Assembly (NCBI RefSeq): GCF_003856975.1
Contig: NZ_CP033107.1
Span: forward strand, 3,534,001-3,598,000
From: Plantibacter sp. PA-3-X8
Lineage (GTDB): Bacteria > Actinomycetota > Actinomycetes > Actinomycetales > Microbacteriaceae
Direction: 5' to 3'
DNA length: 64,000 nt
The translations under genes were made by a program, and so were the position numbers. Below are positions 1 to 64,000 of this stretch, in pieces. Position 1 is the first letter of the stretch; the number at the start of each line of letters is the position of its first letter. The notes beneath the pieces were generated by a model. It saw only the letters and a program-made list of their open reading frames with translations, was not told the origin of the DNA and made no database searches.

Positions 1-470
<470 letters not shown>

Positions 471-477
471 TTGCCCC

Positions 478-483
478 AGCGTA
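478..483 (-). promoter_or_regulatory. -10 hexamer of leaderless DUF3499 gene
   Basis: TACGCT on the minus strand, 7 bases from the ATG at 470. At this distance transcription would begin at or within a few bases of the start codon. Confidence 0.5.
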
Positions 484-553
484 GCCCGCGGGCGCCGGCG
501 GCACCGTCCGGCTCGCCGGTCGAGCGGGTCTGAACCGGGCCGCCGACCACACC

Positions 554-559
554 TAGACT
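554..559 (+). promoter_or_regulatory. -10 hexamer of leaderless metallopeptidase-family gene
   Basis: TAGACT lies 6 bases before the ATG at 566. A weak -35 candidate (CTGAAC, 530-535) sits 18 bases upstream. No ribosome-binding site is visible. Confidence 0.55.
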
Positions 560-565
560 GGACGC

Positions 566-1003
566 ATGGCGCAGGCTGACGAGGAGACGCGAGGCGCCCT
601 CTCGCGCCGCCGATCACGGCACGGTCGCAACGGTCGGTCGAGCGTCGTCGGACCGGACGTGCCACCGATCGACACCCGGATCGACCAGTTCGACCTGACG
701 GTCGCCACCACCGCCGACTACCTCCGCGGAGCCTGGCCCGCCGAACTCGCCGACGTCCGGTTCGAGGTCGGCGCGATGCCGGCGCAGAACTCCGGGACGG
801 ACGGCGTCGACCGCTGGTTCGTCGACCGAGCACGCCGACGCATCATCCTGTACCGGTTGCCCATCCAGCGGATGAGCAAGCTCCACCGGAACGACGAGCT
901 GCATCAGCGCATGATGGTGGAGAGCTGCGTGTTCCGCGCCGTCGCCGAGCTCCTCGGCAAGGACCCCTGGGACCTCGGGCCGGAACGGTACCGGTTCCTC
1001 TGA
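566..1003 (+). CDS. Metallopeptidase family protein (DUF1025-like), zinc motif not seen
   Basis: This is a 145-residue soluble protein resembling the short zincin-like metallopeptidase family found beside DUF3499 in Actinobacteria. The core (ADVRFEVGAMPAQ; RRIILYRLPIQR) and the C-terminal helix (HQRMMVESCVFRAVAELLG) fit the family. A canonical HExxH zinc-binding motif is absent: where it would be expected the sequence is VESCVFRAVAEL. The protein may therefore be a non-catalytic family member, and assignment rests on overall pattern and synteny. The start ATG at 566 follows a TAGACT -10 hexamer by 6 bases, which suggests a leaderless mRNA. It converges with the DUF5719 gene, 16 bases away. 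Confidence 0.7.
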   Translation: MAQADEETRGALSRRRSRHGRNGRSSVVGPDVPPIDTRIDQFDLTVATTADYLRGAWPAELADVRFEVGAMPAQNSGTDGVDRWFVDRARRRIILYRLPIQRMSKLHRNDELHQRMMVESCVFRAVAELLGKDPWDLGPERYRFL

Positions 1004-1019
1004 CCCGAGGCCGCCGCGG

Positions 1020-2453
1020 TCAGCGCGGGTAGACGCTGATCGGCGCCGCCAGCGGGTTCGGCGGCGTGACCGGCAGCGACGTGAGCCGCCCCGCCGCGGC
1101 GAGACTGATCGAGGCGTGGAGGCCGTCGGCCCCGGCGAGGACGTAGCTCTGACCGGCGCCGACGCCGATGGTCACCGCCGCTCCGGCGCCGACCTTCGCC
1201 GTGGTCTCCTTGCCGTCAGCCCCCGTCAACGTGAGTTCGGCGTCGGAGCCAGACGGGTTGAAGACGTGGAGCTTCTGCCCCGGCCCGGTGGGGACCGTGA
1301 GGGCCGCGGTGTCGTCGAGTGCGGGCGTCGCTCCGAACCAGGCGAAGTCCTCGAGCGTTCCGCCGCGCGAGTTCGTCCGGGCCGCCGCGACCACCGGTCG
1401 GGTCGAGGTGACCTCCAGCGAGAACTCACCGGCCGGGAGTTCGGCCAGGGCGATCTCACCGGGAACGCCCGGCTGGATGGTCGCGTCGATGACGATCGGC
1501 TCGTCCTTCGCGTTCTCCCGGGTGGCGGTGATGACGACGTCGGCTGGCTCGGATCCCGGCGCGAACAGTCTGAGGGCCGTGGCCCGGTCGTCGACGGACG
1601 CGGTGTCGGAGCTCGCCCCTGCGGCCGCGGGGGCCGTGACGACGACGCCGGGGATCACGAGGTCGGTCGAAGGCGACGCGGTCGGCCCCTGGACCTCGAC
1701 GCCACCGGGGGTCAGGACGCGGACCGTGCTCTGCTGGAGCGCGGCCACCACCTGGCCGCCCTCGCTCGTCACGTGCACGACCGGGGTCGGCTCGTTGGGT
1801 GCGAGGCCGGTGAGGGCGATCACGCGCTGCGTGCCGGTGGCGACGACGATCCCGGCGGCACCCGGAGCGTCGATCCGCCCGGCGGCACCGAAGACCTCGA
1901 GGGTCACGTTCGCGTCGACGGCCGACGGGTTGCTCAAGAGGATCAGGGTGGTACGACCGATGTCGCTCGAACCACCGACGAGCCAGCTCTCGGCCGATGC
2001 CGGCGTGCAGGCGGCGGCCGCCAGACCGGCGACCTCGGCTTCGGCGGCGATCTGCGACTGCGCGCCACTCAGGGGCGTCACCGTGCCGTCGGTCGCGCCG
2101 GGGACGGTGATCACCGTGGGTCCGCCGTCCGCCGCACCGCTCGTGTTGTCGGGTGCTGCCAACTCACTCGTCGTGGGCGTCACCCCGTTCGCTCCGAAGT
2201 CGACACTCGCCGGGCCGAAGGAGCCGGCTGCCGTGGCGGCCGTCGCGTCCTGGGCCAGGGCGAGCAGCGGCCCCGGGCACACGACCGACTGATCGCCGGC
2301 CACCGGGGTGACTCGGATGTCCTGAGGGGCGATCTCGACCGTCGGGAGGGGCAGCTGCCCAGCCGCTGCGATCGTGACCGCGGCGATCCCGATCCCGACG
2401 AGGCCGGTGACGATCCGACCGGAGGTAATGGCGACTCCGCGCTTACTGGGCAT
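1020..2453 (-). CDS. DUF5719 family exported protein
   Basis: A 477-residue protein with a single N-terminal hydrophobic segment (about residues 11-35, IVTGLVGIGIAAVTIAAAG) acting as signal anchor. The rest is Ala/Gly/Thr/Val-rich and extracellular-looking, with beta-type repeats such as TLILLSNPSAVDANVTLEVF. This fits DUF5719, a family of unknown function whose genes follow a large GT2 membrane protein in Actinobacteria. The ATG at 2453 is chosen over an upstream ORF extension because GGAG stands about 8 bases upstream and the gene then overlaps the GT2 gene's 3' end by only 11 bases, implying translational coupling. A role beside the GT2 protein in the envelope is inferred from this pairing only. 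Confidence 0.75.
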   Translation of the reverse strand: MPSKRGVAITSGRIVTGLVGIGIAAVTIAAAGQLPLPTVEIAPQDIRVTPVAGDQSVVCPGPLLALAQDATAATAAGSFGPASVDFGANGVTPTTSELAAPDNTSGAADGGPTVITVPGATDGTVTPLSGAQSQIAAEAEVAGLAAAACTPASAESWLVGGSSDIGRTTLILLSNPSAVDANVTLEVFGAAGRIDAPGAAGIVVATGTQRVIALTGLAPNEPTPVVHVTSEGGQVVAALQQSTVRVLTPGGVEVQGPTASPSTDLVIPGVVVTAPAAAGASSDTASVDDRATALRLFAPGSEPADVVITATRENAKDEPIVIDATIQPGVPGEIALAELPAGEFSLEVTSTRPVVAAARTNSRGGTLEDFAWFGATPALDDTAALTVPTGPGQKLHVFNPSGSDAELTLTGADGKETTAKVGAGAAVTIGVGAGQSYVLAGADGLHASISLAAAGRLTSLPVTPPNPLAAPISVYPR

Positions 2454-5400
2454 GCGGCTGCTCCGTTCCCGGGGTGTCCCGGCGGGTGGTGTCGGGATCC
2501 GGCGTCGTCTCGGTGGAGTCGCTCGGATCCGGATCGGGCACGGCGACATCGCCCGTGGCGACCGCCGGTTCGTCGGGAACCTCGTCGGCTGTGGTGTTCG
2601 TGTTCGTGTCGGCGTCGGCGTCGGCGTCTGGAGTCGACCCGGTCACGTCGCGGTCCGTGTCGACGGCGACGTCCGTGACCGACCCGGTGTCGACGGTCGA
2701 TGCACGGTCGTCGACGGACTCGGCGTCATCGGCTGGTTCGGCAGTCACCGCCGCGGGCGCGGGCGCCTCGGCGGAGGCCTGACCCCGACGCCACCAGCGC
2801 GGCTTGGGCGGGCGGGTCGACGCGTCGGCGGTGTCGGCCGACTCGGATCCCTCCGCCTCGTCGTCGAGATCGGCGGTCGGTTCCTCGTCGTCATAGGTGC
2901 CGGTCGCGTCGTCGTCGATCACCGCGACCGTCGCCCCGGAGGCGGCCGCCTTACGAGCGGCACGGCCCTTCAGCTTCGCCGGCTTCCTGGATCCCGCGCG
3001 GTACCCGTCGCGGGACGCACCGTTGGGGATGCTCAGGAGCAGGGTGATGAGGAACACGACGCCCAGGCCGACACCGATGAGGGTGCCGAGCACGTTGGAC
3101 GTGGGGAGCTCGGGACCGGTGCCGACGTCCGCGACGGTGCGCCAGAGCGTCCCGCTCGTCGTGTCACCGACGGCGACCAGCGCCGCGTTCGCGTCGAGCG
3201 CGCTCGCCGCACGGCCGGCGGTCTGACCCGCCGCCGTCTGCTCTTCGCCGTCGGCGACCGGCGACAGCAGCACGAAGGCGATGCCGTGCTCGACGAGGGT
3301 CTCCGTCGGGTCCAGTCCGCTCTGCGACGCGAGGTTGCCGGCGAGCTCGGCGACGACGCGGTCGTCTGAGGACACGCCGGGGGCCGTCTGGGCGATGGTG
3401 GACTGGCCGTCGAGCGTCTCCCCCTGTCCACGGATGACGACTGCGGTGATGGTCCCGTCGTCGCCGGGCGTGATGACGAGGGTGCCGAGCCGCGGATCGG
3501 TCTGTGTAGCGGCCGTCACGTAGGCGGGCAGCTGCCGCCCGGAACTCTCACGGACCACCGAGGTGCCGAGGGGCTGCGCGAGCGCGAGCGGGAGGGCGAT
3601 CACCGCGGCGGCGAGGACCATGACGAGCGCCGGGGCTGCCCGGAACCGCGGGATGCGATCGAGGCCGAGGGTCGCAGCACCCACGATCCCGAGCCAGTAC
3701 AGGCTGATCGCCGCGCCGGCCCAGACGGGGACGGCCGTTCCGGCGGCGGAGGCGAGGAGGAGATGCGTGGCGAACACCGCCGACACGAGTCCGAGGAACG
3801 CCGCGATCAGCAACGGGACGGCCCGTCTGGAGCCCGGAAGGAACAGGGCCAGCAGAGCGACGATCGCGAGTGGCGCGAGCAGCGCGGGTACCACGATGGC
3901 GGGAGTCGCACCCGGCAGCCCGAGCGCTGCGCCGAGCTGGCTCCATCCACCCAGGCTGCCGCCGGGGAAGCCGAGGGACAGTTGCCAGCCGGACGCCGCG
4001 GTCCCGGGCGTCGCGACGCCCGGGTCGGCGAGGAGTCCGAGCCAGTTGTCGCGATGGAGCCCCTGCTGCCAGATGAGCGGGGCGAACAGCGCGATGGCGG
4101 GGATCGGGACGAGTCCGACCCTGGCGACACCTCGACCGGCGAAGACCATCGCGACGACCCAGATGACGAGCAACGCCGGGGCGAGGGACGGCGAGCTCGC
4201 TGTGATCGCTGCGAACAGGAAGGCGCTCGTGCCGGCTGCGGCCCACGACCGGGACGCGACCACACCCGCGTAGAAGAGCCAGGGCAGCAGGACATGGACG
4301 ATGACGGCCGCGGGACGGCCATCGGCGAGCGCGGTCAGGAGCGTCGGGGCGAGCGCCCAGAGCAGCGCCGCCACCGCACGAGGACCGCTGCGCTCCGTGA
4401 GCCGGGTGGCGGCGAACCAGGCGCCGAGCGCCGAGAGCGGTAGCGCGAGCAGGAAGAGCAGGACCAGGGAGAACGAAGGCTGCCAGAAGGTGATGGTCCC
4501 GAGCACCGCGAGGACCGCACTGAACGGGTCGGCGGCACCGACGAAGCCGAGACCGACGTCGCGCCACCCGAAGCCGATGTGCTGCCAGAGTTCGCCGACG
4601 GTCGCCGAGAGCGGGAGGAGTCCCCCACCGGTGAGGTACGTGGCTCCGAGGAGCGGAGCGAGGATCGCCGCTCCGATGACCGCCGTCGCGAGGACGACCC
4701 AGGCGCCTCCGCCGGAGAAGAAGCGGAGGTCGCGTTCCTCGCCGATGAAGCCGATCTGCGTCGCCTCCCGCGCGAGCGCGCGTTTGCGGCGGACCTCGTC
4801 GAGTCGCATCCGCAGGCCGGCGATGCTCGACCAGCCCAAGGTCCGGTTCTTCGCGAGCTGGCGCCGGGCACTCCCGACCTTCGTTCCGGAGAACGCGACG
4901 GCGAACGCCGCCGAGAGCTCGCCCAGCACGAGCTCGGGTTGCTTCTTCACGAAGTGGCCGATGACCCGCAGGATGGCGAGGGGCACGAGGCTGAGCCAGT
5001 GCACGGGGACCATGATCCCGGGCGCATAGACGAGACGCCGGTGGAGCTGTGCGGCGCGGGCCTGGCGATGGCGACGACGACGCGCGCCGAGCCGGTTCGA
5101 CCAGGAGGGCCCGGCGATGCCTTCGCCGGCTGAGGCGACCCGCGCCGTCGGCACGACCGCGACCAGGTAGCCCGCGAGGCGGGTCCTGATGCAGAAGTCG
5201 AGGGCGTCGTCCGCCACGAGGGCCTGGTCGAAGCCGCCCAACTGGTCCCACAGCTGATGGCGCACGAGCATGCCGGCCGGACCGACCGCCATCACGTCGT
5301 TCATCGTGTCGTGCTGGGCCTGGTCGAGCTCGTCCTCGACCACCGGGACCGCCGCCCCGAGGGTGGTGATCGTCTCGCCGTAGCGACGAAGGAACGACGC

Positions 5401-5781
5401 GTCGTCCCAGTCGAGGATCTTCGGGCCGGCCACACCGACGGACGGCGAGACCTCGAGGGCGCCCAACAGGGCGGCGAGCGCCGTCGGCTCGGGAGCCGTG
5501 TCCTCGGAGAGCAACCAGAGCATCTGCTCGGCGTCCTCCGGCTGATCGGTGACGCGGACGCCGGCGGCCACAGCTTGCGCGAAGCTGAGGTCCTCGGTCG
5601 AGGTCACGAGCTTCATGCCGGGGACGCGACCGAGTTCCTCGATCGTCGCCTCACTCGCGCGGGTGGCGACGGCGATGATCCCGTCCGCCGGACGGGTCTG
5701 GGCACGGAGGGCGTCGAGCGTGCGTGCGAGCGGCTCTGAGCCGTCGCGCACCACGAGAATCGCCGTTACTCGGGGAGACAT
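2443..5781 (-). CDS. Large GT2 glycosyltransferase with multi-span membrane domain
   Basis: An 1112-residue protein. Residues 1 to about 230 form a GT-A (family 2) domain beginning MSPRVTAILVVRDGSEPLAR, with an acidic LLSEDTAPEP in place of a classic DxD and a later VADDALDFCIRTRLAGY. A membrane region from about 250 to 960 contains a dozen or more hydrophobic segments. The C-terminal 150 residues are acidic and low-complexity (D/E/T/A-rich), probably disordered. The architecture is that of actinobacterial envelope glycosyltransferases found upstream of DUF5719. The acceptor sugar is unknown. The ATG at 5781 is preceded at 7 bases by TAGTCT, suggesting a leaderless transcript that also carries the DUF5719 gene. 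Confidence 0.8.
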   Translation of the reverse strand: MSPRVTAILVVRDGSEPLARTLDALRAQTRPADGIIAVATRASEATIEELGRVPGMKLVTSTEDLSFAQAVAAGVRVTDQPEDAEQMLWLLSEDTAPEPTALAALLGALEVSPSVGVAGPKILDWDDASFLRRYGETITTLGAAVPVVEDELDQAQHDTMNDVMAVGPAGMLVRHQLWDQLGGFDQALVADDALDFCIRTRLAGYLVAVVPTARVASAGEGIAGPSWSNRLGARRRRHRQARAAQLHRRLVYAPGIMVPVHWLSLVPLAILRVIGHFVKKQPELVLGELSAAFAVAFSGTKVGSARRQLAKNRTLGWSSIAGLRMRLDEVRRKRALAREATQIGFIGEERDLRFFSGGGAWVVLATAVIGAAILAPLLGATYLTGGGLLPLSATVGELWQHIGFGWRDVGLGFVGAADPFSAVLAVLGTITFWQPSFSLVLLFLLALPLSALGAWFAATRLTERSGPRAVAALLWALAPTLLTALADGRPAAVIVHVLLPWLFYAGVVASRSWAAAGTSAFLFAAITASSPSLAPALLVIWVVAMVFAGRGVARVGLVPIPAIALFAPLIWQQGLHRDNWLGLLADPGVATPGTAASGWQLSLGFPGGSLGGWSQLGAALGLPGATPAIVVPALLAPLAIVALLALFLPGSRRAVPLLIAAFLGLVSAVFATHLLLASAAGTAVPVWAGAAISLYWLGIVGAATLGLDRIPRFRAAPALVMVLAAAVIALPLALAQPLGTSVVRESSGRQLPAYVTAATQTDPRLGTLVITPGDDGTITAVVIRGQGETLDGQSTIAQTAPGVSSDDRVVAELAGNLASQSGLDPTETLVEHGIAFVLLSPVADGEEQTAAGQTAGRAASALDANAALVAVGDTTSGTLWRTVADVGTGPELPTSNVLGTLIGVGLGVVFLITLLLSIPNGASRDGYRAGSRKPAKLKGRAARKAAASGATVAVIDDDATGTYDDEEPTADLDDEAEGSESADTADASTRPPKPRWWRRGQASAEAPAPAAVTAEPADDAESVDDRASTVDTGSVTDVAVDTDRDVTGSTPDADADADTNTNTTADEVPDEPAVATGDVAVPDPDPSDSTETTPDPDTTRRDTPGTEQPHAQ

Positions 5782-5788
5782 CGGACTC

Positions 5789-5794
5789 AGACTA
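5789..5794 (-). promoter_or_regulatory. -10 hexamer of leaderless GT2 gene
   Basis: TAGTCT on the minus strand, 7 bases before the ATG at 5781. No Shine-Dalgarno sequence lies between them. Confidence 0.5.
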
Positions 5795-5892
5795 AGCGGG
5801 TCCGGCCGGAAGAGCGGGAACCGAGCGGGCGCGCCCCGAATCGGGGGTGTTCCGGTGAGTCGGGAGCGGTTCGGTCAGCGTCCGGCGACGGG

Positions 5893-6222
5893 TCAGACGG
5901 CGCGTTTGCGGAGTTTGCGACGCTCGCGTTCGGACAGGCCGCCCCAGATGCCGAAGCGCTCGTCGTTCGCGAGTGCGTACTCGAGGCACTGCGACTTGAC
6001 GTCGCAGCTGGTGCAGATCCGCTTCGCGTCGCGCGTGGAGCCACCCTTCTCGGGGAAGAACGCCTCAGGGTCGGTCTGCGCGCACAGCGCGTCGGTCTGC
6101 CAGGAGAGCTGGGTGTCGTCCTCGCCCTCGGCAGCGGGCTGACGGACGCCGGGGACTCCGAGATTGACCGGATCGACGAACCAGTCGTCGGGTACTCCGG
6201 CACGATACTCAGGAATCGCCAT
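5893..6222 (-). CDS. whiB: WhiB-family iron-sulfur transcriptional regulator
   Basis: A 109-residue Wbl protein. The four cluster-binding cysteines are C47, C70, C73 and C79 (C-x22-C-x2-C-x5-C). The G[VI]WGG turn is present as GIWGG (91-95), followed by a basic tail RERRKLRKRAV. Wbl proteins bind a [4Fe-4S] cluster and usually act with the housekeeping sigma factor. Its neighbourhood (manA, DUF3499, metallopeptidase) is that of WhiB2/WhmD, a regulator linked to cell division, so that subgroup is likely. The start is the ATG at 6222, because GGTGGGGAG stands just upstream. An in-frame GTG at 6255 would extend the protein by 11 residues but has no ribosome-binding site. Confidence 0.93.
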   Translation of the reverse strand: MAIPEYRAGVPDDWFVDPVNLGVPGVRQPAAEGEDDTQLSWQTDALCAQTDPEAFFPEKGGSTRDAKRICTSCDVKSQCLEYALANDERFGIWGGLSERERRKLRKRAV

Positions 6223-6270
6223 ACCGTCTCCCCACCTAGTCGTACCCTGCGCCACGCGGCGCGATACATA

Positions 6271-6300
6271 ATTACACCCTTGTAGTTATGGTCGAGTCAA
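6271..6300 (-). promoter_or_regulatory. whiB promoter (-35 TTGACT, -10 TGTAAT)
   Basis: On the minus strand TTGACT (6295-6300) and TGTAAT (6271-6276) are separated by 18 bases, in a local AT-rich patch. Each hexamer matches five of six consensus positions. This gives whiB a leader of about 40 bases containing a strong Shine-Dalgarno sequence. It is the best consensus promoter in the window. Confidence 0.75.
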
Positions 6301-6408
6301 GTCGCACATCGTAAAGCCTCAATCACGAGGTGAGGGTTCGCGACGCGCCGGGTGTGACCCGAACTGGGTGTCGGGGCCTGCCTGGGCGGATCATGCGGTC
6401 GCGCGACG

Positions 6409-7371
6409 TCAGTCGGCGGCGCGCCTGGCCCGCCATGCGCTCTCCACCATCTGGCGCAGATCGTGTCGCATCCGCCAGTCGAGATCGCGAGCTGCGAGCG
6501 CACCGGACGCGACGATCCGCGCGGGGTCGCCCGCCCTCCGCGGCATGATCTCGGGGGTGAAGTCGATCCCGGTCACCTCCGCCATCGCGGTCATGATCTC
6601 GCCGACGCTCGACCCGTCGCCGCTCCCGAGGTTGTAGGCGGCCTCGAGGGACTCACCCGCATCGAGCCGCTTGGCTGCGGCGACGTGCGCGGCCGCGAGA
6701 TCCGCGACGTGCAGGTAGTCGCGGACGCAGGTGCCGTCCGGCGTCGGGTAGTCGTCACCGTTGATGCGTGGGGTGCGTCCGGCGAGAAGCGCGTCGAAGA
6801 CGAGTGGGAAGAGGTTGTGTGGGCTCGTGTCGTAGACCTCGTCCGTCCCGGAACCGACGACGTTGAAGTACCGCAGCGAGGTGTGACGCAGCCCGGTGGC
6901 GACACCCTGGTCGCGGAGCAGCCACTCGCCGATGAGCTTGGACTCGCCGTAGGGCGACTCGGGCGCTTTCGGGGTGTCCTCGGTGACCAGGTCGACGTCC
7001 GTCGTCCCGTACACCGCGGCGCTCGACGAGAAGACGATGCGCTCCACCCGGTGCTCCTCCATCGCGGCGAGCAGCATCGCGGTGGCCGTGACGTTCTGGG
7101 CGTAGGTGTGGAGCGGGCGCTGCACGGAGACACCCGCGTACTTGTACCCGGCGACATGGACGACACCGCTCAGCTCGAACTCGGAGAAGGTGCGCTCGAG
7201 GACCGAGCCGTCGAGCAGGGTTCCGCGGACGAACGGCACACCCTCAGGGACGAAGCGCTCGTGCCCGCTCGACAGGTCGTCGAGGACGACGACGTCGATC
7301 CCCTCCGCCTGGAAGGCCCGAACCACATGGGCTCCGATGTATCCGGCTCCGCCCGTCACCAGCCACGCCAC
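6409..7371 (-). CDS. galE: UDP-glucose 4-epimerase
   Basis: A 320-residue extended short-chain dehydrogenase. It has the NAD-binding GGAGYIG (residues 7-13), the SSSAAVYG segment, the catalytic Tyr-x3-Lys in PYGESK, and the GalE landmarks NVTATAMLL, FNVVGSG and GDDYPTPDGTCVRDYLHV. It interconverts UDP-glucose and UDP-galactose in the cytoplasm and so supplies galactose for envelope glycans. The GTG start at 7371 has GGAGGA 6 bases upstream. A TAGTCT hexamer at 7423-7428 would start a transcript with a short leader. The substrate could be another UDP-hexose, but the motifs are typical of GalE. Confidence 0.9.
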   Translation of the reverse strand: MAWLVTGGAGYIGAHVVRAFQAEGIDVVVLDDLSSGHERFVPEGVPFVRGTLLDGSVLERTFSEFELSGVVHVAGYKYAGVSVQRPLHTYAQNVTATAMLLAAMEEHRVERIVFSSSAAVYGTTDVDLVTEDTPKAPESPYGESKLIGEWLLRDQGVATGLRHTSLRYFNVVGSGTDEVYDTSPHNLFPLVFDALLAGRTPRINGDDYPTPDGTCVRDYLHVADLAAAHVAAAKRLDAGESLEAAYNLGSGDGSSVGEIMTAMAEVTGIDFTPEIMPRRAGDPARIVASGALAARDLDWRMRHDLRQMVESAWRARRAAD

Positions 7372-7425
7372 GATGCTTCCTCCAGGGAGTCCTCCACCTG
7401 CCGTGCTGCAGACGGAGTGACCAGA

Positions 7426-7569
7426 CTACTGGAGGCGCGTGCCCCGTGCGGCGGGGCGGACGGGGACGCGGCGATAGCCGTCCGTCAGGACGGCACGGAT
7501 GGTCGCGGCGGAGGCGACGACCGCGACGAGGACGATGAGGAAGCCGACGACGAGTGCGATGATGGACAT
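7426..7569 (-). CDS. Small single-span membrane protein
   Basis: A 47-residue protein: MSIIALVVGFLIVLVAVVAS forms one membrane helix, followed by a basic tail with DGYRRVPVRPA. Short proteins of this shape with a D-G-Y-R-x-V-P motif after the helix occur in related actinobacteria; this is from memory of the pattern, not a search. No function is known. The start is the ATG at 7569. It lies just upstream of galE in the same direction and divergently from the GlxA-type regulator. Confidence 0.55.
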   Translation of the reverse strand: MSIIALVVGFLIVLVAVVASAATIRAVLTDGYRRVPVRPAARGTRLQ

Positions 7570-7596
7570 GTCTGAAACTCTAGGAATAGCGAAAAA

Positions 7597-7641
7597 CTGC
7601 CACCAGTGGCAGGATGGACGCAAAGCAGCACATTCCTGCCA
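7597..7641. promoter_or_regulatory. Inverted-repeat operator candidate in front of GlxA-type regulator
   Basis: Two nested dyads stand here. CTGCCACCAGTGGCAG (7597-7612) is a perfect palindrome with 7-bp arms and a 2-base centre. TGGCAGGA (7607-7614) is mirrored by TCCTGCCA (7634-7641). They lie 22-66 bases before the ATG of the regulator and between divergent genes, the usual place for an autoregulatory site of an AraC-type protein. Confidence 0.5.
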
Positions 7642-7662
7642 AAACGATCATCCGGAGGTCCC

Positions 7663-8643
7663 ATGCTGTCGAAGGTCGCCCTGCTCGCCATTCCGGGGCT
7701 GCAACCGTTCGAGTTCAGCGTCGTCTGCGAGGTCTTCGGCATCGACCGGTCGGACCAGGGCGGTCCCGCCTTCGACCTCCGCATCGTCACGAAGGACCCA
7801 GGTCCGGTCCGGATGAACCTGAGCGACGACGGTGCGCGGGGCTTCGACATGATCGTCGACGACGACCTGTCCTTCGCGGCCGAGGCGGACCTCGTGGTGA
7901 TCACCGGTCGTGGCGGATCGCGTGGCGGAGCGGTCGACGAGGCCTACCTCGACGTCCTCCGAGCGGCGGAGGCGCGGGGTGCCTGGGTCCTCAGCGTGTG
8001 CAGCGGGTCGTTCGTCCTCGGTCAGGCGGGGCTGCTCGACGGTCGCCGCAGCACGACCCACTGGATGTACACCAGCGAGCAGCAGACCATGTTCCCGGGC
8101 ACCACCGTCGACCCCGACGTGCTGTTCGTCGAGGACCGCAAGGTCATCACGGGCGCGGGGACCGCTGCCGGCATCGACGCGTGTCTGCACCTGGTACGAC
8201 AGGAGTACGGCGCGGCGAGCGCCAACGTCATCGCCCGCCGGATGGTCGTCCCGCCACAGCGCGACGGCGGTCAGGCCCAGTACGTCCTCTCCCCCGTCGC
8301 GGCGCAGCAGTGCGAGTCGCTCGCCCCGGTCGTCGACTGGATGCTCGACCACCTCGCCGAGGACCTGCCCATCGGGCGTCTCGCGCGGCAGGCGCACATG
8401 TCCGAGCGGACCTTCGCGCGCCGCTTCCGCTCGGAGCTCGGCAGCACGCCGGCCGCTTGGTTGAACCGGCAACGCCTGTTCCGAGCGCAGGAGATGCTCG
8501 AACGCACCGACCACGGTGTCGAGCGGATCGCTGCGGACACCGGGTTCGGCACCGCGGCGGTCCTCCGTCATCACTTCGACCGCGTCCTCGGCACCACGCC
8601 CGCCGCCTACCGGCGGAGTTTCGGGATGCGGGAGAGCGCCTGA
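7663..8643 (+). CDS. GlxA-type AraC-family transcriptional regulator
   Basis: A 326-residue protein. Residues 3 to about 190 form a DJ-1/PfpI-like domain (VALLAIPGLQPFEFSVVCEV; nucleophile-elbow cysteine C113 in VCSGSFVLG). The C-terminal 100 residues hold two AraC helix-turn-helix motifs (IGRLARQAHMSERTFARRFR and FGTAAVLRHHFDRVLGTTP). Proteins of this architecture are activators whose DJ-1-like domain senses a small ligand. The ligand here is unknown. The ATG at 7663 has GGAGGT 4 bases upstream. Inverted repeats in the leader suggest autoregulation. No obvious target gene is adjacent: manA converges from the other side. Confidence 0.9.
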   Translation: MLSKVALLAIPGLQPFEFSVVCEVFGIDRSDQGGPAFDLRIVTKDPGPVRMNLSDDGARGFDMIVDDDLSFAAEADLVVITGRGGSRGGAVDEAYLDVLRAAEARGAWVLSVCSGSFVLGQAGLLDGRRSTTHWMYTSEQQTMFPGTTVDPDVLFVEDRKVITGAGTAAGIDACLHLVRQEYGAASANVIARRMVVPPQRDGGQAQYVLSPVAAQQCESLAPVVDWMLDHLAEDLPIGRLARQAHMSERTFARRFRSELGSTPAAWLNRQRLFRAQEMLERTDHGVERIAADTGFGTAAVLRHHFDRVLGTTPAAYRRSFGMRESA

Positions 8644-8674
8644 GCCACCTGGACCGGACCAGTCGGCCGGGCGG

Positions 8675-9874
8675 TCAGCCCTGGGTCGTCGCGAGGAAGA
8701 GGGTCCCGGTCCCGGAGAAGCGCAGTTCCGCCTCGTCGGGCGTGATGAAGGCGTAGCCACCTCGAGCGAGCTCCACCGACGAGGTGGCTCCGGTGATCCG
8801 CACCGAACCGTCGGTCACGATCGCGATGCCGGGTCCGGGGAGGTGGAACGAGGGATCCTGCTCGGACGGCTCTGCGGGCAGATCCACCCGCAGCAGCTCG
8901 AAGTCCGGCACGTCCGGGACGAAGAGGCTGCGTCCCCCACCCAGGTCCGTCGGGGTCAGCCACGGCACCGGCCGCGGCTCGAACTCCAGGACCTCGAGCA
9001 GCTCGGGCACGTCGACGTGCTTCGGCGTGAGCCCGCCGCGCAGGACGTTGTCGCTCGCGGCCATGAGCTCGACGCCGATCCCCCTGAGGTAGGCGTGGAT
9101 GTTGCCGGCGGGGAGGTAGAGCGCTTCGCCGGCTCGCAACGTGACGAGGTTGAGGAGCAGGGCGACCGCGATGCCGGGATCGCCCGGATACTCCTCCGCG
9201 AGCCGCCCGACCAGGGCCCGCTCGGCGTCGAATGCACCCGACCCGGGAGCCGCGGCGGACGCGACGAGGGCGTCGAGCAGCCCGCCGGGGAGCTGTTCGA
9301 GCAGGATCCGCACGGTGTCGCGGAGCCCGTCGGGGGCGGCCAGCATCCCGCGGAGCATGGTGATGCGCGCTGCCGCAGCCGGATCGGGTGCCGAGGCCAC
9401 CAGGTCGACGAGCAGCGCATCGGTCGCGGCGAGCTCGCGGAACCCGCAGAGCGCCTCGAAGCCGTCCCGGAGCGCGACGATGAGTTCCGGCTTGTGGAGC
9501 GCGTCCTTGTAGTTGCGGTGCGGAGCGTCGAGCGGCACCCCGCGTTCGTTCTCGGCGGCGAAGCCCGCGGCGGCCCGGTCCAGGTCGGGGTGGGCCTGCA
9601 GCGAGAGCGGATGGGCCGCTGCGAGGACCTTGAGGAGGAACGGCAGCGAGCCGCGCCCGCCGAGCGCGGCGGGATCGGCGGCGAGCCAACGTTCGAGGTC
9701 GGCGTGTCCCCCCACCGTCGATGGATCCGCGATCGGCGTCGGGGCCCCGGGGTGTGCGCCGAGCCAGAGTTCCGCCTCCGGACGTCCCGAGGGCTCGGAC
9801 CCGAGCACCTCCGCGATCGCCGTCGACGACCCCCACGCGTAGTCACGAGGAGTGGCACGGAGCGGCACGAACAT
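8675..9874 (-). CDS. manA: Mannose-6-phosphate isomerase, class I
   Basis: A 399-residue cupin-fold isomerase interconverting fructose-6-phosphate and mannose-6-phosphate in the cytoplasm. Metal-site landmarks are visible: QAHPD (Q93, H95), HKPE (E130) and the later PAGNIHAYLRG. Length is usual for the family. It supplies mannose-6-phosphate, which ManB and ManC (not in this window) convert to GDP-mannose, the substrate of the gmd gene at 30194-31225. The start is the ATG at 9874, with AAAGGG upstream. An upstream ORF extension of 45 residues has no family similarity. Clustering with whiB, DUF3499 and sahH is typical of Actinobacteria. Confidence 0.92.
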   Translation of the reverse strand: MFVPLRATPRDYAWGSSTAIAEVLGSEPSGRPEAELWLGAHPGAPTPIADPSTVGGHADLERWLAADPAALGGRGSLPFLLKVLAAAHPLSLQAHPDLDRAAAGFAAENERGVPLDAPHRNYKDALHKPELIVALRDGFEALCGFRELAATDALLVDLVASAPDPAAAARITMLRGMLAAPDGLRDTVRILLEQLPGGLLDALVASAAAPGSGAFDAERALVGRLAEEYPGDPGIAVALLLNLVTLRAGEALYLPAGNIHAYLRGIGVELMAASDNVLRGGLTPKHVDVPELLEVLEFEPRPVPWLTPTDLGGGRSLFVPDVPDFELLRVDLPAEPSEQDPSFHLPGPGIAIVTDGSVRITGATSSVELARGGYAFITPDEAELRFSGTGTLFLATTQG

Positions 9875-10055
9875 GGTGGGGCCCTTTCGACGGACGAGGG
9901 TGACGCGCCAGCCGGACCCTGGGGCCGCTTGGCGTCGTCCTACAAGCCGTGCGACGCGGTCGCCCGGCACCGTGCACCAAACTACCAAGCCGTTGTCCGC
10001 GCCGAGCACACCTGCCTAGGCTGGCCGGGACGCCGATCCGGCGCCAGCGGACGCA

Positions 10056-11249
10056 ATGGAGCAACGGACCATGATCTTCGAACCCCTCGCCAGCGACTTC
10101 TACGGCTTCGAGAGCCTCCTGACGGCTCCCGAGCAGGAGGCCATCGCCCGCCTCCGAGCCTGGGCCGAGACCGAGGCGAAGCCGATCGTGAACGAGTACT
10201 GGGAGCGAGCCGAGTTCCCGAAGCACCTCATCACCCCGCTCCTCGAGCTCGACGTCGCCCGGTGGGCCTGGCCGGAGACGACGCCGTTCGAGAACAGCGC
10301 CGTGTTCCGCGGCCTCGCCTCGATGGAGCTCTCCCGGATCGACGCGTCGATCTCCACCTTCGTCGGCGTGCAGGACGGTCTCACCATGGGGTCGATCAGT
10401 GAGTGCGGCTCGCAGGAGCAGCAGGACGAGTGGCTCCCGAAGCTCGCCTCGGGCGAGGTCCTCGGTGCGTTCGGCCTCACCGAGCCGCAGTCGGGGTCGG
10501 ACAGCGCACAGGGGCTCCGCACCACGGCCACGAGGGACGGCGACGACTGGATCCTGTCCGGCTCGAAACGGTGGATCGGCAACGCGACCTTCAGCGACAT
10601 CACGATCATCTGGGCGAAGGACACGGCCGACGGTCAGGTGAAGGGCTTCATCGTGCCGACCGACTCCCCCGGCTACTCCGCGACCAAGATCGAGGGCAAG
10701 ATCAGCCTGCGCATGGTGCAGAACGCCGACATCACCCTCGAAAATGTCCGGGTCCCCGAGCGCCTCCGGCTGCAGCACGCGAACTCCTTCCGCGACACGG
10801 CGAAGGTCCTGCGGCTCACCCGCGCCGGCGTCGCCTGGTCGAGTGTCGGCGTCGCTGTCGGCGCGTACGAGGCGGCGGTCGCCTACGCCAAGGAGCGCGT
10901 GCAGTTCGGCAAGCCGATCGCGGGCCACCAGCTGATCCAGGACCTCCTCTCGAAGTGCCTCGGGAACATCACGGCATCGATGGCGATGTGCGTCCGGGTC
11001 TCGCAGATGCTCGACGAGGGCACCCAGCGCGACGAGCACTCCGCGCTCGCCAAGGCGTTCTGCACCGCGCGGATGCGCGAGACGGTCGCCTGGGCACGGG
11101 AGATCATGGGTGGGAACGGCATCGTGCTGGACTACCACGCCGCCCGGTTCTTCGCGGATGCCGAAGCCCTCTACAGCTATGAGGGCACGCGGGAGATGAA
11201 CGCGCTCATCGTCGGGCGGGCCATCACCGGCACCGCGGCGTTCGTCTGA
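10056..11249 (+). CDS. Acyl-CoA dehydrogenase family protein (glutaryl-CoA dehydrogenase-like)
   Basis: A 397-residue flavoenzyme of the acyl-CoA dehydrogenase fold: the N-terminal helical domain, then AFGLTEPQSGSD (FAD/substrate loop), RWIGNATFSDI, and the C-terminal helical domain with YAKERVQFGKPI and MGGNGI. The catalytic base is the Glu of SYEGTREMN (about residue 376), the position used in most family members. The pattern RMVQNADITLENVRVPE and the overall sequence resemble glutaryl-CoA dehydrogenases; the actual acyl substrate is not certain. The start could be the ATG at 10056 or 10071; GGAG stands about 10 bases before the second. It is unrelated in function to the polysaccharide genes downstream. 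Confidence 0.85.
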   Translation: MEQRTMIFEPLASDFYGFESLLTAPEQEAIARLRAWAETEAKPIVNEYWERAEFPKHLITPLLELDVARWAWPETTPFENSAVFRGLASMELSRIDASISTFVGVQDGLTMGSISECGSQEQQDEWLPKLASGEVLGAFGLTEPQSGSDSAQGLRTTATRDGDDWILSGSKRWIGNATFSDITIIWAKDTADGQVKGFIVPTDSPGYSATKIEGKISLRMVQNADITLENVRVPERLRLQHANSFRDTAKVLRLTRAGVAWSSVGVAVGAYEAAVAYAKERVQFGKPIAGHQLIQDLLSKCLGNITASMAMCVRVSQMLDEGTQRDEHSALAKAFCTARMRETVAWAREIMGGNGIVLDYHAARFFADAEALYSYEGTREMNALIVGRAITGTAAFV

Positions 11250-11290
11250 CCACCGGGCCGGACCAGGGCCTCGGTGCCGGCCGCAGCCGC

Positions 11291-11296
11291 TACCCT
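11291..11296 (+). promoter_or_regulatory. -10-like hexamer before the first O-antigen-ligase-like gene
   Basis: TACCCT ends 9 bases before the ATG at 11306, again without a convincing ribosome-binding site. The spacing allows a leader of only a few bases. Confidence 0.35.
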
Positions 11297-11305
11297 GGGG
11301 GCACG

Positions 11306-12733
11306 ATGCTGTCCACCGAACCCGCCCCGCCCCGCCCGCCGGCAGCGCTGACGACACGCGCGCTCGTCGTCAGACACGTCGCCGTGTTCGCGACGTTCGC
11401 AGTTCTCGCCGGGACGTTCTGGACGAACCTCTTCACCATCTGGGGCTACACGGCGGTGGCACTCGTCTCAGGTGGTGCCGCGCTCGCGTGCCTGATGGTC
11501 GTCCGCCCGAAGTGGCGGCGCACCCGGGTGCCGTGGTCGCTCGTCGGCTACGGGGTGCTGTCGATCGTCTCGCTCGCCTGGTCCGCCTACCCGAGCGGCA
11601 CAGCCGCGACCCTGCTCGGTGCGGCGCTCTGCACCATCCTCGGAGTGACCCTCGCCGGCTGCTTCACCTGGCCCGAGGTCATCCGGGTCCTCGGACGTGC
11701 CGTGACGTGGGTGCTGTCACTCTCCCTCCTCTTCGAGTTCGTCGTCGCGGCGATCATCCGGCACCCGGTGCTCCCCAACTTCTACGCCGGTGACGCGGCG
11801 GACCCGCCGTTGCTCGACTACTGGTCGCGGGACCTCCTGTTCTCCGGAGGACGCATCCAGGGCATCTCGGGGAACGCCAACCTCCTCGCCGTGGTGGCGC
11901 TGCTCGGGATCATCGTCTTCGGGCTTCGGCTGGCGGCGCGGCGCGACGAGCCCGGCGCAGCCAGGCTGGCCGGCCCCGAACGTCGCTGGACCCTGCTCAT
12001 CCGCCTCGGTCTCTCCGTCGTGATGTTCCTCCTGAGCTTCTCGACCACCATCCTGCTCGCCGCCGTGGTGACGGCGGTGGTGCTCGCCGCCGCACTGGCG
12101 ATCCGTCGGGCACCTCGCCCGGAGGCGAGGACACCGGTGTACCTCGGCTTCCTCGGCATCGGGGTCGTCGGCGCGGTGGGAGCGGTCGTCTTCCGGACGC
12201 AGCTCCTCGGCCTCCTCGGGAAGAGCCCGGACCTCACCGGTCGACTCGACATCTGGGCGACCGTGTGGCGCCTCATCGAACAGCGACCGGTCTTCGGTTG
12301 GGGCTTCTCGAGCCCGTGGGCACCGTGGGAGCCGCTCTTCACCGACCTCGTCATCCGACGCGGCGTCCGACAGCTCCAGGCGCACAACGCCTGGCTCGAC
12401 GTCTGGTTCCAACTCGGCGTCGTCGGCCTCGTGCTCTTCGCCGCGGTCGTCCTGTCCATGTTGACGCGCACCTGGTTCCTGGCCGTCGACCGTCCACGCG
12501 TCGACCTCGACGCACGGCGGCCGTACACGGCCCTCTCGCTCGCCCCCGTCCTCATCGCGGTCTCCCTCGTCGTGCAGTCGGTCGCGGAGAGTCGGTTGCT
12601 CATCGAATCCGGCTGGGTCCTCCTGGTGCTCCTCGTCGTGAAGACGAAGCAGGAACCCGCCTGGCCGATCCCCGCCGTCGCGACCTCGGCCGACCTCGCA
12701 CCCACGCACCGGCGCGACGTCGTCGGCGGATGA
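11306..12733 (+). CDS. O-antigen ligase/polymerase-like membrane protein
   Basis: A 475-residue protein with about 11 hydrophobic helices. It carries the O-antigen ligase family signature in the large periplasm-side loop: GRIQGISGNANLLA, then LTGRLDIWATVWRLIEQRPVFGWGF and later LQAHNAWLDVWFQLG. Such proteins (WaaL/Wzy superfamily) polymerise or transfer lipid-linked glycans on the outer face of the membrane. In a Gram-positive-type actinobacterium a polymerase role is more likely than ligation to lipid A. The ATG at 11306 follows a TACCCT hexamer. The next gene is a paralogue starting 8 bases after this one ends, so the two are co-transcribed. Confidence 0.85.
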   Translation: MLSTEPAPPRPPAALTTRALVVRHVAVFATFAVLAGTFWTNLFTIWGYTAVALVSGGAALACLMVVRPKWRRTRVPWSLVGYGVLSIVSLAWSAYPSGTAATLLGAALCTILGVTLAGCFTWPEVIRVLGRAVTWVLSLSLLFEFVVAAIIRHPVLPNFYAGDAADPPLLDYWSRDLLFSGGRIQGISGNANLLAVVALLGIIVFGLRLAARRDEPGAARLAGPERRWTLLIRLGLSVVMFLLSFSTTILLAAVVTAVVLAAALAIRRAPRPEARTPVYLGFLGIGVVGAVGAVVFRTQLLGLLGKSPDLTGRLDIWATVWRLIEQRPVFGWGFSSPWAPWEPLFTDLVIRRGVRQLQAHNAWLDVWFQLGVVGLVLFAAVVLSMLTRTWFLAVDRPRVDLDARRPYTALSLAPVLIAVSLVVQSVAESRLLIESGWVLLVLLVVKTKQEPAWPIPAVATSADLAPTHRRDVVGG

Positions 12734-12740
12734 GCCCGGC

Positions 12741-14018
12741 GTGAGACCGGCGGACTTCGACGCGTTCTCCGTCGCCGCACGCGTCCTCTCGTCAGCGCCG
12801 CTGGCCGCCGCGTTCGCCACCATCGCCGTCGCGACCGCCTTCGGCGAGCACCTCGTCACGAGCCTGATCGGTGTCGCCGGTTTCAGCGCGATGCTCGTCG
12901 GCCTCACGACGATCGGCACGGGCATCCTCCTCGCACGCCTCCCCATCATCGAGTGGCGTGGCCTCCTGCCGATCTCGGTCCTGCTGTTGCTCGCCTGGAG
13001 CGCGGTGTCGGTGGTGTGGAGCGCCACGCCCCTCGCGACCCTACCCGCCATCGGCGGGCAGCTCGCGTGGGCCTTCATCGCCATCGTGATCGCGCTGACC
13101 CGCGACACCATCCAGATCGTCCGGGCGACGGGCACCGCCTTCCGCGCACTCCTCGGCACGTCCCTGGCGCTCGAGGTCGTGAGCGGCGTCCTCATCGACA
13201 CCCCGCTGCCGTTCCTCGGGATCAGCGGGAACCTCGCCTTCGGCGGCCCCTTGGAAGGGGTCTTCGGAACCCGGAGCGCCCTCGGCATCGCAGCCCTGCT
13301 CGGTCTCGTCACCTTCGTCGTCGAGTGGCGGACCCGTTCCGTGCGGCACGGGGTGACGATCGGGTCCATCGCCCTCGCCATCGGGCTCATCCTCGGCACG
13401 CGCTCGCCGAGCGTCGCACTCCTCGCCGCGGCCCTCGGCATCGCGACCGCCGTGCTCTACGTCTTCAGGCAACTCCGACCGGAACTCCGCCGCACCTGGC
13501 AGTTCGTCCTCCTCACCGTCCTCGCGCTCGTCGGCCTGGTCGGGTACCTCCTCCGATCCGAGGTGTTCCGCGTCCTCGGTCTCGGGCTCGAGATCGAGCA
13601 ACGCTACGCGCTCTGGCAGGAGACCCTGAGACGACTGGCCCCGAGCGAACTCAACGGCTGGGGGTGGACGGGCGGCTGGGTCTCCGATGCGGTCCCGTAC
13701 CGGTTCATCGACGCGAGCCTCGGCCGCACGAACGACTCGGCGTTGAACGCCTACCTGGACGTGTACCTGCAGCTCGGACTGATCGGGCTCGCCCTGTTCC
13801 TCCTCCTCGGCGGTCTGGCGCTCGTGCGGACCTGGCTCATCGCGACCAATCGGCGCAGCGTCGTGCACGTCTGGGCCGCGCTCATCGTCGTGACCCTGCT
13901 CGCATCGGGCGCTGCCGAGAGCAGCCTGCTGCTGAGCGGCGGCTGGCTGCTCCTCGTCGTCTGCGCGGTCATCGGTGCCGGCGGGCTGAGCTGGCGGCAC
14001 AAGCTCCCGGAACGCTGA
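12741..14018 (+). CDS. Second O-antigen ligase/polymerase-like membrane protein (tandem paralogue)
   Basis: A 425-residue multi-span protein aligned by eye with its upstream neighbour: FLGISGNLAFGGPLEGVFG corresponds to the GISGNAN segment, ALWQETLRRLAPSELNGWGW to the DIWATVWRLIEQRPVFGWGF segment, and ALNAYLDVYLQLGLIGLALF to the AHNAWLDVWFQLG segment. It starts at a GTG 8 bases after the upstream stop. A tandem pair suggests duplication followed by specialisation, for example a polymerase and a ligase, or two polymer types. It converges with the glycosylphosphotransferase gene at 14041, 22 bases away. Confidence 0.85.
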   Translation: MRPADFDAFSVAARVLSSAPLAAAFATIAVATAFGEHLVTSLIGVAGFSAMLVGLTTIGTGILLARLPIIEWRGLLPISVLLLLAWSAVSVVWSATPLATLPAIGGQLAWAFIAIVIALTRDTIQIVRATGTAFRALLGTSLALEVVSGVLIDTPLPFLGISGNLAFGGPLEGVFGTRSALGIAALLGLVTFVVEWRTRSVRHGVTIGSIALAIGLILGTRSPSVALLAAALGIATAVLYVFRQLRPELRRTWQFVLLTVLALVGLVGYLLRSEVFRVLGLGLEIEQRYALWQETLRRLAPSELNGWGWTGGWVSDAVPYRFIDASLGRTNDSALNAYLDVYLQLGLIGLALFLLLGGLALVRTWLIATNRRSVVHVWAALIVVTLLASGAAESSLLLSGGWLLLVVCAVIGAGGLSWRHKLPER

Positions 14019-14040
14019 ACCCGGCCCGAGCGGCGCCGGA

Positions 14041-15486
14041 TCACCGTGCATCGGTTCCCGGGACGACGACCGCCCGCACCGTCTGCGCGAGGATCTTCAG
14101 GTCGATCGCGGCCGACCGGTTCTCCACGTAGTACAGGTCGAGATCGACGGAGTCGTCCCAGGAGAGGTTGGACCGCCCGCTCACCTGCCACAGTCCGCTC
14201 ATACCCGGCTTGACCAGGAGGCGTCGCTGGGCAAGCAGGTCGTAGCGTTCGACCTCCCACCCACGGTGAGGCCGCGGGCCGACGAGGCTCATCGAACCGC
14301 CCAGGACGTTCAACAGCTGCGGGAGCTCGTCGAGCGAGTACTTCCGGAGGATCCGTCCGATCGGCGTCACGAGCGGGTTGTCCGGAACCTTCGAGAGCAG
14401 TTCGTCCGCATGCTGCTGCCTGGCGAGGGCTGCTCCGGTGTCGGCGTCTGCGGCCATCGAGCGGAACTTCAGGATCTGGAAGGGGCGGCCGCGCAGGCCG
14501 ACGCGCTCCTGCCGGTACAGCACGGTCCCCCGACTCGTCGTCTTCACCGCGAGCGCGACCACGAGCATGACCGGGGCCAGGAGCAGGAGCAGCGTCGCGG
14601 AACCGATGACGTCGAACGCCCGCTTCGCCGCCGCCTCGAGCCGGGACAGCTCCAGGTGGTCGACGTGGATGAGTGGGATACCGGCCACCGCCTGCAGGTA
14701 CAGGCGGGTCGAGGCCACACCCGTGAGCGTCGGCGCGATGATGAACTTCACCCCGCGCTCGCTGAGGTCCCAACCGAGGCGGCGGAGCTCGGCGGGGGTG
14801 AGTTCGACGGGGCCGACGAGCATCACCGTGTCCGCTTCGACCTCCTCGGCGGCGTCGACGATCGAGGGTCGCCCGGTGAGGACGGGGGCACCCACGATGC
14901 GGTCATCGTCGACGATGCCCGGGGTCGCGACGCCTACCACCCGATGCCCTGCCCAGTCGCCCCGGCGCATGCGCTCGGCGACATGCACCGCCTGGTCGCG
15001 GTCCCCCACGAGCAGCGTGCGGTAGACGAGTGCGCTTCCGCGTCGCCGCGCACGGAGGTGTCGACGGGCGCCCCAGCGGACCGCCAGCAGGAGGGCGACT
15101 CCGAGCGGCATGGCGGTGAGCAGGAACCCGCGTCCGATCTCGAGCTTGAGGAGGTAGGACGCCATCGCCACCGTGCCGAAGACCGTCGTCGTCACGACCA
15201 CGACCCGTCGATACGGCGTCCAACCGTCCGCCAGGACCCGCGGGTGGCGCGATCGGGCCGCGGCCAGGGGCGACCACCACGCGACGGCGAGCGCGAGGGT
15301 GACCGCCGGGTATCCGAGGTGTAGGCGTCCGAACGGCCCCGCGACCTCCACGGTCCCGCGCCAGTACGCGTCCCACCACAGGAGCTGGGTCACGGTGAGC
15401 GCCAGGGTGACGGCCAGGAGGTCGAGGACGAGGACCATGCGCGAGCACCGTCGCTCCCAGCAGCGGCGGGCTTCGACGAAGGGCAT
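14041..15486 (-). CDS. Undecaprenyl-phosphate sugar phosphotransferase (exopolysaccharide initiating enzyme)
   Basis: A 481-residue polyprenyl glycosylphosphotransferase (WbaP/CpsE type). Four N-terminal helices (to about residue 130) and a nucleotide-sugar-dehydratase-like central domain (YRTLLVGDRDQAVHVAERMR) precede the catalytic C-terminal domain. Catalytic-domain motifs are KRAFDVIGSATLLLLLAPVM, ILKFRSM, RKYSLDELPQLLNVLGG, SLVGPRPH and KPGMSGLWQVSGRS. It transfers a sugar-1-phosphate from a UDP-sugar to undecaprenyl phosphate at the inner face of the membrane, the first committed step of polymer assembly. The ATG at 15486 is chosen because GGGAGG stands about 8 bases upstream. It is divergent from the pyruvyl transferase gene across an AT-rich promoter region (15595-15635). 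Confidence 0.92.
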   Translation of the reverse strand: MPFVEARRCWERRCSRMVLVLDLLAVTLALTVTQLLWWDAYWRGTVEVAGPFGRLHLGYPAVTLALAVAWWSPLAAARSRHPRVLADGWTPYRRVVVVTTTVFGTVAMASYLLKLEIGRGFLLTAMPLGVALLLAVRWGARRHLRARRRGSALVYRTLLVGDRDQAVHVAERMRRGDWAGHRVVGVATPGIVDDDRIVGAPVLTGRPSIVDAAEEVEADTVMLVGPVELTPAELRRLGWDLSERGVKFIIAPTLTGVASTRLYLQAVAGIPLIHVDHLELSRLEAAAKRAFDVIGSATLLLLLAPVMLVVALAVKTTSRGTVLYRQERVGLRGRPFQILKFRSMAADADTGAALARQQHADELLSKVPDNPLVTPIGRILRKYSLDELPQLLNVLGGSMSLVGPRPHRGWEVERYDLLAQRRLLVKPGMSGLWQVSGRSNLSWDDSVDLDLYYVENRSAAIDLKILAQTVRAVVVPGTDAR

Positions 15487-15671
15487 GACGGTGGCCTCCC
15501 TGGGGATGTTCTGGTGTGCATCGGATCGAGCAGCGGCGCGCACGGGTCGCGGCGGGCGAGGTCGATCGCCGGAGCGCGAGACGACCCGGCGACAATCGAG
15601 CATAATGTATTCGACCAACTGAAGTATCCGATTCCAGCACAGCGCTCGGTGTCGATCCGGACGGAGTACCC

Positions 15672-16592
15672 ATGCCCTACCTCGAGACCATGCGACAGCG
15701 CACCGAAGCCTCCTTCGTCGAGCTGCATCGCGGTGTCACCGAACTCCACTACACACAGTTCCCCGATCACCGGAACTCGGGCGACTCGGCCATCGCGCTC
15801 GGACAGGCCAGGTTCTGGCGCGCACACGACATCGCGGTCCGCACCACCTCGAGCGCCGGCAGCATGCCGGAGCGGGTCCGGGACTCGTCGATCCCGGTCC
15901 TCATCCAGGGCGGCGGCAATCTCGGAGGCCTCTACCCGGTGCTGAGCGAGGCTCGCTACGAACTCGCAGAGCGTCTCCCGGTCGACACGTTGCTCATCCA
16001 GGCACCGCAGTCGGTCGTGTTCCCCGCGGATGCAGACCGCCGGGCGTTCTCCCGACGGTTCGCCGCCCGGCCCAAGCTGCGGGTCGCCGTCCGCGACCAG
16101 ACCTCCTACGACCTCCTCCGCGACGAGGTCGACGACCTCAGCCTCTCGCCGGACGCGGTGCACCTCCTCGGCCCGATCAGCGCCCCCGAACCGACCCAGC
16201 GGCGCATCGTCATCGCCCGGACCGACGGCGAGAGCGCGGGTGGGCTCGTGGGCTCCGAGAGCGCCGACTGGCCGGCCGACCCGTTGGACCTCCGGGCGCA
16301 CGAGTGGCTCGGCTGGCGGGCGGCGAAGCACCCGGTGTTGAAACCCCTCATGGAGCGCGACCATGCCGCGTGGATGCGGCGAGCCGAACGTCGATTCGAC
16401 GCCGCCGTCCGGCTGATCGGCCGCGGCGAGGTGGTCGTCACCGATCGCCTCCACGCCATGCTCATCGGGCTGCAGATGGGCCGCCGGGTCGTCGCGCTCG
16501 ACAACAACAACCGCAAGCTGTCGAACTACGCGGAGACCTGGTTCGGTGACCTCCAGCCGAGGTTGCGCTTCGAGCACACGATCCGTCCGTGA
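15672..16592 (+). CDS. Polysaccharide pyruvyl transferase family protein
   Basis: A 306-residue soluble protein with the family landmarks HRNSGDSAIALGQARFW, VLIQGGGNLGGLYP and the C-terminal VVTDRLHAMLIGLQMG. It transfers pyruvate from phosphoenolpyruvate onto a sugar as a ketal and so adds negative charge to the polymer. Pyruvylated glycans are known ligands for cell-surface anchoring domains in other Gram-positive bacteria. GGAG lies about 7 bases before the ATG at 15672. A CATAAT hexamer at 15601-15606 may serve as -10. The next gene overlaps by 4 bases, so the two are translationally coupled. Confidence 0.9.
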   Translation: MPYLETMRQRTEASFVELHRGVTELHYTQFPDHRNSGDSAIALGQARFWRAHDIAVRTTSSAGSMPERVRDSSIPVLIQGGGNLGGLYPVLSEARYELAERLPVDTLLIQAPQSVVFPADADRRAFSRRFAARPKLRVAVRDQTSYDLLRDEVDDLSLSPDAVHLLGPISAPEPTQRRIVIARTDGESAGGLVGSESADWPADPLDLRAHEWLGWRAAKHPVLKPLMERDHAAWMRRAERRFDAAVRLIGRGEVVVTDRLHAMLIGLQMGRRVVALDNNNRKLSNYAETWFGDLQPRLRFEHTIRP

Positions 16593-17926
16593 CCTCCGGG
16601 CAGCCTTCCGCGCACCTGACGCGGCGGGACGCGGCCAGAGCCCGCGCGGAGGCCGGCGCCCACCGTGCCGTGCGGCGCCGGCAGCTGACGCGACGGACGC
16701 CCGTTATCGGCGGGCGGGAACGTGACCGCCCGCTCGTCGGCGGTTCGCTCCTCATGATCGCCTCGCTCCTCGCGCTCGCATGGGTGGCAGCCGACCAACC
16801 AGGACTGCCCGGGCACTTCGCGAACGACGAGGGCACGATCATCAGCGTGAACCGGGGGACGTTCACCGAGGCCGACTCGTCGTTCCAGCTCATCGCCGCG
16901 GTCTACCGCTGGATGGGCCTGGCCGAGCTGCCGACGCTCGCCGCCCTCGTCGGTGTCGCGAGCTACCTGCTCGTCCTGACGGTGGCGATCTCACGCACTC
17001 GGACGACGACGGCCGAGTGGGTGGACTGGGCCATCATCATCAGCTGCGTCGCGCTCGCCGCCGTCTACCACGGCGCGTACACGAAGGACCTGCTGACCGT
17101 GGGCGCGGTACTCGCCCTCATCGCCCACCGCGGACGAGGTCTGTCGGCCGAGCTGGTGCCGGTGGTCGCGATGCTGCTGTACGCCCAGGGCTTCCGCACG
17201 TACTGGTTCCTCGTGGCCGGCCTCTACCTCGCGCTCCGTCTCGCGCTGCGGGCGCGGCGCGGCTGGACGGCCACCGTGGCGGTCGTCCTCGTGCTCTACG
17301 CCGGGCTCTCCGTCGTCTTCCCGCTGATCGTCGGTGTCGACCTCGACCATTACCGCCTGACGGTGAACGAGCACCGCTCCGCGGAATCGGTCAACACCCT
17401 GATCGTGCAGTTCTTCCCCGGTGCCGGCCCCGTGTCCGGGTTCGTCAACAGTGTCCTCACCTTCGCCTCGTTCATCATCCCGATCCCCCTGATGCTCCGC
17501 GGCGGGGCGATCTACCTCGTCGTGGCGCTCGTCCTGCTCGCCATCTGGGGATCACTCATCGCCGCGATCGGGTCGGCGAGGTTCCGAGCACCCTGCGGCT
17601 CGTCGGTCCTCACGGCGTTCCAGAACCGGTTGTTCGCGGCGATCCTCGCGTTCCTGATCGTGCAGTCGATCTTCGAGCCGGACTACGGCTCGTTCCTCCG
17701 GCATCTCACACCGATGCTGATCGTCGCCGTGTGCCTCCTCCTGAGCCTGCGGCCCGGAGCGGCGGGAGCCTCAGCCCGGTGGGGGCCGCCATCCGCCGCA
17801 TCCCGAGGGGGTCAGCGACCCGTGGACACGACGGATGCTGCCGCGACGCGCACGTCGGCCGCGACGCGCGCCCAGGAGAACGGACCCGCTGCAGCGAGCA
17901 CACCGGCCGCGGAGAGCGCCTGGTAA
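16589..17926 (+). CDS. Polytopic membrane protein, probable polysaccharide polymerase
   Basis: A 445-residue protein with about 10 hydrophobic helices from residue 50 to 390, a basic N-terminal tail, and an Ala/Thr-rich C-terminal tail. The topology and the segments HFANDEGTIISVNRGTF and FEPDYGSFLRHLTPML resemble EpsG/Wzy-like polymerases. There is no diagnostic motif, so this is a moderate call. The GTG start overlaps the pyruvyl transferase stop codon (GTGA). The last 38 codons overlap the 3' end of the convergent GT4 gene by 115 bases, an unusually long sense-antisense overlap. Confidence 0.65.
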   Translation: MTSGQPSAHLTRRDAARARAEAGAHRAVRRRQLTRRTPVIGGRERDRPLVGGSLLMIASLLALAWVAADQPGLPGHFANDEGTIISVNRGTFTEADSSFQLIAAVYRWMGLAELPTLAALVGVASYLLVLTVAISRTRTTTAEWVDWAIIISCVALAAVYHGAYTKDLLTVGAVLALIAHRGRGLSAELVPVVAMLLYAQGFRTYWFLVAGLYLALRLALRARRGWTATVAVVLVLYAGLSVVFPLIVGVDLDHYRLTVNEHRSAESVNTLIVQFFPGAGPVSGFVNSVLTFASFIIPIPLMLRGGAIYLVVALVLLAIWGSLIAAIGSARFRAPCGSSVLTAFQNRLFAAILAFLIVQSIFEPDYGSFLRHLTPMLIVAVCLLLSLRPGAAGASARWGPPSAASRGGQRPVDTTDAAATRTSAATRAQENGPAAASTPAAESAW

Positions 17927-18924
17927 CGATCGGCGTCGGCGAGGATCTCCTCCAACGCGTCGGCGAGCGCGGTCGACGTCACCGCCGTGGCCACGATGCC
18001 CGATCCTGACGCGATCGCCTGCTCGGCGAGGCCGCCGACCGGCGTCACGACGGAGGGCACCCCGAGCGCCATCGCGTAGGCGAGCACCCCGGACTGGCTG
18101 GCCTCGGTGTACGGCAGGAGGGCGATGTCGAACCCGCCGACCACCTGCGCGATCTCCTCCTGGCCGACCCAGCGGTTCTCGAGCTCGTCGTCCTCGTGTC
18201 GGAGGAGGCCGAGGGCGTCGTCGGTCCCGGACCCGACGACCCGCAACCGGACCCGGATCCCGCGGCGGCGCAATTCGGTGATCGCTTCCACCCCCAGACC
18301 GAGCCCCTTGTACGCCGAAAGCCGACCGAAGCATCCGACGACCGGAACACCCTCCCGGTACGTCGACCGGACCACGGCACGGCCCGCGTCGACCCGGTAC
18401 GCGGCGTGGACGGTCTCGTGGACGCGGTCCGCGCGGAACTCACCACGGGACGTGAGTGCGGCGGCGACCGGGGCGGAGAACACGATCGCTCCGTCCGCCG
18501 CCCGACGCTCGGCACGACGCAGGAGGTGCTCGAGCCGCGAGAAGTCCCCGGGGTGCATCGTCGCGTCATGGACGCAGAGCAGACTCCGACGACCGCCGAA
18601 GCGGAACACGGGCGCGACCGCCCCCTGCCAGAGCTGCTCCATGGCGATGACGACGACGTCGATGCGATGCCGCCGGAGGAACCGGTCGAGCCGGAACGCC
18701 GCCCCGAGCAGACGCGGGAGACCGAGCACCGCGCCGCGCTTGTCGCGATACGTGCGGATCGTGAAGGACGGCACACCGAGTGCCACGAACCGGTCGGCCA
18801 CCTCGGCGTCGAGGGAATAAGACACGACGACATCGCAGCCGTCCTCCTGCAGCGCCTGAGCCAGTTCCTGGGCGAAGAGCGGGCCCGCACCGGTGCGGCC
18901 CCACTGCACGACAGCGACCCGCAT
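17812..18924 (-). CDS. GT4 family glycosyltransferase
   Basis: A 370-residue GT-B glycosyltransferase. The N-terminal acceptor domain begins MRVAVVQWGRTGAGPLFAQE. The donor domain carries VGCFGRLSAYKGLGLGVEAI and the EASQSGVLAYAMALGVPSVV loop, in which the usual E-x7-E acidic pair is altered to E-A-S-Q-S-G-V-L. It would act on the cytoplasmic face, extending a lipid-linked chain. The ATG shares one base with the stop codon of the upstream gene (TGATG), so it is translated by coupling. Donor sugar unknown. Its 3' end overlaps the convergent polymerase-like gene. Confidence 0.82.
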   Translation of the reverse strand: MRVAVVQWGRTGAGPLFAQELAQALQEDGCDVVVSYSLDAEVADRFVALGVPSFTIRTYRDKRGAVLGLPRLLGAAFRLDRFLRRHRIDVVVIAMEQLWQGAVAPVFRFGGRRSLLCVHDATMHPGDFSRLEHLLRRAERRAADGAIVFSAPVAAALTSRGEFRADRVHETVHAAYRVDAGRAVVRSTYREGVPVVGCFGRLSAYKGLGLGVEAITELRRRGIRVRLRVVGSGTDDALGLLRHEDDELENRWVGQEEIAQVVGGFDIALLPYTEASQSGVLAYAMALGVPSVVTPVGGLAEQAIASGSGIVATAVTSTALADALEEILADADRYQALSAAGVLAAAGPFSWARVAADVRVAAASVVSTGR

Positions 18925-19988
18925 CAGGCCACCTGCGGTATCCGGTACGCCTCGGCGAGGGCCGCGCGTTGGCGGGCCGGGGTGTGATCCTTGAGGCGTT
19001 CCGACCAGCGGGAGACGTTCCGCTCAGCCCAGGCGGCGAACGCCTGTGGTCCGGCCAGCCGACTGGCGACCATCGCCTCGAGCCCGCCCTCGAGGGTGAG
19101 GGCGTCCGGGACCACTCCGAACGCGGCGATCGGCCGGACGAGCGTCGGCACGCCGGCCTGCACGGCTTCCAGAACGGCGAGGGGAAAGCCCTCCCACGCA
19201 GCGGTGTGGAGGTAGACGTCGCTCTGGACGAGGCGCGAGCCCACCTCGGCGTGCGGGATCCATCCGGTGACGTCGACGCCAGCCCTCTCCAGCCGGGTGA
19301 CGTCCTCGACGCGGCCGCCGCCCATCCACACGGGAGCCACCTCGACCCCGCTCGCCCGGATCGACGCGATGGCTTCGGCGAACCGCATCGGATCCTTCTG
19401 GGGAGCAATGCGTCCGAGACTCGCGACCCGCAGCGGCCGGTGCTGACCCGGGTCGTCTCGGCGGTCATCGGGCAGCGGAACCGCGACCACGTTCGGCACG
19501 TGGACGACGCGCGGCCGGAGGGGCCCGCGACGTTCCGCGGCTTCGGCCTCGCCCTCGGAACAAGCAGCGATGGTCTCGACGTTGAACGAGAGCAGCCACT
19601 CGACGGCCCGGAACAAGCGGCGGCTCCAGACGGAGAGGTCGGTGCGCTCGAACGCGTAACAGTGCGGGGTGTAGACGATGCGGGTCCGCGGCGAGCTGCG
19701 TAGGGCGACCCGCGCGTACGCACCGGCGAAGCTCGAGTGGGCGTGCACGATGTCGGCCCCGGTACGACGGCGCACCCGCCGGATCGCTCGCACGGCAGCG
19801 AGCGGCCGCCGCGCGAGCGCGGTCACGGAGGCGAAGCAGTCGGACAGTGTCTCGTCGAGCGGGGCGCCGTCCGGGATCTGCGCGAGCAGGTGATGTTCTA
19901 CACCCGGCGGCGAATTCCGCACGTAGGCCTCGATCGCCACGGGGATCCCACCCGCGTAGCAGTCGGTGACATGGAGCACGGTCGTCAT
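18924..19988 (-). CDS. GT4 family glycosyltransferase
   Basis: A 354-residue GT-B enzyme: N-terminal TVLHVTDCYAGGIPVAIEAY, with ADIVHAHSSFAGAYARVAL in the acceptor domain. The donor domain has LRVASLGRIAPQKDPMRFAE and the canonical TAAWEGFPLAVLEAVQAGVP (E-x7-E) loop. The ATG at 19988 is chosen because the protein then starts at the family's usual beta strand; 20 extra codons upstream look non-coding. It is the first gene of a two-gene minus-strand operon and diverges from a GT2 gene across an AT-rich dyad at 20039-20058. The substrate is unknown. Confidence 0.83.
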   Translation of the reverse strand: MTTVLHVTDCYAGGIPVAIEAYVRNSPPGVEHHLLAQIPDGAPLDETLSDCFASVTALARRPLAAVRAIRRVRRRTGADIVHAHSSFAGAYARVALRSSPRTRIVYTPHCYAFERTDLSVWSRRLFRAVEWLLSFNVETIAACSEGEAEAAERRGPLRPRVVHVPNVVAVPLPDDRRDDPGQHRPLRVASLGRIAPQKDPMRFAEAIASIRASGVEVAPVWMGGGRVEDVTRLERAGVDVTGWIPHAEVGSRLVQSDVYLHTAAWEGFPLAVLEAVQAGVPTLVRPIAAFGVVPDALTLEGGLEAMVASRLAGPQAFAAWAERNVSRWSERLKDHTPARQRAALAEAYRIPQVA

Positions 19989-20038
19989 GTCTGCCGCCCG
20001 TCGAACGGGAGGAGCGGGTGGACGACGATGATCAGGCT

Positions 20039-20058
20039 CATATCTCATATGTTGTATG
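20039..20058. promoter_or_regulatory. AT-rich 20-bp dyad between divergent glycosyltransferase genes
   Basis: CATATCTCATATGTTGTATG is an imperfect palindrome centred on CATATG, with 14 of 20 positions symmetric. It lies in the intergenic region of two divergent genes, in DNA otherwise about 70% GC. It could be a regulator binding site or overlapping promoters. Confidence 0.4.
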
Positions 20059-20108
20059 TTAGACGACGGTAAAGTTGGTCACCTCGCCCATGACAGATCC
20101 GGAGGCCC

Positions 20109-20954
20109 GTGTACTCGATCGTCATTCCCTGCCGAAACGGCTCGAAGACCCTCGCCACGCAACTCGAAGCCCTGCTCGCCCAAGGCTCGTCCGTCGACAT
20201 CGAGATCATCGTCGCCGACAACGGCTCTGTCGACGGCACCGCAGCACTCGTCCGCCGGTTCAGTGAGAGGGACGGGCGCGTTCGCCTCGTCGACGCGAGC
20301 GGCAGGCCGGGTATCAACCACGCTCGCAACACCGGCATCCGGGCATCACGGGGTTCAGCGGTGCTCCTCTGCGATGCCGACGACGTCGTCCGGGCCGGCT
20401 GGATCGAAGCTCACCGGCGCGCGCTCGAAGCCGGTGCGGATTGCGTCGGCGGCGCGCTCGAGCGGACCTTCCCGGACGGCACACCTGCGGGAAGACAGGA
20501 GGCCGTCAGCACCGTGCACGGCTTCCATCCATGGCCGCCGGGAGCGAACTGTGGGTTTCAACGACGGGTGTTCGACCGGCTCGGTGGATTCGACGAGACC
20601 CTGCTCGGCGGCGGCGACGAGACGGACTTCTTCTGGCGGGCGGCGGCGGCTGGTCACCCGACCACCGCGGTCCCTGAGGCCGTGGTCGAGTACCGCCTTC
20701 GCGGTGACCTTCGAGCCGTGGCTCGGCAGTACTTCGGCTACGGCCGGGGAACGGTGCGGTTGTTCCGACGACACCGCGGGCTGGGCATGCCGAGGTCCTT
20801 CGGCTGGGAGCTCCCCATCGTCCTCGTCGTCGGAGCGCTCCAGGTCATCAGCCCGAGCCGCGACGGCACGCGCCGTCGACGTGGTGTCGAGCGGCTCTCG
20901 TCGAGGGCAGGGCGCGCATTCGAGAGCCTGCAATCGAGGACGTGGTACCTGTGA
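20109..20954 (+). CDS. GT2 family glycosyltransferase
   Basis: A 281-residue GT-A enzyme: MYSIVIPCRNGSKTLATQLE, VADNGSVDGTAALVRRF, and the DxD equivalent LLCDADDVV. It has a later GGGDETDFFWRAAAAGH catalytic-base region and a short C-terminal hydrophobic segment (ELPIVLVVGALQVI) that may sit at the membrane. It starts with GTG, with GGAGG only 3 bases upstream, which is closer than usual. It is followed after 102 bases by a flippase gene, so the pair probably forms one operon. Donor and acceptor are unknown. Confidence 0.85.
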   Translation: MYSIVIPCRNGSKTLATQLEALLAQGSSVDIEIIVADNGSVDGTAALVRRFSERDGRVRLVDASGRPGINHARNTGIRASRGSAVLLCDADDVVRAGWIEAHRRALEAGADCVGGALERTFPDGTPAGRQEAVSTVHGFHPWPPGANCGFQRRVFDRLGGFDETLLGGGDETDFFWRAAAAGHPTTAVPEAVVEYRLRGDLRAVARQYFGYGRGTVRLFRRHRGLGMPRSFGWELPIVLVVGALQVISPSRDGTRRRRGVERLSSRAGRAFESLQSRTWYL

Positions 20955-21056
20955 TCACGACGATCGTGGCATCCGACGACGACGAGGGTCCCGCCGACGC
21001 CACGACAACGCTCACCGACCGAGACGCGGATCGACCACCGTGCGGGTGAGCGGACG

Positions 21057-22337
21057 ATGATCCACCTCGCTTGGGCGATCGTCGAGCGGATCCTTCCCCG
21101 GGTGGCGTCGGCTCTCGTCATGCTCGTCCTGGCCGCCCGGCTCACGCCGTCCCTCGTCGGCATGTACGCGTGGATGGTCCTCGCACTCACGCTCGTCCAG
21201 ACCGTCGGCGACACGGCCGCCCGGCAGACCGCCGTCGTCCACGGAGGCACCGAGGCCGGGGACCGGTTCGTCCTCCGGTTCCGGGTCTGGTCCGCGCTGA
21301 TCGGAGGCGCCACGCTCGCCGTGACCGTCGGAGCCCTGCTCCTGACCCATCACGCGGAGGACCGATGGCAGGCGATCGCCCTCGCGCCGTTCGTCCTCGT
21401 CCCGGCGGCTTCGGCCGTGGGCATCGACGCCCTGGTCCGCCTGCAGCGAGCCCGGAGGTGGAAGGAGATCGCATCGCATCAGGCGTGGTCGTCGACAGCC
21501 TCCCTGCTCTGCAGCGTGCCGACCCTCCTGGCGACGGAATCGCTGCTCGCCAGCGCCCTGCAGGCGATGCTCGCGGAGGCGGGGTTCGCCCTGCTCAACC
21601 GGCGACGTGCTGCGCGGCTCCCCCGCGCGTCCACCACCGATGCGCGTTCCCGCGAACCGACCGTGAACGTCCTCGGCGACTACGTGCACACGGCGCTGTT
21701 CTCGCTCCTCGGTTGGGGACAGGGGCAGACCGATCGCCTCTCGATCGGGGCTCTCGCCGGCGGGGCACGCCTCGGCCAGTACGCGTTCGCCATGTCGCTG
21801 TCACGGAGCATCGGCGATGCGGCGGCGCTGGCCACGATCAACGTCCTCCGGCCGGTCCTCGCCGAAGCGGCACGCGACGGCCGGGGGTCCGAGATCGTCG
21901 CGGTCACGGAGGATTCGCTCCGACGATCGCTGGCCCTGGCGGTCGTGGCCGCCGTGGCGACGAGCATCGGGGCTGAGCTGGTCGTAGACCCCGTCCTCGC
22001 AGACGACTGGGACCCCGCCCTCGCACTCGTCCCCGTCCTCGCCCTGTCGGTCGCTCCCTCGGTCGTCGCCTGGTCGGTCACGGCGGTCCTCCAGGCCGAG
22101 AGCCGGATGCGTTGGGCGAGTCCGATCAAAGCGGTCGGCGTGCTGCTGTCCCTCCCGGTCGGCATCGTCGCCCTCCACGACCTGCAGCTCGCGGCCTGGC
22201 TCGTGAACGCCCGGGAACTCGTCGTGATGGCGCTGCTCCTCCTCGCCGCGCGCCACCGAGCCCCGTGGCGGGGCGGCCTCCTCGCCCTCGGCGTCGTCGT
22301 GGTCGGCGCGGCCGTCTGGCAGGTGACGCGAGGCTAG
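21057..22337 (+). CDS. Oligosaccharide flippase family protein (Wzx-like)
   Basis: A 426-residue protein of about 12 hydrophobic helices beginning WAIVERILPRVASALVMLVL, typical of the polysaccharide transport (PST/MATE-like) family. The cytoplasmic loops carry YVHTALFSLLGWGQGQTDRL and AFAMSLSRSIGDAAAL. It would flip undecaprenyl-linked repeat units across the membrane. The stop codon overlaps the stop of the convergent GT2 gene by 4 bases. A second flippase lies at 34533-35828, so two repeat-unit types may be exported. Confidence 0.85.
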   Translation: MIHLAWAIVERILPRVASALVMLVLAARLTPSLVGMYAWMVLALTLVQTVGDTAARQTAVVHGGTEAGDRFVLRFRVWSALIGGATLAVTVGALLLTHHAEDRWQAIALAPFVLVPAASAVGIDALVRLQRARRWKEIASHQAWSSTASLLCSVPTLLATESLLASALQAMLAEAGFALLNRRRAARLPRASTTDARSREPTVNVLGDYVHTALFSLLGWGQGQTDRLSIGALAGGARLGQYAFAMSLSRSIGDAAALATINVLRPVLAEAARDGRGSEIVAVTEDSLRRSLALAVVAAVATSIGAELVVDPVLADDWDPALALVPVLALSVAPSVVAWSVTAVLQAESRMRWASPIKAVGVLLSLPVGIVALHDLQLAAWLVNARELVVMALLLLAARHRAPWRGGLLALGVVVVGAAVWQVTRG

Positions 22338-23323
22338 GCCGGCTGCAGCAGATCCCTGACGATGTCCAGCGCCCCCTGGCTCGCATACCGCTGGTACTCG
22401 CCGCGGGGAGCACGCAGCATGACGGGTAGGATCCGTCGCCACCGGGCCGGAGCGAGATCGGCCCGGAACCGCTCGAAGGCCGCTTTGGCGACGACGGACG
22501 AGGGATCGGCGCGCGGCGCGGGCTCACGGGCATCGTCGAGCCAGGAAGCGAGACCGGCGACGCGATCTGCGATGTCGCGGTTGCGCTGGCGCCCCGGCTG
22601 CATCAGTCTCGAGATCTTGTACGCCAGCGTCGGCTCGACGATCCCGATCTGGTTCGCGCCGTGCTGCCGGTAGTCGACGAGCGGTTCGTCCAGGAACTCG
22701 ATCGGTCCTCGTGCTGCGGCCACGATCGCCAACCACTCGTCGTGCACCCACGGAGCGGGGAACGGCGCTGCCGCGTCGAAGACCGCACGTCGGAACATCG
22801 CGGTCGCGCCAGTGACGAGGTTGCGTCGCAAGAGCACGCCGAACGCGTCGCCCGCGCGGATACGGTCGCGCTCGACCGGCCCGATCGACAGCGAGGCGAA
22901 CAGGGTGGTGCCGAGCGGGGTACCGTCGGCTCCGACGAGCCTGGCGTCCGAGCACACCAGTTGGAGCTCCGGACGCGCGTCGAAGGCGGCAAGGGCACGC
23001 TCGACGCGGTCGGGCCGCCATACGTCGTCCTGATCGGACAGGACGACCAGTTCCCCGACGGTCGCACGGATGGCGCTCTCGAAGTTGCGCGTCACGCCGA
23101 GCGCGGTCGGGTTCCGCAGGAAGCGGACCGGGACCGGCGACGCCTCGGCGAACCGCTCGACGATGGCGGACGTACCGTCGGTCGACCCGTCGTCGCTGAT
23201 CACGATCTCGCCGGGCAGCACCGTCTGCCGCGCGACACTCTCCAGCTGCTCGGCGAGGTACTCCCCACCGTTGTAGGTGCAGAGGGCGACGGACACGCGT
23301 TCGTCGACTGATGCTGCTGGCAT
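22334..23323 (-). CDS. GT2 family glycosyltransferase, rhamnosyltransferase-like
   Basis: A 329-residue GT-A enzyme with VSVALCTYNGGEYLAEQLES, VISDDGSTDGTSAIVERF and VLSDQDDVWRPDRVERAL. The SDQDDVW form of the metal-binding segment is common in rhamnosyltransferases that use dTDP-rhamnose, and rml genes stand at the right end of this window. The ATG at 23323 has GAGGAG 7 bases upstream. The C-terminal 80 residues are helical and Arg-rich. Acceptor unknown. Confidence 0.85.
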   Translation of the reverse strand: MPAASVDERVSVALCTYNGGEYLAEQLESVARQTVLPGEIVISDDGSTDGTSAIVERFAEASPVPVRFLRNPTALGVTRNFESAIRATVGELVVLSDQDDVWRPDRVERALAAFDARPELQLVCSDARLVGADGTPLGTTLFASLSIGPVERDRIRAGDAFGVLLRRNLVTGATAMFRRAVFDAAAPFPAPWVHDEWLAIVAAARGPIEFLDEPLVDYRQHGANQIGIVEPTLAYKISRLMQPGRQRNRDIADRVAGLASWLDDAREPAPRADPSSVVAKAAFERFRADLAPARWRRILPVMLRAPRGEYQRYASQGALDIVRDLLQPA

Positions 23324-23382
23324 GGATCCGCTCCTCACCGCTCACCGGACCACCCGACAGCCTATCCCGGCCGCCCCACTGG

Positions 23383-23388
23383 TATCCT
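23383..23388 (+). promoter_or_regulatory. -10 hexamer of leaderless GT4 gene
   Basis: TATCCT ends 8 bases before the ATG at 23397. There is no purine-rich ribosome-binding site. Confidence 0.5.
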
Positions 23389-23396
23389 CGTGCCTT

Positions 23397-24491
23397 ATGC
23401 CCCGCGTAGCCGTCGACCTCCTCTCGTACACCGGCACGAAGGGCGGTATGGAGACCTACGCCCGCGAGCTGTACCGCGAGATCGGCCGGCAGGGCAGCGA
23501 GTTCGAGTTCGTGGGGCTCGCCAGCCGAGAGGGCTACCAGCTCGACCGCTCCTGGTTCCCCGGCGAGATGGTGGACACGGGGATCAGCGGGGAGAACCGG
23601 TTCATCTGGGCCTACGGCGAGCTGTTCCAGGTGGCCCGCCAGGCGAAGCGACACGGGGCGGACCTCATCCACTCCCCCGCCACGCTCGGGCCGGCGCGAT
23701 CGTCGATGCCGTCCGTCGTGACCATGCACGACATGCTGTACTGGAGCAATCCGGAGCTCATGACGACGCCGCTGTACACCGCTCCCGTGAAGCTCATGGA
23801 GCGCCTCACCTCCAGGAACGCCACCAGGGTCCTCACCATCAGCGAGGTCTCACGTGCCGAGATCGAGAAGTACCTGCACGTCCCGCGGGCCCGGATCGAC
23901 CTCGTGCCCCTGGCCGGCACCATGCCGACGATCGACGGCGACCGCGACCCGGATCAGGAGCATCCGTTCGTCCTCGCGACCGGGAACCGCCGCCCACACA
24001 AGAACTGGGCGAGCCTCATCCGCGCCCTGCCGTTGCTCCTCGAGCACGAACGGCCGCGGCTCGTGATCACGGGCAGTCACGGCGACGATCCCCTGCGGGC
24101 GGTCGTCGAGGAGACCGGCATGCAGGACTGGGTCGAACTCAAAGGTTGGCTCACGAGCGAGGAACTGGGTGAGCTCTACCGACGAGCGACCATCATGGCG
24201 ATGCCCTCGTTCGTCGACGGGTTCAGCCTCCCGGCGCTCGAATCCATGATGGTCGGCCTCCCCGTCATGATGAGCGACATCCCCGTCTACCACGAGGTGT
24301 GCGGCGACGCGGCCCTGTACCTGGACCCCACGTCACTCGACAGCATCGCGTCGGTCATGCGCACCGCCGTGACCCGGCCCGATGAGATGAGACGACTGGC
24401 CGCGGCCGGTCTCGAACAGGCGGAGCGGTTCTCCTGGGAGCGCACGGCGACCCAGACGCTCGAGACGTTCCGGCGGGCACTGACCGTCTAG
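23397..24491 (+). CDS. GT4 family glycosyltransferase (mannosyltransferase-like)
   Basis: A 364-residue GT-B enzyme: PRVAVDLLSYTGTKGGMETY at the N-terminus, HSPATLGPARSSMPSVVTMH, then FVLATGNRRPHKNWASLIRA and MPSFVDGFSLPALESMMVGL in the donor domain. The pattern matches GT4 enzymes using GDP-mannose or similar donors (VLATGNRRPHKN type). The ATG at 23397 follows a TATCCT hexamer at 8 bases, pointing to a leaderless mRNA. An in-frame extension of 40 codons overlaps the divergent GT2 gene and is unlikely. It ends in front of a strong hairpin. Confidence 0.85.
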   Translation: MPRVAVDLLSYTGTKGGMETYARELYREIGRQGSEFEFVGLASREGYQLDRSWFPGEMVDTGISGENRFIWAYGELFQVARQAKRHGADLIHSPATLGPARSSMPSVVTMHDMLYWSNPELMTTPLYTAPVKLMERLTSRNATRVLTISEVSRAEIEKYLHVPRARIDLVPLAGTMPTIDGDRDPDQEHPFVLATGNRRPHKNWASLIRALPLLLEHERPRLVITGSHGDDPLRAVVEETGMQDWVELKGWLTSEELGELYRRATIMAMPSFVDGFSLPALESMMVGLPVMMSDIPVYHEVCGDAALYLDPTSLDSIASVMRTAVTRPDEMRRLAAAGLEQAERFSWERTATQTLETFRRALTV

Positions 24492-24540
24492 CGCGGCGCC
24501 GTCCCCGGTCCCAGCGGCCAGGAACCGAGCCCGGAGCCGA

Positions 24541-24593
24541 CCGTCGTCGACTGACCCGCTCGACGGTCGGTCGAGCGGGTCAGTGGACGACGG
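24541..24593. terminator. Bidirectional hairpin terminator between convergent genes
   Basis: The left arm (24541-24564) and right arm (24570-24593) pair over 23 of 24 positions (one G-G mismatch at 24549/24585) around a 5-base loop. It lies between the GT4 gene ending at 24491 and the GH65 gene whose stop is at 24601. There is no U-tract, as is common in high-GC actinobacteria. Confidence 0.7.
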
Positions 24594-24600
24594 GAGTCGC

Positions 24601-27120
24601 CTACTCCGACTGCGGCTGGATGATCGGGATCGACTCGGTGTCCGCCGGCCCGAGCGCGATGGTCGGCATCGACACGGTGATGAGCGAGCCGTCGGCACGG
24701 CGGCTGCCCTCGATGTCGCTCGCGCTCGGCTCGCCGACGAGGTGCGGACCCTGGTTGTCGAGCGGAACGGTGACCGTCGTGCCGGCTTCGACGAGGACGT
24801 TGCCGCCGCCGACGACGAACGAGGCGGAATCGCCCTCCTCGACGGTGAACCGCATCTCGGTGCGCCGGACGGAGATGCGCACCCGCGTGCCCTTGACGGT
24901 GAGCCGGAAGGTGATGCCCTGCCAGTCGACCGGCAGTCGCGGCGAGAAGGAGATCACGCCGCCGTGGTCGCGCATCCCGGCGAAGCCGAGCACGAGCGCG
25001 CTCCACACCCCACCGGTGGAGGCGACGTGCACACCGTCCGGGGTGTTGCGGTGCAGGTTGGCGAGGTCGACGAACAGCGCCGACCAGAAGTACTTGAGCG
25101 CGAGCCGCTGGTACCCGACCTCGGCGGCGATGATCGACTGCACGACCGCCGACAGGGTCGAGTCGCCCGTCGTCAGCGGGTCGTAGTAGTCGAAGTCGGC
25201 GAGCTTCTCCTCGTCGGTGAAGTGGTCGCCCTGCAGGAGCAGCGCGAGCACGACGTCCGCCTGCTTGAGCACCTGGAACCGGTAGATGACGAGCGGGTGG
25301 AAGTGCAGGAGCAGCGGGAGGTGCTCGGGAGGGGTGTGGTCGAGGTCCCACAGCTCCTTCTCGAGGAACTGGGCGTCCTGCGGGTGGATGCCGAGCCGCT
25401 TGTCGAAGGGGATGTGCATGTGCTCGGCGGCGCGCTGCCACTCGCGGACCTCGGCGTCGTCGAGCGACAGCCGCGTGACCAGGCGTTCGAAGGAGGCCGG
25501 ATCGTCCTCGCGGAGGCGCTCCACGGCCTCGACGGCCGACAGCAGGTTGGCCCGCGCCATGACGTTCGTGTAGAGGTTGTCGTTCACGACGGTCGTGTAC
25601 TCGTCGGGCCCCGTGACCCCGTAGATGTGGAACGAGTCCTTGCCGTTCGCGCGCCAGAAACCCAGGTCGGCCCACATGCGCGCCGTCTCGACGAAGATGT
25701 CGACGGCTCCGCGGGCGAGGAAGTCCTCATCCCCCGTCGCCGCGACGTACTGCCGCAGCGCATAGGAGATGTCGGCGTCGATGTGGTACTGCGCCGTGCC
25801 GGCCGCGTAGTACGCGGACGACTCGAGCCCGTTGATCGTGCGCCACGGGAACAGGGCGCCGTGCTGGTTGAGCTCGGTCGCGCGTGAGCGGGCGGCGTCG
25901 AGCATGTTCTGACGGAACCGGAGGGCGTTCCGCGCGACGAGCGGCGCCGTGTAGCTGAGGAACGGGAGGACGTAGACCTCGGTGTCCCAGAAGTAGTGGC
26001 CGCCGTACCCGGAGCCGGACACGCCCTTCGCCGCGACACCGCCACCGTCCGTGCGTGCGGACGCCTGCGCCAGCTGGAAGAGGTTCCAGCGCGTCGCCTG
26101 CTGGATTGCCGGCTGTCCGTGGACCTCGACGTCGGAGCGCGCCCAGAAGTCCTCGAGCCACAGCTCCTGGTTGCGGATCGCCGATTCGATGCCGTTCTCC
26201 GCGGAACGGTCGAGTGTGCGGGCACAACGGTCGGCGAGTTCTTTCGGAGGGACGGCGTTGGAGGTGTGGTAGCTGATGATCTTGGTGAGCTTCGTGGGCA
26301 CGCCCGCGCGGCCGCGGATCGTGTACACGTGCTTCGCCAGGTCGGCCTCGATGTGCGTCGAGACCTCGTACTCGTTCTCGGTCTCGATCATGTGGTCGGC
26401 GCCGGCCACGATCGTCATCCCGGAGTTCGTCGTCTGGTACCCGAGCATGGCGCGCGGACCGTCGATGAGCTTGAACCGCGGCTGCAGCACCCGCTCGGTG
26501 AGGGACTCCGCCTTGCGCGGGTCGCCCATCCCCGGCTCGGGTGCGTTCGTGAGGTAGTCGTCCTGACGGTCCTGCCGGTTGATGATCTGACTGGAGAGCA
26601 CGAGCGACGCGTCCGCATCGAGCAACGTGACCTCGTAGTCGAGGACCGCGAGATGGCGGTCGGTGAAGGACACCATGCGACGGGAGCGGATGTGGACCCG
26701 CTTGCCCGAGGGCGTCCGCCATTCGAGTTCACGGCTGAGGACACCGGTTTTGAAGTCGAGGCGACGCTCGAAGCTCAGGAGGTCGGCGTCGTTGAGGATC
26801 AACGGCTCGTCGTCGACGTAGAGGCGCACGACCTTCGTGTCGGGCGCGTTGACGATCGTCTGACCGACGCGGGCGAAGCCGAACGCCTCCTCGGCGTGAC
26901 GGATCGGCCAGGTCTCGTGGAACCCGTTGATGAACGTGCCGTGGACGTGGCCGTCGCGGCCCTCCTCGACGTTGCCGCGGAAGCCGAGGTAGCCGTTGCC
27001 GAGCGCGAACAGGGTCTCGGTCGTGCCCTCGTCGTCCGCGTCGACATGGGTCTCGACGAGTGCCCAGTCGTCGAGCGGGAACCGGTGACGGTCGAGCGGG
27101 TCGCTGGTGATGTGGTTCAT
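24601..27120 (-). CDS. GH65 family disaccharide phosphorylase (maltose/trehalose phosphorylase-like)
   Basis: An 839-residue cytoplasmic protein: an N-terminal beta-sandwich domain (residues 1 to about 290), an (alpha/alpha)6 catalytic barrel, and a C-terminal beta domain. The barrel has GYGGHYFWDTE (371-381) and the general-acid Glu507 in GVTGPDEYTTVVNDN. The family cleaves an alpha-glucosyl disaccharide with phosphate, inverting to give beta-glucose-1-phosphate. Maltose, trehalose, kojibiose and nigerose phosphorylases cannot be told apart here. The ATG at 27120 overlaps the upstream beta-phosphoglucomutase stop (ATGA), matching the functional pairing: that enzyme uses the beta-glucose-1-phosphate. 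Ends in front of a hairpin at 24541-24593. Confidence 0.9.
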   Translation of the reverse strand: MNHITSDPLDRHRFPLDDWALVETHVDADDEGTTETLFALGNGYLGFRGNVEEGRDGHVHGTFINGFHETWPIRHAEEAFGFARVGQTIVNAPDTKVVRLYVDDEPLILNDADLLSFERRLDFKTGVLSRELEWRTPSGKRVHIRSRRMVSFTDRHLAVLDYEVTLLDADASLVLSSQIINRQDRQDDYLTNAPEPGMGDPRKAESLTERVLQPRFKLIDGPRAMLGYQTTNSGMTIVAGADHMIETENEYEVSTHIEADLAKHVYTIRGRAGVPTKLTKIISYHTSNAVPPKELADRCARTLDRSAENGIESAIRNQELWLEDFWARSDVEVHGQPAIQQATRWNLFQLAQASARTDGGGVAAKGVSGSGYGGHYFWDTEVYVLPFLSYTAPLVARNALRFRQNMLDAARSRATELNQHGALFPWRTINGLESSAYYAAGTAQYHIDADISYALRQYVAATGDEDFLARGAVDIFVETARMWADLGFWRANGKDSFHIYGVTGPDEYTTVVNDNLYTNVMARANLLSAVEAVERLREDDPASFERLVTRLSLDDAEVREWQRAAEHMHIPFDKRLGIHPQDAQFLEKELWDLDHTPPEHLPLLLHFHPLVIYRFQVLKQADVVLALLLQGDHFTDEEKLADFDYYDPLTTGDSTLSAVVQSIIAAEVGYQRLALKYFWSALFVDLANLHRNTPDGVHVASTGGVWSALVLGFAGMRDHGGVISFSPRLPVDWQGITFRLTVKGTRVRISVRRTEMRFTVEEGDSASFVVGGGNVLVEAGTTVTVPLDNQGPHLVGEPSASDIEGSRRADGSLITVSMPTIALGPADTESIPIIQPQSE

Positions 27121-27980
27121 GCCTGGTCCTCGGAGGAGTCGTGGGGTGCCGTGAAGGTCTGGGAGTCGGCCGGATCGTCCGGCCCCGCTGTTCGCGAAGC
27201 CGACCGCAGTGGGTCGACGAGCTCGTCGAGGTCGTCGACCACGACGTCGGCTCCCGCATCGATGAGCGCCTGGTGCCCGATGCCGCGATCGACGCCGAGC
27301 ACGAGTCCGAAGTCGCCACGTCGACCGGCCTCGACCCCGGAGTGCGCGTCCTCGACGACGACGCATTCAGACGGCGCGTAACCGAGCAGACGACCGGCCT
27401 CGACGTAGGTGTCCGGCGCGGGCTTGCCGGCGATCCCCTCGCGCGCGGCGACGACGCCGTCCATCACGACCGGGAACCGCTCACGGAGTCCTGCCGCTCG
27501 GAGGACGACCTCGGCGTTCTTGGAACTCGACACCACGGCGACCTCGAGCCCTGCCTGCTCGACCGTGTCGAGGAAGGTCAACGATCCCGGGTAGGCGGCG
27601 ATGCCGTCCGCTTCCAGGACGGCCGTGAACACCGAGTTCTTCCGGTTGCCGAGACCGCACACGGTCTCCAGCTCAGGCGCGTCGGTCGGCGAACCCTCGG
27701 GGAGCGTGATGCCGCGTGACGCGAGCATCGCGCGCACCCCGTCGTACCGCGGTTTGCCGTCGATGTACTGGAAGTAGTCGGCGTCGGTGTACGGCTCGGT
27801 GATCCCATGGGCGAGGAGCTCGTCGGTGAAGAGCTTCGCCCAGGCGTGCATGTGGATCTCGGCGGTCGGGGTGATGACGCCGTCGAGGTCGAACAGCACC
27901 GCCCGGCAGCCGAGGAGCCGCGAGGCCGCCTCGCCGAGGGTCAGGACGTCGTTCGATGGCGCGTTGATCGGCTGGGTCAC
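27117..27980 (-). CDS. pgmB: Beta-phosphoglucomutase family HAD hydrolase
   Basis: A 287-residue HAD protein with the nucleophile/acid pair D31 and D33 in VLFDLDGVITPT, motif II in VAVVSSSKNAEVVLRAAGL, the Lys of GIAGKPAPDTYVEAGRLLG, and the acidic motif in CVVVEDAHSGVEAG. The long cap insertion is larger than in lactococcal beta-phosphoglucomutase (about 220 residues) but common in actinobacterial forms. It converts beta-glucose-1-phosphate to glucose-6-phosphate. It starts at a GTG with GAGGA about 9 bases upstream and overlaps the GH65 gene by 4 bases. Together they form a phosphorolytic disaccharide-use module inside the polysaccharide locus. Confidence 0.87.
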   Translation of the reverse strand: MTQPINAPSNDVLTLGEAASRLLGCRAVLFDLDGVITPTAEIHMHAWAKLFTDELLAHGITEPYTDADYFQYIDGKPRYDGVRAMLASRGITLPEGSPTDAPELETVCGLGNRKNSVFTAVLEADGIAAYPGSLTFLDTVEQAGLEVAVVSSSKNAEVVLRAAGLRERFPVVMDGVVAAREGIAGKPAPDTYVEAGRLLGYAPSECVVVEDAHSGVEAGRRGDFGLVLGVDRGIGHQALIDAGADVVVDDLDELVDPLRSASRTAGPDDPADSQTFTAPHDSSEDQA

Positions 27981-28068
27981 GGTGCACGGTCCTCGTCGGT
28001 TTGGGGGAAGAGGTGGACAGTGGAACGGAAGCTGCTGCGGACCGGTGGGGCGGCCGCGCAGACCCAGC

Positions 28069-29256
28069 CTAGGAGAGTTTGGCCACCACGTCGTACACGC
28101 GGTCGATACCGGCGTGGACCGGGAAGTGGTGGTTGCCGACGAACAGCCCGTCCTCGTGGATCTTGTCGGCGGCGGGGAGTTCGGCCGGGACCTTCGCGTC
28201 GAGGTACTTCATGACCGGGTTCTTCGTGAAGTTGCCCGCCACGATGGGCCGTGACTCGATCCCCTCGGCAGCGAACGCCTGCACGACCTCCTTGCGTCGG
28301 CCGGCGAGCGCGCCCTCGAGCACGAGGGAGAAGCCGAACCAGCTGCTCTCGCCCTGCTCGCGCTGGATGCGCACGGAATCGAGGTCGGCGAAGCGCTCCG
28401 TCCAGTACACGGCGTTCTCCCGACGACCCGCGATGAGCGACGGGACCTTCTGGATCTGCTCGATGCCGATCGCGCCGGACATCTCGAGCGGACGGACGTT
28501 GTAACCGGGAAGGACGAAGCGGAAGAGGTCGTCCCACTCGTCGCCCGACTTGTCGTGGACGGCGTTCTTCTCGGGGAGCCCACGGGTCCAGCCGTGGGCC
28601 CGCAGCGAGATGAGCATCTGCGCCGTGGCCTCGTCGTCCGTCAGGATCATCCCGCCCTCCATCGTCGAGATGTGGTGGGAGAAGAAGGCGCTGAACGTGC
28701 CCATCGCTCCGACCGTTCCGGCGAACCGACCGTCGTCCTTCGCGCCGAGCGACTCGCAGTTGTCCTCCAGCAGGAGGAGACCGTGACGTTCGGCGAGTGC
28801 CGTGAGCGCCGCGAAGTCGTTCGGGTTGCCGAGGAGGTTGACCGCGAAGATCGCCTTGGTGCGCGGGGTGATGGCGGCCTCGGCGAGCGATAGATCCAGG
28901 TTGAGGGTGTCGACGTCGATGTCGACGAAGCTCGGGATGAGGCCGTACTGCTGGAGCGGGTAGTAGGTGGTGGCCCACGACACGGCGGGCACCAAGACCT
29001 CGTCGCCCGCCTGCAGGTCGACCCGCTCGTCGAGGACCGCAGCGGCGATCGCGAGGAGGTTCGCGCTCGACCCGGAGTTGACCATGACGCCGAATCCGGC
29101 GCCGAACGCACTGGCGAAATCGCGCTCGAACTGCGCGACGAGCGGACCCATGGTGAAGCGGCCGCTGTCGACGACGCGCTGGATGGCGGCGTACTCCGCA
29201 GCATCCCAGGAGGAGGTGGCGAGGGGGAAACCGGAGTCGAAAGTGTCGTCGGTCAT
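28069..29256 (-). CDS. colD: PLP-dependent sugar 3-dehydratase, ColD-like (His in place of catalytic Lys)
   Basis: A 395-residue protein of the DegT/DnrJ/EryC1/StrS fold: SGSSANLLAIAAAVLDE, VSWATTYYPLQQYGLIP, the cofactor-binding LLLEDNCESLGAK (Asp165), and SAFFSHHISTMEGGMILTDD. In sugar aminotransferases the latter segment holds the PLP-linking Lys. Here it is His-His (194-195), the known mark of GDP-4-keto-6-deoxymannose 3-dehydratase (ColD) and of the CDP-hexose E1 enzyme. The E1 type needs extra cysteines for a [2Fe-2S] cluster. This protein has only one Cys (Cys167), and its length matches ColD (about 390). It overlaps the upstream reductase gene by 4 bases and shares an operon with gmd. 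Confidence 0.82.
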   Translation of the reverse strand: MTDDTFDSGFPLATSSWDAAEYAAIQRVVDSGRFTMGPLVAQFERDFASAFGAGFGVMVNSGSSANLLAIAAAVLDERVDLQAGDEVLVPAVSWATTYYPLQQYGLIPSFVDIDVDTLNLDLSLAEAAITPRTKAIFAVNLLGNPNDFAALTALAERHGLLLLEDNCESLGAKDDGRFAGTVGAMGTFSAFFSHHISTMEGGMILTDDEATAQMLISLRAHGWTRGLPEKNAVHDKSGDEWDDLFRFVLPGYNVRPLEMSGAIGIEQIQKVPSLIAGRRENAVYWTERFADLDSVRIQREQGESSWFGFSLVLEGALAGRRKEVVQAFAAEGIESRPIVAGNFTKNPVMKYLDAKVPAELPAADKIHEDGLFVGNHHFPVHAGIDRVYDVVAKLS

Positions 29257-30188
29257 GCTGTCTGTGGCTCCTGAGCTGCGAGGTAGGCGTGGTAGCTCGC
29301 GGCGACGCCGGCCGCGAGCGGGGTGGTGGGGTTCCAGCCGAGCGCACGGGCGGCGGCCGAATCGAGCAGGCGCTGGTGCACGCCGGACGGCTTGGTGGCG
29401 TCGTACCGGAAGTGACCGGTGAAGCCGGCGGCGCGACCGGCTGCTTCGTAGTACTCGGTGATGCTGTGGTCGACACCCGGCCCGAGGTTGAGCGTGACGG
29501 GCCAGGCGTCGAGCGAGCCGAGCTGCGTGACGAGCCACGCCGCGAGGTCGGGCGTGTAGGTGAATTCGCGTCGGGCGGTGCCGTCGCCCCAGACCTCGAC
29601 CTCGTCGGAGCCGCTCGTCACGGCGGCGTGCACCTTGCCGAGGGCGGCGGCGATGAGGTGCGCCTGACCGTGGGTGTAGTCGTCGCCCGGGCCGTAGAGG
29701 TTCGACGGCACGGCTGCGCGATAGGCGAACCCGTATTGCCGACTCGCGTACTCGCAGAGCTTCGTCCCGGCGATCTTCGCGAGCGCATATCCCTCGTTCG
29801 CGCCCTCCAGCGTGCCGCTGAGGAGCGCGCCCTCGCCAATCGGCTGTGGGAGCCCCTCGGGGTAGATCGCCGCGCTCGACACGTAGAGCAGCTCGGGGAC
29901 GCCGGCGTCGATCGCGCCTCGGATGACCGAGGTGTCGATCAGGAGGTTGTCGAGCAGGAAGTCGGTGGGACGCTGCAGCTTCGCCTGGATGCCGGCGACC
30001 TTCGCGGCGGCGTGCACGATCGCGTCCGGCGACGTGCGTCCGATGAGGGCGGCGACGGCGGCACGATCGGTGAGGTCGGCGTCTGCGCGCGTCGCCACGA
30101 TCAGTTCGTCGGCAGCGCGGAGCGTGGGCCAGACCTCGGCGATGCTCGAACCGAGCATGCCGGCACCACCGGTGAGGAGGACGCGCAC
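29253..30188 (-). CDS. colC: NAD(P)-dependent epimerase/reductase, GDP-colitose/GDP-fucose synthase-like
   Basis: A 311-residue short-chain dehydrogenase: GGAGMLGSSIAEVW at the N-terminus, VHAAAKVAGIQAKLQRPTDF, YVSSAAIYPEGLPQPIGEGA and the catalytic YALAKIAGTKLCEY. The SSAxIYP and Y-A-x-A-K-I-A-G segments are typical of GDP-fucose synthase (Fcl) and its relative ColC, which epimerises C5 and reduces C4 of the GDP-4-keto sugar. Because the adjacent gene encodes a ColD-like 3-dehydratase, GDP-L-colitose is the likelier product than GDP-L-fucose. It lies 5 bases downstream of gmd. The sequence alone cannot exclude a related reductase giving another 3,6-dideoxyhexose. Confidence 0.78.
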   Translation of the reverse strand: MRVLLTGGAGMLGSSIAEVWPTLRAADELIVATRADADLTDRAAVAALIGRTSPDAIVHAAAKVAGIQAKLQRPTDFLLDNLLIDTSVIRGAIDAGVPELLYVSSAAIYPEGLPQPIGEGALLSGTLEGANEGYALAKIAGTKLCEYASRQYGFAYRAAVPSNLYGPGDDYTHGQAHLIAAALGKVHAAVTSGSDEVEVWGDGTARREFTYTPDLAAWLVTQLGSLDAWPVTLNLGPGVDHSITEYYEAAGRAAGFTGHFRYDATKPSGVHQRLLDSAAARALGWNPTTPLAAGVAASYHAYLAAQEPQTA

Positions 30189-30193
30189 CGCGC

Positions 30194-31225
30194 CTAGACC
30201 TCCGCGGTGTCGATGTAGGGCTTGCCCGACGCCTCGAGCTCGGCGACGTCGGAGTCGACCATGATCTGCGCGAGGCGCGGTGGCAGCACCTTCGGGGTCC
30301 AGCCGAGGACCGACTCGGCCTTCGCGTAGTCGCCGATCAGCGCGTCGACCTCGGTGGGACGGAGGTAGCGCTCATCGAACTTGACGTACTTCTCCCAGTC
30401 GAGGTCAAGCCGCTCGAAGGAGAACTGCAGGAAGTCCTTCACGGTGTACGCGGTGTTGGTGGCCAGGACGAAGTCGGTCGGTTCGTCGGCCTGCAGCATC
30501 CGCCACATGCCCTCGACGTAGTCGGGCGCGTAGCCCCAGTCGCGGACGGCGTCGAGGTTGCCCATGTACAGGAAGTCCTGCTGGCCGGCGGCGATGCGCG
30601 CCGCGGCGCGGGTGATCTTGCGGGTCACGAAGGTGCCACCGCGTCGCGGCGACTCGTGGTTGAACAGGATGCCGTTGACCGCGAACATGCCGTAGGCCTC
30701 ACGGTAGTTCCGGGTGATCCAGTAGGAGTAGACCTTCGCGACGCCGTAGGGCGAGCGCGGGTAGAAGGGGGTCTCCTCGTTCTGCGGCGGCGGCGTCGCC
30801 CCGAACATCTCGGAGCTCGACGCCTGGTAGAAGCGGCAGTGGAGACCGACCTGACGGATGGCCTCGAGGAGCCGGACCGTCCCGATGCCGGTCGTGTCGC
30901 CCGTGTACTCCGGCTCGTCGAAGCTGACGCGCACGTGGGACTGGGCGGCGAGGTTGTAGACCTCGTCTGGCTGGATCTCGGCGAGCAGCGTCGCTAGGCG
31001 CGACCCGTCGGCCAGGTCGGCGAAGTGCAACTGGAGCCTGGGCGAACCGTCGTGGGTCGCCTCGGGGTCGTAGATGTGGTCGATCCGGCCGGTGTTGAAG
31101 GTCGACGCGCGACGCACGAACCCGTGCACCTCGTAGCCCTTCGACAGCAGGAGCTCGGCGAGGTAGCTGCCGTCCTGACCGGTGATGCCGGTGATGACAG
31201 CTTTCTTCACGGGGGTGTCAGTCAT
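30194..31225 (-). CDS. gmd: GDP-mannose 4,6-dehydratase
   Basis: A 343-residue short-chain dehydrogenase with [19 protein letters not shown], the [15 protein letters not shown] loop, [29 protein letters not shown], and the catalytic Tyr-Lys in [20 protein letters not shown], followed by [18 protein letters not shown]. These are diagnostic for Gmd, which makes GDP-4-keto-6-deoxy-D-mannose from GDP-mannose. The ATG at 31225 is chosen over a 62-codon N-terminal extension because family similarity begins at residue 9 and a GAGCGGA stands upstream. It heads the operon gmd - colC-like - colD-like. GDP-mannose supply is suggested by manA in this window. Confidence 0.93.
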
Positions 31226-31303
31226 GAGGTTCCGCTCTGGATCGGTGCGTGTGATCGGGCCGGGAGATCGTCGAAGAATTCCGCACTGCCCGAGAATCGT
31301 TGC

Positions 31304-31309
31304 TAGCTT
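31304..31309 (+). promoter_or_regulatory. -10 hexamer of leaderless GT2 gene, overlapping a reverse -10
   Basis: TAGCTT ends 6 bases before the GTG at 31316. On the other strand the overlapping TAAGCT could serve as -10 for the gmd operon. The two divergent promoters would then compete for the same DNA. Confidence 0.4.
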
Positions 31310-31315
31310 ACCTGA

Positions 31316-32203
31316 GTGACGCTCGACATCATGATGCCCTTCTACGGCCGCTTCGACCACTTCCAGGCGGCGGTGGAGAGCGTCCTCGCGCAGTCCGATC
31401 CCGACTGGCACCTGACCATCGTCGACGACGTCTACCCGGACCTCGCCCCGGGTCGGTGGGCTGTCGGGCTCGGCGATCCGCGCATCACCTACATCCGCAA
31501 CGAGGTGAACCTCCGCCCCTCGAAGAACTATCGCAAGTGCGTGTCCCTCATGTCCGGGGAGTTCTCCGTCATCATGGGCTGCGACGACGTCATGCTGCCG
31601 GACTACGTCCGCCGCGTGCGCGAGCTCATCGCCGCATTACCGCACGCCTCGATCATCCAGCCCGGTGTCTCGGTCATCGACGAGAACGGCACACCCTCCC
31701 GTCCGCTCGCGGACCGGATCAAAGCGCTCTACCGGTTCTCCGGAACCGGTGCCCGCGAGTACCGGGGGGAGCAGCTCGCGACGAGCCTGCTCCGCGGCAA
31801 CTGGACGTACTTCCCCTCGCTCGTCTGGCGGGTCGAGGCGCTCAGGAAGCACGAGTTCCGACTGGACCTCGATGTCGTGCAGGACCTTGCGATGCTGCTC
31901 GAGATCACGAAGGACGGCGGGAGTCTGGTCCTCGACGACGAGATCTGCTTCGCGTACCGCCGGCACTCGCAGAGCGTCTCCGCGGTCACCGGTCCGGACG
32001 GCTCGAAGTTCCGTCAGGAGCGCACGCTGTTCGGAGAGGCCCGGCGCGATCTCCGGGCGATGGGATGGAACCGGGCCGCGCGCGCCGCCGCGAACCACTG
32101 GACCTCCCGCGCCAACGCCCTGAGCGAGCTGCCCGCAGCCCTGCGCGCTCGGAACACCGCAGGACGCCGTGCCCTGCTGGAGCACGTGTTCGCGCGAGTC
32201 TGA
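31316..32203 (+). CDS. GT2 family glycosyltransferase
   Basis: A 295-residue GT-A enzyme: [38 protein letters not shown], and the metal site in [20 protein letters not shown]. The C-terminal part carries [17 protein letters not shown] and [10 protein letters not shown], typical of family 2 chain-extending transferases. The start is a GTG only 6 bases after a TAGCTT hexamer, so the mRNA is probably leaderless. It is divergent from the gmd operon with 90 bases between the starts, so it may transfer the dideoxy sugar made by that operon. That link is by position only. Confidence 0.8.
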
Positions 32204-32316
32204 GCCGGGCCCCGTCCCGCCCACGCACCGCGCCCCCGCCCAGGACGATCGCTTCGCTCCTCGCCCCGGATCCCGCTCCCCGAGCCTGTCGACGGGTCGG
32301 CTCCGCCCCCGATTGC

Positions 32317-32322
32317 TAGGAT
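32317..32322 (+). promoter_or_regulatory. -10 hexamer of leaderless DPM-like GT2 gene
   Basis: TAGGAT ends 7 bases before the ATG at 32330, with no ribosome-binding site between. It lies in the 126-base gap after the upstream glycosyltransferase gene. Confidence 0.5.
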
Positions 32323-32329
32323 TCCCCGT

Positions 32330-33073
32330 ATGACGACCTCTCTCGCCGGCACGCTCATCGTCATGCCGGCGCTCAACGAAGAGGCGTCCGTGGCCGCCGT
32401 CGTCCGCGAGGTGCACGCCAAACTCCCGGGCGTCGCCGTCCTCGTCGTCAACGACGGCTCGACCGACAACACGACCGTCGAAGCCCGATCGGCCGGCGCG
32501 ATCGTCGCGGAACTGCCCTACAACCTCGGCGTCGGTGGCGCGATGCGTGCCGGGTTCAAGTACGCCCTCGCCCACGGGTACCGGAACGTGGTGCAGGTCG
32601 ACTCCGACGGCCAGCACGACCCCTCGGGCGTCGTGCGACTCGTCGAGGAGCTGCAGACCTCCGACCTGGTGCTGGGCGCCCGTTTCGCCGGAGAGGGCGA
32701 CTACGAGGTGCGTGGTCCGCGGAAGTGGGCGATGGTCGTGCTCTCTGGCGTCCTCAGCAGGGTCGCGCGGACGAGACTCACCGACACGACGAGCGGCTTC
32801 CGCGCCACGGGCCCCCGCGCCGTGCGACTGTTCGCCGAGCACTACCCCGCGGAGTACCTCGGCGACACCATCGAGTCGTTGGTCATCGCCGCCCGCTCGG
32901 GTTGTGTCATCCGTCAGGTCCCCGTCGCCATGCGCCCTCGCGCGGGCGGCACGCCCTCCCACAATCCCCTCAAGGCCGCCAAGTACCTCGCACGAGCCGG
33001 TCTCGCGCTCGTGTTCGCGCTCATCCGACCGCCCGTTGCCCTGCACAACGGAGACGAGGTGGTGACCGCATGA
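32330..33073 (+). CDS. GT2 glycosyltransferase, polyprenyl-phosphate sugar synthase-like
   Basis: A 247-residue single-domain GT-A enzyme of the dolichyl-phosphate mannose synthase type: TLIVMPALNEEASVAAVVRE, LVVNDGSTDNTTVEARSAG, VVQVDSDGQHDPSGVVRLVE and LTDTTSGFRATGPRAV. Such enzymes load a sugar onto undecaprenyl phosphate for later use outside the membrane. It overlaps the following DUF2304 gene by 4 bases (ATGA). This GT2-DUF2304 pairing is common in surface glycan loci. The ATG at 32330 follows a TAGGAT hexamer at 7 bases. Confidence 0.87.
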   Translation: MTTSLAGTLIVMPALNEEASVAAVVREVHAKLPGVAVLVVNDGSTDNTTVEARSAGAIVAELPYNLGVGGAMRAGFKYALAHGYRNVVQVDSDGQHDPSGVVRLVEELQTSDLVLGARFAGEGDYEVRGPRKWAMVVLSGVLSRVARTRLTDTTSGFRATGPRAVRLFAEHYPAEYLGDTIESLVIAARSGCVIRQVPVAMRPRAGGTPSHNPLKAAKYLARAGLALVFALIRPPVALHNGDEVVTA

Positions 33074-33468
33074 TCCCCATCGGCACCTACATCCTCGGCA
33101 TCGTCGGCGCTGTCCTGACCCTCGGGATCGTCGTGGAGATGCTGCGGAAACGGCGACTGCGCGAACGGCACGCCGTCTGGTGGCTCATCGCCGGCCTGCT
33201 CGCACTCGTGATCGGCGTGTTCCCGCAGGTCCTCGTCTGGGCCGCCGGCGTCATCGGCGTCGAGATCCCGACGAACCTCGTGTTCTTCGTGAGCATCTTC
33301 ATCCTGTTCCTCGTGAGCATCCAGCACAGCTCGGAGCTCACCACCCTCGAGAACCGGAGCCGGACGCTGGCAGAGGAGAGCGCTCTGCAGGATCTTCGGA
33401 TCAGGGCGCTCGAACAGCGGCTGGCCGAGGTGCCTCGAGACGGTTCGTCCCCGGACGACGCGAGCTGA
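33070..33468 (+). CDS. DUF2304 family small membrane protein
   Basis: A 132-residue protein with three membrane helices (about residues 4-23, 36-55, 66-86) and a charged coiled-coil C-terminus (HSSELTTLENRSRTLAEESA). This is the DUF2304 pattern. The family is found directly downstream of polyprenyl-phosphate sugar synthases and is thought to partner them, though no activity is proven. It is translationally coupled to the GT2 gene (ATGA). The final 68 bases overlap the 3' end of the convergent acyltransferase gene. Confidence 0.85.
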   Translation: MIPIGTYILGIVGAVLTLGIVVEMLRKRRLRERHAVWWLIAGLLALVIGVFPQVLVWAAGVIGVEIPTNLVFFVSIFILFLVSIQHSSELTTLENRSRTLAEESALQDLRIRALEQRLAEVPRDGSSPDDAS

Positions 33469-34456
33469 CCCGCATCCTCGCGAGCGGCTGGTCGACGAAC
33501 CACCACAGCAGATAGCCGTAGGCGACCGACAGGACGAGCGTCGTCAGGATGCTCGGGACCCAGTCGAGTTGCGGGTTCAGATGGATGACGAGTTGCTGGA
33601 CCGGGAAACCGATCAGGAACATCCCGAAACTCGGGTCTCCGAAGCGACCGGCCGATCGCAGGACCGGGATCGGCTGCGATCCGACGGTCACGAGGACGTA
33701 CGGGACCACGAGGTGCGCGACGAACCAGGTCAGCTCCGGCTCGAGCACCATCACGATGGCCAACACGGACGCGGCGATGATCGCCGCGTCGAGTCGGAGC
33801 GGGACACGCCACTCGCGCAGCGCCGCGCCGGCGCAGAAGAATGCGGCGACCCGGAGGATGTCGTCGACGAAGTTGCCCCAGACGATGTCACGCGTCGGGA
33901 TCGCGTCGACGAGCGGAGCGACGACGCTCCAGACGAGCAGCCCCGTCCAGACCGAGGCCCGCACCCGCCGCCACGGGATCCATCCGATGACCGGCACCAG
34001 CAGGTACATCGCGAACAGCGGTCCGAGCGACCAGAGGGCACCGTTCACGGCGTTCGCGTAGGGGTTGTCCGAGAACACACCCGGCAGCGTGTAGTCCGGC
34101 AGAAGCACGAGGTTCTTCGTGAGGTGGTTGAGCGTCTGCGGATCCGACAGGTAAGCGCGCACGCCGAGTGGCGTGGCGATCGCGCCGATGATGACCACCG
34201 TCACGAGGAGGCTGACGAAGAGCCCGGGGAAGACGCGCAGGACCCGGGCCGACACGTATCGCACGAGCTGCGGCCGGCGTTCCCACGCGCCGGGGAGCAG
34301 GAACCCGGAGACCACGAAGAAGACCCAGAGCCCGAGTGCGGGGATGTCCGGCGCACCGAACGGCGAGATCTCGTCGTCCAGGATGATGAGCGAGTGCCGC
34401 ACGAGGACCGCGACCGCCGCGATGAGGCGGAGTGCGGTGAACGAATTGGGACTCAC
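33401..34456 (-). CDS. Membrane acyltransferase (acyltransferase 3 family)
   Basis: A 351-residue protein with about 10 helices. It starts SFTALRLIAAVAVLVRHSL, with the family's conserved Arg-His of the catalytic region, and continues with ALGLWVFFVVSGFLLPGAWE and YVSARVLRVFPGLFVSLLV. Family members move acetyl or other acyl groups from the cytoplasm to sugars of exported glycans. The GTG start at 34456 is fixed by an AGGAGG six bases upstream. It follows the flippase gene by 76 bases in the same direction. Its 3' end overlaps DUF2304 on the opposite strand. Confidence 0.88.
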   Translation of the reverse strand: MSPNSFTALRLIAAVAVLVRHSLIILDDEISPFGAPDIPALGLWVFFVVSGFLLPGAWERRPQLVRYVSARVLRVFPGLFVSLLVTVVIIGAIATPLGVRAYLSDPQTLNHLTKNLVLLPDYTLPGVFSDNPYANAVNGALWSLGPLFAMYLLVPVIGWIPWRRVRASVWTGLLVWSVVAPLVDAIPTRDIVWGNFVDDILRVAAFFCAGAALREWRVPLRLDAAIIAASVLAIVMVLEPELTWFVAHLVVPYVLVTVGSQPIPVLRSAGRFGDPSFGMFLIGFPVQQLVIHLNPQLDWVPSILTTLVLSVAYGYLLWWFVDQPLARMRVSSRRPGTNRLEAPRPAAVRAP

Positions 34457-34532
34457 GCTCTGCCTCCTGACGGTGACGGGCCGTGCTGCGGCCTGTCGAT
34501 GCGCCCGCCCACGCTATCCGCGCCGCGCGGGA

Positions 34533-35828
34533 TCAGGAAATCGGGTCGTCCGGCGCCGGCGGGCCGAGATGCACCGACGCCGGCCGCCGCAGAGCGACGA
34601 TGTGCACGATCAGACCGGCCACCGGGCCGACGATCATCGCGAGGATCGTGCGCTCGTGCAAGCCCAGCGGCAGGAGCAACGCGATGATCGTGGAGACGGC
34701 GGCGACGATCCAGCCACCGGCGAACGGCCCGTGCTGCGCGCGCGACAGGGTGGCCGCGCCCGTGACGCACAGAACACCGACGAGGCCCGCGGTCGCCACG
34801 AGGAGGGCGATGGTGCCCCCGGACAGCACGTCCGCACGCCCGAACAGGATCGAGAGGGCCCACGGACCGAGCCACCAGGCGAGCAAGGACAGGAGGCCCG
34901 CACCGGCGAGCACGATGATCGCGAACCGGACGACCCGGCCGAGCATGGCGTCGGCGTCGGTACGGAAGACCACGACGAGATAGCTCTGCAGTGCGAGCAC
35001 GACGATGACGATCGGTGCCCTGGTGAGGGTGATGGCGTAACTGAGGGAACCGAACGCGTCCGAGGAGACGATGTCGCCGGTCGCCTGGATCATCAGCGGC
35101 AGGCCACTGACCATGACCCCGGTCGCGGCGGCGGCGGTGACGGTCCGCAGGACGTTCCAGCTGAGTTCCCGCGGTCCGACGTCGATCCCGAACCGCCCGA
35201 CGACACCGCGCCGGATGAACGGCCAGAGGATGAGCGGGGTGATGGCGAAGGGAAGCGTCACGCCCCAGGCGAGGACCGCGATATCGGTGGTGAGCGAGAG
35301 CATGACGGCCACGATGGCGAACCGGACGAGCCCGTCGACGATCGTGAGGGCCGCAGCGGACGCCCAGAGCGAGAGGCCGTAGAGCACGCCCGCGGTCGCA
35401 GCGACCACGACGTAGGCGGCGAGGCCGATGACGAGCGGAAGCACCAGCGACCAGCCGTTCGCGGGGAAGACCGCGCCGACCCAGATCCAGGCGGTGCCGG
35501 CGATGAGCACGGCGATGATGAGCGCCGCGACCACCGCGAAGTTGCGGACGACCGGCGCACGGGATGCGCCCCGTGCTCCCTCACCGAGGACGTGGGTGGC
35601 ACGCGCGACCTCCTGCTGGACGCCGGACAGCGCGCTGATGAGCAGGTAGAGCGCCGACCAGAAGACCGCGAACGGCGCGTAGGCCGCCGTCCCGAGGGCT
35701 GCGCCCGTGATGATCTGGAGGAGGTAGCCCGCGCCTCCCCCGATGGCGGTCGCCGCGAGGATCAGGACGGCACCGTTCGGCCCGCGGCGCACGGCCTCGG
35801 GCGGAACGGCGCTATCGCTGGGCGGCAA
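34533..35828 (-). CDS. Oligosaccharide flippase family protein (second Wzx-like)
   Basis: A 431-residue protein with about 12 hydrophobic helices (AVLILAATAIGGGAGYLLQI onward; LYGLSLWASAAALTIVDGLV; GDIVSSDAFGSLSYAITLTR), typical of polysaccharide-transport flippases. It starts with TTG at 35828, supported by CAGGAG a few bases upstream, and overlaps the epimerase gene by 17 bases. Sequence similarity with the flippase at 21057 is low by eye, so it probably handles a different repeat unit. Confidence 0.82.
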   Translation of the reverse strand: MPPSDSAVPPEAVRRGPNGAVLILAATAIGGGAGYLLQIITGAALGTAAYAPFAVFWSALYLLISALSGVQQEVARATHVLGEGARGASRAPVVRNFAVVAALIIAVLIAGTAWIWVGAVFPANGWSLVLPLVIGLAAYVVVAATAGVLYGLSLWASAAALTIVDGLVRFAIVAVMLSLTTDIAVLAWGVTLPFAITPLILWPFIRRGVVGRFGIDVGPRELSWNVLRTVTAAAATGVMVSGLPLMIQATGDIVSSDAFGSLSYAITLTRAPIVIVVLALQSYLVVVFRTDADAMLGRVVRFAIIVLAGAGLLSLLAWWLGPWALSILFGRADVLSGGTIALLVATAGLVGVLCVTGAATLSRAQHGPFAGGWIVAAVSTIIALLLPLGLHERTILAMIVGPVAGLIVHIVALRRPASVHLGPPAPDDPIS

Positions 35829-36879
35829 TCCACTCCTGCAGCGCCGCGACCCCCCGCGTGACGTCCCAGGCCGGGGCCCAGTCGAGTCCGGCGAGCGTGT
35901 CGTCGATGCTGCACTCCGCGTGCCGGACGTCGCCGTCGCGGTACATCCCGTTGATCACCGGCGCGGGCGCGCCGTGATAGGCCGCGATGGCCTGTGCCAG
36001 CTCGAGGATGGTCGTCCCGACGCCCGAACCGATGTCGAAGCGGGACACGTCGGCGGACGGTCCGGCGGTGATGACCGCGCGGAAGGACTCCGCGATGTCG
36101 TCGATGAAGACGAAGTCACGGACGATCCGACCGTCCTCGTACACCTGGATCGTGCCGCCGTCCATCGCGAGCTGGGAGAAGAGGGAGACGATGCCGGTGT
36201 AGGAGTTGATGAGCGACTGGCCGGGACCGTACACGTTCTGCAGCCGGAGGACGGTGAGCTTCGCGTCGTGGGCGGCGGTCCAAGCGGACAGGATGTGCTC
36301 CTGGGCGAGCTTCGTCGCTCCGTAGACGCTCGTCGGGGCCGGCATGGTGACCGCGGCCCGGCTGGGCAGGGGTGAGGCCTCCGGGAAGTCCCACTCGCCA
36401 CGTTCGAACTGGGCGTGCGAACGTTGCCCGGGCTCGAACACGGACCCGTCGGTGCGCCGCCACTGGCCCTCGCCGTAGACCGCGCGGCTCGACGACAGGA
36501 CGAAGTGTCCCGGGACCTGCCCCGCCCGACCGAGCGCGTCGAGCATCTCCGTCGTTCCGACGACGTTCGCCTGAGCGTGGCTCGTGGCGGCGTGGAGGGA
36601 CTGCGCCGTGCCGGTCTCGGCGGCCAGGTGGACGATGACGTCCGGCTCGACGTCAGCCAGCAGGGCGTCCCAGGCGGCGGCGTCGGTCACGTCACCGACG
36701 ACCAGCTCGGCTGCCTCGTGGAGGTCGGCGGGCCGTTCTGCGCTCGGATGGACCTGCGGGTGCAGTTTGTCGATGACGACCCACCGCTCGGCTGTGGCAG
36801 CCAGCTTGTGGGACAGCGCGCAGCCGATGAAGCCGGCGCCTCCCGTCACCAGAACGGTTCCGAGCGTTGTTGCAGTCAC
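35812..36879 (-). CDS. NAD-dependent epimerase/dehydratase (dTDP-rhamnose 4-epimerase-like)
   Basis: A 355-residue extended short-chain dehydrogenase: TVLVTGGAGFIGCALSHKLA, FVLSSSRAVYGEGQWRR, a ~35-residue insertion (FEPGQRSHAQFERGEWDF), then SVYGATKLAQEHILSAW with the catalytic Tyr-Lys and VYGPGQSLINSYTGIVSLFS. The insertion between the SSS strand and the Y-x3-K helix is reminiscent of dTDP-L-rhamnose 4-epimerases (6-deoxytalose formation). UDP-hexose epimerase is the alternative. GTG start, with AAGGA about 11 bases upstream. It overlaps the flippase gene by 17 bases, which ties the product to that export unit. Confidence 0.7.
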   Translation of the reverse strand: MTATTLGTVLVTGGAGFIGCALSHKLAATAERWVVIDKLHPQVHPSAERPADLHEAAELVVGDVTDAAAWDALLADVEPDVIVHLAAETGTAQSLHAATSHAQANVVGTTEMLDALGRAGQVPGHFVLSSSRAVYGEGQWRRTDGSVFEPGQRSHAQFERGEWDFPEASPLPSRAAVTMPAPTSVYGATKLAQEHILSAWTAAHDAKLTVLRLQNVYGPGQSLINSYTGIVSLFSQLAMDGGTIQVYEDGRIVRDFVFIDDIAESFRAVITAGPSADVSRFDIGSGVGTTILELAQAIAAYHGAPAPVINGMYRDGDVRHAECSIDDTLAGLDWAPAWDVTRGVAALQEWIAAQR

Positions 36880-36938
36880 GAATGGGTGTCCTTAGCTGTA
36901 GGCGGGCCGACATTCGATGGTACTCGACGCGGTCACCG

Positions 36939-38138
36939 TCACACGGGATCCGCGGTCCGACGCGTCGCGAGCCACTCGAGTCCCCGCCCGGGACCGCGAT
37001 CCTTCAACGCCATCGCCCGCTTCTCGACCCCGTGCCAGCTCAACCACGCGCACGCCGCGGTGACGAGGATGGTCAGCCCGACCCACGGCCAGTAACCCAG
37101 GGCGTTCCACCCGAGGAAGGCGGTGAACTGCTGGACGAGGAACCCGTAGACGTACATGCCGTAGGAGTAGTCGTTCTTGGCGCCGATCCACTGGACGCGC
37201 TTCGGGAGGCGGGCCGCCAGCCAGAGGATGAAGTAGGCGAAAGCCGGGTATCCGAGGAGCACCCATCCTCCGGTCACGAGCGTGACCGCCGCCACGACAC
37301 CGCACGCGACGCCGATCCAGTCGTTCAGCGGGATCCGCTTCGAGTACATCGCGAGCGACGAACCGATGAGGAAGGCGAGACCCAGCTTGATGGGGTTCGC
37401 GTCGACCAGTTGCGGGATGAACACCGTCACGATCTGCGGTGCGACGCTGTAGGCGATGTCGGCCAGCCAGAACCCTGCGGCGAGCGCCGGCACGACCCAG
37501 CGGGCATGGCGGAGCACGCCGACCACGAGGAGGGCGGCGATCAGCATGTAACACCCCCACTCGAGCGTGAGCGTCCAGAGCGAGCCGTTGAAGACGCTGT
37601 ACTGGACGACCTCGCCGTACGGCGTCGTGTTCTGGAAGATGTCCCAGACTCCCCACTGCCGCATCGTGAGGTCCGCGTTGGAGAAGACGTAGGCGACCGG
37701 GCTGACCCCGATGTAGTCGCGCAGACCGCGGCCGGAGAGGTGCCAGGCGATCGGTCCGACGATGACGGCACCGACGAGGAGCACGGTCCAGAAGGCCGGG
37801 AAGATCCGCAGGGCGCGCCGCCAGACGAACTGGAGGATGTCCGCGGACGCACCGCTCTTCGCGATGAGGTAGCCGCTGATCGTGAAGAAGCCGACCACGG
37901 CGAACCCACCGATCGTCTCCTGGCCGTTCGTCCACCCCTTCGACGGATCCTCCCCCCAGCCCCCGGTGGGGAACGCGTGCGAGAAGATGACCATGGACGC
38001 GAGGATGAGCCGCAGGACGCCGAGCGAGTTGCGGTGGCCGCCCAGTCCTTCGCTGAGCGACATGCCACCGCCCGGGAGGCGGAGACGCTTGCCCGGACGA
38101 CGCGGCTGGTCGTACGGGACGTTCGTCGTCGACGTCAT
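36939..38138 (-). CDS. Membrane acyltransferase (OafA/YrhL-like)
   Basis: A 399-residue protein with about 10 helices: GHRNSLGVLRLILASMVIFS then HAFPTGG, VVGFFTISGYLIAKS, FVWRRALRIFPAFWTVLLVG, and a late GAKNDYSYGMYVYGFLVQQF. These are acyltransferase-3 family marks, though the usual Arg-x10-His is modified (Ser-His-Ala). It would acetylate an envelope glycan. The ATG at 38138 has AGGA about 9 bases upstream. The ATG at 38147 lies directly against that AGGA and is less likely. It runs in the same direction as the epimerase gene, 59 bases upstream of it. Confidence 0.85.
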   Translation of the reverse strand: MTSTTNVPYDQPRRPGKRLRLPGGGMSLSEGLGGHRNSLGVLRLILASMVIFSHAFPTGGWGEDPSKGWTNGQETIGGFAVVGFFTISGYLIAKSGASADILQFVWRRALRIFPAFWTVLLVGAVIVGPIAWHLSGRGLRDYIGVSPVAYVFSNADLTMRQWGVWDIFQNTTPYGEVVQYSVFNGSLWTLTLEWGCYMLIAALLVVGVLRHARWVVPALAAGFWLADIAYSVAPQIVTVFIPQLVDANPIKLGLAFLIGSSLAMYSKRIPLNDWIGVACGVVAAVTLVTGGWVLLGYPAFAYFILWLAARLPKRVQWIGAKNDYSYGMYVYGFLVQQFTAFLGWNALGYWPWVGLTILVTAACAWLSWHGVEKRAMALKDRGPGRGLEWLATRRTADPV

Positions 38139-38372
38139 GCGTTCCATTCCTGAGTGCGGGGCCGGCCCCTGGACGGACGCTGATGGGCGGTCCGAGGTGG
38201 AGTCAGGATACCCCGTCGTCAGCCGTCGCCCGTGACGGCTTCCGCATAAACTGTCTGCAGTCTCCGCGGTCGGCGCACGATCGCCCGTCATCACGTCGAA
38301 TGGAACATCATCTCGCTCGCAGGCCCGCTCGAACCGTCCGGTGGCGCACGCCCGGTCAGGAACCGTTGGCGC

Positions 38373-39941
38373 GTGTTCGTGATCGCGTTCGTCTGCTTCT
38401 TCGCAGCCAACCTCCTCTGGTCGCTCGCCTCCCCGCTGCGCTCCTCGCCTGACGAGCCGGCCCACTTCATCCGCGCCGCCGCGGTCGTCCGTGGCGACCT
38501 CACCGGGCAGCCGAAGGCGGGCGAGACCTGGCTCTCGGAGTCGCTCGTGCCGAAGTACATCGCCGACACCCAGGGGCGCACCTGCTACGCCTACCAGCCG
38601 GACGTCAGCGCGAGCTGCGACGGACCCGTCGACCCCGACGACACACCGACCCCGGCCGTCACCACGGCGAACTCCAACCACCCGCTCTTCTACGCCATCA
38701 CCGGGCTGCCCACGCTGGTCCTCGACGGCAACGCCGCCCTGTACGGGATGCGCGGGATGAGCGCCCTGCTCAACGCGGCGATGCTCGCCATCGCGACGAT
38801 GTCGCTCTGGCAGTTCCCACGGGCGAGGTTCGCCCTGATGGGGCTGGTGGCGGGCTTCACACCGATGGTCGCGTTCCTGTCGGGAACGCTCAACCCCAAC
38901 GGTGTCGAGGTCACCGCCGCGGTGGCGCTGATCTCGGTCCTGCTCCTCACCCTCAGGCGCGCCTCGTCGACGCGACTGCTCTGGGAGCGCGGAGCGATGG
39001 TCGTCCTCGCGACACTGCTCCTGTCCAGCACCCGCAGCATCTCACTGCTCTGGGTGCTCGTCATCGTCGTCGCCGCGCTCCTCGCCGCCGACTGGCGATC
39101 CGCGAAGGACCTGTTCAGACGACCGGCCGCGATCGTCACCGTCGTGGTCTCGGGGCTCGTCGCGGTCGGAGCGATGGCCTGGTTCCTGACCCCGCTCACC
39201 ACCTACGGTGACGGAGGGCAGACGTATCCGGAGGTGGGCACCGGGTACTGGACCGGATTCCTCCAGATGCTCGTGAGCACCTTCGACTACGCCCAGGGGT
39301 GGATCGGGCTCTTCGGCTGGATCGACACGGCACTCCCGCTCTCCGCGATGGCCATCTGGACGGTCGCGGCGGGATCGCTCGTGGCGGCCGCCTTCATCGT
39401 GGGCCGAGGTCGCGCTCTGCTCGCCCCGCTCCTGCTGGTGCTCGTCCTGGTCTTCGTCCCGGCATTCGTCCAGGCGGCCCTGGTCACCGAGATGGGCTAC
39501 ATCTGGCAGGGACGGTACACGCTCGCGATGTTCGCGGTCCTCCTCGTCCTGTGCGGCGTCGTCATCGATGGGAGCGACGTCGTCCTCGGGGTGAGGACGA
39601 CCCGTCGACTCGTGACGATCGCACTCGGCGCCCTGGTGATCGCGCACCTCATCGCCTTCGTGAACACCCTGCGGCGGTACACCGTCGGTTCGCAGTATTC
39701 CTTCGCCGACATGCTCCAGCACGTCACCTGGCAGCCTCCCGCCGGCTGGCTGCCACTCTCCGTGGCATATCTCGTCGTGCTGACGACCGGGGCCGTCCTC
39801 CTGCGCCGACGCCTCCTCAACGACCACGACGCGCCGGTCGGCTCCGTCGCCCAGACACCGGGGCGGCGCTCTGAGGATCCGCTCGGACCCGCCGCTAAGC
39901 TGATCGGCGACGGAACCGCGAACCGTCGCGCATCGACCTGA
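38373..39941 (+). CDS. DUF2142 family polytopic membrane protein
   Basis: A 522-residue protein with about 11 helices. A conserved exterior loop after helix 1 has SPDEPAHFIRAAAVVRGDLT, and later SNHPLFYAITGLPTLVLDGN, SGTLNPNGVEVTAAVALISV and YIWQGRYTLAM appear. The layout is that of GT-C-type glycosyltransferases (acidic motif in the first loop, here DEPAH) and matches DUF2142, a family found in surface-glycan loci. It probably transfers a sugar from a polyprenyl-phosphate donor outside the membrane; this is inference. The GTG at 38373 has AGGA 11 bases upstream. The next gene is a close paralogue 16 bases downstream. Confidence 0.82.
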   Translation: MFVIAFVCFFAANLLWSLASPLRSSPDEPAHFIRAAAVVRGDLTGQPKAGETWLSESLVPKYIADTQGRTCYAYQPDVSASCDGPVDPDDTPTPAVTTANSNHPLFYAITGLPTLVLDGNAALYGMRGMSALLNAAMLAIATMSLWQFPRARFALMGLVAGFTPMVAFLSGTLNPNGVEVTAAVALISVLLLTLRRASSTRLLWERGAMVVLATLLLSSTRSISLLWVLVIVVAALLAADWRSAKDLFRRPAAIVTVVVSGLVAVGAMAWFLTPLTTYGDGGQTYPEVGTGYWTGFLQMLVSTFDYAQGWIGLFGWIDTALPLSAMAIWTVAAGSLVAAAFIVGRGRALLAPLLLVLVLVFVPAFVQAALVTEMGYIWQGRYTLAMFAVLLVLCGVVIDGSDVVLGVRTTRRLVTIALGALVIAHLIAFVNTLRRYTVGSQYSFADMLQHVTWQPPAGWLPLSVAYLVVLTTGAVLLRRRLLNDHDAPVGSVAQTPGRRSEDPLGPAAKLIGDGTANRRAST

Positions 39942-39957
39942 TCGGAACCTCCACCAC

Positions 39958-41541
39958 ATGGATTCTCCCGCCCGCAGCTCCGCCCCCACCCGCTGGGAGC
40001 GACGACGCTGGCTGACCTTCCTCCTCGCATTCGTCACGATCCTGGCGCCGATGGTCCTCTGGGCGCTGGCCTCTCCGATCGGGTCCATTCCGGACGAACC
40101 CTCCCACGCCATCCGCGCCGCTGCGGTGGCGCGCGGAGAGCTCGTGTCCGTGCCCTGGCCCGAGAATCCGAGCCTGACCGAGGCGACGGTACCCGAGAAC
40201 ATCGCGAACGCGCATCAGCTCGTGTGTTTCGCTTTCGACGGCGAACTGACCGCCGACTGCCAGGCGGGACTCCGGGATCGCGACGAGGATCTCGTGACCA
40301 CGGGGTCCTCGGCCGGGCTCAACAGTCCGGCGTTCTACGCGATCGTCGGCTGGCCGTCACTCGTCGTCACCGGTGACGCGGCCTTCTACGCCATGCGCAT
40401 CGCCGGGGCCGTGGTCTGCGCCCTCGCGCTCGCCGTCATGGTCATGCAGCTCACCCTCCTCCCCCGCTGGCGGTGGGCCATGGTCGGCGCGATCGTCGGG
40501 GTCACCCCGATGGTGCTCTACCTCAGTGGTTCCCTGAACCCGAACGGCCTCGAGGTCGCGGCCGCCGGAGGGCTCTTCGCCACGTTGCTCGCGATGACCC
40601 GAGGAACGGCCACGGGACGACGGCTCTGGGAGCAGGCCGGCCTCGCGCTCGTCACCGCGAGCCTGCTCATGACGACGCGGAGCATCTCGTTGCTCTGGGT
40701 GCTCCTCATCGTCGTCGCCGCCATCTTCCTGGGCAACCGGCCGCGGGTGGCGGCCCTCCTGAAGTCGCCACCAGGCCTGGCACTGCTCGTCGGGGCGGCC
40801 GTCGTCGGTCTCGTGACCGTCGCCTGGTACCTGCAACCGCCAGCCCTCGCCGGCTCGGCCCCCGCGAGTCTCGGGATCGTGAGTTATCTCTTCGCGGCCG
40901 GCTACACCTTCATCCAGTCCATCGACTGGGTTTTCGGCATGATCGGGTTCTTCGGCTGGGTCGACACCCCCGCCCCGTCGGCCACGATCATCGCGTGGAG
41001 TGCCGCACTGCTGCTCCTGTTGTCGGCGTCCGTCGTGTGGGGTCGACGACGCACCACCGTCGCGGTCTGGGGCCTCCTCGTCGTGTGCCTCGTCGTGCCC
41101 GTCCTCACGACCCTCTCCGTCTACGCGCAGTACGGGTACATCTGGCAGGGCCGCTACATGCTCGCGATGTTGCTGTGCCTCGTCATCGTCGCCGGTCTGG
41201 CGCTCGACGACGCCGGTGTCGGGATCGGTGCCGACCGTCGCATCGCGCGGTTCGTCGTCGGCGGGTTCGTCCTCCTGGCGATCGGCCACCTGTTCGCCTT
41301 CGTCATGACCCTCAGGCGCTACGCCGTCGGGATCGACGGCGATTTCGGACGATTCGTCTTCGACCCGAGCTGGGAGCCGCCCATCGGCTGGCGCCCGCTG
41401 TCGGTCGCGCTCCTCCTCGTGCTCGTCGTCGCCGTCTGGTTGAGCAGGAAGCTCTTCCTGGGAGCACCCGACCATCGGGCCGTCGAACCGAGCGCCGACC
41501 GCATGGACGATCAGCCGTCGAGGACGACCGAGAAGTCCTGA
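39958..41541 (+). CDS. DUF2142 family polytopic membrane protein (tandem paralogue)
   Basis: A 527-residue protein that matches its upstream neighbour along the whole length: SIPDEPSHAIRAAAVARGEL against SPDEPAHFIRAAAVVRGDLT, SGSLNPNGLEVAAAGGLFAT against SGTLNPNGVEVTAAVALISV, and GYIWQGRYMLAM against YIWQGRYTLAM. The two are a tandem duplication that has since diverged. The DEPSH acidic motif is kept, so both copies may be active, possibly with different sugars or acceptors. The 3' end overlaps the convergent large membrane protein gene by 31 bases. Confidence 0.83.
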   Translation: MDSPARSSAPTRWERRRWLTFLLAFVTILAPMVLWALASPIGSIPDEPSHAIRAAAVARGELVSVPWPENPSLTEATVPENIANAHQLVCFAFDGELTADCQAGLRDRDEDLVTTGSSAGLNSPAFYAIVGWPSLVVTGDAAFYAMRIAGAVVCALALAVMVMQLTLLPRWRWAMVGAIVGVTPMVLYLSGSLNPNGLEVAAAGGLFATLLAMTRGTATGRRLWEQAGLALVTASLLMTTRSISLLWVLLIVVAAIFLGNRPRVAALLKSPPGLALLVGAAVVGLVTVAWYLQPPALAGSAPASLGIVSYLFAAGYTFIQSIDWVFGMIGFFGWVDTPAPSATIIAWSAALLLLLSASVVWGRRRTTVAVWGLLVVCLVVPVLTTLSVYAQYGYIWQGRYMLAMLLCLVIVAGLALDDAGVGIGADRRIARFVVGGFVLLAIGHLFAFVMTLRRYAVGIDGDFGRFVFDPSWEPPIGWRPLSVALLLVLVVAVWLSRKLFLGAPDHRAVEPSADRMDDQPSRTTEKS

Positions 41542-43475
41542 TCCGAGCACTCGGCACGCAGGGCTGCCTCGAGGTCGGGGTTCCGCGTCAGGATCGTCGC
41601 TCCGCTCTCGAACCGACCGATCGCCGTGCAGACGTCGTCGATCTTCGTCACGTCCAAGGCGTAGGCGGAGATCCGGATGGGGTCGGTCGCGTCCGTCGTA
41701 TTGATCTGCAGGCTCCAGGAGTTCACATAGGCGTCCGTCGAGGGATCGGCGTACCCCACCAGGATGTTCTTCTCCCCAGGCGTCGCGAACCGCATGGCGA
41801 GCTCCGCGGCGTCGCCCGACGCGGCGATACCCGTCTTCCGCCAGACCTCGACGATCGGCGACACCGCCGAGGTCTCGGGGCCGAGCGGCGTGATCTGCCA
41901 CGCGAGCGATCCGACCAGCACGATGCCACCGGCGACGAGGACCGCACGGGCGCTCCGCACCTGGTCCAGCCGGACGGACAGCGCCTGAGCGATCAGGGCG
42001 AGGATGATCACGAGCGCCAGCGCCTCCAGCAACCAGGCGAACTTCGCCGGGTAGTACCCCCAGGGGTTGGGCACGGCATGGCGCAGGAGGACGAAGACGA
42101 CGACCAGCAGCGCCCCGGCGCCGGTGAGGGCGAGGACGCCGGCGAAGACGTGCGATCGGCCCTGCTGCAGGCGGGCGCACGCGGCGACGACGAGCAGAGC
42201 GGCCCCGACCGCGATGGCGGTGTTGGACGTGGAGGTGAAGATGCCGCCGTCGGCGGAGAGCGCACCCTGCTCACGGAGGAAGTCGGGCACGGTGACGAAC
42301 AACGCGTACCCCACCATCTGCGCGGTCGCCGCGATCACCAGGATGAACCGGGGGACGTCGACCCTGCTGGTGAGCACTCGGAGGTTCCGTCCGGCGAGGA
42401 CGAGCAGCACCGACCCCAGGACGATGGCGACCGGACCCCACGTGCCGAGGAGCACCGTGATGATCAGGGTGAGGACGACGTAGGCCGGCACCGGGTACCG
42501 CTCGGCGCGCAGATAGACGAGCCACCCGGCCAGGAGCAGGAAGCAGGCGAGCGCAGCGTTGAAGAAGCCGAATTGCAGGGCGTTCCCCGCGACGAACCAA
42601 CTGAGCGGAAGCGCACCGGCGACCAGTGCAAGGGGCGTCGTGACCCACCAGGAGGCCGTACCCCGCGACGCGACGACGACCGCACCGGCCAGGACGGCAG
42701 CGCCGAGGAGCACCAGGATCCAGAGTTGGGCGAGCTGACCGAGGTCGTGTCGCAGATACTCCTCGGGTGGGATGGAATCCCGCCCGGGTGCCAGCGCTGC
42801 GGCCACGAGCGAATACGGGACCGGCACCGGGTTGGTCCGCTCCGGGCTGATCCCGCCGTCGCCGAACATGTATCGGGAGAACATCAGGCTGGTGATGGAG
42901 TCGCCGCTCGTCACCCACGCGATGTTCCACCGGCCGGGGACGACGACGATCGCGAACACGGCCACGAGTCCGGCGAGCGCGCTCGCCGAGGCGACCAGGA
43001 TCTGGCGGAGCGGTCGGACGAAGCGAGCATCCAGCGTCAGTACACCGTGTCGCCAGAGCAGCACCGCCACGGCGATGCCGATCGCCAGATGGACGATCAG
43101 GACCGGTGTGGCGATGCCGACACCGAGGAGGGGCGTCAGACGGAGCAGCATCGTGACGACGAAGAGACCGACGGCAGGGCCGGCGGCGATGCCGAGGAAC
43201 CAGTCCGTCCGATGGGCGACGAGCGCACCGACACCGAGCCAGACGGCGAGCCAGAGCGGCCATCCCGCTCCCCCGAACCACAGCGCCCAGACGGCGAGCA
43301 GGACGACGCCGACCAGGTAGGCGGCCGCGAGGACCGTCCCGGACGAGAGCGCCAGGGGAGGCGATGCATTGCTGCGGTGCGCGACGGTCCCGGTCTCCCC
43401 CGGATCCGTCTGCTGACGACGAACCTCGACCACGACCGCCCCCTCATCCGCGGCGGCCGTCGGCCCGGTCGCCAT
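41511..43475 (-). CDS. Large polytopic membrane protein, possible GT-C glycosyltransferase
   Basis: A 654-residue protein with about 14 hydrophobic helices followed by a ~100-residue soluble C-terminal domain (ASGDAAELAMRFATPGEKNI; WSLQINTTDATDP). The first large loop has NIAWVTSGDSITSLMFSRYM and then PERTNPVPVPYSLVAAALAP. The topology suggests a GT-C-type glycosyltransferase or polymer-modifying protein, but I do not recognise the family. The ATG at 43475 follows a TAGGCT hexamer by 5 bases, so the transcript is probably leaderless. It converges on the DUF2142 pair. Confidence 0.6.
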   Translation of the reverse strand: MATGPTAAADEGAVVVEVRRQQTDPGETGTVAHRSNASPPLALSSGTVLAAAYLVGVVLLAVWALWFGGAGWPLWLAVWLGVGALVAHRTDWFLGIAAGPAVGLFVVTMLLRLTPLLGVGIATPVLIVHLAIGIAVAVLLWRHGVLTLDARFVRPLRQILVASASALAGLVAVFAIVVVPGRWNIAWVTSGDSITSLMFSRYMFGDGGISPERTNPVPVPYSLVAAALAPGRDSIPPEEYLRHDLGQLAQLWILVLLGAAVLAGAVVVASRGTASWWVTTPLALVAGALPLSWFVAGNALQFGFFNAALACFLLLAGWLVYLRAERYPVPAYVVLTLIITVLLGTWGPVAIVLGSVLLVLAGRNLRVLTSRVDVPRFILVIAATAQMVGYALFVTVPDFLREQGALSADGGIFTSTSNTAIAVGAALLVVAACARLQQGRSHVFAGVLALTGAGALLVVVFVLLRHAVPNPWGYYPAKFAWLLEALALVIILALIAQALSVRLDQVRSARAVLVAGGIVLVGSLAWQITPLGPETSAVSPIVEVWRKTGIAASGDAAELAMRFATPGEKNILVGYADPSTDAYVNSWSLQINTTDATDPIRISAYALDVTKIDDVCTAIGRFESGATILTRNPDLEAALRAECSDQDFSVVLDG

Positions 43476-43480
43476 CCGCG

Positions 43481-43486
43481 AGCCTA
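43481..43486 (-). promoter_or_regulatory. -10 hexamer of leaderless membrane protein gene
   Basis: TAGGCT on the minus strand, 5 bases before the ATG at 43475. Confidence 0.5.
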
Positions 43487-43609
43487 GTCGACAGCTGCAG
43501 CTCTGATGACGATCGTCACCGCCCGAGCATGGACCGCTCGTCACAGGTCACCCGTCGCTTCCGAGGTCGTGGAAGACTGAACCCACCCGTTCCCACCAGG
43601 AGGCCCCGA

Positions 43610-44530
43610 TTGACTGAAGCCGAGACCGAGCGTTCCTACGTGGAACGACTCGCAGACGCCGAGACCCTCGATGACGTCCCCGGGATCGTCGACCCCAGGG
43701 TCCAGGCACCGTCCAATCCACCGCGGCGTATCCAGCAGAAGTTCGTCGGCGCGAGCTACCTCGACGCCTACCGAGAGGCGGAGCGCTTCATCGGAGCAGC
43801 CTTCGACCGGTGGCCGACAGGCGACCAGGGCGAACACCTCGTCCTCGACTTCGGTTCCGGCTGGGGCCGGATCACCCGCCTCCTGATGAGTCGCCTCCGG
43901 GCGGACCAGATCTGGTCGAGCGACGTCGACACACAGATGACGGCGCTCCTGCACCACACCCTGCCCGGCGTCAACGCGGTCACGAACCGCCCGATGCCGC
44001 CCACCGTCTTCCACAGCGGCAGTTTCGACGCCGTGACGGCGTTCAGCGTGTTCTCCCACCTCTCTGAGGAGGCCCACCGCCGGTGGTCCGCCGAATTCGC
44101 GCGGGTGACCCGGCCGGGGAGCAAGGTCTTCATCACGGTGCTCGAGGAGAACTTCCTCGCCCAGGTCGCCGGTGCACAGGCTGCGGTGGCCGCAGGAGAG
44201 GCCGACACGTTCGCGACGAACCTCGCGGCTGTGGTCCCCGACGCGCAGCTCGCGCTCGAGCAGTTCCGCAACGGCGAATTCATCTTCGGTGGCGGCGGCG
44301 ATGACGGACCGCGCGAACAGTCGTTCTACGGTTGGGCGGCCGCACCCCGGGAGTTCGTCGAGCGCACGTGGGGCGCCAACGGGTTCGTCGTCGAGTCCTG
44401 GATCCCGACCGGAGAGCTGTTCGAACAGGCGATGGTCGTCCTCAGGCGCGAGGAGGCCGGCCCGATCGCGCGGGCCGAGCGTTTCGCCCGCCGCGCCGTG
44501 AACGGGCTGCAGCGCCGCATCGCGCGCTGA
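43610..44530 (+). CDS. SAM-dependent class I methyltransferase
   Basis: A 306-residue protein with a Rossmann methyltransferase core: motif I in LVLDFGSGWGRITRLLMSR, a following acidic strand IWSSDVDTQMTALL, and FDAVTAFSVFSHLSEEAHRR. The C-terminal half is helical with a basic tail. It probably methylates a sugar or small envelope metabolite. The start is the TTG at 43610, because AGGAGG sits 7 bases upstream; the upstream in-frame extension overlaps the divergent gene's promoter and has no family similarity. It leads into the lipoprotein and repeat-protein genes, but a TATACT promoter at 44586 may separate them. Confidence 0.8.
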   Translation: MTEAETERSYVERLADAETLDDVPGIVDPRVQAPSNPPRRIQQKFVGASYLDAYREAERFIGAAFDRWPTGDQGEHLVLDFGSGWGRITRLLMSRLRADQIWSSDVDTQMTALLHHTLPGVNAVTNRPMPPTVFHSGSFDAVTAFSVFSHLSEEAHRRWSAEFARVTRPGSKVFITVLEENFLAQVAGAQAAVAAGEADTFATNLAAVVPDAQLALEQFRNGEFIFGGGGDDGPREQSFYGWAAAPREFVERTWGANGFVVESWIPTGELFEQAMVVLRREEAGPIARAERFARRAVNGLQRRIAR

Positions 44531-44585
44531 GTTGCACGGAACGCAGCGGTTCGGGGCCGTTCTCAGCGACTCTCCAGTCCGGCCG

Positions 44586-44591
44586 TATACT
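44586..44591 (+). promoter_or_regulatory. -10 hexamer for lipoprotein/repeat-protein operon
   Basis: TATACT, five of six matches to consensus, 49 bases before the ATG at 44641. No clear -35 is seen. Confidence 0.45.
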
Positions 44592-44640
44592 GAGCCGAGA
44601 ACCGCCGGTCACCCATCCGGGGGTGGATGAGAGGAAGCCG

Positions 44641-45099
44641 ATGCTGGTCGCACGTCGTGGAGGACTGCTCGCAGTGGTCGGTCTCGTGGCCATGTTCGGG
44701 CTGACCGGCTGCTTCGGCGGTGGCGCGGCTCCCGACTCCAGCCCCTCACCGACCGGCTCGACCAGCGAGGTACCGGGCAAGAGCCCGGAGCCGGCGCCGA
44801 TCGAGCCGGAGGCCGTGATCGTGTTCGCCACCATCGATCCCGACGGTGCGACCATCTCGATCTCCGGCTACGTCGCCGGCGTCATCGAGAACGACGGTTC
44901 GTGCACCTACGTCCTGACGGGGCCCGGCGACGAACAGCGCATCGAGTCCGTCGGGGCGGCTGACGCCGGGCAGACCTCGTGCGGGGTCGTCCAGCTGGAC
45001 ACCGGCGCCCTGCTCACGGGCACCTGGTCCGTCACGCTCGACTACGCTTCAGCGGCGGTCACGACGACCTCCGCCCCGACCACTCTGGAGATCCCGTGA
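44641..45099 (+). CDS. Small secreted lipoprotein
   Basis: A 152-residue protein with a type II signal peptide: LLAVVGLVAMFGLTGC, with the lipobox LTGC placing the lipidated Cys at about residue 24. A Gly/Ser/Pro-rich linker follows (about 25-55), then a beta-rich domain with two cysteines (SCTYVLTGPGDEQRI and QTSCGVVQLDTG) that could form a disulfide. No known family. GAGGAAG lies 5 bases before the ATG. The stop overlaps the GTG start of the repeat protein by 4 bases, so the two products are made together and may interact at the cell surface. Confidence 0.82.
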   Translation: MLVARRGGLLAVVGLVAMFGLTGCFGGGAAPDSSPSPTGSTSEVPGKSPEPAPIEPEAVIVFATIDPDGATISISGYVAGVIENDGSCTYVLTGPGDEQRIESVGAADAGQTSCGVVQLDTGALLTGTWSVTLDYASAAVTTTSAPTTLEIP

Positions 45100-47459
45100 A
45101 ACATCGTTTGGCGGCATTCTTCGCCATCTTCTCGCTCCTCGTGGCCGGCCTCGTCGTCGGTTCGACGCCGGAGACGTCCGAAGCCGCCGAGGCACGGAAC
45201 TTCGACCCCGGCAACATCATCAGCGACCAGCTCTTCTACAACGACATCTCCATGTCGGCGGCAGCGGTGCAGTCGGTGCTGAACTCTCGGGTGTCCGCCT
45301 GTCGGTCCGGCTACACCTGCCTCAAGGACTTCCGCGAGAACACCCCGAACCGCGCGGCGGTCTCCGGCAGATGTGCGGCGTACTCGGGAGGCAATCAGAG
45401 CGCGGCGGAGATCATCACCCGCGTCGGCGTCGCCTGCGGCATCAGCCAGAAGGTCCTGATCGTCATGCTCGAGAAGGAGCAGAGCCTCATCACGGACGAT
45501 TGGCCCTCCGCGCGGCAGTACCGGAGCGCCATGGGCTACGGCTGCCCGGACACGGCCGACTGCGACACCAACTACTACGGCTTCTTCAACCAGGTGTACG
45601 CAGCCGCCCTGCAGTTCAAGAACTACCAGGCGAACCCGACCCGCTGGAACCACGTCCCCGGTCGCAACAACGCCGTACGGTTCAACCCGAACGCCGCCTG
45701 CGGCTCGAGCACCGTCTACATCCAGAACGCTGCGACGGCCGGACTCTACAACTACACGCCGTATCAGCCGAACGCTTCCGCGCTCGCCAACCTCTACGGC
45801 ACCGGCGACGGCTGCGGTGCCTACGGCAACCGGAACTTCTGGCGGATCTACACGGACTGGTTCGGTCCGACGACGGGCTCCTCGTACGGCTCGTACGACG
45901 GCGTGTCCGGTGGATACCAGGGCATCTCCGTGTCCGGCTGGGCGATGAACCCGAACAGCACGGCGCCCGCATACGTGTGGGTCAACGTGAACGGCCAGGG
46001 AGGACCGTTCCTGGCGAACACGTCCCGTGCGTGGTTCAACTCCCTCTACCCGGGCTACGGCCCGAATCACGGCTTCGACGGGACCATCGCGAAGCCGCCG
46101 GGGACGTACGAGGTGTGCGTCTACAACTCGACCATGAACACGCTCCTCGGCTGCAAGCAGGTCACCGTCCCGAAGGGTGCCGGATCGTTCGACACCGCGA
46201 CGCAGGTCCCGGGCGGCATGATCCTCAGCGGTTGGGCAGTCGACTACACGACGAAGAACCCGACCAACGTGACCGTCTCCGTGAACGGCAAGGCTGAACC
46301 GGCGGTCGCCGCCAACGTCTCCCTGCCCTGGATCAACGGGTACTTCCCCGGCATCGGTGCCAATCACGGGTATTCCATCAAGCTCGACAGACCACTCGGG
46401 ACGTACAACGTGTGCGTCGACGCGATCTCGGGTCGGTTGGGTTGCAAGACCGTGACGCTGAAGTCCGAGGAGGTGGGGTCGTTCGACACCGCGACGGCCT
46501 CGGCGAATCAGCTCCGGCTCACCGGTTGGGCGTTCGACCGGAGTACCACGGCTTCGACGTTCGTCTGGGTCGACGTCAACGGCAAGGGTTCCGCCTACCG
46601 CGCGAACACCGCACTGAGCTGGTTCGAGGGCATGTTCCCGGGGGCGGGGAAGAACCACGGGTTCGACCTCACGATCCCGACGACGGCGGGCAACAATCGT
46701 GTGTGCGTCTATGGTTCGGCGACCTCGAAGTTGCTCGGCTGCAAGACCGTCAACGTCCCCGCTCCGGCAGAATACGGTTCCTTCGACACCGCGACCGCCG
46801 TCGACGGCGGCATCAAGCTGACCGGCTGGGCCTACAACTCCGCGACGAAGGACCCGTCCTACGTCTGGTTCGACATCAACGGCGTTGGAACCGCGGTCAA
46901 GGCGAACACGAGCCTCAGTTGGTTCGAGGGATTGTTCCCCGGAGCCAGCAAGAACCACGGGTTCGACGTCACCCTGCCGAAGGGGCCGGGGACCTACCGG
47001 ATCTGTGCCTACGGATCCGCGACCTCGGTGCTGTTCAGCTGCAAGACGGTGACCGTCGGCGCCGGGAAGGCTCCGGCACCCGCGCCGACGCCGACCCCGA
47101 CGCCCACCCCCACGCCGACGCCGACGCCGGTCGCACCGACGCCGACCCCGACCACCGCGACCGGATCGTTCGACACGATCACCCCCGCGGCGGGCGCGGT
47201 CCGGGTGACCGGTTGGGCGTACCAGCCCGGCGTGGACCCGGCGACGACGGCGTCATTCGTCTGGGTGGACATCGACGGGGTCGGTGCCGCCTACCGCGCC
47301 AACAGCACCCTGTCCTGGTTCGACGGCCTCTACCCGGGTGCCGGCACCGACCATGGGTTCGACCTGACGGTTCCGGCGGCGTCCGGGGCGCGGAACGTGT
47401 GCATCTACGAAGCATCGACCAGCGTGAAGTTGGGGTGCAAGGCGACCACGGTTCCCTGA
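45096..47459 (+). CDS. Secreted multi-repeat surface protein (hemagglutinin-like) with lysozyme-like N-terminal domain
   Basis: A 787-residue exported protein. The signal peptide covers residues 1 to about 31 (cleavage near EAAEA). An N-terminal domain (about 35-262) carries eight cysteines (69, 75, 93, 114, 150, 156, 202, 240), with QKVLIVMLEKEQSLITDDW recalling the catalytic-Glu helix of lysozyme-like or glucosaminidase folds. Five repeats of about 95 residues follow (265-358, 363-456, 461-555, 561-655, 690-787), each with GSFDTAT, GWA, NG, a W-F/I...PG...NHGFD segment and a C-V-Y...LGCK ending. A Pro-Thr linker (656-689) precedes the last repeat. GTG start, with GGAG 5 bases upstream, coupled to the lipoprotein gene. 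A strong hairpin terminates the operon. Wall hydrolase, adhesin or structural roles are all open. Confidence 0.8.
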   Translation: MKHRLAAFFAIFSLLVAGLVVGSTPETSEAAEARNFDPGNIISDQLFYNDISMSAAAVQSVLNSRVSACRSGYTCLKDFRENTPNRAAVSGRCAAYSGGNQSAAEIITRVGVACGISQKVLIVMLEKEQSLITDDWPSARQYRSAMGYGCPDTADCDTNYYGFFNQVYAAALQFKNYQANPTRWNHVPGRNNAVRFNPNAACGSSTVYIQNAATAGLYNYTPYQPNASALANLYGTGDGCGAYGNRNFWRIYTDWFGPTTGSSYGSYDGVSGGYQGISVSGWAMNPNSTAPAYVWVNVNGQGGPFLANTSRAWFNSLYPGYGPNHGFDGTIAKPPGTYEVCVYNSTMNTLLGCKQVTVPKGAGSFDTATQVPGGMILSGWAVDYTTKNPTNVTVSVNGKAEPAVAANVSLPWINGYFPGIGANHGYSIKLDRPLGTYNVCVDAISGRLGCKTVTLKSEEVGSFDTATASANQLRLTGWAFDRSTTASTFVWVDVNGKGSAYRANTALSWFEGMFPGAGKNHGFDLTIPTTAGNNRVCVYGSATSKLLGCKTVNVPAPAEYGSFDTATAVDGGIKLTGWAYNSATKDPSYVWFDINGVGTAVKANTSLSWFEGLFPGASKNHGFDVTLPKGPGTYRICAYGSATSVLFSCKTVTVGAGKAPAPAPTPTPTPTPTPTPTPVAPTPTPTTATGSFDTITPAAGAVRVTGWAYQPGVDPATTASFVWVDIDGVGAAYRANSTLSWFDGLYPGAGTDHGFDLTVPAASGARNVCIYEASTSVKLGCKATTVP
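45888..47456 (+). repeat. Five in-frame ~285-bp repeats coding for surface-domain modules
   Basis: The repeat units are 45888-46169, 46182-46463, 46476-46760, 46776-47060 and 47163-47456, each coding about 95 residues with a conserved GSFD...GWA...NHGFD...LGCK frame. Units 3 and 4 are the most alike. Between units 4 and 5 a Pro-Thr-coding stretch (47061-47162) with short CCGACG-type repeats forms a flexible linker. The DNA could vary in copy number by recombination. Confidence 0.8.
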
Positions 47460-47469
47460 CCGGAGCCAT

Positions 47470-47515
47470 GAACGTCGAAGGGGCTGCACCGTTCGGTGCA
47501 GCCCCTTCGACGTTC
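47470..47515. terminator. Perfect 22-bp hairpin between convergent genes
   Basis: The arms 47470-47491 and 47494-47515 are exact reverse complements around a 2-base TT centre. It starts 11 bases after the repeat-protein stop and ends 14 bases before the RgpF-WbsX stop, so it can terminate both. There is no U-tract. Confidence 0.85.
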
Positions 47516-47528
47516 GCGCGAATCGCGC

Positions 47529-49589
47529 TCAGCGGTACAGAACGTCGCGGATCGCCATCAGGTAGGACTTGCCGAAGCGGAGCGTCGGTTCGAGGACGGC
47601 GCTCTCCGCCCATTCGTTCCAGGCGTTGACGAAGACCAGACGGTGCTCGTGGTCGCGGTCCGCGACGGCCGACACGGCCGCATCGAACCAGCGTCGGAAC
47701 GTGTACGGGTTCGAGCCCCACCAGAGATCCGGCTGCCACTGGCGTCGGGCCGTGTTGTCGTAGTTGACCATCACGCCCGGGTAGCGGTCATCGGACACAC
47801 CCTCCAACAAGGTGAGCTCGGCGTTCTCCACCATGGCGTCGTAGCGGAACGTGTTCCCCTGGAACCGGTCGTCGAACTCCGTGTCCGCGCGGTCCCATGG
47901 GCTCCACAGTTTGTTGTGGGGAGCGAACTCCATGTACGCGTCCATGCCGTGCTCGGAGAGGTCGCCTTCGACCCCGTCGAACGCGCCGCTCACGTCCACG
48001 CTGAGGAGCAGGAGGTCATCCAACCCTGCCTCACGAGCGACCTGACGCCAGTAGGCGACGACCGAACGGTACTCGGGGATCTGGGTGATCCGGTAGACAC
48101 CGAGCACCGGGCGACCGTCGACTCGGATGTAGCGGTCGTCGGTGAGCAGGTCGATGACGTCGTGGATGAACTGCGTCGCGGGGACCCGCTCGTAGTCCTG
48201 ACCGATCAGGACGTTCGTCGAACGTCCGTCCCATCGCCGCGTGAAGTTCTCGTTCGCCCACATGATGCAGAACGGTTCGTCATCGGAGTCCGCGACCAGC
48301 TGTTCCACCGGCAGGTTCATGAGCTTCTTGCCCGCGAACCAGTAGTAGTAGTACATGAAGCCCTCGATCCCCATGGACTGGGCGAGGTCGTACTGCTTCC
48401 GCCGGGTACCGGGCGCCCGGAGGTCGTAGAAGCCGAAGTCGCTGGGGAGCAGCGGTTGGTTCTGCCCCTCGTAGATGGCCTGTGCTCCGGCGACGTTCGA
48501 CCATTCGGTGAAGCCGGTGCCCCACCACTGGTCGTTCTCGGGGAAGGCGTGGAACTGCGGGAGGTAGAAGGGGACCGCCCTGGCCCGCGGTGCCACTTCG
48601 GCATCCCGTCGGAACCGCTTCCAACCGTCGGACTCGACATCGCTCGAGGAGGCGGTGAGCGAACCGACCTCGCGCAGGTCGTATCCGGCCTCCTCCGTGA
48701 CGATGCCGATGAGGCGCTCGACGCCGTGCGCCGTGGTCGCGTCGACCTGCCCGGCCTCCGCCTCGAAGTCCCACTCGCTCAACTGCAGCGCGCGGAGACC
48801 CTGCAGGATGAAGCCGCGGACCCAGTAGACCGAACCGGACGCGAAGTGGAGGGTCTCCGGTTCGAGTTCGAGCTGGAGACGCTTGAGCAGCGCCTCGACG
48901 ATCTGCTGGTCGCCGCCCCAGAACTCGGGACCGACGAGGTTGCCGTCGGCGGTCAGGAGACCGAGGGCCGGGTCCCCGGCGAATGCCGAAAGGATGGACT
49001 CGACGTGCTCCGGCGAGCCGAGCAGGCCGGCGTACAACGAACGGCGCCACTCATCGCCCGTGCCGCTGAGCTCCGTGTGCTCGGCACGCCAGGCACTGCG
49101 CTTCGTGTGGATCTTGAGGACCAGCTCGTACGGCTCCAGGATGTCGGCGTTGACCAGCGACACGAGCGGCAGGATGTCGCGTCCCTGGTTGTTCACCTCG
49201 TACACCTCGACCCGCCCGACGCGGTCGAGGGACGAGGTGTCGAGGTCGAGCGGGACGCCGGTGGCGTTGGTGACGATGAGGTCGAACTCGACGGGCAGGT
49301 GCTGCAGCTCGTGGAGGATCTCCGGCACGAGCTCGGCGTAGAAGACGTGCACGACCACAGCGACGCGCGCGGCGGGCACTGTCGACGCCTCGCGCATGCG
49401 CCACTCGCTCGGGAAGAGCGAGGTCAGGCGGTCGTTGCGTCGTCGCAGCCAGTTCTCGAACCCGGCCGGATAGGCCGTCGGCACGTGGTGCTGGACGATG
49501 GCCGGGTCGAGCTCGGCGAGTTTGACGCCCGCGGAGATCATCTTGCGGCCGGCGAACCGCTTCGCGCCGCCGGGGGTGATTCTTCTCAT
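47529..49589 (-). CDS. RgpF - WbsX fusion protein (rhamnan synthesis / glycan-processing)
   Basis: A 686-residue two-domain protein. Residues ~70-320 resemble the rhamnan synthesis F family (VAVVVHVFYAELVPEILHEL; EVYEVNNQGRDILPLVSL; YELVLKIHTKRS; GTGDEWRRSLYAGLLG). Residues ~335-686 match the WbsX/GH99-like family (PFYLPQFHAFPENDQWWGTG; FTEWSNVAGAQAIYEGQNQP; GFYDLRAPGTRRKQYDLAQS; GIEGFMYYYYWFAGKKLM; WANENFTRRWDG; FVNAWNEWAE). RgpF proteins are needed for rhamnose-rich polymers. WbsX proteins are cytoplasmic partners in O-antigen loci of unsettled activity. ATG at 49589 with GAGG upstream. It lies 3 bases after the RgpF gene and belongs to the ABC-exporter operon. Confidence 0.85.
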   Translation of the reverse strand: MRRITPGGAKRFAGRKMISAGVKLAELDPAIVQHHVPTAYPAGFENWLRRRNDRLTSLFPSEWRMREASTVPAARVAVVVHVFYAELVPEILHELQHLPVEFDLIVTNATGVPLDLDTSSLDRVGRVEVYEVNNQGRDILPLVSLVNADILEPYELVLKIHTKRSAWRAEHTELSGTGDEWRRSLYAGLLGSPEHVESILSAFAGDPALGLLTADGNLVGPEFWGGDQQIVEALLKRLQLELEPETLHFASGSVYWVRGFILQGLRALQLSEWDFEAEAGQVDATTAHGVERLIGIVTEEAGYDLREVGSLTASSSDVESDGWKRFRRDAEVAPRARAVPFYLPQFHAFPENDQWWGTGFTEWSNVAGAQAIYEGQNQPLLPSDFGFYDLRAPGTRRKQYDLAQSMGIEGFMYYYYWFAGKKLMNLPVEQLVADSDDEPFCIMWANENFTRRWDGRSTNVLIGQDYERVPATQFIHDVIDLLTDDRYIRVDGRPVLGVYRITQIPEYRSVVAYWRQVAREAGLDDLLLLSVDVSGAFDGVEGDLSEHGMDAYMEFAPHNKLWSPWDRADTEFDDRFQGNTFRYDAMVENAELTLLEGVSDDRYPGVMVNYDNTARRQWQPDLWWGSNPYTFRRWFDAAVSAVADRDHEHRLVFVNAWNEWAESAVLEPTLRFGKSYLMAIRDVLYR

Positions 49590-49592
49590 GTG

Positions 49593-50423
49593 TTACCTCG
49601 GCTTCGTGTCCGGTGTGGTCGGCAACCAGTCCATCGGGTCTTCCCCGAAGGCGGCTCGTACGGTCTCGCGAGCGCGGACGCCGTCGGCGACCACGCTCGG
49701 GTTGGTGATGATCTCCCGCTTCACGAACGGGAACCCGAGCTGGACGAGTCGGCGCCAGCCACGGATGACCGGGTTCTCCCCCGGTTCGACGACCTGGGCG
49801 TGATCGATCCAGGCGCTCGTGACGTAGGCCTCGACGTGGAGCAGCTCGCTCAGCCCGATCTCGTACTGGTCGATGATCTGCTGCTTGTCGTCGTGGTCGA
49901 CGAGCGTGCGCCAGAAGGTGCGGACCGGGCGGTCCCGGAGCATCCCGTTCCGGAAGCCCAGGAGGTAGCTCTGGAGATGCGGCGAGAACTGGAGCGTGTT
50001 CGTCGCGCCCCAGACGTCCGTGTCGCGAGTCTCGAAGTCCTCGAGCATCGGCTGCAGCGACCCGAACGGGCCGACGAGTGAATCGTTCGCAAGCAGCACG
50101 AACGGGGCCCGGAGCAGCTGCGGGTACAACGCCATCCCGGTCGCCCATGAACCGAAGTCGTACCCGATGTTGGGCTTGCGCACCACCAGCGCCTCGGGAG
50201 GCGTCGGCCAGACCAGTGGTTCGACCGAGTCCGACGCACGGACGACGACGACGAAGTAGCCGCAACGGGCGAGTTCCGAGACGAGAGTGGAGAGCGACCG
50301 TGAGACGTGCGGATCCGCGCCCCAACTGGCGACGAACGCCACCCGCTCAGGGTGCGTCGGGAGCGCTCGAGGGCGCTCGACCACTACCCGAGGGAGGACC
50401 TCACGCAGAACGGTACCGCCCAC
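49593..50423 (-). CDS. rgpF: Rhamnan synthesis F family protein
   Basis: A 276-residue protein with the RgpF core: VAFVASWGADPHVSRSLSTL, VRKPNIGYDFGSWATGMALY (the N-x-G-Y-D-F-G-S-W block is diagnostic), FVLLANDSLVGPFGSLQPML, DVWGATNTLQFSPHLQSYLL and FWRTLVDHDDKQQIID. In streptococci RgpF takes part in side-chain addition to the rhamnose polymer. The GTG start follows the coiled-coil gene's stop by one base, and the next gene begins 3 bases after its end, so the module is tightly co-translated. Acts in the cytoplasm; the sugar specificity is unknown. Confidence 0.88.
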   Translation of the reverse strand: MGGTVLREVLPRVVVERPRALPTHPERVAFVASWGADPHVSRSLSTLVSELARCGYFVVVVRASDSVEPLVWPTPPEALVVRKPNIGYDFGSWATGMALYPQLLRAPFVLLANDSLVGPFGSLQPMLEDFETRDTDVWGATNTLQFSPHLQSYLLGFRNGMLRDRPVRTFWRTLVDHDDKQQIIDQYEIGLSELLHVEAYVTSAWIDHAQVVEPGENPVIRGWRRLVQLGFPFVKREIITNPSVVADGVRARETVRAAFGEDPMDWLPTTPDTKPR

Positions 50424-50424
50424 C

Positions 50425-50670
50425 TCAGCGGCCCCTGCGGAGCGACGCCACGCGCCGCTTCACGGCTCGCACTGGCTTCGTCAGGCGCCAGGAGGAGGAT
50501 CGGCGCAGTTCGCGCACCTGCTCCGCGTACTTCGCAGACTTCGCACGCTCAGCCCGGAGCAGCCGCTTTGCGTCGTCGGCTTGACGTGCCAGGCGGGCCG
50601 CTTCCGCTCGCAGGCGGGCGATCTCGAGCCTCGCCTGTCGGAGCTCTCCGGTTCCGGCCTCTTCAGTCAC
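50425..50670 (-). CDS. Short coiled-coil protein of the polysaccharide operon
   Basis: An 81-residue protein that is almost entirely one charged coiled coil (LRQARLEIARLRAEAARLAR; KRLLRAERAKSAKYAEQVRE), ending with SSSWRLTKPVRAVKRRVASL. That C-terminal S-W-R-L-T-x-P motif is the usual tail of many rhamnan-type glycosyltransferases, so this looks like a detached tail domain that could tether partners. The GTG at 50670 is favoured because AAGGTGGG stands upstream; a GTG at 50697 is the alternative. A TAGGAT hexamer at 50711-50716 (minus strand) could drive it separately from the ABC genes. Confidence 0.6.
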   Translation of the reverse strand: MTEEAGTGELRQARLEIARLRAEAARLARQADDAKRLLRAERAKSAKYAEQVRELRRSSSWRLTKPVRAVKRRVASLRRGR

Positions 50671-50769
50671 GTCGTCCCACCTTCGTCCGTTCCCCACGAG
50701 TCAACGCTCCATCCTACCGAGGCGCCGACTTGGAGTTCGCTGGGCTTGCGTGTAGGCGAGACCCGGAGG

Positions 50770-51969
50770 TCACGCGACGGAATCCACCACGCTGGCGGTC
50801 GGCACGGCGTGCACGGTCCCGACGGCAAGCTGGAAGTGCGGGGCATCGAACGACGCGATCTGGGGCCGGTCTGCGAGGTGGACCCCGTCGTGGGTCATCA
50901 GCGACACGTTGACGAAGTACTTGCCTTCGCCGAAGGTCACCTTCTCGAGCACGAAGTCGACCGTGCAGGAGCTCCGGAGCCGCGGGAGCGACAGTCCGAT
51001 GCGCTTGCTCGTGGTGCCGTAGACGACCTGGCCGAGCGCACTGTCGATCTGCACCGCGGCGATCCAGTCGTCGAGCCCTTCACTGTGGGAGAAGGTCGCG
51101 GACACGATGAGGTCGTCTCCGGGCGCGACGGGCTCACCGACCGCCTTGCCGACGGCGTGGGCGTTCACCGAGATGATGCGTCCGGCGCCCTCCTGCTCAT
51201 CGGGGTGCTCGGCGATCTCCTCCTGACGTCGCTCCTCGAGCACGTCACGGAACTCCGTCGTCGCGACGTGCGGTTCGCCGTCGAACAGCACCTCGCCGCG
51301 GTTCAGCAGTACGGCGCGATCGCACAGTTCGGTGACCTGGCCCAGGGAGTGGGTGACGATGACGATCGTGCGGCCCTCGGCCTGGAAGGACCGGATCTTG
51401 TCGAGGCACTTCCGCTGGAACGCCTCGTCTCCGACGGCGAGCACTTCGTCGACGAGGAGCAGGTCGGGGTCGACGTGGATCGCCACGGCGAAGGCGAGCC
51501 GCATGTACATGCCGCTCGAGTAGAACTTCACCTGCGTGTCGATGAAGTCACGGATCCCCGAGAACTCGACGATGTCCTCGAAGTAGTAGTCGGTCTGTTT
51601 GCGGGACAGCCCGAGGATCGAGGCGTTGAGGTACACGTTCTCGCGACCGGTGAGGTCCTGGTGGAACCCGGCGCCGAGCTCGAGGAGCGCGGCGAGCCGA
51701 CCGCGACGCTTCACCGAACCGCTGGTCGGCTCGATGATGCCGCCGATCGCCTTGAGCAGAGTGCTCTTGCCGGAGCCGTTCGGCCCGATGAGCCCGATGG
51801 TCGAGCCTGAGTCGACCTCCAGCGAGATGTTCCGGAGAGCCCAGAAGTCCTCTTTGTGCTTCGCCGACCGGCCGGCGTTGACCAGCCGCTCCTTGAGACT
51901 CTTCTCCTTGCGGATGACGAACCGCTTCGAGACGTCGTCGAGACGGACGATGGGGACTGAGGTGCTCAT
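50770..51969 (-). CDS. wzt: Polysaccharide ABC exporter, ATP-binding protein with C-terminal substrate domain
   Basis: A 399-residue protein. The ATPase domain (1 to ~240) has Walker A GPNGSGKST (62-70), the YSSGMYMRLAFAVAI signature (a degenerate form typical of Wzt/TagH) and Walker B LLLVDEVLAVGDEAF. Residues ~250-399 form a beta-sandwich-like domain (DDLIVSATFSHSEGLDDWIA; GEGKYFVNVSLMTHDGVHLA) as in Wzt proteins, where it recognises the finished chain terminus. It drives export of a lipid-linked polysaccharide with the permease two bases upstream. The ATG at 51969 fits the family start. Confidence 0.92.
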   Translation of the reverse strand: MSTSVPIVRLDDVSKRFVIRKEKSLKERLVNAGRSAKHKEDFWALRNISLEVDSGSTIGLIGPNGSGKSTLLKAIGGIIEPTSGSVKRRGRLAALLELGAGFHQDLTGRENVYLNASILGLSRKQTDYYFEDIVEFSGIRDFIDTQVKFYSSGMYMRLAFAVAIHVDPDLLLVDEVLAVGDEAFQRKCLDKIRSFQAEGRTIVIVTHSLGQVTELCDRAVLLNRGEVLFDGEPHVATTEFRDVLEERRQEEIAEHPDEQEGAGRIISVNAHAVGKAVGEPVAPGDDLIVSATFSHSEGLDDWIAAVQIDSALGQVVYGTTSKRIGLSLPRLRSSCTVDFVLEKVTFGEGKYFVNVSLMTHDGVHLADRPQIASFDAPHFQLAVGTVHAVPTASVVDSVA

Positions 51970-51971
51970 GT

Positions 51972-52883
51972 TCACAGCTCCTGCGCGAAGTTGCCCTGGA
52001 GCTTCGCGAACACGCGCTGGGCTCCGAAGAGGAGGACGATGCCGATCACGGCGGCGATGGCCAGGCGGAGCCCGAGGTCGGGCAGGGTCTCGCCGTTGCT
52101 TGTGCTCGCCCAGAACGCTTCCTGGAATCCGATGACCCCGAGCGTGATCGGGTTGTTGAGGTAGATGTCGGCCAGCCAACCCGGCATGTGCTGCACCGCG
52201 AACGTCCAGTGGTACAGGATCGGCGAACCCCACATGAAGAGCATGAGGAGCACCTCGACCAGGTACTGCACGTCGCGGAGGTAGACGTTCAGGGCGGACA
52301 GCAGGAGTCCGATCGCCGTCGCATAGACCAGCAGCACGAAGAAGCCGCCGAGGCCGAACAGCAGGTTGCCTGAGAACTGCAGCGTCCCGAACAACGCGGC
52401 GGCTACCAAGAGGATCACGAACTGGATGCAGAAGTTGAAGATCGCCGAGCCCACAGCGGAGAGGGGGAAGATCTCACGCGGTAGGTAGACCTTCTTGACG
52501 AGGCCCGAGTTGGCGATGATCGAGGAGGTCGAGCCGCCGACGATCTCGCTGAAGAGCCCGTAGGCGGTCAGACCCGCGAACAGGTAGATCGCGAAGTTCT
52601 CGATGTTGCGGGCTGCTCCGAGGAACTGCCCGACGACGACCGCGTAGATGAGCAGCTGCATGAGCGGCTTGATGAGGCTCCAGAAGAAGCCGAGTGCGCT
52701 GTCCTTGTACCGCGCCTTCACCTCGCGGTTCGTCAGCAGACCGAGGAGCTCGCGGTGCCGCCAGATGTCCTTCAGCTGCGAGGTGGAACCCCCCAGCGAC
52801 GACCCGGGTGAACCGGCGTCCTCCCAGGGCAGTCCCGCCAGTCGTTCCGCCCGATCGTCCGGGCTCGGCGCAGCAATAGCCAT
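51972..52883 (-). CDS. wzm: Polysaccharide ABC exporter, permease protein
   Basis: A 303-residue ABC-2-type permease with six helices: IWRHRELLGLLTNREVKARY, YKDSALGFFWSLIKPLMQLL, then FAGLTAYGLFSEIVGGSTSS, SGLVKKVYLPREIFPLSAVG and WGSPILYHWTFAV. These are standard Wzm/TagG features. It forms the membrane channel for a complete polymer, in contrast to the Wzx/Wzy route encoded elsewhere in the window. AGGAGA stands about 9 bases before the ATG. A TATCCT at 52945-52950 is the likely -10. It is the first gene of the operon wzm - wzt - coiled coil - rgpF - rgpF/wbsX. Confidence 0.92.
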   Translation of the reverse strand: MAIAAPSPDDRAERLAGLPWEDAGSPGSSLGGSTSQLKDIWRHRELLGLLTNREVKARYKDSALGFFWSLIKPLMQLLIYAVVVGQFLGAARNIENFAIYLFAGLTAYGLFSEIVGGSTSSIIANSGLVKKVYLPREIFPLSAVGSAIFNFCIQFVILLVAAALFGTLQFSGNLLFGLGGFFVLLVYATAIGLLLSALNVYLRDVQYLVEVLLMLFMWGSPILYHWTFAVQHMPGWLADIYLNNPITLGVIGFQEAFWASTSNGETLPDLGLRLAIAAVIGIVLLFGAQRVFAKLQGNFAQEL

Positions 52884-52944
52884 GCAGTGGATCTCCTAGC
52901 AGTTCGAAACAGCTCTCCGCTGATTTCGAGCAGAGACGCCTCCG

Positions 52945-52950
52945 AGGATA
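52945..52950 (-). promoter_or_regulatory. -10 hexamer of the ABC-exporter operon
   Basis: TATCCT on the minus strand, 61 bases before the wzm ATG. It gives a leader containing the AGGAGA ribosome-binding site. Confidence 0.4.
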
Positions 52951-53029
52951 CAGGAGTGAACATGAGAGACTGCGTGCTGGGGTTCGAAGCGGACTCCCGC
53001 CAGGCAATCTCCAGGAAAGCGAGGTCGGT

Positions 53030-53890
53030 GTGCCCGACGGATACCGGAGCCTCCCGCGGCGCGCCCTCGGCCGCGCGGCGCGTGACTACCGTGGAGCCGT
53101 GCTCGCCTACCAGCAGCGCCGGGCCGACCAGCGGATGCGGCGGATGCTCGACGGACGGTTCACCATCGAGCTCCTGGCGGGTGAGGTGCACGAGGAGGAC
53201 CTCGCGGTCGTCGTGTGCCTGTGGAACCGGCGGGAGCGGCTCGCCGACGTGATCCGTCTGCTGCGCGACCAGCGGGTCGACCGCCACCTCCGGTTGGTGC
53301 TCTGGAACAACCAGCCGGACGACGAGGCACACTATCGCCGGGTCATCGCGGAGGTCGGCGTCGGCGGTGCACTCCGCAGCATCGAGTTCCGCGCCAGCCC
53401 GGAGAACATCGGCGGCATCGGACGCTTCTGGGCGGCGCGCAAGCTCAGGCTCGCCGGCTATCGCGGTCCGTTCGTGATGTTGGACGACGATCAGGACGTC
53501 GAACCGGACTTCATCCGATCGCTCCTCGAACGAGCGGGCGAGCGGGTGATCGCGGGGGTCTGGGCCTATGCGAACCACGGCTCCTACTGGAACCGGACGG
53601 ATCTCGCGGACCGCGAGCGGGCCGACTACGTCGGCACCGGCGGCTGCGTCTGCGATTCCGAGATCGTCATGGATGACGCGTTCTTCACCGACCTGCCCGA
53701 GCGGTACCGGTTCCTCGAGGACATCTGGATGTCGTTCCTGGCCGCCCGCCTCGGGTGGCGTCTGGAGAAGGCGGACCTCCCCGTCACGTTCGTCCTCGAC
53801 GAGACCAATCAGAACCATACGCTCGCGTACATCAAGGACGAGTTCTACGCCTACCTGCACCACGACCACACCGGACCGACCGACGCGTAA
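53030..53890 (+). CDS. GT2-like glycosyltransferase
   Basis: A 286-residue GT-A-type protein: DLAVVVCLWNRRERLADVIR, LRLVLWNNQPDDEAHYRRVI, the acidic metal site FVMLDDDQDVEPDFI, and RYRFLEDIWMSFLAARLGWR in the acceptor/catalytic-base region. This is a divergent family 2 form. The GTG at 53030 has GAGG 5 bases upstream. A second start, the GTG at 53099, has TACCGT 6 bases upstream and would give a leaderless 263-residue product; both are plausible. It diverges from the ABC operon and is followed after 44 bases by another transferase. Confidence 0.75.
   Translation: MPDGYRSLPRRALGRAARDYRGAVLAYQQRRADQRMRRMLDGRFTIELLAGEVHEEDLAVVVCLWNRRERLADVIRLLRDQRVDRHLRLVLWNNQPDDEAHYRRVIAEVGVGGALRSIEFRASPENIGGIGRFWAARKLRLAGYRGPFVMLDDDQDVEPDFIRSLLERAGERVIAGVWAYANHGSYWNRTDLADRERADYVGTGGCVCDSEIVMDDAFFTDLPERYRFLEDIWMSFLAARLGWRLEKADLPVTFVLDETNQNHTLAYIKDEFYAYLHHDHTGPTDA
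53087..53092 (+). promoter_or_regulatory. -10-like hexamer inside the GT2 5' end
   Basis: TACCGT ends 6 bases before an in-frame GTG at 53099. It matches the spacing seen for other leaderless genes here and may mark the true start of the glycosyltransferase. Confidence 0.35.
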
Positions 53891-53934
53891 GCTGGAGCGG
53901 TTGTCCCGATGCCGACCCGACAGGAACACACTCG

Positions 53935-55029
53935 ATGAAACTCGCCATGACGATCATGGTCCGCGACGAAGCGGACATCATCGCGGCCATGCTCGACCAC
54001 CACGAGGCCCAAGGGGTCGACACCTTCATCGTCACCGACAACGGGTCGGTCGACGGCACCACCGAGATCCTCGAGCGCTACGCGGCCGAGGGGCGGATCG
54101 ACCTCCGTCATGACCCGGTGCACCGCAAGCAGCAGGCGCCCGTGGTCACGCAGATGGCGCGCGACGCCTACACCCGTTATGGAGCGGACTGGGTCATCAA
54201 CGCCGATGCCGACGAGTTCTTCCTGCCCGTCGATCGCACCAAGACCCTCCACGAGGTGTTCGAGCAGATCCCCAAGACCTACCTCAGTTTCCTCGTCCCG
54301 GTCGTCAACTTGACCGGCGCACCGGCCAAGGACGGCACCGGCTTCGATCGGCTCGTCTACCGCGACGCCCGAACCCAGGACCAGCTCGAGCTCGCCGGGG
54401 TGCGTGCCCACCCGACCCCGGACGCCGTGCACATCGGGTCCCCCGACATCGACGTGATCCAGGGCAACCACTTCGTGAGCCTGGCGTCGCAGGGTTCCCC
54501 GCCGCCGGAACTCGCCATCGAGGTCCTCCACCTGCCGTGGCGTTCGTGGAAGCAGTACAAGAACAAGGTCGAGATCTCCGGGCGCGCCTACGAGAGCAAC
54601 CCCGAGTTGACACCCAGCCCGAACCACCACGGGATGCGCGACTATGCGAGATTGAAGGCGGGTGCGCTGCTGCCGTACTACTTCATGCGCCACCCCACGC
54701 CCGAGGAGCTCGAGCAGGGAGCGGTCGACGGCACCCTGGTGCGCGATGACGTGCTCGCCGATGCGCTCACGGCGCCCGTGCCGGATGCGGACTTCGACAA
54801 GGCGACCCGGAAAGCACAGCTCGCCTTCAGCGAGGCGCTCCGGTACGACCGTGTGCAGCGGGCGAAGCGCATCGCCTCCGGCTTCGAGGATCGACTCGAA
54901 GCCGCAGCGGAGCGCGAGGCCGACCTCGCAGCCCGCCTCGCCGTTGTGGAAGGTGAGGCGGCGGCCCTGCGCTCGAGGCGGGTCGTGCGCGCCACGGATC
55001 GACTCGCACGACTCGTCCGCCGTCGCTGA
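53935..55029 (+). CDS. Glycosyltransferase family 2-like protein (PF13704 type) with coiled-coil tail
   Basis: A 364-residue protein: MKLAMTIMVRDEADIIAAML, FIVTDNGSVDGTTEILERYA, VINADADEFFLPVDRTKTLH (acidic metal site D-A-D-E-F-F) and IDVIQGNHFVSLASQGSPPP. The M-x-V-R-D-E-x-D opening and N-A-D-E-F-F motif are those of the Glyco_tranf_2_4 group, common in rhamnan and teichoic-type loci. The C-terminal 60 residues form a coiled coil ending RVVRATDRLARLVRRR, similar in style to the detached coiled-coil protein at 50425. AGGA lies 10 bases before the ATG at 53935. TAAGCT at 53888-53893 may be a -10. Confidence 0.83.
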   Translation: MKLAMTIMVRDEADIIAAMLDHHEAQGVDTFIVTDNGSVDGTTEILERYAAEGRIDLRHDPVHRKQQAPVVTQMARDAYTRYGADWVINADADEFFLPVDRTKTLHEVFEQIPKTYLSFLVPVVNLTGAPAKDGTGFDRLVYRDARTQDQLELAGVRAHPTPDAVHIGSPDIDVIQGNHFVSLASQGSPPPELAIEVLHLPWRSWKQYKNKVEISGRAYESNPELTPSPNHHGMRDYARLKAGALLPYYFMRHPTPEELEQGAVDGTLVRDDVLADALTAPVPDADFDKATRKAQLAFSEALRYDRVQRAKRIASGFEDRLEAAAEREADLAARLAVVEGEAAALRSRRVVRATDRLARLVRRR

Positions 55030-55035
55030 CCGGTC

Positions 55036-55088
55036 TCAGCAGCGCTTCAGTGCCGCCACCACCGGCGTGAGTGCCGTGGTCCCGCCGA
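55036..55088 (-). pseudogene. Remnant 3' end of a CWB2 gene (direct-repeat copy 1)
   Basis: These 53 bases match 56427-56479 at 52 positions. On the minus strand they code GGTTALTPVVAALKRC and a stop, the same C-terminus as the intact CWB2 gene at 56427-58394 (GGTTALTPAVAALKRC). No upstream coding part remains: 7 bases away the unrelated C-terminus of the other CWB2 gene ends. It is either a deletion scar or the target duplication of an inserted gene. Confidence 0.85.
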
Positions 55089-55095
55089 TGCTGAG

Positions 55096-56319
55096 TCAGG
55101 CCTGACGCCACCGAAGTCTGGAATCTGTCGCGGATCGCGAGCAGACCATCAGGAGCCCGGTCGCCGTTCGGCCGTACTGCCCGTCGAGCGAAGCTTTACA
55201 GAACGCCCCCGGAGTGACACCGTCCCGATGCGGGTTCCCTGCTGAACCGAGCGGTGGCGCCGGCGCCGGAGGCGGGTTCGGAGCAGGAGCCGGCGCGGGT
55301 GGCGGAAGGCAGACGAAGCGATCTGCCACAGCGGGAGAAAGCGCCGCGGCACCACCGAGCAAGGTCAGTTCCGTAACTCCTGCCGAAGCCAAACCGTTGG
55401 CGACGACAGGCGGAAGGCAAGTCGGCGTCACGACGTACAGCGACGAGCCGGTGCGGCCCGCGAGGACGGCACCCGCCAGTGCGTCCGCATACGCGGTTCC
55501 CGTTGCAATCAGGGCAGACGAACTTCCCGATGGAAACTGACTGTTGATGAGGACCGACGTCTCGTAGCGATCCTGGCCGGCGATGCGGCCAACGGATGAG
55601 ACGGACTTCCGCAGTCCGCCCGCGTAGCCTTCCCCGATAGCGGCCGAACCGCCGATGAGCGTCGCACTCGTCGTTCCCAACGCCTGGAACAGTCCCAGAT
55701 CATCCAAGCTAGGGCCCGATGAGCTTCCGTCGACCAGCAACACCGGGATCCCGCGGGGTCCGCTTGCGGCCCCCGCGGAGAGGGCGTCGGGAAAGTTGGA
55801 TCCTGTCGCGAGGAAGACCTGCGTTGCTCCGGTCACCGAGAACGCTCGCTGAATCAGCGCTCGCGACGTCGCGAACCGATCTGTACCCGAGACTCTCTCG
55901 ACGGTGATACCGAGAACACCGAGTTCGTCGACCACCGAAGCGTCGACGGCGTTCACACCGCCGACGACGACGACCTTCGTGACGCCGAGGCGCGAGAGTT
56001 CCGCTCGAACGGTCTCGGGAAGCCGATCGCGCATCGTGAGGAGGAGTGGACCACCTTCTACCATCGCTGCGGGCGCCGCGCTGAGGGCGTCCGGAAAGTT
56101 GAAGCCGGTCGCCAAGTACGCAACGGTGGCCCCGCCGTCGGGGAACGCTGCCTGCGAGATGGCGACCGCCGTCGAGAATCGATCGTCGCCCGCCAGTCGG
56201 ACCGTCGCCGCCTGAGCTGGAGCGGCTGTGCCAGCCATCAGGCCGGCGCTTGCGAGAGCGATGGTCGCCGCCACGGCGAGCATCGCCAATCGACCGCGTG
56301 GAGCGAACGTTCTGTGCAC
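55096..56319 (-). CDS. Secreted CWB2 cell-wall-binding repeat protein (cassette copy)
   Basis: A 407-residue exported protein. The signal peptide ends at about residue 37 (GTAAPAQA). Three cell-wall-binding repeat 2 modules follow, with the family marks RLAGDDRFSTAVAISQAAF, TGFNFPDALSAAPAAM, VVVVGGVNAVDASVVDEL; RVSGTDRFATSRALIQRAF, TGSNFPDALSAGAASG; RIAGQDRYETSVLINSQF and TGTAYADALAGAVLAG. A Pro-Ala linker leads to a small C-terminal domain (about 360-407) with two Cys and a final SRLRWRQA. CWB2 modules attach proteins non-covalently to wall glycans. GTG start with AAGGA 8 bases upstream. The gene, its own promoter and a short leader lie between 53-bp direct repeats. By eye its base use is less GC-rich than its neighbours. 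Confidence 0.85.
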   Translation of the reverse strand: MHRTFAPRGRLAMLAVAATIALASAGLMAGTAAPAQAATVRLAGDDRFSTAVAISQAAFPDGGATVAYLATGFNFPDALSAAPAAMVEGGPLLLTMRDRLPETVRAELSRLGVTKVVVVGGVNAVDASVVDELGVLGITVERVSGTDRFATSRALIQRAFSVTGATQVFLATGSNFPDALSAGAASGPRGIPVLLVDGSSSGPSLDDLGLFQALGTTSATLIGGSAAIGEGYAGGLRKSVSSVGRIAGQDRYETSVLINSQFPSGSSSALIATGTAYADALAGAVLAGRTGSSLYVVTPTCLPPVVANGLASAGVTELTLLGGAAALSPAVADRFVCLPPPAPAPAPNPPPAPAPPLGSAGNPHRDGVTPGAFCKASLDGQYGRTATGLLMVCSRSATDSRLRWRQA

Positions 56320-56365
56320 AGCGCTGTCCTTGCCGCCGACCGCTCGGGTTCGGCAGGCGAGCTGA

Positions 56366-56394
56366 ACTCTAGCAGAGGTGATCACCTCAGTACT
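56366..56394 (-). promoter_or_regulatory. Promoter of cassette CWB2 gene with a palindrome in the spacer
   Basis: On the minus strand TAGAGT (56366-56371) is a -10 candidate and AGTACT (56389-56394) stands 17 bases upstream as a weak -35. The perfect 14-bp palindrome GAGGTGATCACCTC (56375-56388) fills most of the spacer, a position where a bound repressor would block RNA polymerase. Confidence 0.4.
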
Positions 56395-56426
56395 GCACCC
56401 TCGAGGCACGGCTCCGATGATCGGGG

Positions 56427-56479
56427 TCAGCAGCGCTTCAGTGCCGCCACCGCCGGCGTGAGTGCCGTGGTCCCGCCGA
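56427..56479 (-). repeat. 53-bp direct repeat, copy 2 (3' end of CWB2 gene)
   Basis: Identical to 55036-55088 except one base, in the same orientation, 1391 bases apart. It is the last 16 codons and stop of the intact CWB2 gene. Recombination between copies would remove the intervening CWB2 gene and still leave this one with a full C-terminus. Confidence 0.85.
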
Positions 56480-58394
56480 CCACCGACACCGTCTTGGGCT
56501 GCAACGCCGCAAGGCGGTCGAGTACGGAAGACGACACACAGGTGGACCCGCTCGTGAGCATCGGTACACCCAACGCGCCGGCTGCGAGTGCGTCGGGGAA
56601 GTTCGCCCCCGAGGCCAACAGCACCTGATCGACGGCGCCCGGCCACGCGGCGGCCACGATCTGCGCGGCCGTGTCGTAGCGGTCGGCTCCCGCATACCGC
56701 GTCACCTTGCCCGGGTAGAGGTGTTCCAACTGCGACTGGATACCGGCGCTCATCGCCGCACGCCCGCCCACGAGTCTGACGTCGCGGACCCCGAGCCCGG
56801 CGATCATCCGGAGCGTCGCAGCGTCCACGGTCGACGCACCACCGTCGACGAGGACCACGGCACCTCCCAGACTGGCTGCGGCCGGGCCGGCGGCGAGTGC
56901 GTCCGGGAAGTTGGACCCGATCGCGAGGTAGACCGTCGAGGCGCTACGCAGCGCGTCCGCGATGAGCAGCCGGTTCGTCTCGAACCGGTCCGACCCACCG
57001 ATGCGGGTCGTACCGTGTGCGAATGCGAGCCCCGTGACCTGGCTGAGGACCGCGTCGGACACGGCCGACGTCCCACCGACCACCTTCACCGTCGCAGGAC
57101 GCAATCTGAGCAGCTCCGCCCGCACCGCGTCCGGCAGGGCCTCCGGTGCCGTCAGGAGGACCGGCGCACCGATCGAGGCGGCGAGGGCTCCGGCTCCCAG
57201 CGCGTCCGGGAAGGTGTTCCCCGACGTCAGGTAGACGGTTCCGGTACCCGTGTCGAACGGAGCGAACGCCTGCGCCGTCGCGACCGCGGTCTGGTAGCGG
57301 TCCTCCCCCGAGATCCGGACGACCTCCGGCGAAGCGGCCACGGTCAGCGCGGCGGAGACCAGTCGTCCGTCGTCGGACCCGCTCACCCCCCAGAGTCGTT
57401 GCACGCCGGCGGGAGCGTCGGCCGGCAGTCGAAGCGTCCCCGCGACCCCGCCGCCCGCATCGGCGACCAGCGCTCCGACCTGCTCAGCGGAACCCGTCGA
57501 CGGGTGCACGGAGAAGGTGACCGTCTCCGCCGGTGCGAACCCTCCTGCCCGGACGACGAGGTCGCCTCCCGAGAAGACCGCCCCGCTCGTCGAGAGCGCC
57601 TCCGTCGAGCTGAGTGGCATCGGGGTGCCCGGACCGGACGCGAGGCGGAACCGGCTGGTGGCGCCCGCGATCGAGAGGTCCAGGTCGTCCCCGGGAACCC
57701 AGCCGCTCGGAACGACGATGTCGACCGTCACCGCACCCGATCCGTCGACCGTCGCCCCGACAGGTGCAGCGACCGCACCGGACAGGTCGCCGCCCGACGC
57801 GAGTCCCCGCGTGACGTTCGTGATCGAGGCCGTCACCTGCTCACCAGGCGTGAAGCCGAACGCGCTGGCGGTCACCACGGCTCCCGCCCCGACGGGGCCC
57901 GTGATGCTCCAACTCCACCTGGTCGCCGTCGGGCCCGAACGGACCGTCAGCGGTAGGGAGATGGTCTGTGCTGCGCCACCTCCCGAGGGTGTGCACGTGA
58001 GCTGCAGGGATCCGGCCGTACCATCGGGGATCGACGCCGACATCTGACCGTCCCGCGAGGTCACGCCGAGCGCTGAATTCGCCTCCGAGGGCGACGGCAG
58101 CGGTGTCGATGCTGCGGCGTCGACGAACGCCCAGCTCTGGGAGAACGCGTCACCGCCGTCACCGCACTCGGCGGTCTCGCCGATGAAGTCCACGGTGAAC
58201 GCGCCATCCGGTGCGACGGACGGTGCAGAGACGTAGGCGCCCGTCGGAGCCGGTTGCGGAGCCTCGGCCACGGCCGCGGGGACGGCACCGAGGGCAGTCG
58301 AGCCCACCGCGATGGCGACGACCGCGCCGATCGCGACCGAGGTTCTGCGTCGTGGTCTCGGACCGACGTGTCGGGCCCCGGTCGTCTCTGGCAT
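56427..58394 (-). CDS. Secreted CWB2 cell-wall-binding repeat protein, large form
   Basis: A 655-residue exported protein. The basic N-terminus and hydrophobic core (VAIGAVVAIAVGSTALGAVP) form a signal peptide ending near AVAEA. Residues ~45-345 are beta-rich, Ig-like modules (TATRWSWSITGPVGAGAVVT; PGEQVTASITNVTRGL; RAGGFAPAETVTFSVHPSTG). Residues ~350-655 are three CWB2 modules: RISGEDRYQTAVATAQAFAP, SGNTFPDALGAGALAAS; RIGGSDRFETNRLLIADALR, IGSNFPDALAAGPAAAS; RYAGADRYDTAAQIVAAAWP, SGANFPDALAAGALGV. The protein would bind a wall polymer and display the Ig-like part outward. Its 3' 53 bases are duplicated downstream of the neighbouring CWB2 gene. Confidence 0.88.
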   Translation of the reverse strand: MPETTGARHVGPRPRRRTSVAIGAVVAIAVGSTALGAVPAAVAEAPQPAPTGAYVSAPSVAPDGAFTVDFIGETAECGDGGDAFSQSWAFVDAAASTPLPSPSEANSALGVTSRDGQMSASIPDGTAGSLQLTCTPSGGGAAQTISLPLTVRSGPTATRWSWSITGPVGAGAVVTASAFGFTPGEQVTASITNVTRGLASGGDLSGAVAAPVGATVDGSGAVTVDIVVPSGWVPGDDLDLSIAGATSRFRLASGPGTPMPLSSTEALSTSGAVFSGGDLVVRAGGFAPAETVTFSVHPSTGSAEQVGALVADAGGGVAGTLRLPADAPAGVQRLWGVSGSDDGRLVSAALTVAASPEVVRISGEDRYQTAVATAQAFAPFDTGTGTVYLTSGNTFPDALGAGALAASIGAPVLLTAPEALPDAVRAELLRLRPATVKVVGGTSAVSDAVLSQVTGLAFAHGTTRIGGSDRFETNRLLIADALRSASTVYLAIGSNFPDALAAGPAAASLGGAVVLVDGGASTVDAATLRMIAGLGVRDVRLVGGRAAMSAGIQSQLEHLYPGKVTRYAGADRYDTAAQIVAAAWPGAVDQVLLASGANFPDALAAGALGVPMLTSGSTCVSSSVLDRLAALQPKTVSVVGGTTALTPAVAALKRC

Positions 58395-58502
58395 CTCGGG
58401 GCCTTCCGCTCGGGGATGTCGTCCTCTGAGGGTATCGAGCGGACCAGCACCGGAGAGACGCCACGCTGCGGTCCCCGACGAGACCCTTCGAGCCGGACCC
58501 TG

Positions 58503-59432
58503 TCAGCCGGCGTCCCGTCCCAGTTCGGCCCAGAGCGCGCGGACGCCGTCGTCGAGTGAGGTCGGCGACTGCGGCCGACCGAACTCGCCCTCGTACCGGG
58601 AGACGTCCAGGACGACCCGATCGACGAACGTCTTCGGTTGCGGCAGGCGTTCGATCGCGAAGTCGACGCCGGTGACGCGGCGCAAGGAGGCGAACACCTC
58701 GGACACGGAGAACCCGATGCCGCTGCCGAGGTTGTAGGTGGAGTGCTCCGGCGTGGTCGCAACCACCGGCAGGATCATCCGTACGAGATCCTCGACGTAG
58801 ACGTAATCGCGGACCATCGACCCGTCGCCGAACTGTTGGATCGGCCGGCCGAGAGCGATCTGTCTCAGCGCGATCGGGATGAGCCCCTGCTTGCGGTTCG
58901 GACGCTGGCGTGTGCCGTAGGGGTTCGACACCCGCAGGGCCGTCGAGGCCAGACCGTGCTTCGCCCGGAAGTAGTCGAGGTAGTGCTCGATCGCGAGCTT
59001 GCCGATGCCGTAGGGCGAGATCGGGAGCGCCTGGTCCGTCTCCGAGTAGACGTCCTGACCCTGCTGCCCGTAGATCGCCCCGCCGGTCGATGCGAACACG
59101 AATCGGCCGACACCCGCGGCGACACTCGACTCGAGGAGCTCGATCGTCTGGGCGATGTTGGTGCGGACGTCCAGCGTCGGATCGCTCTCCGCCGTCGCCG
59201 GCGTGGTCGTCGACAGGAAATGGAACACGAGTTCCTGACCTCGGACGGCTTCCTCGAGGTCGCTCCGACTGAGGAACTCCCCGGTCAGCACTCGGGCCCG
59301 CTCGGAGCTGAAGGTCGTCGTGCCCGAGCTGAACCGGTCGAACGCGGTCACCTCGTGGCCGGCACCGTCGAGCGCGTCGACGAGGTGCGAACCGATGAAC
59401 CCGTTCGCACCGATGACCAGTGCCTTAGCCAC
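58503..59432 (-). CDS. NAD-dependent sugar epimerase (UDP-glucose 4-epimerase-like)
   Basis: A 309-residue extended short-chain dehydrogenase: KALVIGANGFIGSHLVDALD, FDRFSSGTTTF, FVFASTGGAIYGQQGQDVYS, the catalytic SPYGIGKLAIEHYLDYFRAK, RVSNPYGTRQRPNRKQGLIP and GSMVRDYVYVEDL. It resembles 4-epimerases of NDP-hexoses; the exact substrate is uncertain. The GTG at 59432 overlaps the end of the WsaF-type gene by 8 bases, and the family similarity begins right after it. It is the last gene of the rmlC - rmlA - glycosyltransferase - epimerase operon, so a dTDP-sugar substrate is possible. Confidence 0.78.
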   Translation of the reverse strand: MAKALVIGANGFIGSHLVDALDGAGHEVTAFDRFSSGTTTFSSERARVLTGEFLSRSDLEEAVRGQELVFHFLSTTTPATAESDPTLDVRTNIAQTIELLESSVAAGVGRFVFASTGGAIYGQQGQDVYSETDQALPISPYGIGKLAIEHYLDYFRAKHGLASTALRVSNPYGTRQRPNRKQGLIPIALRQIALGRPIQQFGDGSMVRDYVYVEDLVRMILPVVATTPEHSTYNLGSGIGFSVSEVFASLRRVTGVDFAIERLPQPKTFVDRVVLDVSRYEGEFGRPQSPTSLDDGVRALWAELGRDAG

Positions 59433-60711
59433 GCATGACCCGTTCGACTGCCGACACGAACGCGTCACCCGAGTCGCTCCAGCTTGCACCGGCGACCGAG
59501 GCGGACATGGCCAGACCACGAGCGGTCGCATCCGGCCGGTCGAAGACGCCGGCGAGCGTACGAGCGAGCGCCATGGGCACCGGAGGCACGTATTCGATGA
59601 ACGGGTTGTCCGACACCATGCGGTTGTTCGGACCGTCGTTCACGACCGGGGCGACGCCGCTCGAGATCAACTCGAGCGGGAGCAGCGACATGTTGGTCAG
59701 CGACAACACGAGCCCCGCAGCACAGCGGTTGTAGAGCTCGTTGAGCTCGGCCAGCTGCATGCTGGAGTGGTTCTTGTACGCGAACGGCAAGTCCCATCCG
59801 GAGACGTCCCAACCGGCCAGGTTGATGGTGACATCCGGCTTCAGCTCCGAGAAGTCCTTCAGCGCGAGGACGCCGAGCTCGAACGCGCGCCGCGAGGTGA
59901 CCGGGCGTGCGTAGAAGAAGATCTCGTTCCGTGGACGCTCGTTCGTGATCCGGTAGAGCGAGGTGTCGACCGAGAAGTCGAAGGAGTCACATGCCATGCC
60001 GTACTCGGTGCTGAGCTTGTGGGCCAGCCACCCGCCGGCCGTGATGCCGTGGAATCCGAAGCGGTAGGTGTTCTCCGCGAGGATGTACTCCGAGCCGATC
60101 GCATAGAAGTACGGCTCGAAGTCCTGCACGAAGTAGAAGCGCTTCGCCGTCGAGCGATCGAGGTAGGAGGCGTAGGCGGTCTCCCAGCCGGTGGCGAACA
60201 ACGCCTGGGTGTCCGCATCCACGCCGACGGAGGCGTCGTACATCCGGATGTCGGCCTTGAGATCCGGGTACGACTTCGAAGCGGCGAGCATCTGCTTCGT
60301 CGCGTCGAGACTCGGCGTCAGGTGCAGATTGTCGTAGAGGTAGATCGTGCAGTGGTGACCTGCCCGTTCAGCGAAGTCGATGAACCGGAACAGGTTCTGG
60401 TGGCCGCCGCTCTCGGCTCCCGGAGGCGACATGATCCAGGCCATGCGGACCGGGCCGTCGGCGGCGGTCACCGGGTTCGCGAAGCGTTCGCCGGGCACCG
60501 TCCAGTCGACGGCTGCGGCGTGCTCGAGGTTGACGAGCATCTCCCCGCCGGCGTTCTGCAGGCTCAGTTGGGTCGAGAGCTTGCTGAACACCCGACCGAG
60601 GAAGGCCTTCGGACCGAGGTCCTTGAAGAACCGGAGGAGGCGGGCGGCACGGGTCCTGACACGGGCGGCGCGGGTGCGTACCGCCGTCAGCCGCGAGCTG
60701 AGAGGCGACAC
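59425..60711 (-). CDS. WsaF-type GT4 rhamnosyltransferase
   Basis: A 428-residue protein. A basic helical N-terminus (RAARVRTRAARLLRFFKDLG) precedes two GT-B domains with VRMAWIMSPPGAESGGHQNL, FYFVQDFEPYFYAIGSEYIL, GFHGITAGGWLAHKLSTEYG, IFFYARPVTSRRAFELGVLA and GLVLSLTNMSLLPLELISSG. These are landmarks of WsaF, a dTDP-rhamnose-using transferase from S-layer glycan synthesis in Geobacillus. It stands 2 bases after rmlA, which fits dTDP-rhamnose as donor. GTG start. It overlaps the following epimerase gene by 8 bases. Confidence 0.82.
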   Translation of the reverse strand: MSPLSSRLTAVRTRAARVRTRAARLLRFFKDLGPKAFLGRVFSKLSTQLSLQNAGGEMLVNLEHAAAVDWTVPGERFANPVTAADGPVRMAWIMSPPGAESGGHQNLFRFIDFAERAGHHCTIYLYDNLHLTPSLDATKQMLAASKSYPDLKADIRMYDASVGVDADTQALFATGWETAYASYLDRSTAKRFYFVQDFEPYFYAIGSEYILAENTYRFGFHGITAGGWLAHKLSTEYGMACDSFDFSVDTSLYRITNERPRNEIFFYARPVTSRRAFELGVLALKDFSELKPDVTINLAGWDVSGWDLPFAYKNHSSMQLAELNELYNRCAAGLVLSLTNMSLLPLELISSGVAPVVNDGPNNRMVSDNPFIEYVPPVPMALARTLAGVFDRPDATARGLAMSASVAGASWSDSGDAFVSAVERVMRG

Positions 60712-60713
60712 GG

Positions 60714-61583
60714 TCAGGCCTGCTGGGCCAGCAGCGTCTGCAGGTAGCGACCGTAACCGCTCTTCACCAGCGGAGCGGCGAGGGCTGCGAGCTGCTCATC
60801 GTCGATCCAACCGGCACGCCACGCGATCTCCTCGATGCAGCCGACCTTGAAGCCCTGGCGGTCTTCGATCACACGCACGTACTCGGACGCCTGCATCATC
60901 GACTCGAAGGTGCCGGTGTCGAGCCAGGCGGTGCCACGGTCGAGCACCTGGACCTGCAGGGTGCCGCGCTCCAGATAGCGCTCGTTGACCGTCGAGATCT
61001 CGAGCTCGCCTCGGGCGGAGGGCTCGATCGTCTTGGCGATCTCGACGATCGAGTTGTCGTAGAAGTACAGTCCGGGCACCGCATAGTTGCTCTTCGGCTG
61101 CGCGGGCTTCTCCTCGATGGAAAGCGCTTTGAAGTCGTCGTCGAACTCGACGACGCCGTAGGCCTTCGGATCGGCGACCTGGTAGGCGAAGATGAGCGCG
61201 CCGTCGATGTCGTTGTGACTGCGGAGAGCTGAACCGAGGCCGGTGCCGTGGAAGATGTTGTCGCCGAGGACCAGGGCGACGCTCTCGTCTCCGATGAACT
61301 CCTCACCGATGATGAACGCCTGCGCAAGGCCGTCCGGAGACGGCTGGACGGCGTACTCGAGGCGGATGCCGAGGTCGTCGCCGTTGCCGAGGAGCGCCCG
61401 GAACTGCTCGTTGTACTCCGGGGTGGTGATGATGAGGATCTCCTTGATCCCCGCCATCATGAGCGTCGACAGGGGGTAGTAGATCATCGGCTTGTCGTAG
61501 ATGGGCATGAGCTGCTTGGAGATGCCCTTGGTGATCGGCCAGAGACGCGTGCCGGATCCACCGGCGAGAATGATGCCGCGCAT
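60714..61583 (-). CDS. rmlA: Glucose-1-phosphate thymidylyltransferase
   Basis: A 289-residue nucleotidyltransferase: [20 protein letters not shown] (nucleotide-binding GGSGTRL), [77 protein letters not shown] and [18 protein letters not shown]. All RmlA signatures are present and the length is standard. It makes dTDP-glucose from dTTP and glucose-1-phosphate, the first step to dTDP-L-rhamnose. The start is the ATG at 61583, 2 bases after the rmlC stop. Feedback inhibition by dTDP-rhamnose is usual for the family. Confidence 0.97.
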
Positions 61584-61585
61584 CG

Positions 61586-62191
61586 TCAGTTCCCCTTCAA
61601 GGTCGCGTAGAACGCCCGGGCGTCGTCCCAGGTCGGCAGGAGGCCGGCGGCGGCCGCCTCGTCGAGACCGGGGGCCTCGGTGTCCTTCGGTGAGAGCAGA
61701 GGCGTGCCGGCCTCCGGTGGGATGACGAGACCGATCCGCTCGTCGAGCGGGTTGATGCCGTGCTCGCGGTCGGGACGGTACACGTCGGTCACGAGGTAGC
61801 TGACGGTGGCGTCGTCGGTCAGGGCGACGAAGCAGTGGCCGAGGCCCTCGGAGATGAAGATCGCCTTGCGGTCGGTGTCGTCGAGCAGCACTGAGTCCCA
61901 CTGGCCGAAGGTCGGTGAGCCCACGCGGATGTCGATGACGTAGTCGAGGACGGCACCGCGGGTGGCCGTGACGTACTTCGCCTGCCCGATCGGGATGTCG
62001 GCGAAGTGGATGCCGCGCACCGAGCCGCGCTTCGACACCGAGGTGTTGGACTGGGCCAGCTTGATCGACCGACCGGAGGCCTCTTCGAGCTTGTCGAAGC
62101 GGTACCACTCGAGGAACACGCCTCGGTCGTCGCCGAACTGCTTCGGCGTGATCTCATAGCTGTCGGGGACGTTCAGTTCGCGGATCTGCAC
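61586..62191 (-). CDS. rmlC: dTDP-4-dehydrorhamnose 3,5-epimerase
   Basis: A 201-residue cupin enzyme: [40 protein letters not shown] with catalytic His62, [20 protein letters not shown], and [20 protein letters not shown]. These are RmlC landmarks. It epimerises C3 and C5 of dTDP-4-keto-6-deoxyglucose. The GTG at 62191 lies 6 bases after TAGACT, so the operon mRNA is probably leaderless. It heads the operon rmlC - rmlA - WsaF-type transferase - epimerase. Confidence 0.93.
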
Positions 62192-62197
62192 CCGGGG

Positions 62198-62203
62198 AGT
62201 CTA
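62198..62203 (-). promoter_or_regulatory. -10 hexamer of leaderless rmlC operon
   Basis: TAGACT on the minus strand, 6 bases before the GTG at 62191. The same hexamer and spacing occur before the gene at 566. Confidence 0.55.
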
Positions 62204-62291
62204 CCAAGTCGGCGCTCGGCGACAGTATTCCGCGGTTCCGTCACCGGTTGTCTCAGGCATAATCGAGTGTCCGCGCACAGAACGGCCCGCC

Positions 62292-62885
62292 ATGATCCCT
62301 CTGCTCCGCCGCCTCTGGAACGGTGTCTCCGCGTACGCGGTGAAGTTCGGCGTCGTCGGGCTGATCGGCTTCGGCCTCGATGTGCTCGTGTTCAACCTGC
62401 TGCGCGTCGGCGTCTTCGGACACGACCACCTCGCGCAGTCCCCCCTCGGCGCCAAGGTCATCAGTGTCTCGGTCGCCATCGTCTTCAACTGGATCGGCAA
62501 CCGGTACTGGACCTTCCGCGAGCATCGCCGGAAGAACTTCGTCCTGGAACTCGGCGAGTACGTGATCGTCTCCCTGGGTGGCATGGCCATCGCCGTCGGG
62601 TGTCTCTACGTCAGCCACTACGTCCTCGGCTTCACCTCGCTGCTCGCCGACAACCTGGCCTCGAACGTCATCGGGCTCGGCCTCGGAACCCTCTTCCGTT
62701 TCTTCCTCTACCGCTTCTGGGTCTACGGACACCATCGGGCGGACGGCCTGGCCAACCTCGCTCGCGTTGAGGAGGCCCAGCGAACGCTGTTCGAGGAGCC
62801 ACCGGCGACTCAGGCACCGACAGGTTCCGCCCTGCCCGAGCCGGGTACGATGAACGGGCCACTCCCGAGAGGACCCCTATCTTGA
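62292..62885 (+). CDS. gtrA: GtrA family membrane protein
   Basis: A 197-residue protein with four helices: AVKFGVVGLIGFGLDVLVFN, KVISVSVAIVFNWIGNRYWT (F-N-W-x-x-N-R-x-W-T-F is the GtrA mark), a third near VIVSLGGMAIAVGCLYV and GLGLGTLFRFFLYRFWVYG. The C-terminal 45 residues are a hydrophilic, Pro-rich tail longer than usual. GtrA proteins are thought to flip polyprenyl-phosphate sugars for decoration of surface glycans and commonly partner DPM-like GT2 enzymes such as the one at 32330. It overlaps rmlD by 4 bases. CATAAT at 62256-62261 may be its -10. Confidence 0.9.
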   Translation: MIPLLRRLWNGVSAYAVKFGVVGLIGFGLDVLVFNLLRVGVFGHDHLAQSPLGAKVISVSVAIVFNWIGNRYWTFREHRRKNFVLELGEYVIVSLGGMAIAVGCLYVSHYVLGFTSLLADNLASNVIGLGLGTLFRFFLYRFWVYGHHRADGLANLARVEEAQRTLFEEPPATQAPTGSALPEPGTMNGPLPRGPLS

Positions 62886-63733
62886 CGTACCTGATCACCG
62901 GCGCTTCCGGCATGCTCGGCCACGACCTGCAGGAGGCCCTGACGGGTCGCGAGGTCACCGCCCTCGGTCGCGCCGAGCTCGACGTGACCGACCTCGAGGC
63001 CGTCCGTTCCGCCGTCGCAGGGCACTCGGCCGTCATCAACGCCGCCGCCTACACGAAGGTGGACGACGCCGAGTCGCACGAAGCAGACGCCGCGGCCGTG
63101 AACGCCATCGGGGCCCGCAACCTCGCGATCGCCGCTCGGGAGGCCGGCGCGAAGCTCGTCCAGGTGTCGACCGACTACGTCTTCGACGGCTCCGCGACCT
63201 CGCCGTACCAGGAGGACCACGAGCTCGCCCCGATCAGCGCGTACGGCCGGACGAAGGCCGACGGGGAGCGCGCCGTCCTCGCCGAGCACCCGAACGGCGG
63301 CTACATCGTGCGGACGGCATGGCTGTACGGCAAGAACGGACCGAACTTCGCCGCCACCATGGCGAAGCTCGCGGCGAACGGCGTCGACCCGGCCGTCGTG
63401 ACCGACCAGCTGGGTCAGCCCACGTGGACCGCCGACCTCGCCGCGCAGATCGTCGCGCTGCTCGACGCCGACGCTCCTGCCGGGGTCTACCACGGCACCA
63501 ACGCCGGACAGGCCTCCTGGTACGAGTTCGCCCAGGCGGTCTTCGCGGCGGTCGGCGCGGACCCGGCCCGTGTCTCCCCCACCGACAGCTCGGCGTTCGT
63601 CCGCCCCGCGCCGCGCCCCGCCTACTCGGTGCTCGGCCACGACGCCTGGGCCACCGCCGGTCTCGCCCCGATGCGTGACTGGCGGGAGGCCTTCGAGGCA
63701 GCGACGCAGCACGGCGTCGTCACGGCGCCGTGA
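62882..63733 (+). CDS. rmlD: dTDP-4-dehydrorhamnose reductase
   Basis: A 283-residue short-chain dehydrogenase: TYLITGASGMLGHDLQEALT, VINAAAYTKVDDAESHEADA, VQVSTDYVFDGSATSPYQED, SAYGRTKADGERAVL with the catalytic Tyr-Lys, and IVRTAWLYGKNGPNFAATMA. These are RmlD signatures. It reduces dTDP-4-keto-L-rhamnose to dTDP-L-rhamnose with NAD(P)H. It starts at a TTG that overlaps the gtrA stop (TTGA), with GAGAGGA about 10 bases upstream. rmlB is not seen in the window and is expected beyond the right edge or elsewhere. Confidence 0.94.
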   Translation: MTYLITGASGMLGHDLQEALTGREVTALGRAELDVTDLEAVRSAVAGHSAVINAAAYTKVDDAESHEADAAAVNAIGARNLAIAAREAGAKLVQVSTDYVFDGSATSPYQEDHELAPISAYGRTKADGERAVLAEHPNGGYIVRTAWLYGKNGPNFAATMAKLAANGVDPAVVTDQLGQPTWTADLAAQIVALLDADAPAGVYHGTNAGQASWYEFAQAVFAAVGADPARVSPTDSSAFVRPAPRPAYSVLGHDAWATAGLAPMRDWREAFEAATQHGVVTAP

Positions 63734-64000
63734 CCACCCTGCGCGTCGTCGTCGACCAGATCGTCGCGCCGGTCGCCGGCGGGGTCGGTCGTTACTCCGA
63801 GGAACTCACCCGTGAGCTCATCGCGAGCGCCCCGGTGGGATGCGACGTCGAGGGCATCGTCTCGGCGGTATCGAAGGAGAAGATCGACCTCCTCGAGTCC
63901 AAGCTCCCCGGACTGGCGACGCTGCATCGCACCACGCTCCCGCGCCGCGAGCTCAGTGCCGCCTGGCAGCTCGGCATCGTCGCGCCCGGCACCGCGAACG
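63730..64000 (+). CDS. GT4-like glycosyltransferase, N-terminal part (cut by window edge)
   Basis: The 90 visible residues start MTTLRVVVDQIVAPVAGGVG, then RYSEELTRELIASAP. The G-G-V-G-R-Y-S-x-E-L loop is typical of the N-terminal domain of GT4 mannosyl/rhamnosyltransferases. The GTG start overlaps the rmlD stop (GTGA), so it is translated with rmlD and may use dTDP-rhamnose. The donor-binding domain lies outside the window. Confidence 0.7.
   Translation, partial: MTTLRVVVDQIVAPVAGGVGRYSEELTRELIASAPVGCDVEGIVSAVSKEKIDLLESKLPGLATLHRTTLPRRELSAAWQLGIVAPGTAN

Follow-up and report, generated by a model that had tools for sequence, protein, structure and literature searches.

A three-gene Plantibacter operon predicted to make a GDP-activated 3,6-dideoxy-D-hexose, most likely GDP-D-tyvelose

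Plantibacter, a plant-associated bacterium of the Microbacteriaceae, carries on the minus strand one packed operon of gmd, an Fcl/ColC-type SDR and a ColD-type dehydratase. Here, we propose on the basis of sequence comparisons that the product of this operon is a GDP-activated 3,6-dideoxy-D-hexose for a cell-surface polysaccharide, most likely GDP-D-tyvelose (3,6-dideoxy-D-arabino-hexose). An initial annotation of the same DNA had favoured GDP-L-colitose, or else a close 3,6-dideoxy sugar. L-colitose is not well supported because it needs a C5 epimerisation and the SDR is missing the Cys109 base, together with two residues that co-vary with it, Thr132 and Lys283; the second option fits better, with D-tyvelose as the leading candidate. 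Since L-colitose and D-tyvelose are, by our own reasoning, C5 epimers, GDP-D-tyvelose is predicted, made without the CDP pathway.

The operon lies in a stretch of 64,000 nucleotides from Plantibacter sp. PA-3-X8 (the window), in which genes were called by a GC-frame script and not by a gene finder. The gmd gene (30194..31225, 343 aa) encodes the GDP-mannose 4,6-dehydratase of step 1, which matches PF16363 and scores 488.3 bits with TIGR01472, above the cut-off of 415. A gap of five bases (30189-30193) separates it from the SDR gene (29253..30188, 311 aa), whose product is the proposed C5-retaining GDP-4-keto-3,6-dideoxy-D-mannose 4-reductase of step 3 and which overlaps by four bases (29253-29256) with the gene for the PMP-dependent GDP-4-keto-6-deoxy-D-mannose 3-dehydratase of step 2, ColD (28069..29256, 395 aa). 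The coordinates thus bear out the packing that had been described for the three genes, and their placing in a surface-polysaccharide locus of an actinobacterium is supported. The order recurs elsewhere: in 79 of 80 loci the SDR precedes colD, and gmd lies about 2 kb upstream in all 21 loci of the subset in which the SDR is of the Ala/Val type.

The dehydratase is, by sequence, a ColD orthologue, an assignment that we consider solid. Its closest solved structure is E. coli ColD, at 449 bits (444-449 across the ColD structures; phmmer E = 1.2e-133, so that the match is not chance), followed by E1/RfbH at 176 and perosamine synthetase at 137 bits. In the motif SHHISTMEGG (residues 193-202; 28651..28680, minus strand), aligned with the ColD structures, the first histidine, His194, falls on the catalytic His188 of ColD, with His195 as its neighbour. 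Histidine is invariant at this position in 25 of 25 aligned rows, and chain 3b8x_A, which we take to be the H188N mutant of ColD, has Asn in the same column. Only one cysteine (C167) is present, the four-cysteine [2Fe-2S] set of the E1 type is absent, and the RfbH model yields 261 bits, below its cut-off of 423. The earlier description of a DegT-fold protein with one cysteine and with His where the PLP lysine would stand, belonging to the ColD and not the E1 type, therefore holds. An aminotransferase was ruled out by the His for Lys exchange and by ColD orthology, and an E1/SpnQ enzyme by the single cysteine. Among 249 genomes of the family, 19 (including the window's own) contain the ColD-like gene at at least 61% identity, and the next-best place by E-value has 31% identity (1e-50); in the ColD tree, L114, L024, L072 and L071 carry a long-branch warning. 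Gmd and an orthologue of ColD together imply a GDP-linked 4-keto-3,6-dideoxyhexose, and such a sugar is very likely made by the operon.

What becomes of this 4-keto sugar would depend on the SDR. In its SSAAIYP motif (residues 104-110; 29859..29879, minus strand), Ala107 takes the place of Cys109 of Fcl/ColC (SSCIYP / SSCMYP), while the SDR triad (S105, Y134, K138) is intact and the acid His177, equivalent to Fcl His179, is kept. The Cys/His epimerase dyad, of which E. coli ColC retains both members, is hence incomplete. The missing Lys283 we take to be the acidifying lysine of GMER. C5 epimerisation by Fcl/GFS uses the Cys109/His179 dyad (PMC7949155, PMC8787198), and GMER has a lysine acidifying the cysteine (PMC8787198). 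The two papers name the roles of Cys and His oppositely, as base/acid (PMC7949155) and acid/base (PMC8787198), but both assign the pair to epimerisation. In human GFS, the counterparts of N72 and N133 are part of the sugar pocket, the C116S product is mostly not inverted at C5, and C116A has activity below detection with no clean reduction (PMC12362431); loss of the cysteine alone is thus no guarantee of a working reductase. In Campylobacter, Fcl homologues that lack the cysteine act as C4 reductases and have no epimerase activity, and DdahC reduces non-epimerised substrate but prefers it pre-epimerised (PMC7949155); a ColD-type dehydratase combined with an epimerase-free C4 reductase gives GDP-3,6-dideoxy-D-arabino- or D-lyxo-heptose (PMC10440746).

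The loss of the cysteine is shared widely among relatives of the window SDR. In the best 120 of 1433 homologues (matches among 8000 candidates scored, the window's own cluster included), Cys109 is replaced by Ala (106), Val (12), Ile (1) or Ser (1), and the triad and the histidine are kept. Across 96 aligned colD partners, Cys109, Thr132 and Lys283 are all present in 57 and all absent in the other 39, as if the epimerase site had been dismantled as a unit. This covariation corresponds to three changes on the best tree, and starred branches of the 96-row tree force at least three changes at Cys109; an independent-pairs test comprises three pairs, too few for significance (sign test, p 0.25), and with p 0.078 for a tree uniting the Ala/Val and Thr rows in a single clade, the AU test does not formally reject a single origin of the loss. 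The tree excludes duplicates, rows shorter than 250 or longer than 480 aa (such as L017 and L056, where the contig stops ahead of residue 109), the loci L020, L024, L107 and L114, where no ColC-like neighbour was found, and L025 (Haladaptatus, a distant SDR of 24% identity). The 28-row Ala/Val clade is nested within actinobacterial Cys-type proteins, and one clade from marine archaeal MAGs of the Poseidoniales type has Thr for Cys. Several actinobacterial genera have ColC/ColD pairs of the Cys type, and a 2020 survey predicted L-colitose pathways so widely that their absence from TACK archaea was remarked (PMC7725333), so the supposed rarity of an actinobacterial route had been overstated.

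In the proposed pathway, Gmd would convert GDP-mannose to GDP-4-keto-6-deoxy-D-mannose, ColD would remove the C3 oxygen by means of PMP positioned close to His194, glutamate supplying the amino group, and the SDR would reduce the C4 ketone with NADPH. Inversion at C5 would not precede this reduction, as the epimerase base is gone.

Could the SDR nonetheless invert C5? GDP-L-colitose would then be the product after all, with the role of the Cys109 base taken over by Lys70 or some other residue and His177 serving as acid, a reading we regard as unlikely. Lys70 is an invariant gain of the Ala-type proteins at a sugar-pocket position (Fcl position 72), found in 28 of 28 Ala/Val rows and in all of the best 120 of 1433 homologues, and possibly it acts as a replacement base; in addition, the His179 equivalent is present in 96 of 96 rows and the gene order equals that of Gram-negative gmd-SDR-ColD loci. 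Against this stand the joint loss of the three residues, the Ser or Asn, not Lys, at position 72 of the archaeal Thr-type rows, and the ordinary Cys-type ColC retained by related actinobacteria. Alternatively, a separate C5 epimerase such as RmlC could invert the sugar and leave the SDR as reductase only. We consider this improbable, although Campylobacter pairs a separate C5 epimerase with an SDR reductase to make 3,6-dideoxy-L-heptoses (PMC10440746), and although RmlC was found in 10 of 10 Ala-type genomes tested, so that its absence cannot serve as an argument. The rmlC gene (61661..62176, minus strand; PF00908, 182 bits), for a dTDP-sugar 3,5-epimerase, is the sole PF00908 match in the genome, with one copy in each of seven Plantibacter genomes, and sits about 31 kb off, next to rmlA and with rmlD not far away, a setting that fits dTDP-rhamnose. 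Nor was a second Fcl found as an epimerase source: each of the seven Plantibacter genomes has one Fcl-family SDR (E 1e-15), and in 10 Ala-type genomes the next matches to the Fcl model reach at most 64 bits, compared with 253-289 for the colD neighbour.

If C5 is retained, the configuration at C4 determines the sugar. Hydride delivery to the other face would give GDP-3,6-dideoxy-D-lyxo-hexose, the C4 epimer of tyvelose, and from a 3-deoxy heptose substrate the C4 reductases of Campylobacter make products of either the D-arabino or the D-lyxo configuration (PMC10440746). By our own stereochemical reasoning, GFS, the nearest enzyme by sequence and fold, sets the C4 configuration corresponding to D-arabino, and the D-lyxo sugar seems a rather poor candidate, less so than a separate epimerase but more so than inversion by the SDR itself. 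An ordinary GDP-fucose or other 6-deoxy sugar pathway, with the DegT protein as aminotransferase, is disfavoured and highly improbable. It would agree with the public name "GDP-L-fucose synthase" of many close SDR homologues; the aminotransferase lysine is, however, replaced by His, and the SDR lacks the Cys needed for fucose synthesis and reaches 286 bits with the NCBIfam Fcl model NF047922, below a cut-off of 500 that no protein exceeds in any of 10 Ala-type genomes.

Particular glycosyltransferase genes are linked to the operon, and its sugar is predicted to be attached to a polymer. A GT4 glycosyltransferase (23277..24491, plus strand), a candidate 3,6-dideoxyhexosyltransferase, co-occurs with Ala-type colD: at E 1e-60 it is found in 14 of 14 Ala-type family genomes (at most 11 kb from colD), 2 of 4 Cys-type genomes, the one genome with residue 109 cut off, and 8 of 230 without colD. 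A GT2 glycosyltransferase (31316..32203, plus strand) also co-localises with Ala-type colCD, with counts at E 1e-40 of 14/14, 1/4, 0/1 and 40/230 in the same order. Flanks were compared within 8 kb at 19 Ala-type and 11 Cys-type actinobacterial loci chosen from the 80; a NAD-dependent epimerase/dehydratase-like SDR (35812..36879, minus strand) occurs at 9 of the former and none of the latter, and the 0/11 for GT4 at the Cys-type loci is partly due to the 8-kb reach, as GT4 lies at 9.3 kb in two Cys-type genomes.

Some descriptions of Microbacteriaceae may list tyvelose among the wall sugars. No mention of "GDP-tyvelose" or its variants was found among 5.39 million papers; literature searches returned no match linking tyvelose with Microbacteriaceae or with wall sugars, and no title on actinobacterial walls for tyvelose, actinobacteria and cell wall combined. 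No description of a GDP route to tyvelose was found, the route found described being that via CDP with a 2-epimerase. The missing link in these papers between tyvelose and Microbacteriaceae or wall sugars was counted against the tyvelose reading, as were the retained His177, the invariant Lys70, RmlC in all Ala-type genomes tested, the C116A result, the DdahC preference, the AU value and the three-pair covariation.

More broadly, and with somewhat less than even confidence, we suggest that actinobacteria make GDP-D-tyvelose from GDP-mannose in three steps via a ColC that has lost its C5 epimerase activity and that, given the archaeal Cys to Thr parallel, such an epimerase-less colitose pathway would be a second, recurring way to D-series 3,6-dideoxyhexoses, one that relies neither on CDP chemistry nor on the CDP-tyvelose 2-epimerase. 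If true, the GDP route would allow a rare sugar donor to be synthesised enzymatically in few steps, the name "GDP-L-fucose synthase", assigned automatically to many family members, would be corrected, and the presence or absence of Cys109, Thr132 and Lys283 would be a simple sequence rule by which genomes coding for L-colitose could be distinguished from those coding for D-series sugars. Cryobacterium, Microbacterium, Cellulomonas, Agromyces and Arthrobacter each include both SDR types, which makes the rule testable on the wall sugars of near relatives.

How does the operon compare with known systems? GDP-L-fucose synthase (Fcl/GMER) has the Cys base that the window SDR, under the NCBIfam cut-off, is without. 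The Campylobacter jejuni 3,6-dideoxy-heptose pathway shares a ColD-type dehydratase and GFS-like C4 reductases, but differs in its heptose substrate, separate epimerase and Gram-negative capsule (PMC10440746). The GDP-L-colitose pathway of E. coli O55 and Yersinia (Gmd, ColD/WbdK, ColC/WbdJ) uses the same three enzyme families. In E. coli O55 the SDR likewise directly precedes ColD with a four-base overlap and ColD is 54% identical to that of the window, whereas gmd lies about 10 kb away instead of adjoining, and ColC, with its Cys109, Thr132 and Lys283, is only 38% identical to the window SDR. The CDP-tyvelose pathway of Salmonella and Yersinia (RfbF/G/H, RfbS, RfbE) has the same proposed end sugar but reaches it on a CDP carrier, through E1/E3 iron-sulfur chemistry and a 2-epimerase acting from paratose; no CDP-glucose 4,6-dehydratase scored over its cut-off in the seven Plantibacter genomes, where the predicted route would instead run from GDP-mannose.

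The three genes of the operon are closely packed on the minus strand, with gmd at 31225..30194, the Fcl/ColC-type SDR at 30188..29253 and the DegT-fold, ColD-like gene at 29256..28069. The 5-base gap between gmd and the SDR gene and the 4-base overlap between the SDR and DegT genes are as the initial annotation had read them. Its description of the DegT protein as a His-type, ColD-like enzyme with a single cysteine is likewise borne out: among all solved structures the best match is E. coli ColD (WbdK; 444-449 bits), with E1/RfbH (172-176 bits) and perosamine synthetases (136-137 bits) lower, His194 aligns with ColD His188, and all 25 aligned relatives share both His194 and His195 together with most of the motif. 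As the protein has only one cysteine, the iron-sulfur set of E1 is missing. Its assignment as ColD is as secure as sequence allows.

What does the SDR contribute? In GDP-L-fucose synthase (GFS; Fcl), Ser107, Tyr136 and Lys140 serve reduction, and a Cys109/His179 dyad serves epimerisation (PMC7949155, in excerpt). The window SDR reads SSAAIYP against SSCIYP in Fcl, which places Ala107 at the Cys109 position, and it retains Ser105, Tyr134, Lys138 and His177. Cys109 is missing in all of the best 120 of 1433 homologues, the window's own cluster included (106 Ala, 12 Val, 1 Ile, 1 Ser), and all 120 retain the reductase triad and the histidine, with Ser in 118 and Thr in 2 at position 107; source names in this set are 'GDP-L-fucose synthase', a generic epimerase/dehydratase and, once, hypothetical protein. 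Cys109 is kept in ColC of E. coli O55, Yersinia similis and the other aligned Gram-negative bacteria, save for a contig labelled Rhodobiaceae (L091), which has Thr and may be mis-binned. Colitose or a close sugar had initially been proposed: the GDP-linked 3,6-dideoxy sugar and its colitose-type pathway stand, given the ColD match, whereas the change from Cys109 to Ala107 speaks against L-colitose itself. On balance, we favour a GDP-linked sugar of the 3,6-dideoxy-D-hexose series, with tyvelose the likeliest candidate, made by a colitose-type pathway that would have lost C5 epimerisation.

Four Fcl-aligned columns separate the 28 Ala/Val-type from 56 Cys-type SDRs, which are invariably Asn72, Cys109, Thr132 and Lys283; the Ala/Val-type rows have Lys at 72 (28/28), Ala (27) or Val (1) at 109, Ala (27) or Pro (1) at 132, and Arg at 283 (28/28). 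A fifth separating column, Arg24, sits in an insertion without Fcl counterpart. Of the 96 rows, 57 have Cys109, Thr132 and Lys283 together and 39 have none of the three; four of these 39 retain Asn72. The tree offers three independent pairs for these residues, all concordant and too few for significance. In published work these positions lie close to the active site. Asn79 of human GFS belongs to the sugar pocket and Asn140, which adjoins the Thr132 position, swings toward the sugar, with the beta-phosphate held by a Lys and Arg215 (PMC12362431); Asn79 corresponds to Asn72 of Fcl, as the catalytic residues show the same offset of 7. In GMER, as GFS is also called, a Lys acidifies the catalytic Cys (PMC8787198), and we infer that it is Lys283. 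Taken together, these changes look as if the epimerase function had been removed and the sugar site reshaped. Against this reading, Lys70, gained in the Ala-type SDR, could act as a replacement base. An external C5 epimerase is also possible, yet gene order does not suggest one, because each of the seven Plantibacter genomes has a single RmlC, and the rmlC of the window has rmlA as its neighbour and rmlD close by, as for dTDP-rhamnose. These genomes each encode one Fcl-family SDR (1e-15), and no CDP-glucose 4,6-dehydratase above the cut-off was found in them (best 75 bits vs 278).

The SDR tree was computed from 96 rows with the motif columns removed; at position 109, 57 rows carry Cys, 27 Ala, 1 Val, 10 Thr and 1 Asn. 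In it the 28 Ala/Val rows form a single clade (SH-aLRT 100), nested in a 45-row actinobacterial clade (support 97) whose other 17 rows have Cys. The Thr rows form one clade of marine archaeal MAGs and the Rhodobiaceae contig. Well-supported branches require at least three changes at this position; since a topology that unites the Ala/Val rows with the Thr rows gave an AU p of 0.078, a single origin of Cys loss is not formally rejected. The ColD tree is nearly congruent with the SDR tree, with two changes between Cys and Ala/Val partners. The ten Thr-type pairs (L073, L078, L079, L082, L084, L085, L090, L091, L093, L095) lie on marine MAG contigs of Poseidoniales-type archaea plus the one labelled Rhodobiaceae; tblastn with two gmd queries found no gmd on these loci, and a CAP59-type mannosyltransferase-like gene neighbours the pair in L095. 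In a more distant ColC/ColD pair (L113, genome G609), Asn takes the place of Cys109 (GSANAYP), and neither Thr132 nor Lys283 is retained.

Window-type ColD is encoded in 19 of 249 Microbacteriaceae genomes, the window's own included (61-100% identity, against 31% for the place that ranks next by E-value), and nine of 396 sampled genomes of the order, again including its own, match at 1e-90. Among named genomes, the best 80 out of 579 confirmed loci span Actinomycetota, Pseudomonadota, Bacteroidota, Bdellovibrionota, marine archaeal MAGs and others, the closest being Plantibacter (family Microbacteriaceae; ColD 99% identical). Of these 80, 79 have a ColC/Fcl-type SDR gene immediately ahead of colD in the same orientation, and in L071 the SDR gene comes after colD. 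On a Haladaptatus plasmid (L025), gmd is followed by genes for a distantly related SDR (24% identical) and a ColD-like protein (41%), in the window's order, possibly another, haloarchaeal 3,6-dideoxy sugar operon.

Within 8 kb of 19 Ala-type and 11 Cys-type actinobacterial pairs, the genes that occur beside Ala-type pairs only include relatives of three window genes: a GT2 (31316-32203; 12/19), an SDR (35812-36879; 9/19) and, matched by eye, a GT4 (23277-24491; 14/19). Searched across the 249 family genomes, the GT4 is present in 14/14 Ala-type genomes (always within 11 kb of colD), 2/4 Cys-type, the single genome with residue 109 cut off, and 8/230 without colD (Ala-type vs rest, Fisher 1.6e-16, uncorrected for relatedness; the 14 Ala-type genomes belong to eight genera). 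The GT2 is found in 14/14, 1/4, 0/1 and 40/230, respectively. The GT4 is our best candidate for the transferase; as two Cys-type loci carry it too, 9.3 kb from colD and beyond the 8 kb flank, it does not alone tell which sugar is made. The eight GT4-bearing genomes without this type of ColD (G028, G059, G078, G098, G103, G122, G178, G194) may use another sugar donor route or acceptor. One Plantibacter genome (G224) has two copies, at G224:C1:2784174 (96% identical to the window GT4) and 2792134 (63%); the search counted one in-frame TGA in the match at 2784174.

Surface-polysaccharide genes also make up much of the remaining window (3534001-3598000 of a one-contig 4.08 Mb genome; genes called with our own script). 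They encode glycosyltransferases, O-antigen-ligase-like proteins, a sugar-phosphate transferase, two acyltransferases and an ABC exporter, and include rmlA, rmlC and rmlD. RgpF-like rhamnan synthesis domains are split between two adjacent genes (47529-50423), one fused to a WbsX-type domain, and adjoin the genes of an ABC exporter resembling Wzt (50770-52883). The genes that come immediately after colD, in its orientation, encode a glycoside hydrolase/phosphorylase of family 65 and a HAD enzyme of beta-phosphoglucomutase type (24601-27980); the pair suggests disaccharide phosphorolysis and probably has no part in the sugar pathway.

Our literature search, with most subscription journals outside its coverage, returned no paper with 'GDP-tyvelose' or variants and none pairing tyvelose with Microbacteriaceae. 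Colitose is recorded in one review as a component of Gram-negative LPS (PMC8987622), and a 2020 survey predicted colitose pathways across phyla (PMC7725333). In E. coli O55, colC and colD likewise overlap by 4 bases, and the route proposed here would be a variant of the known colitose pathway.
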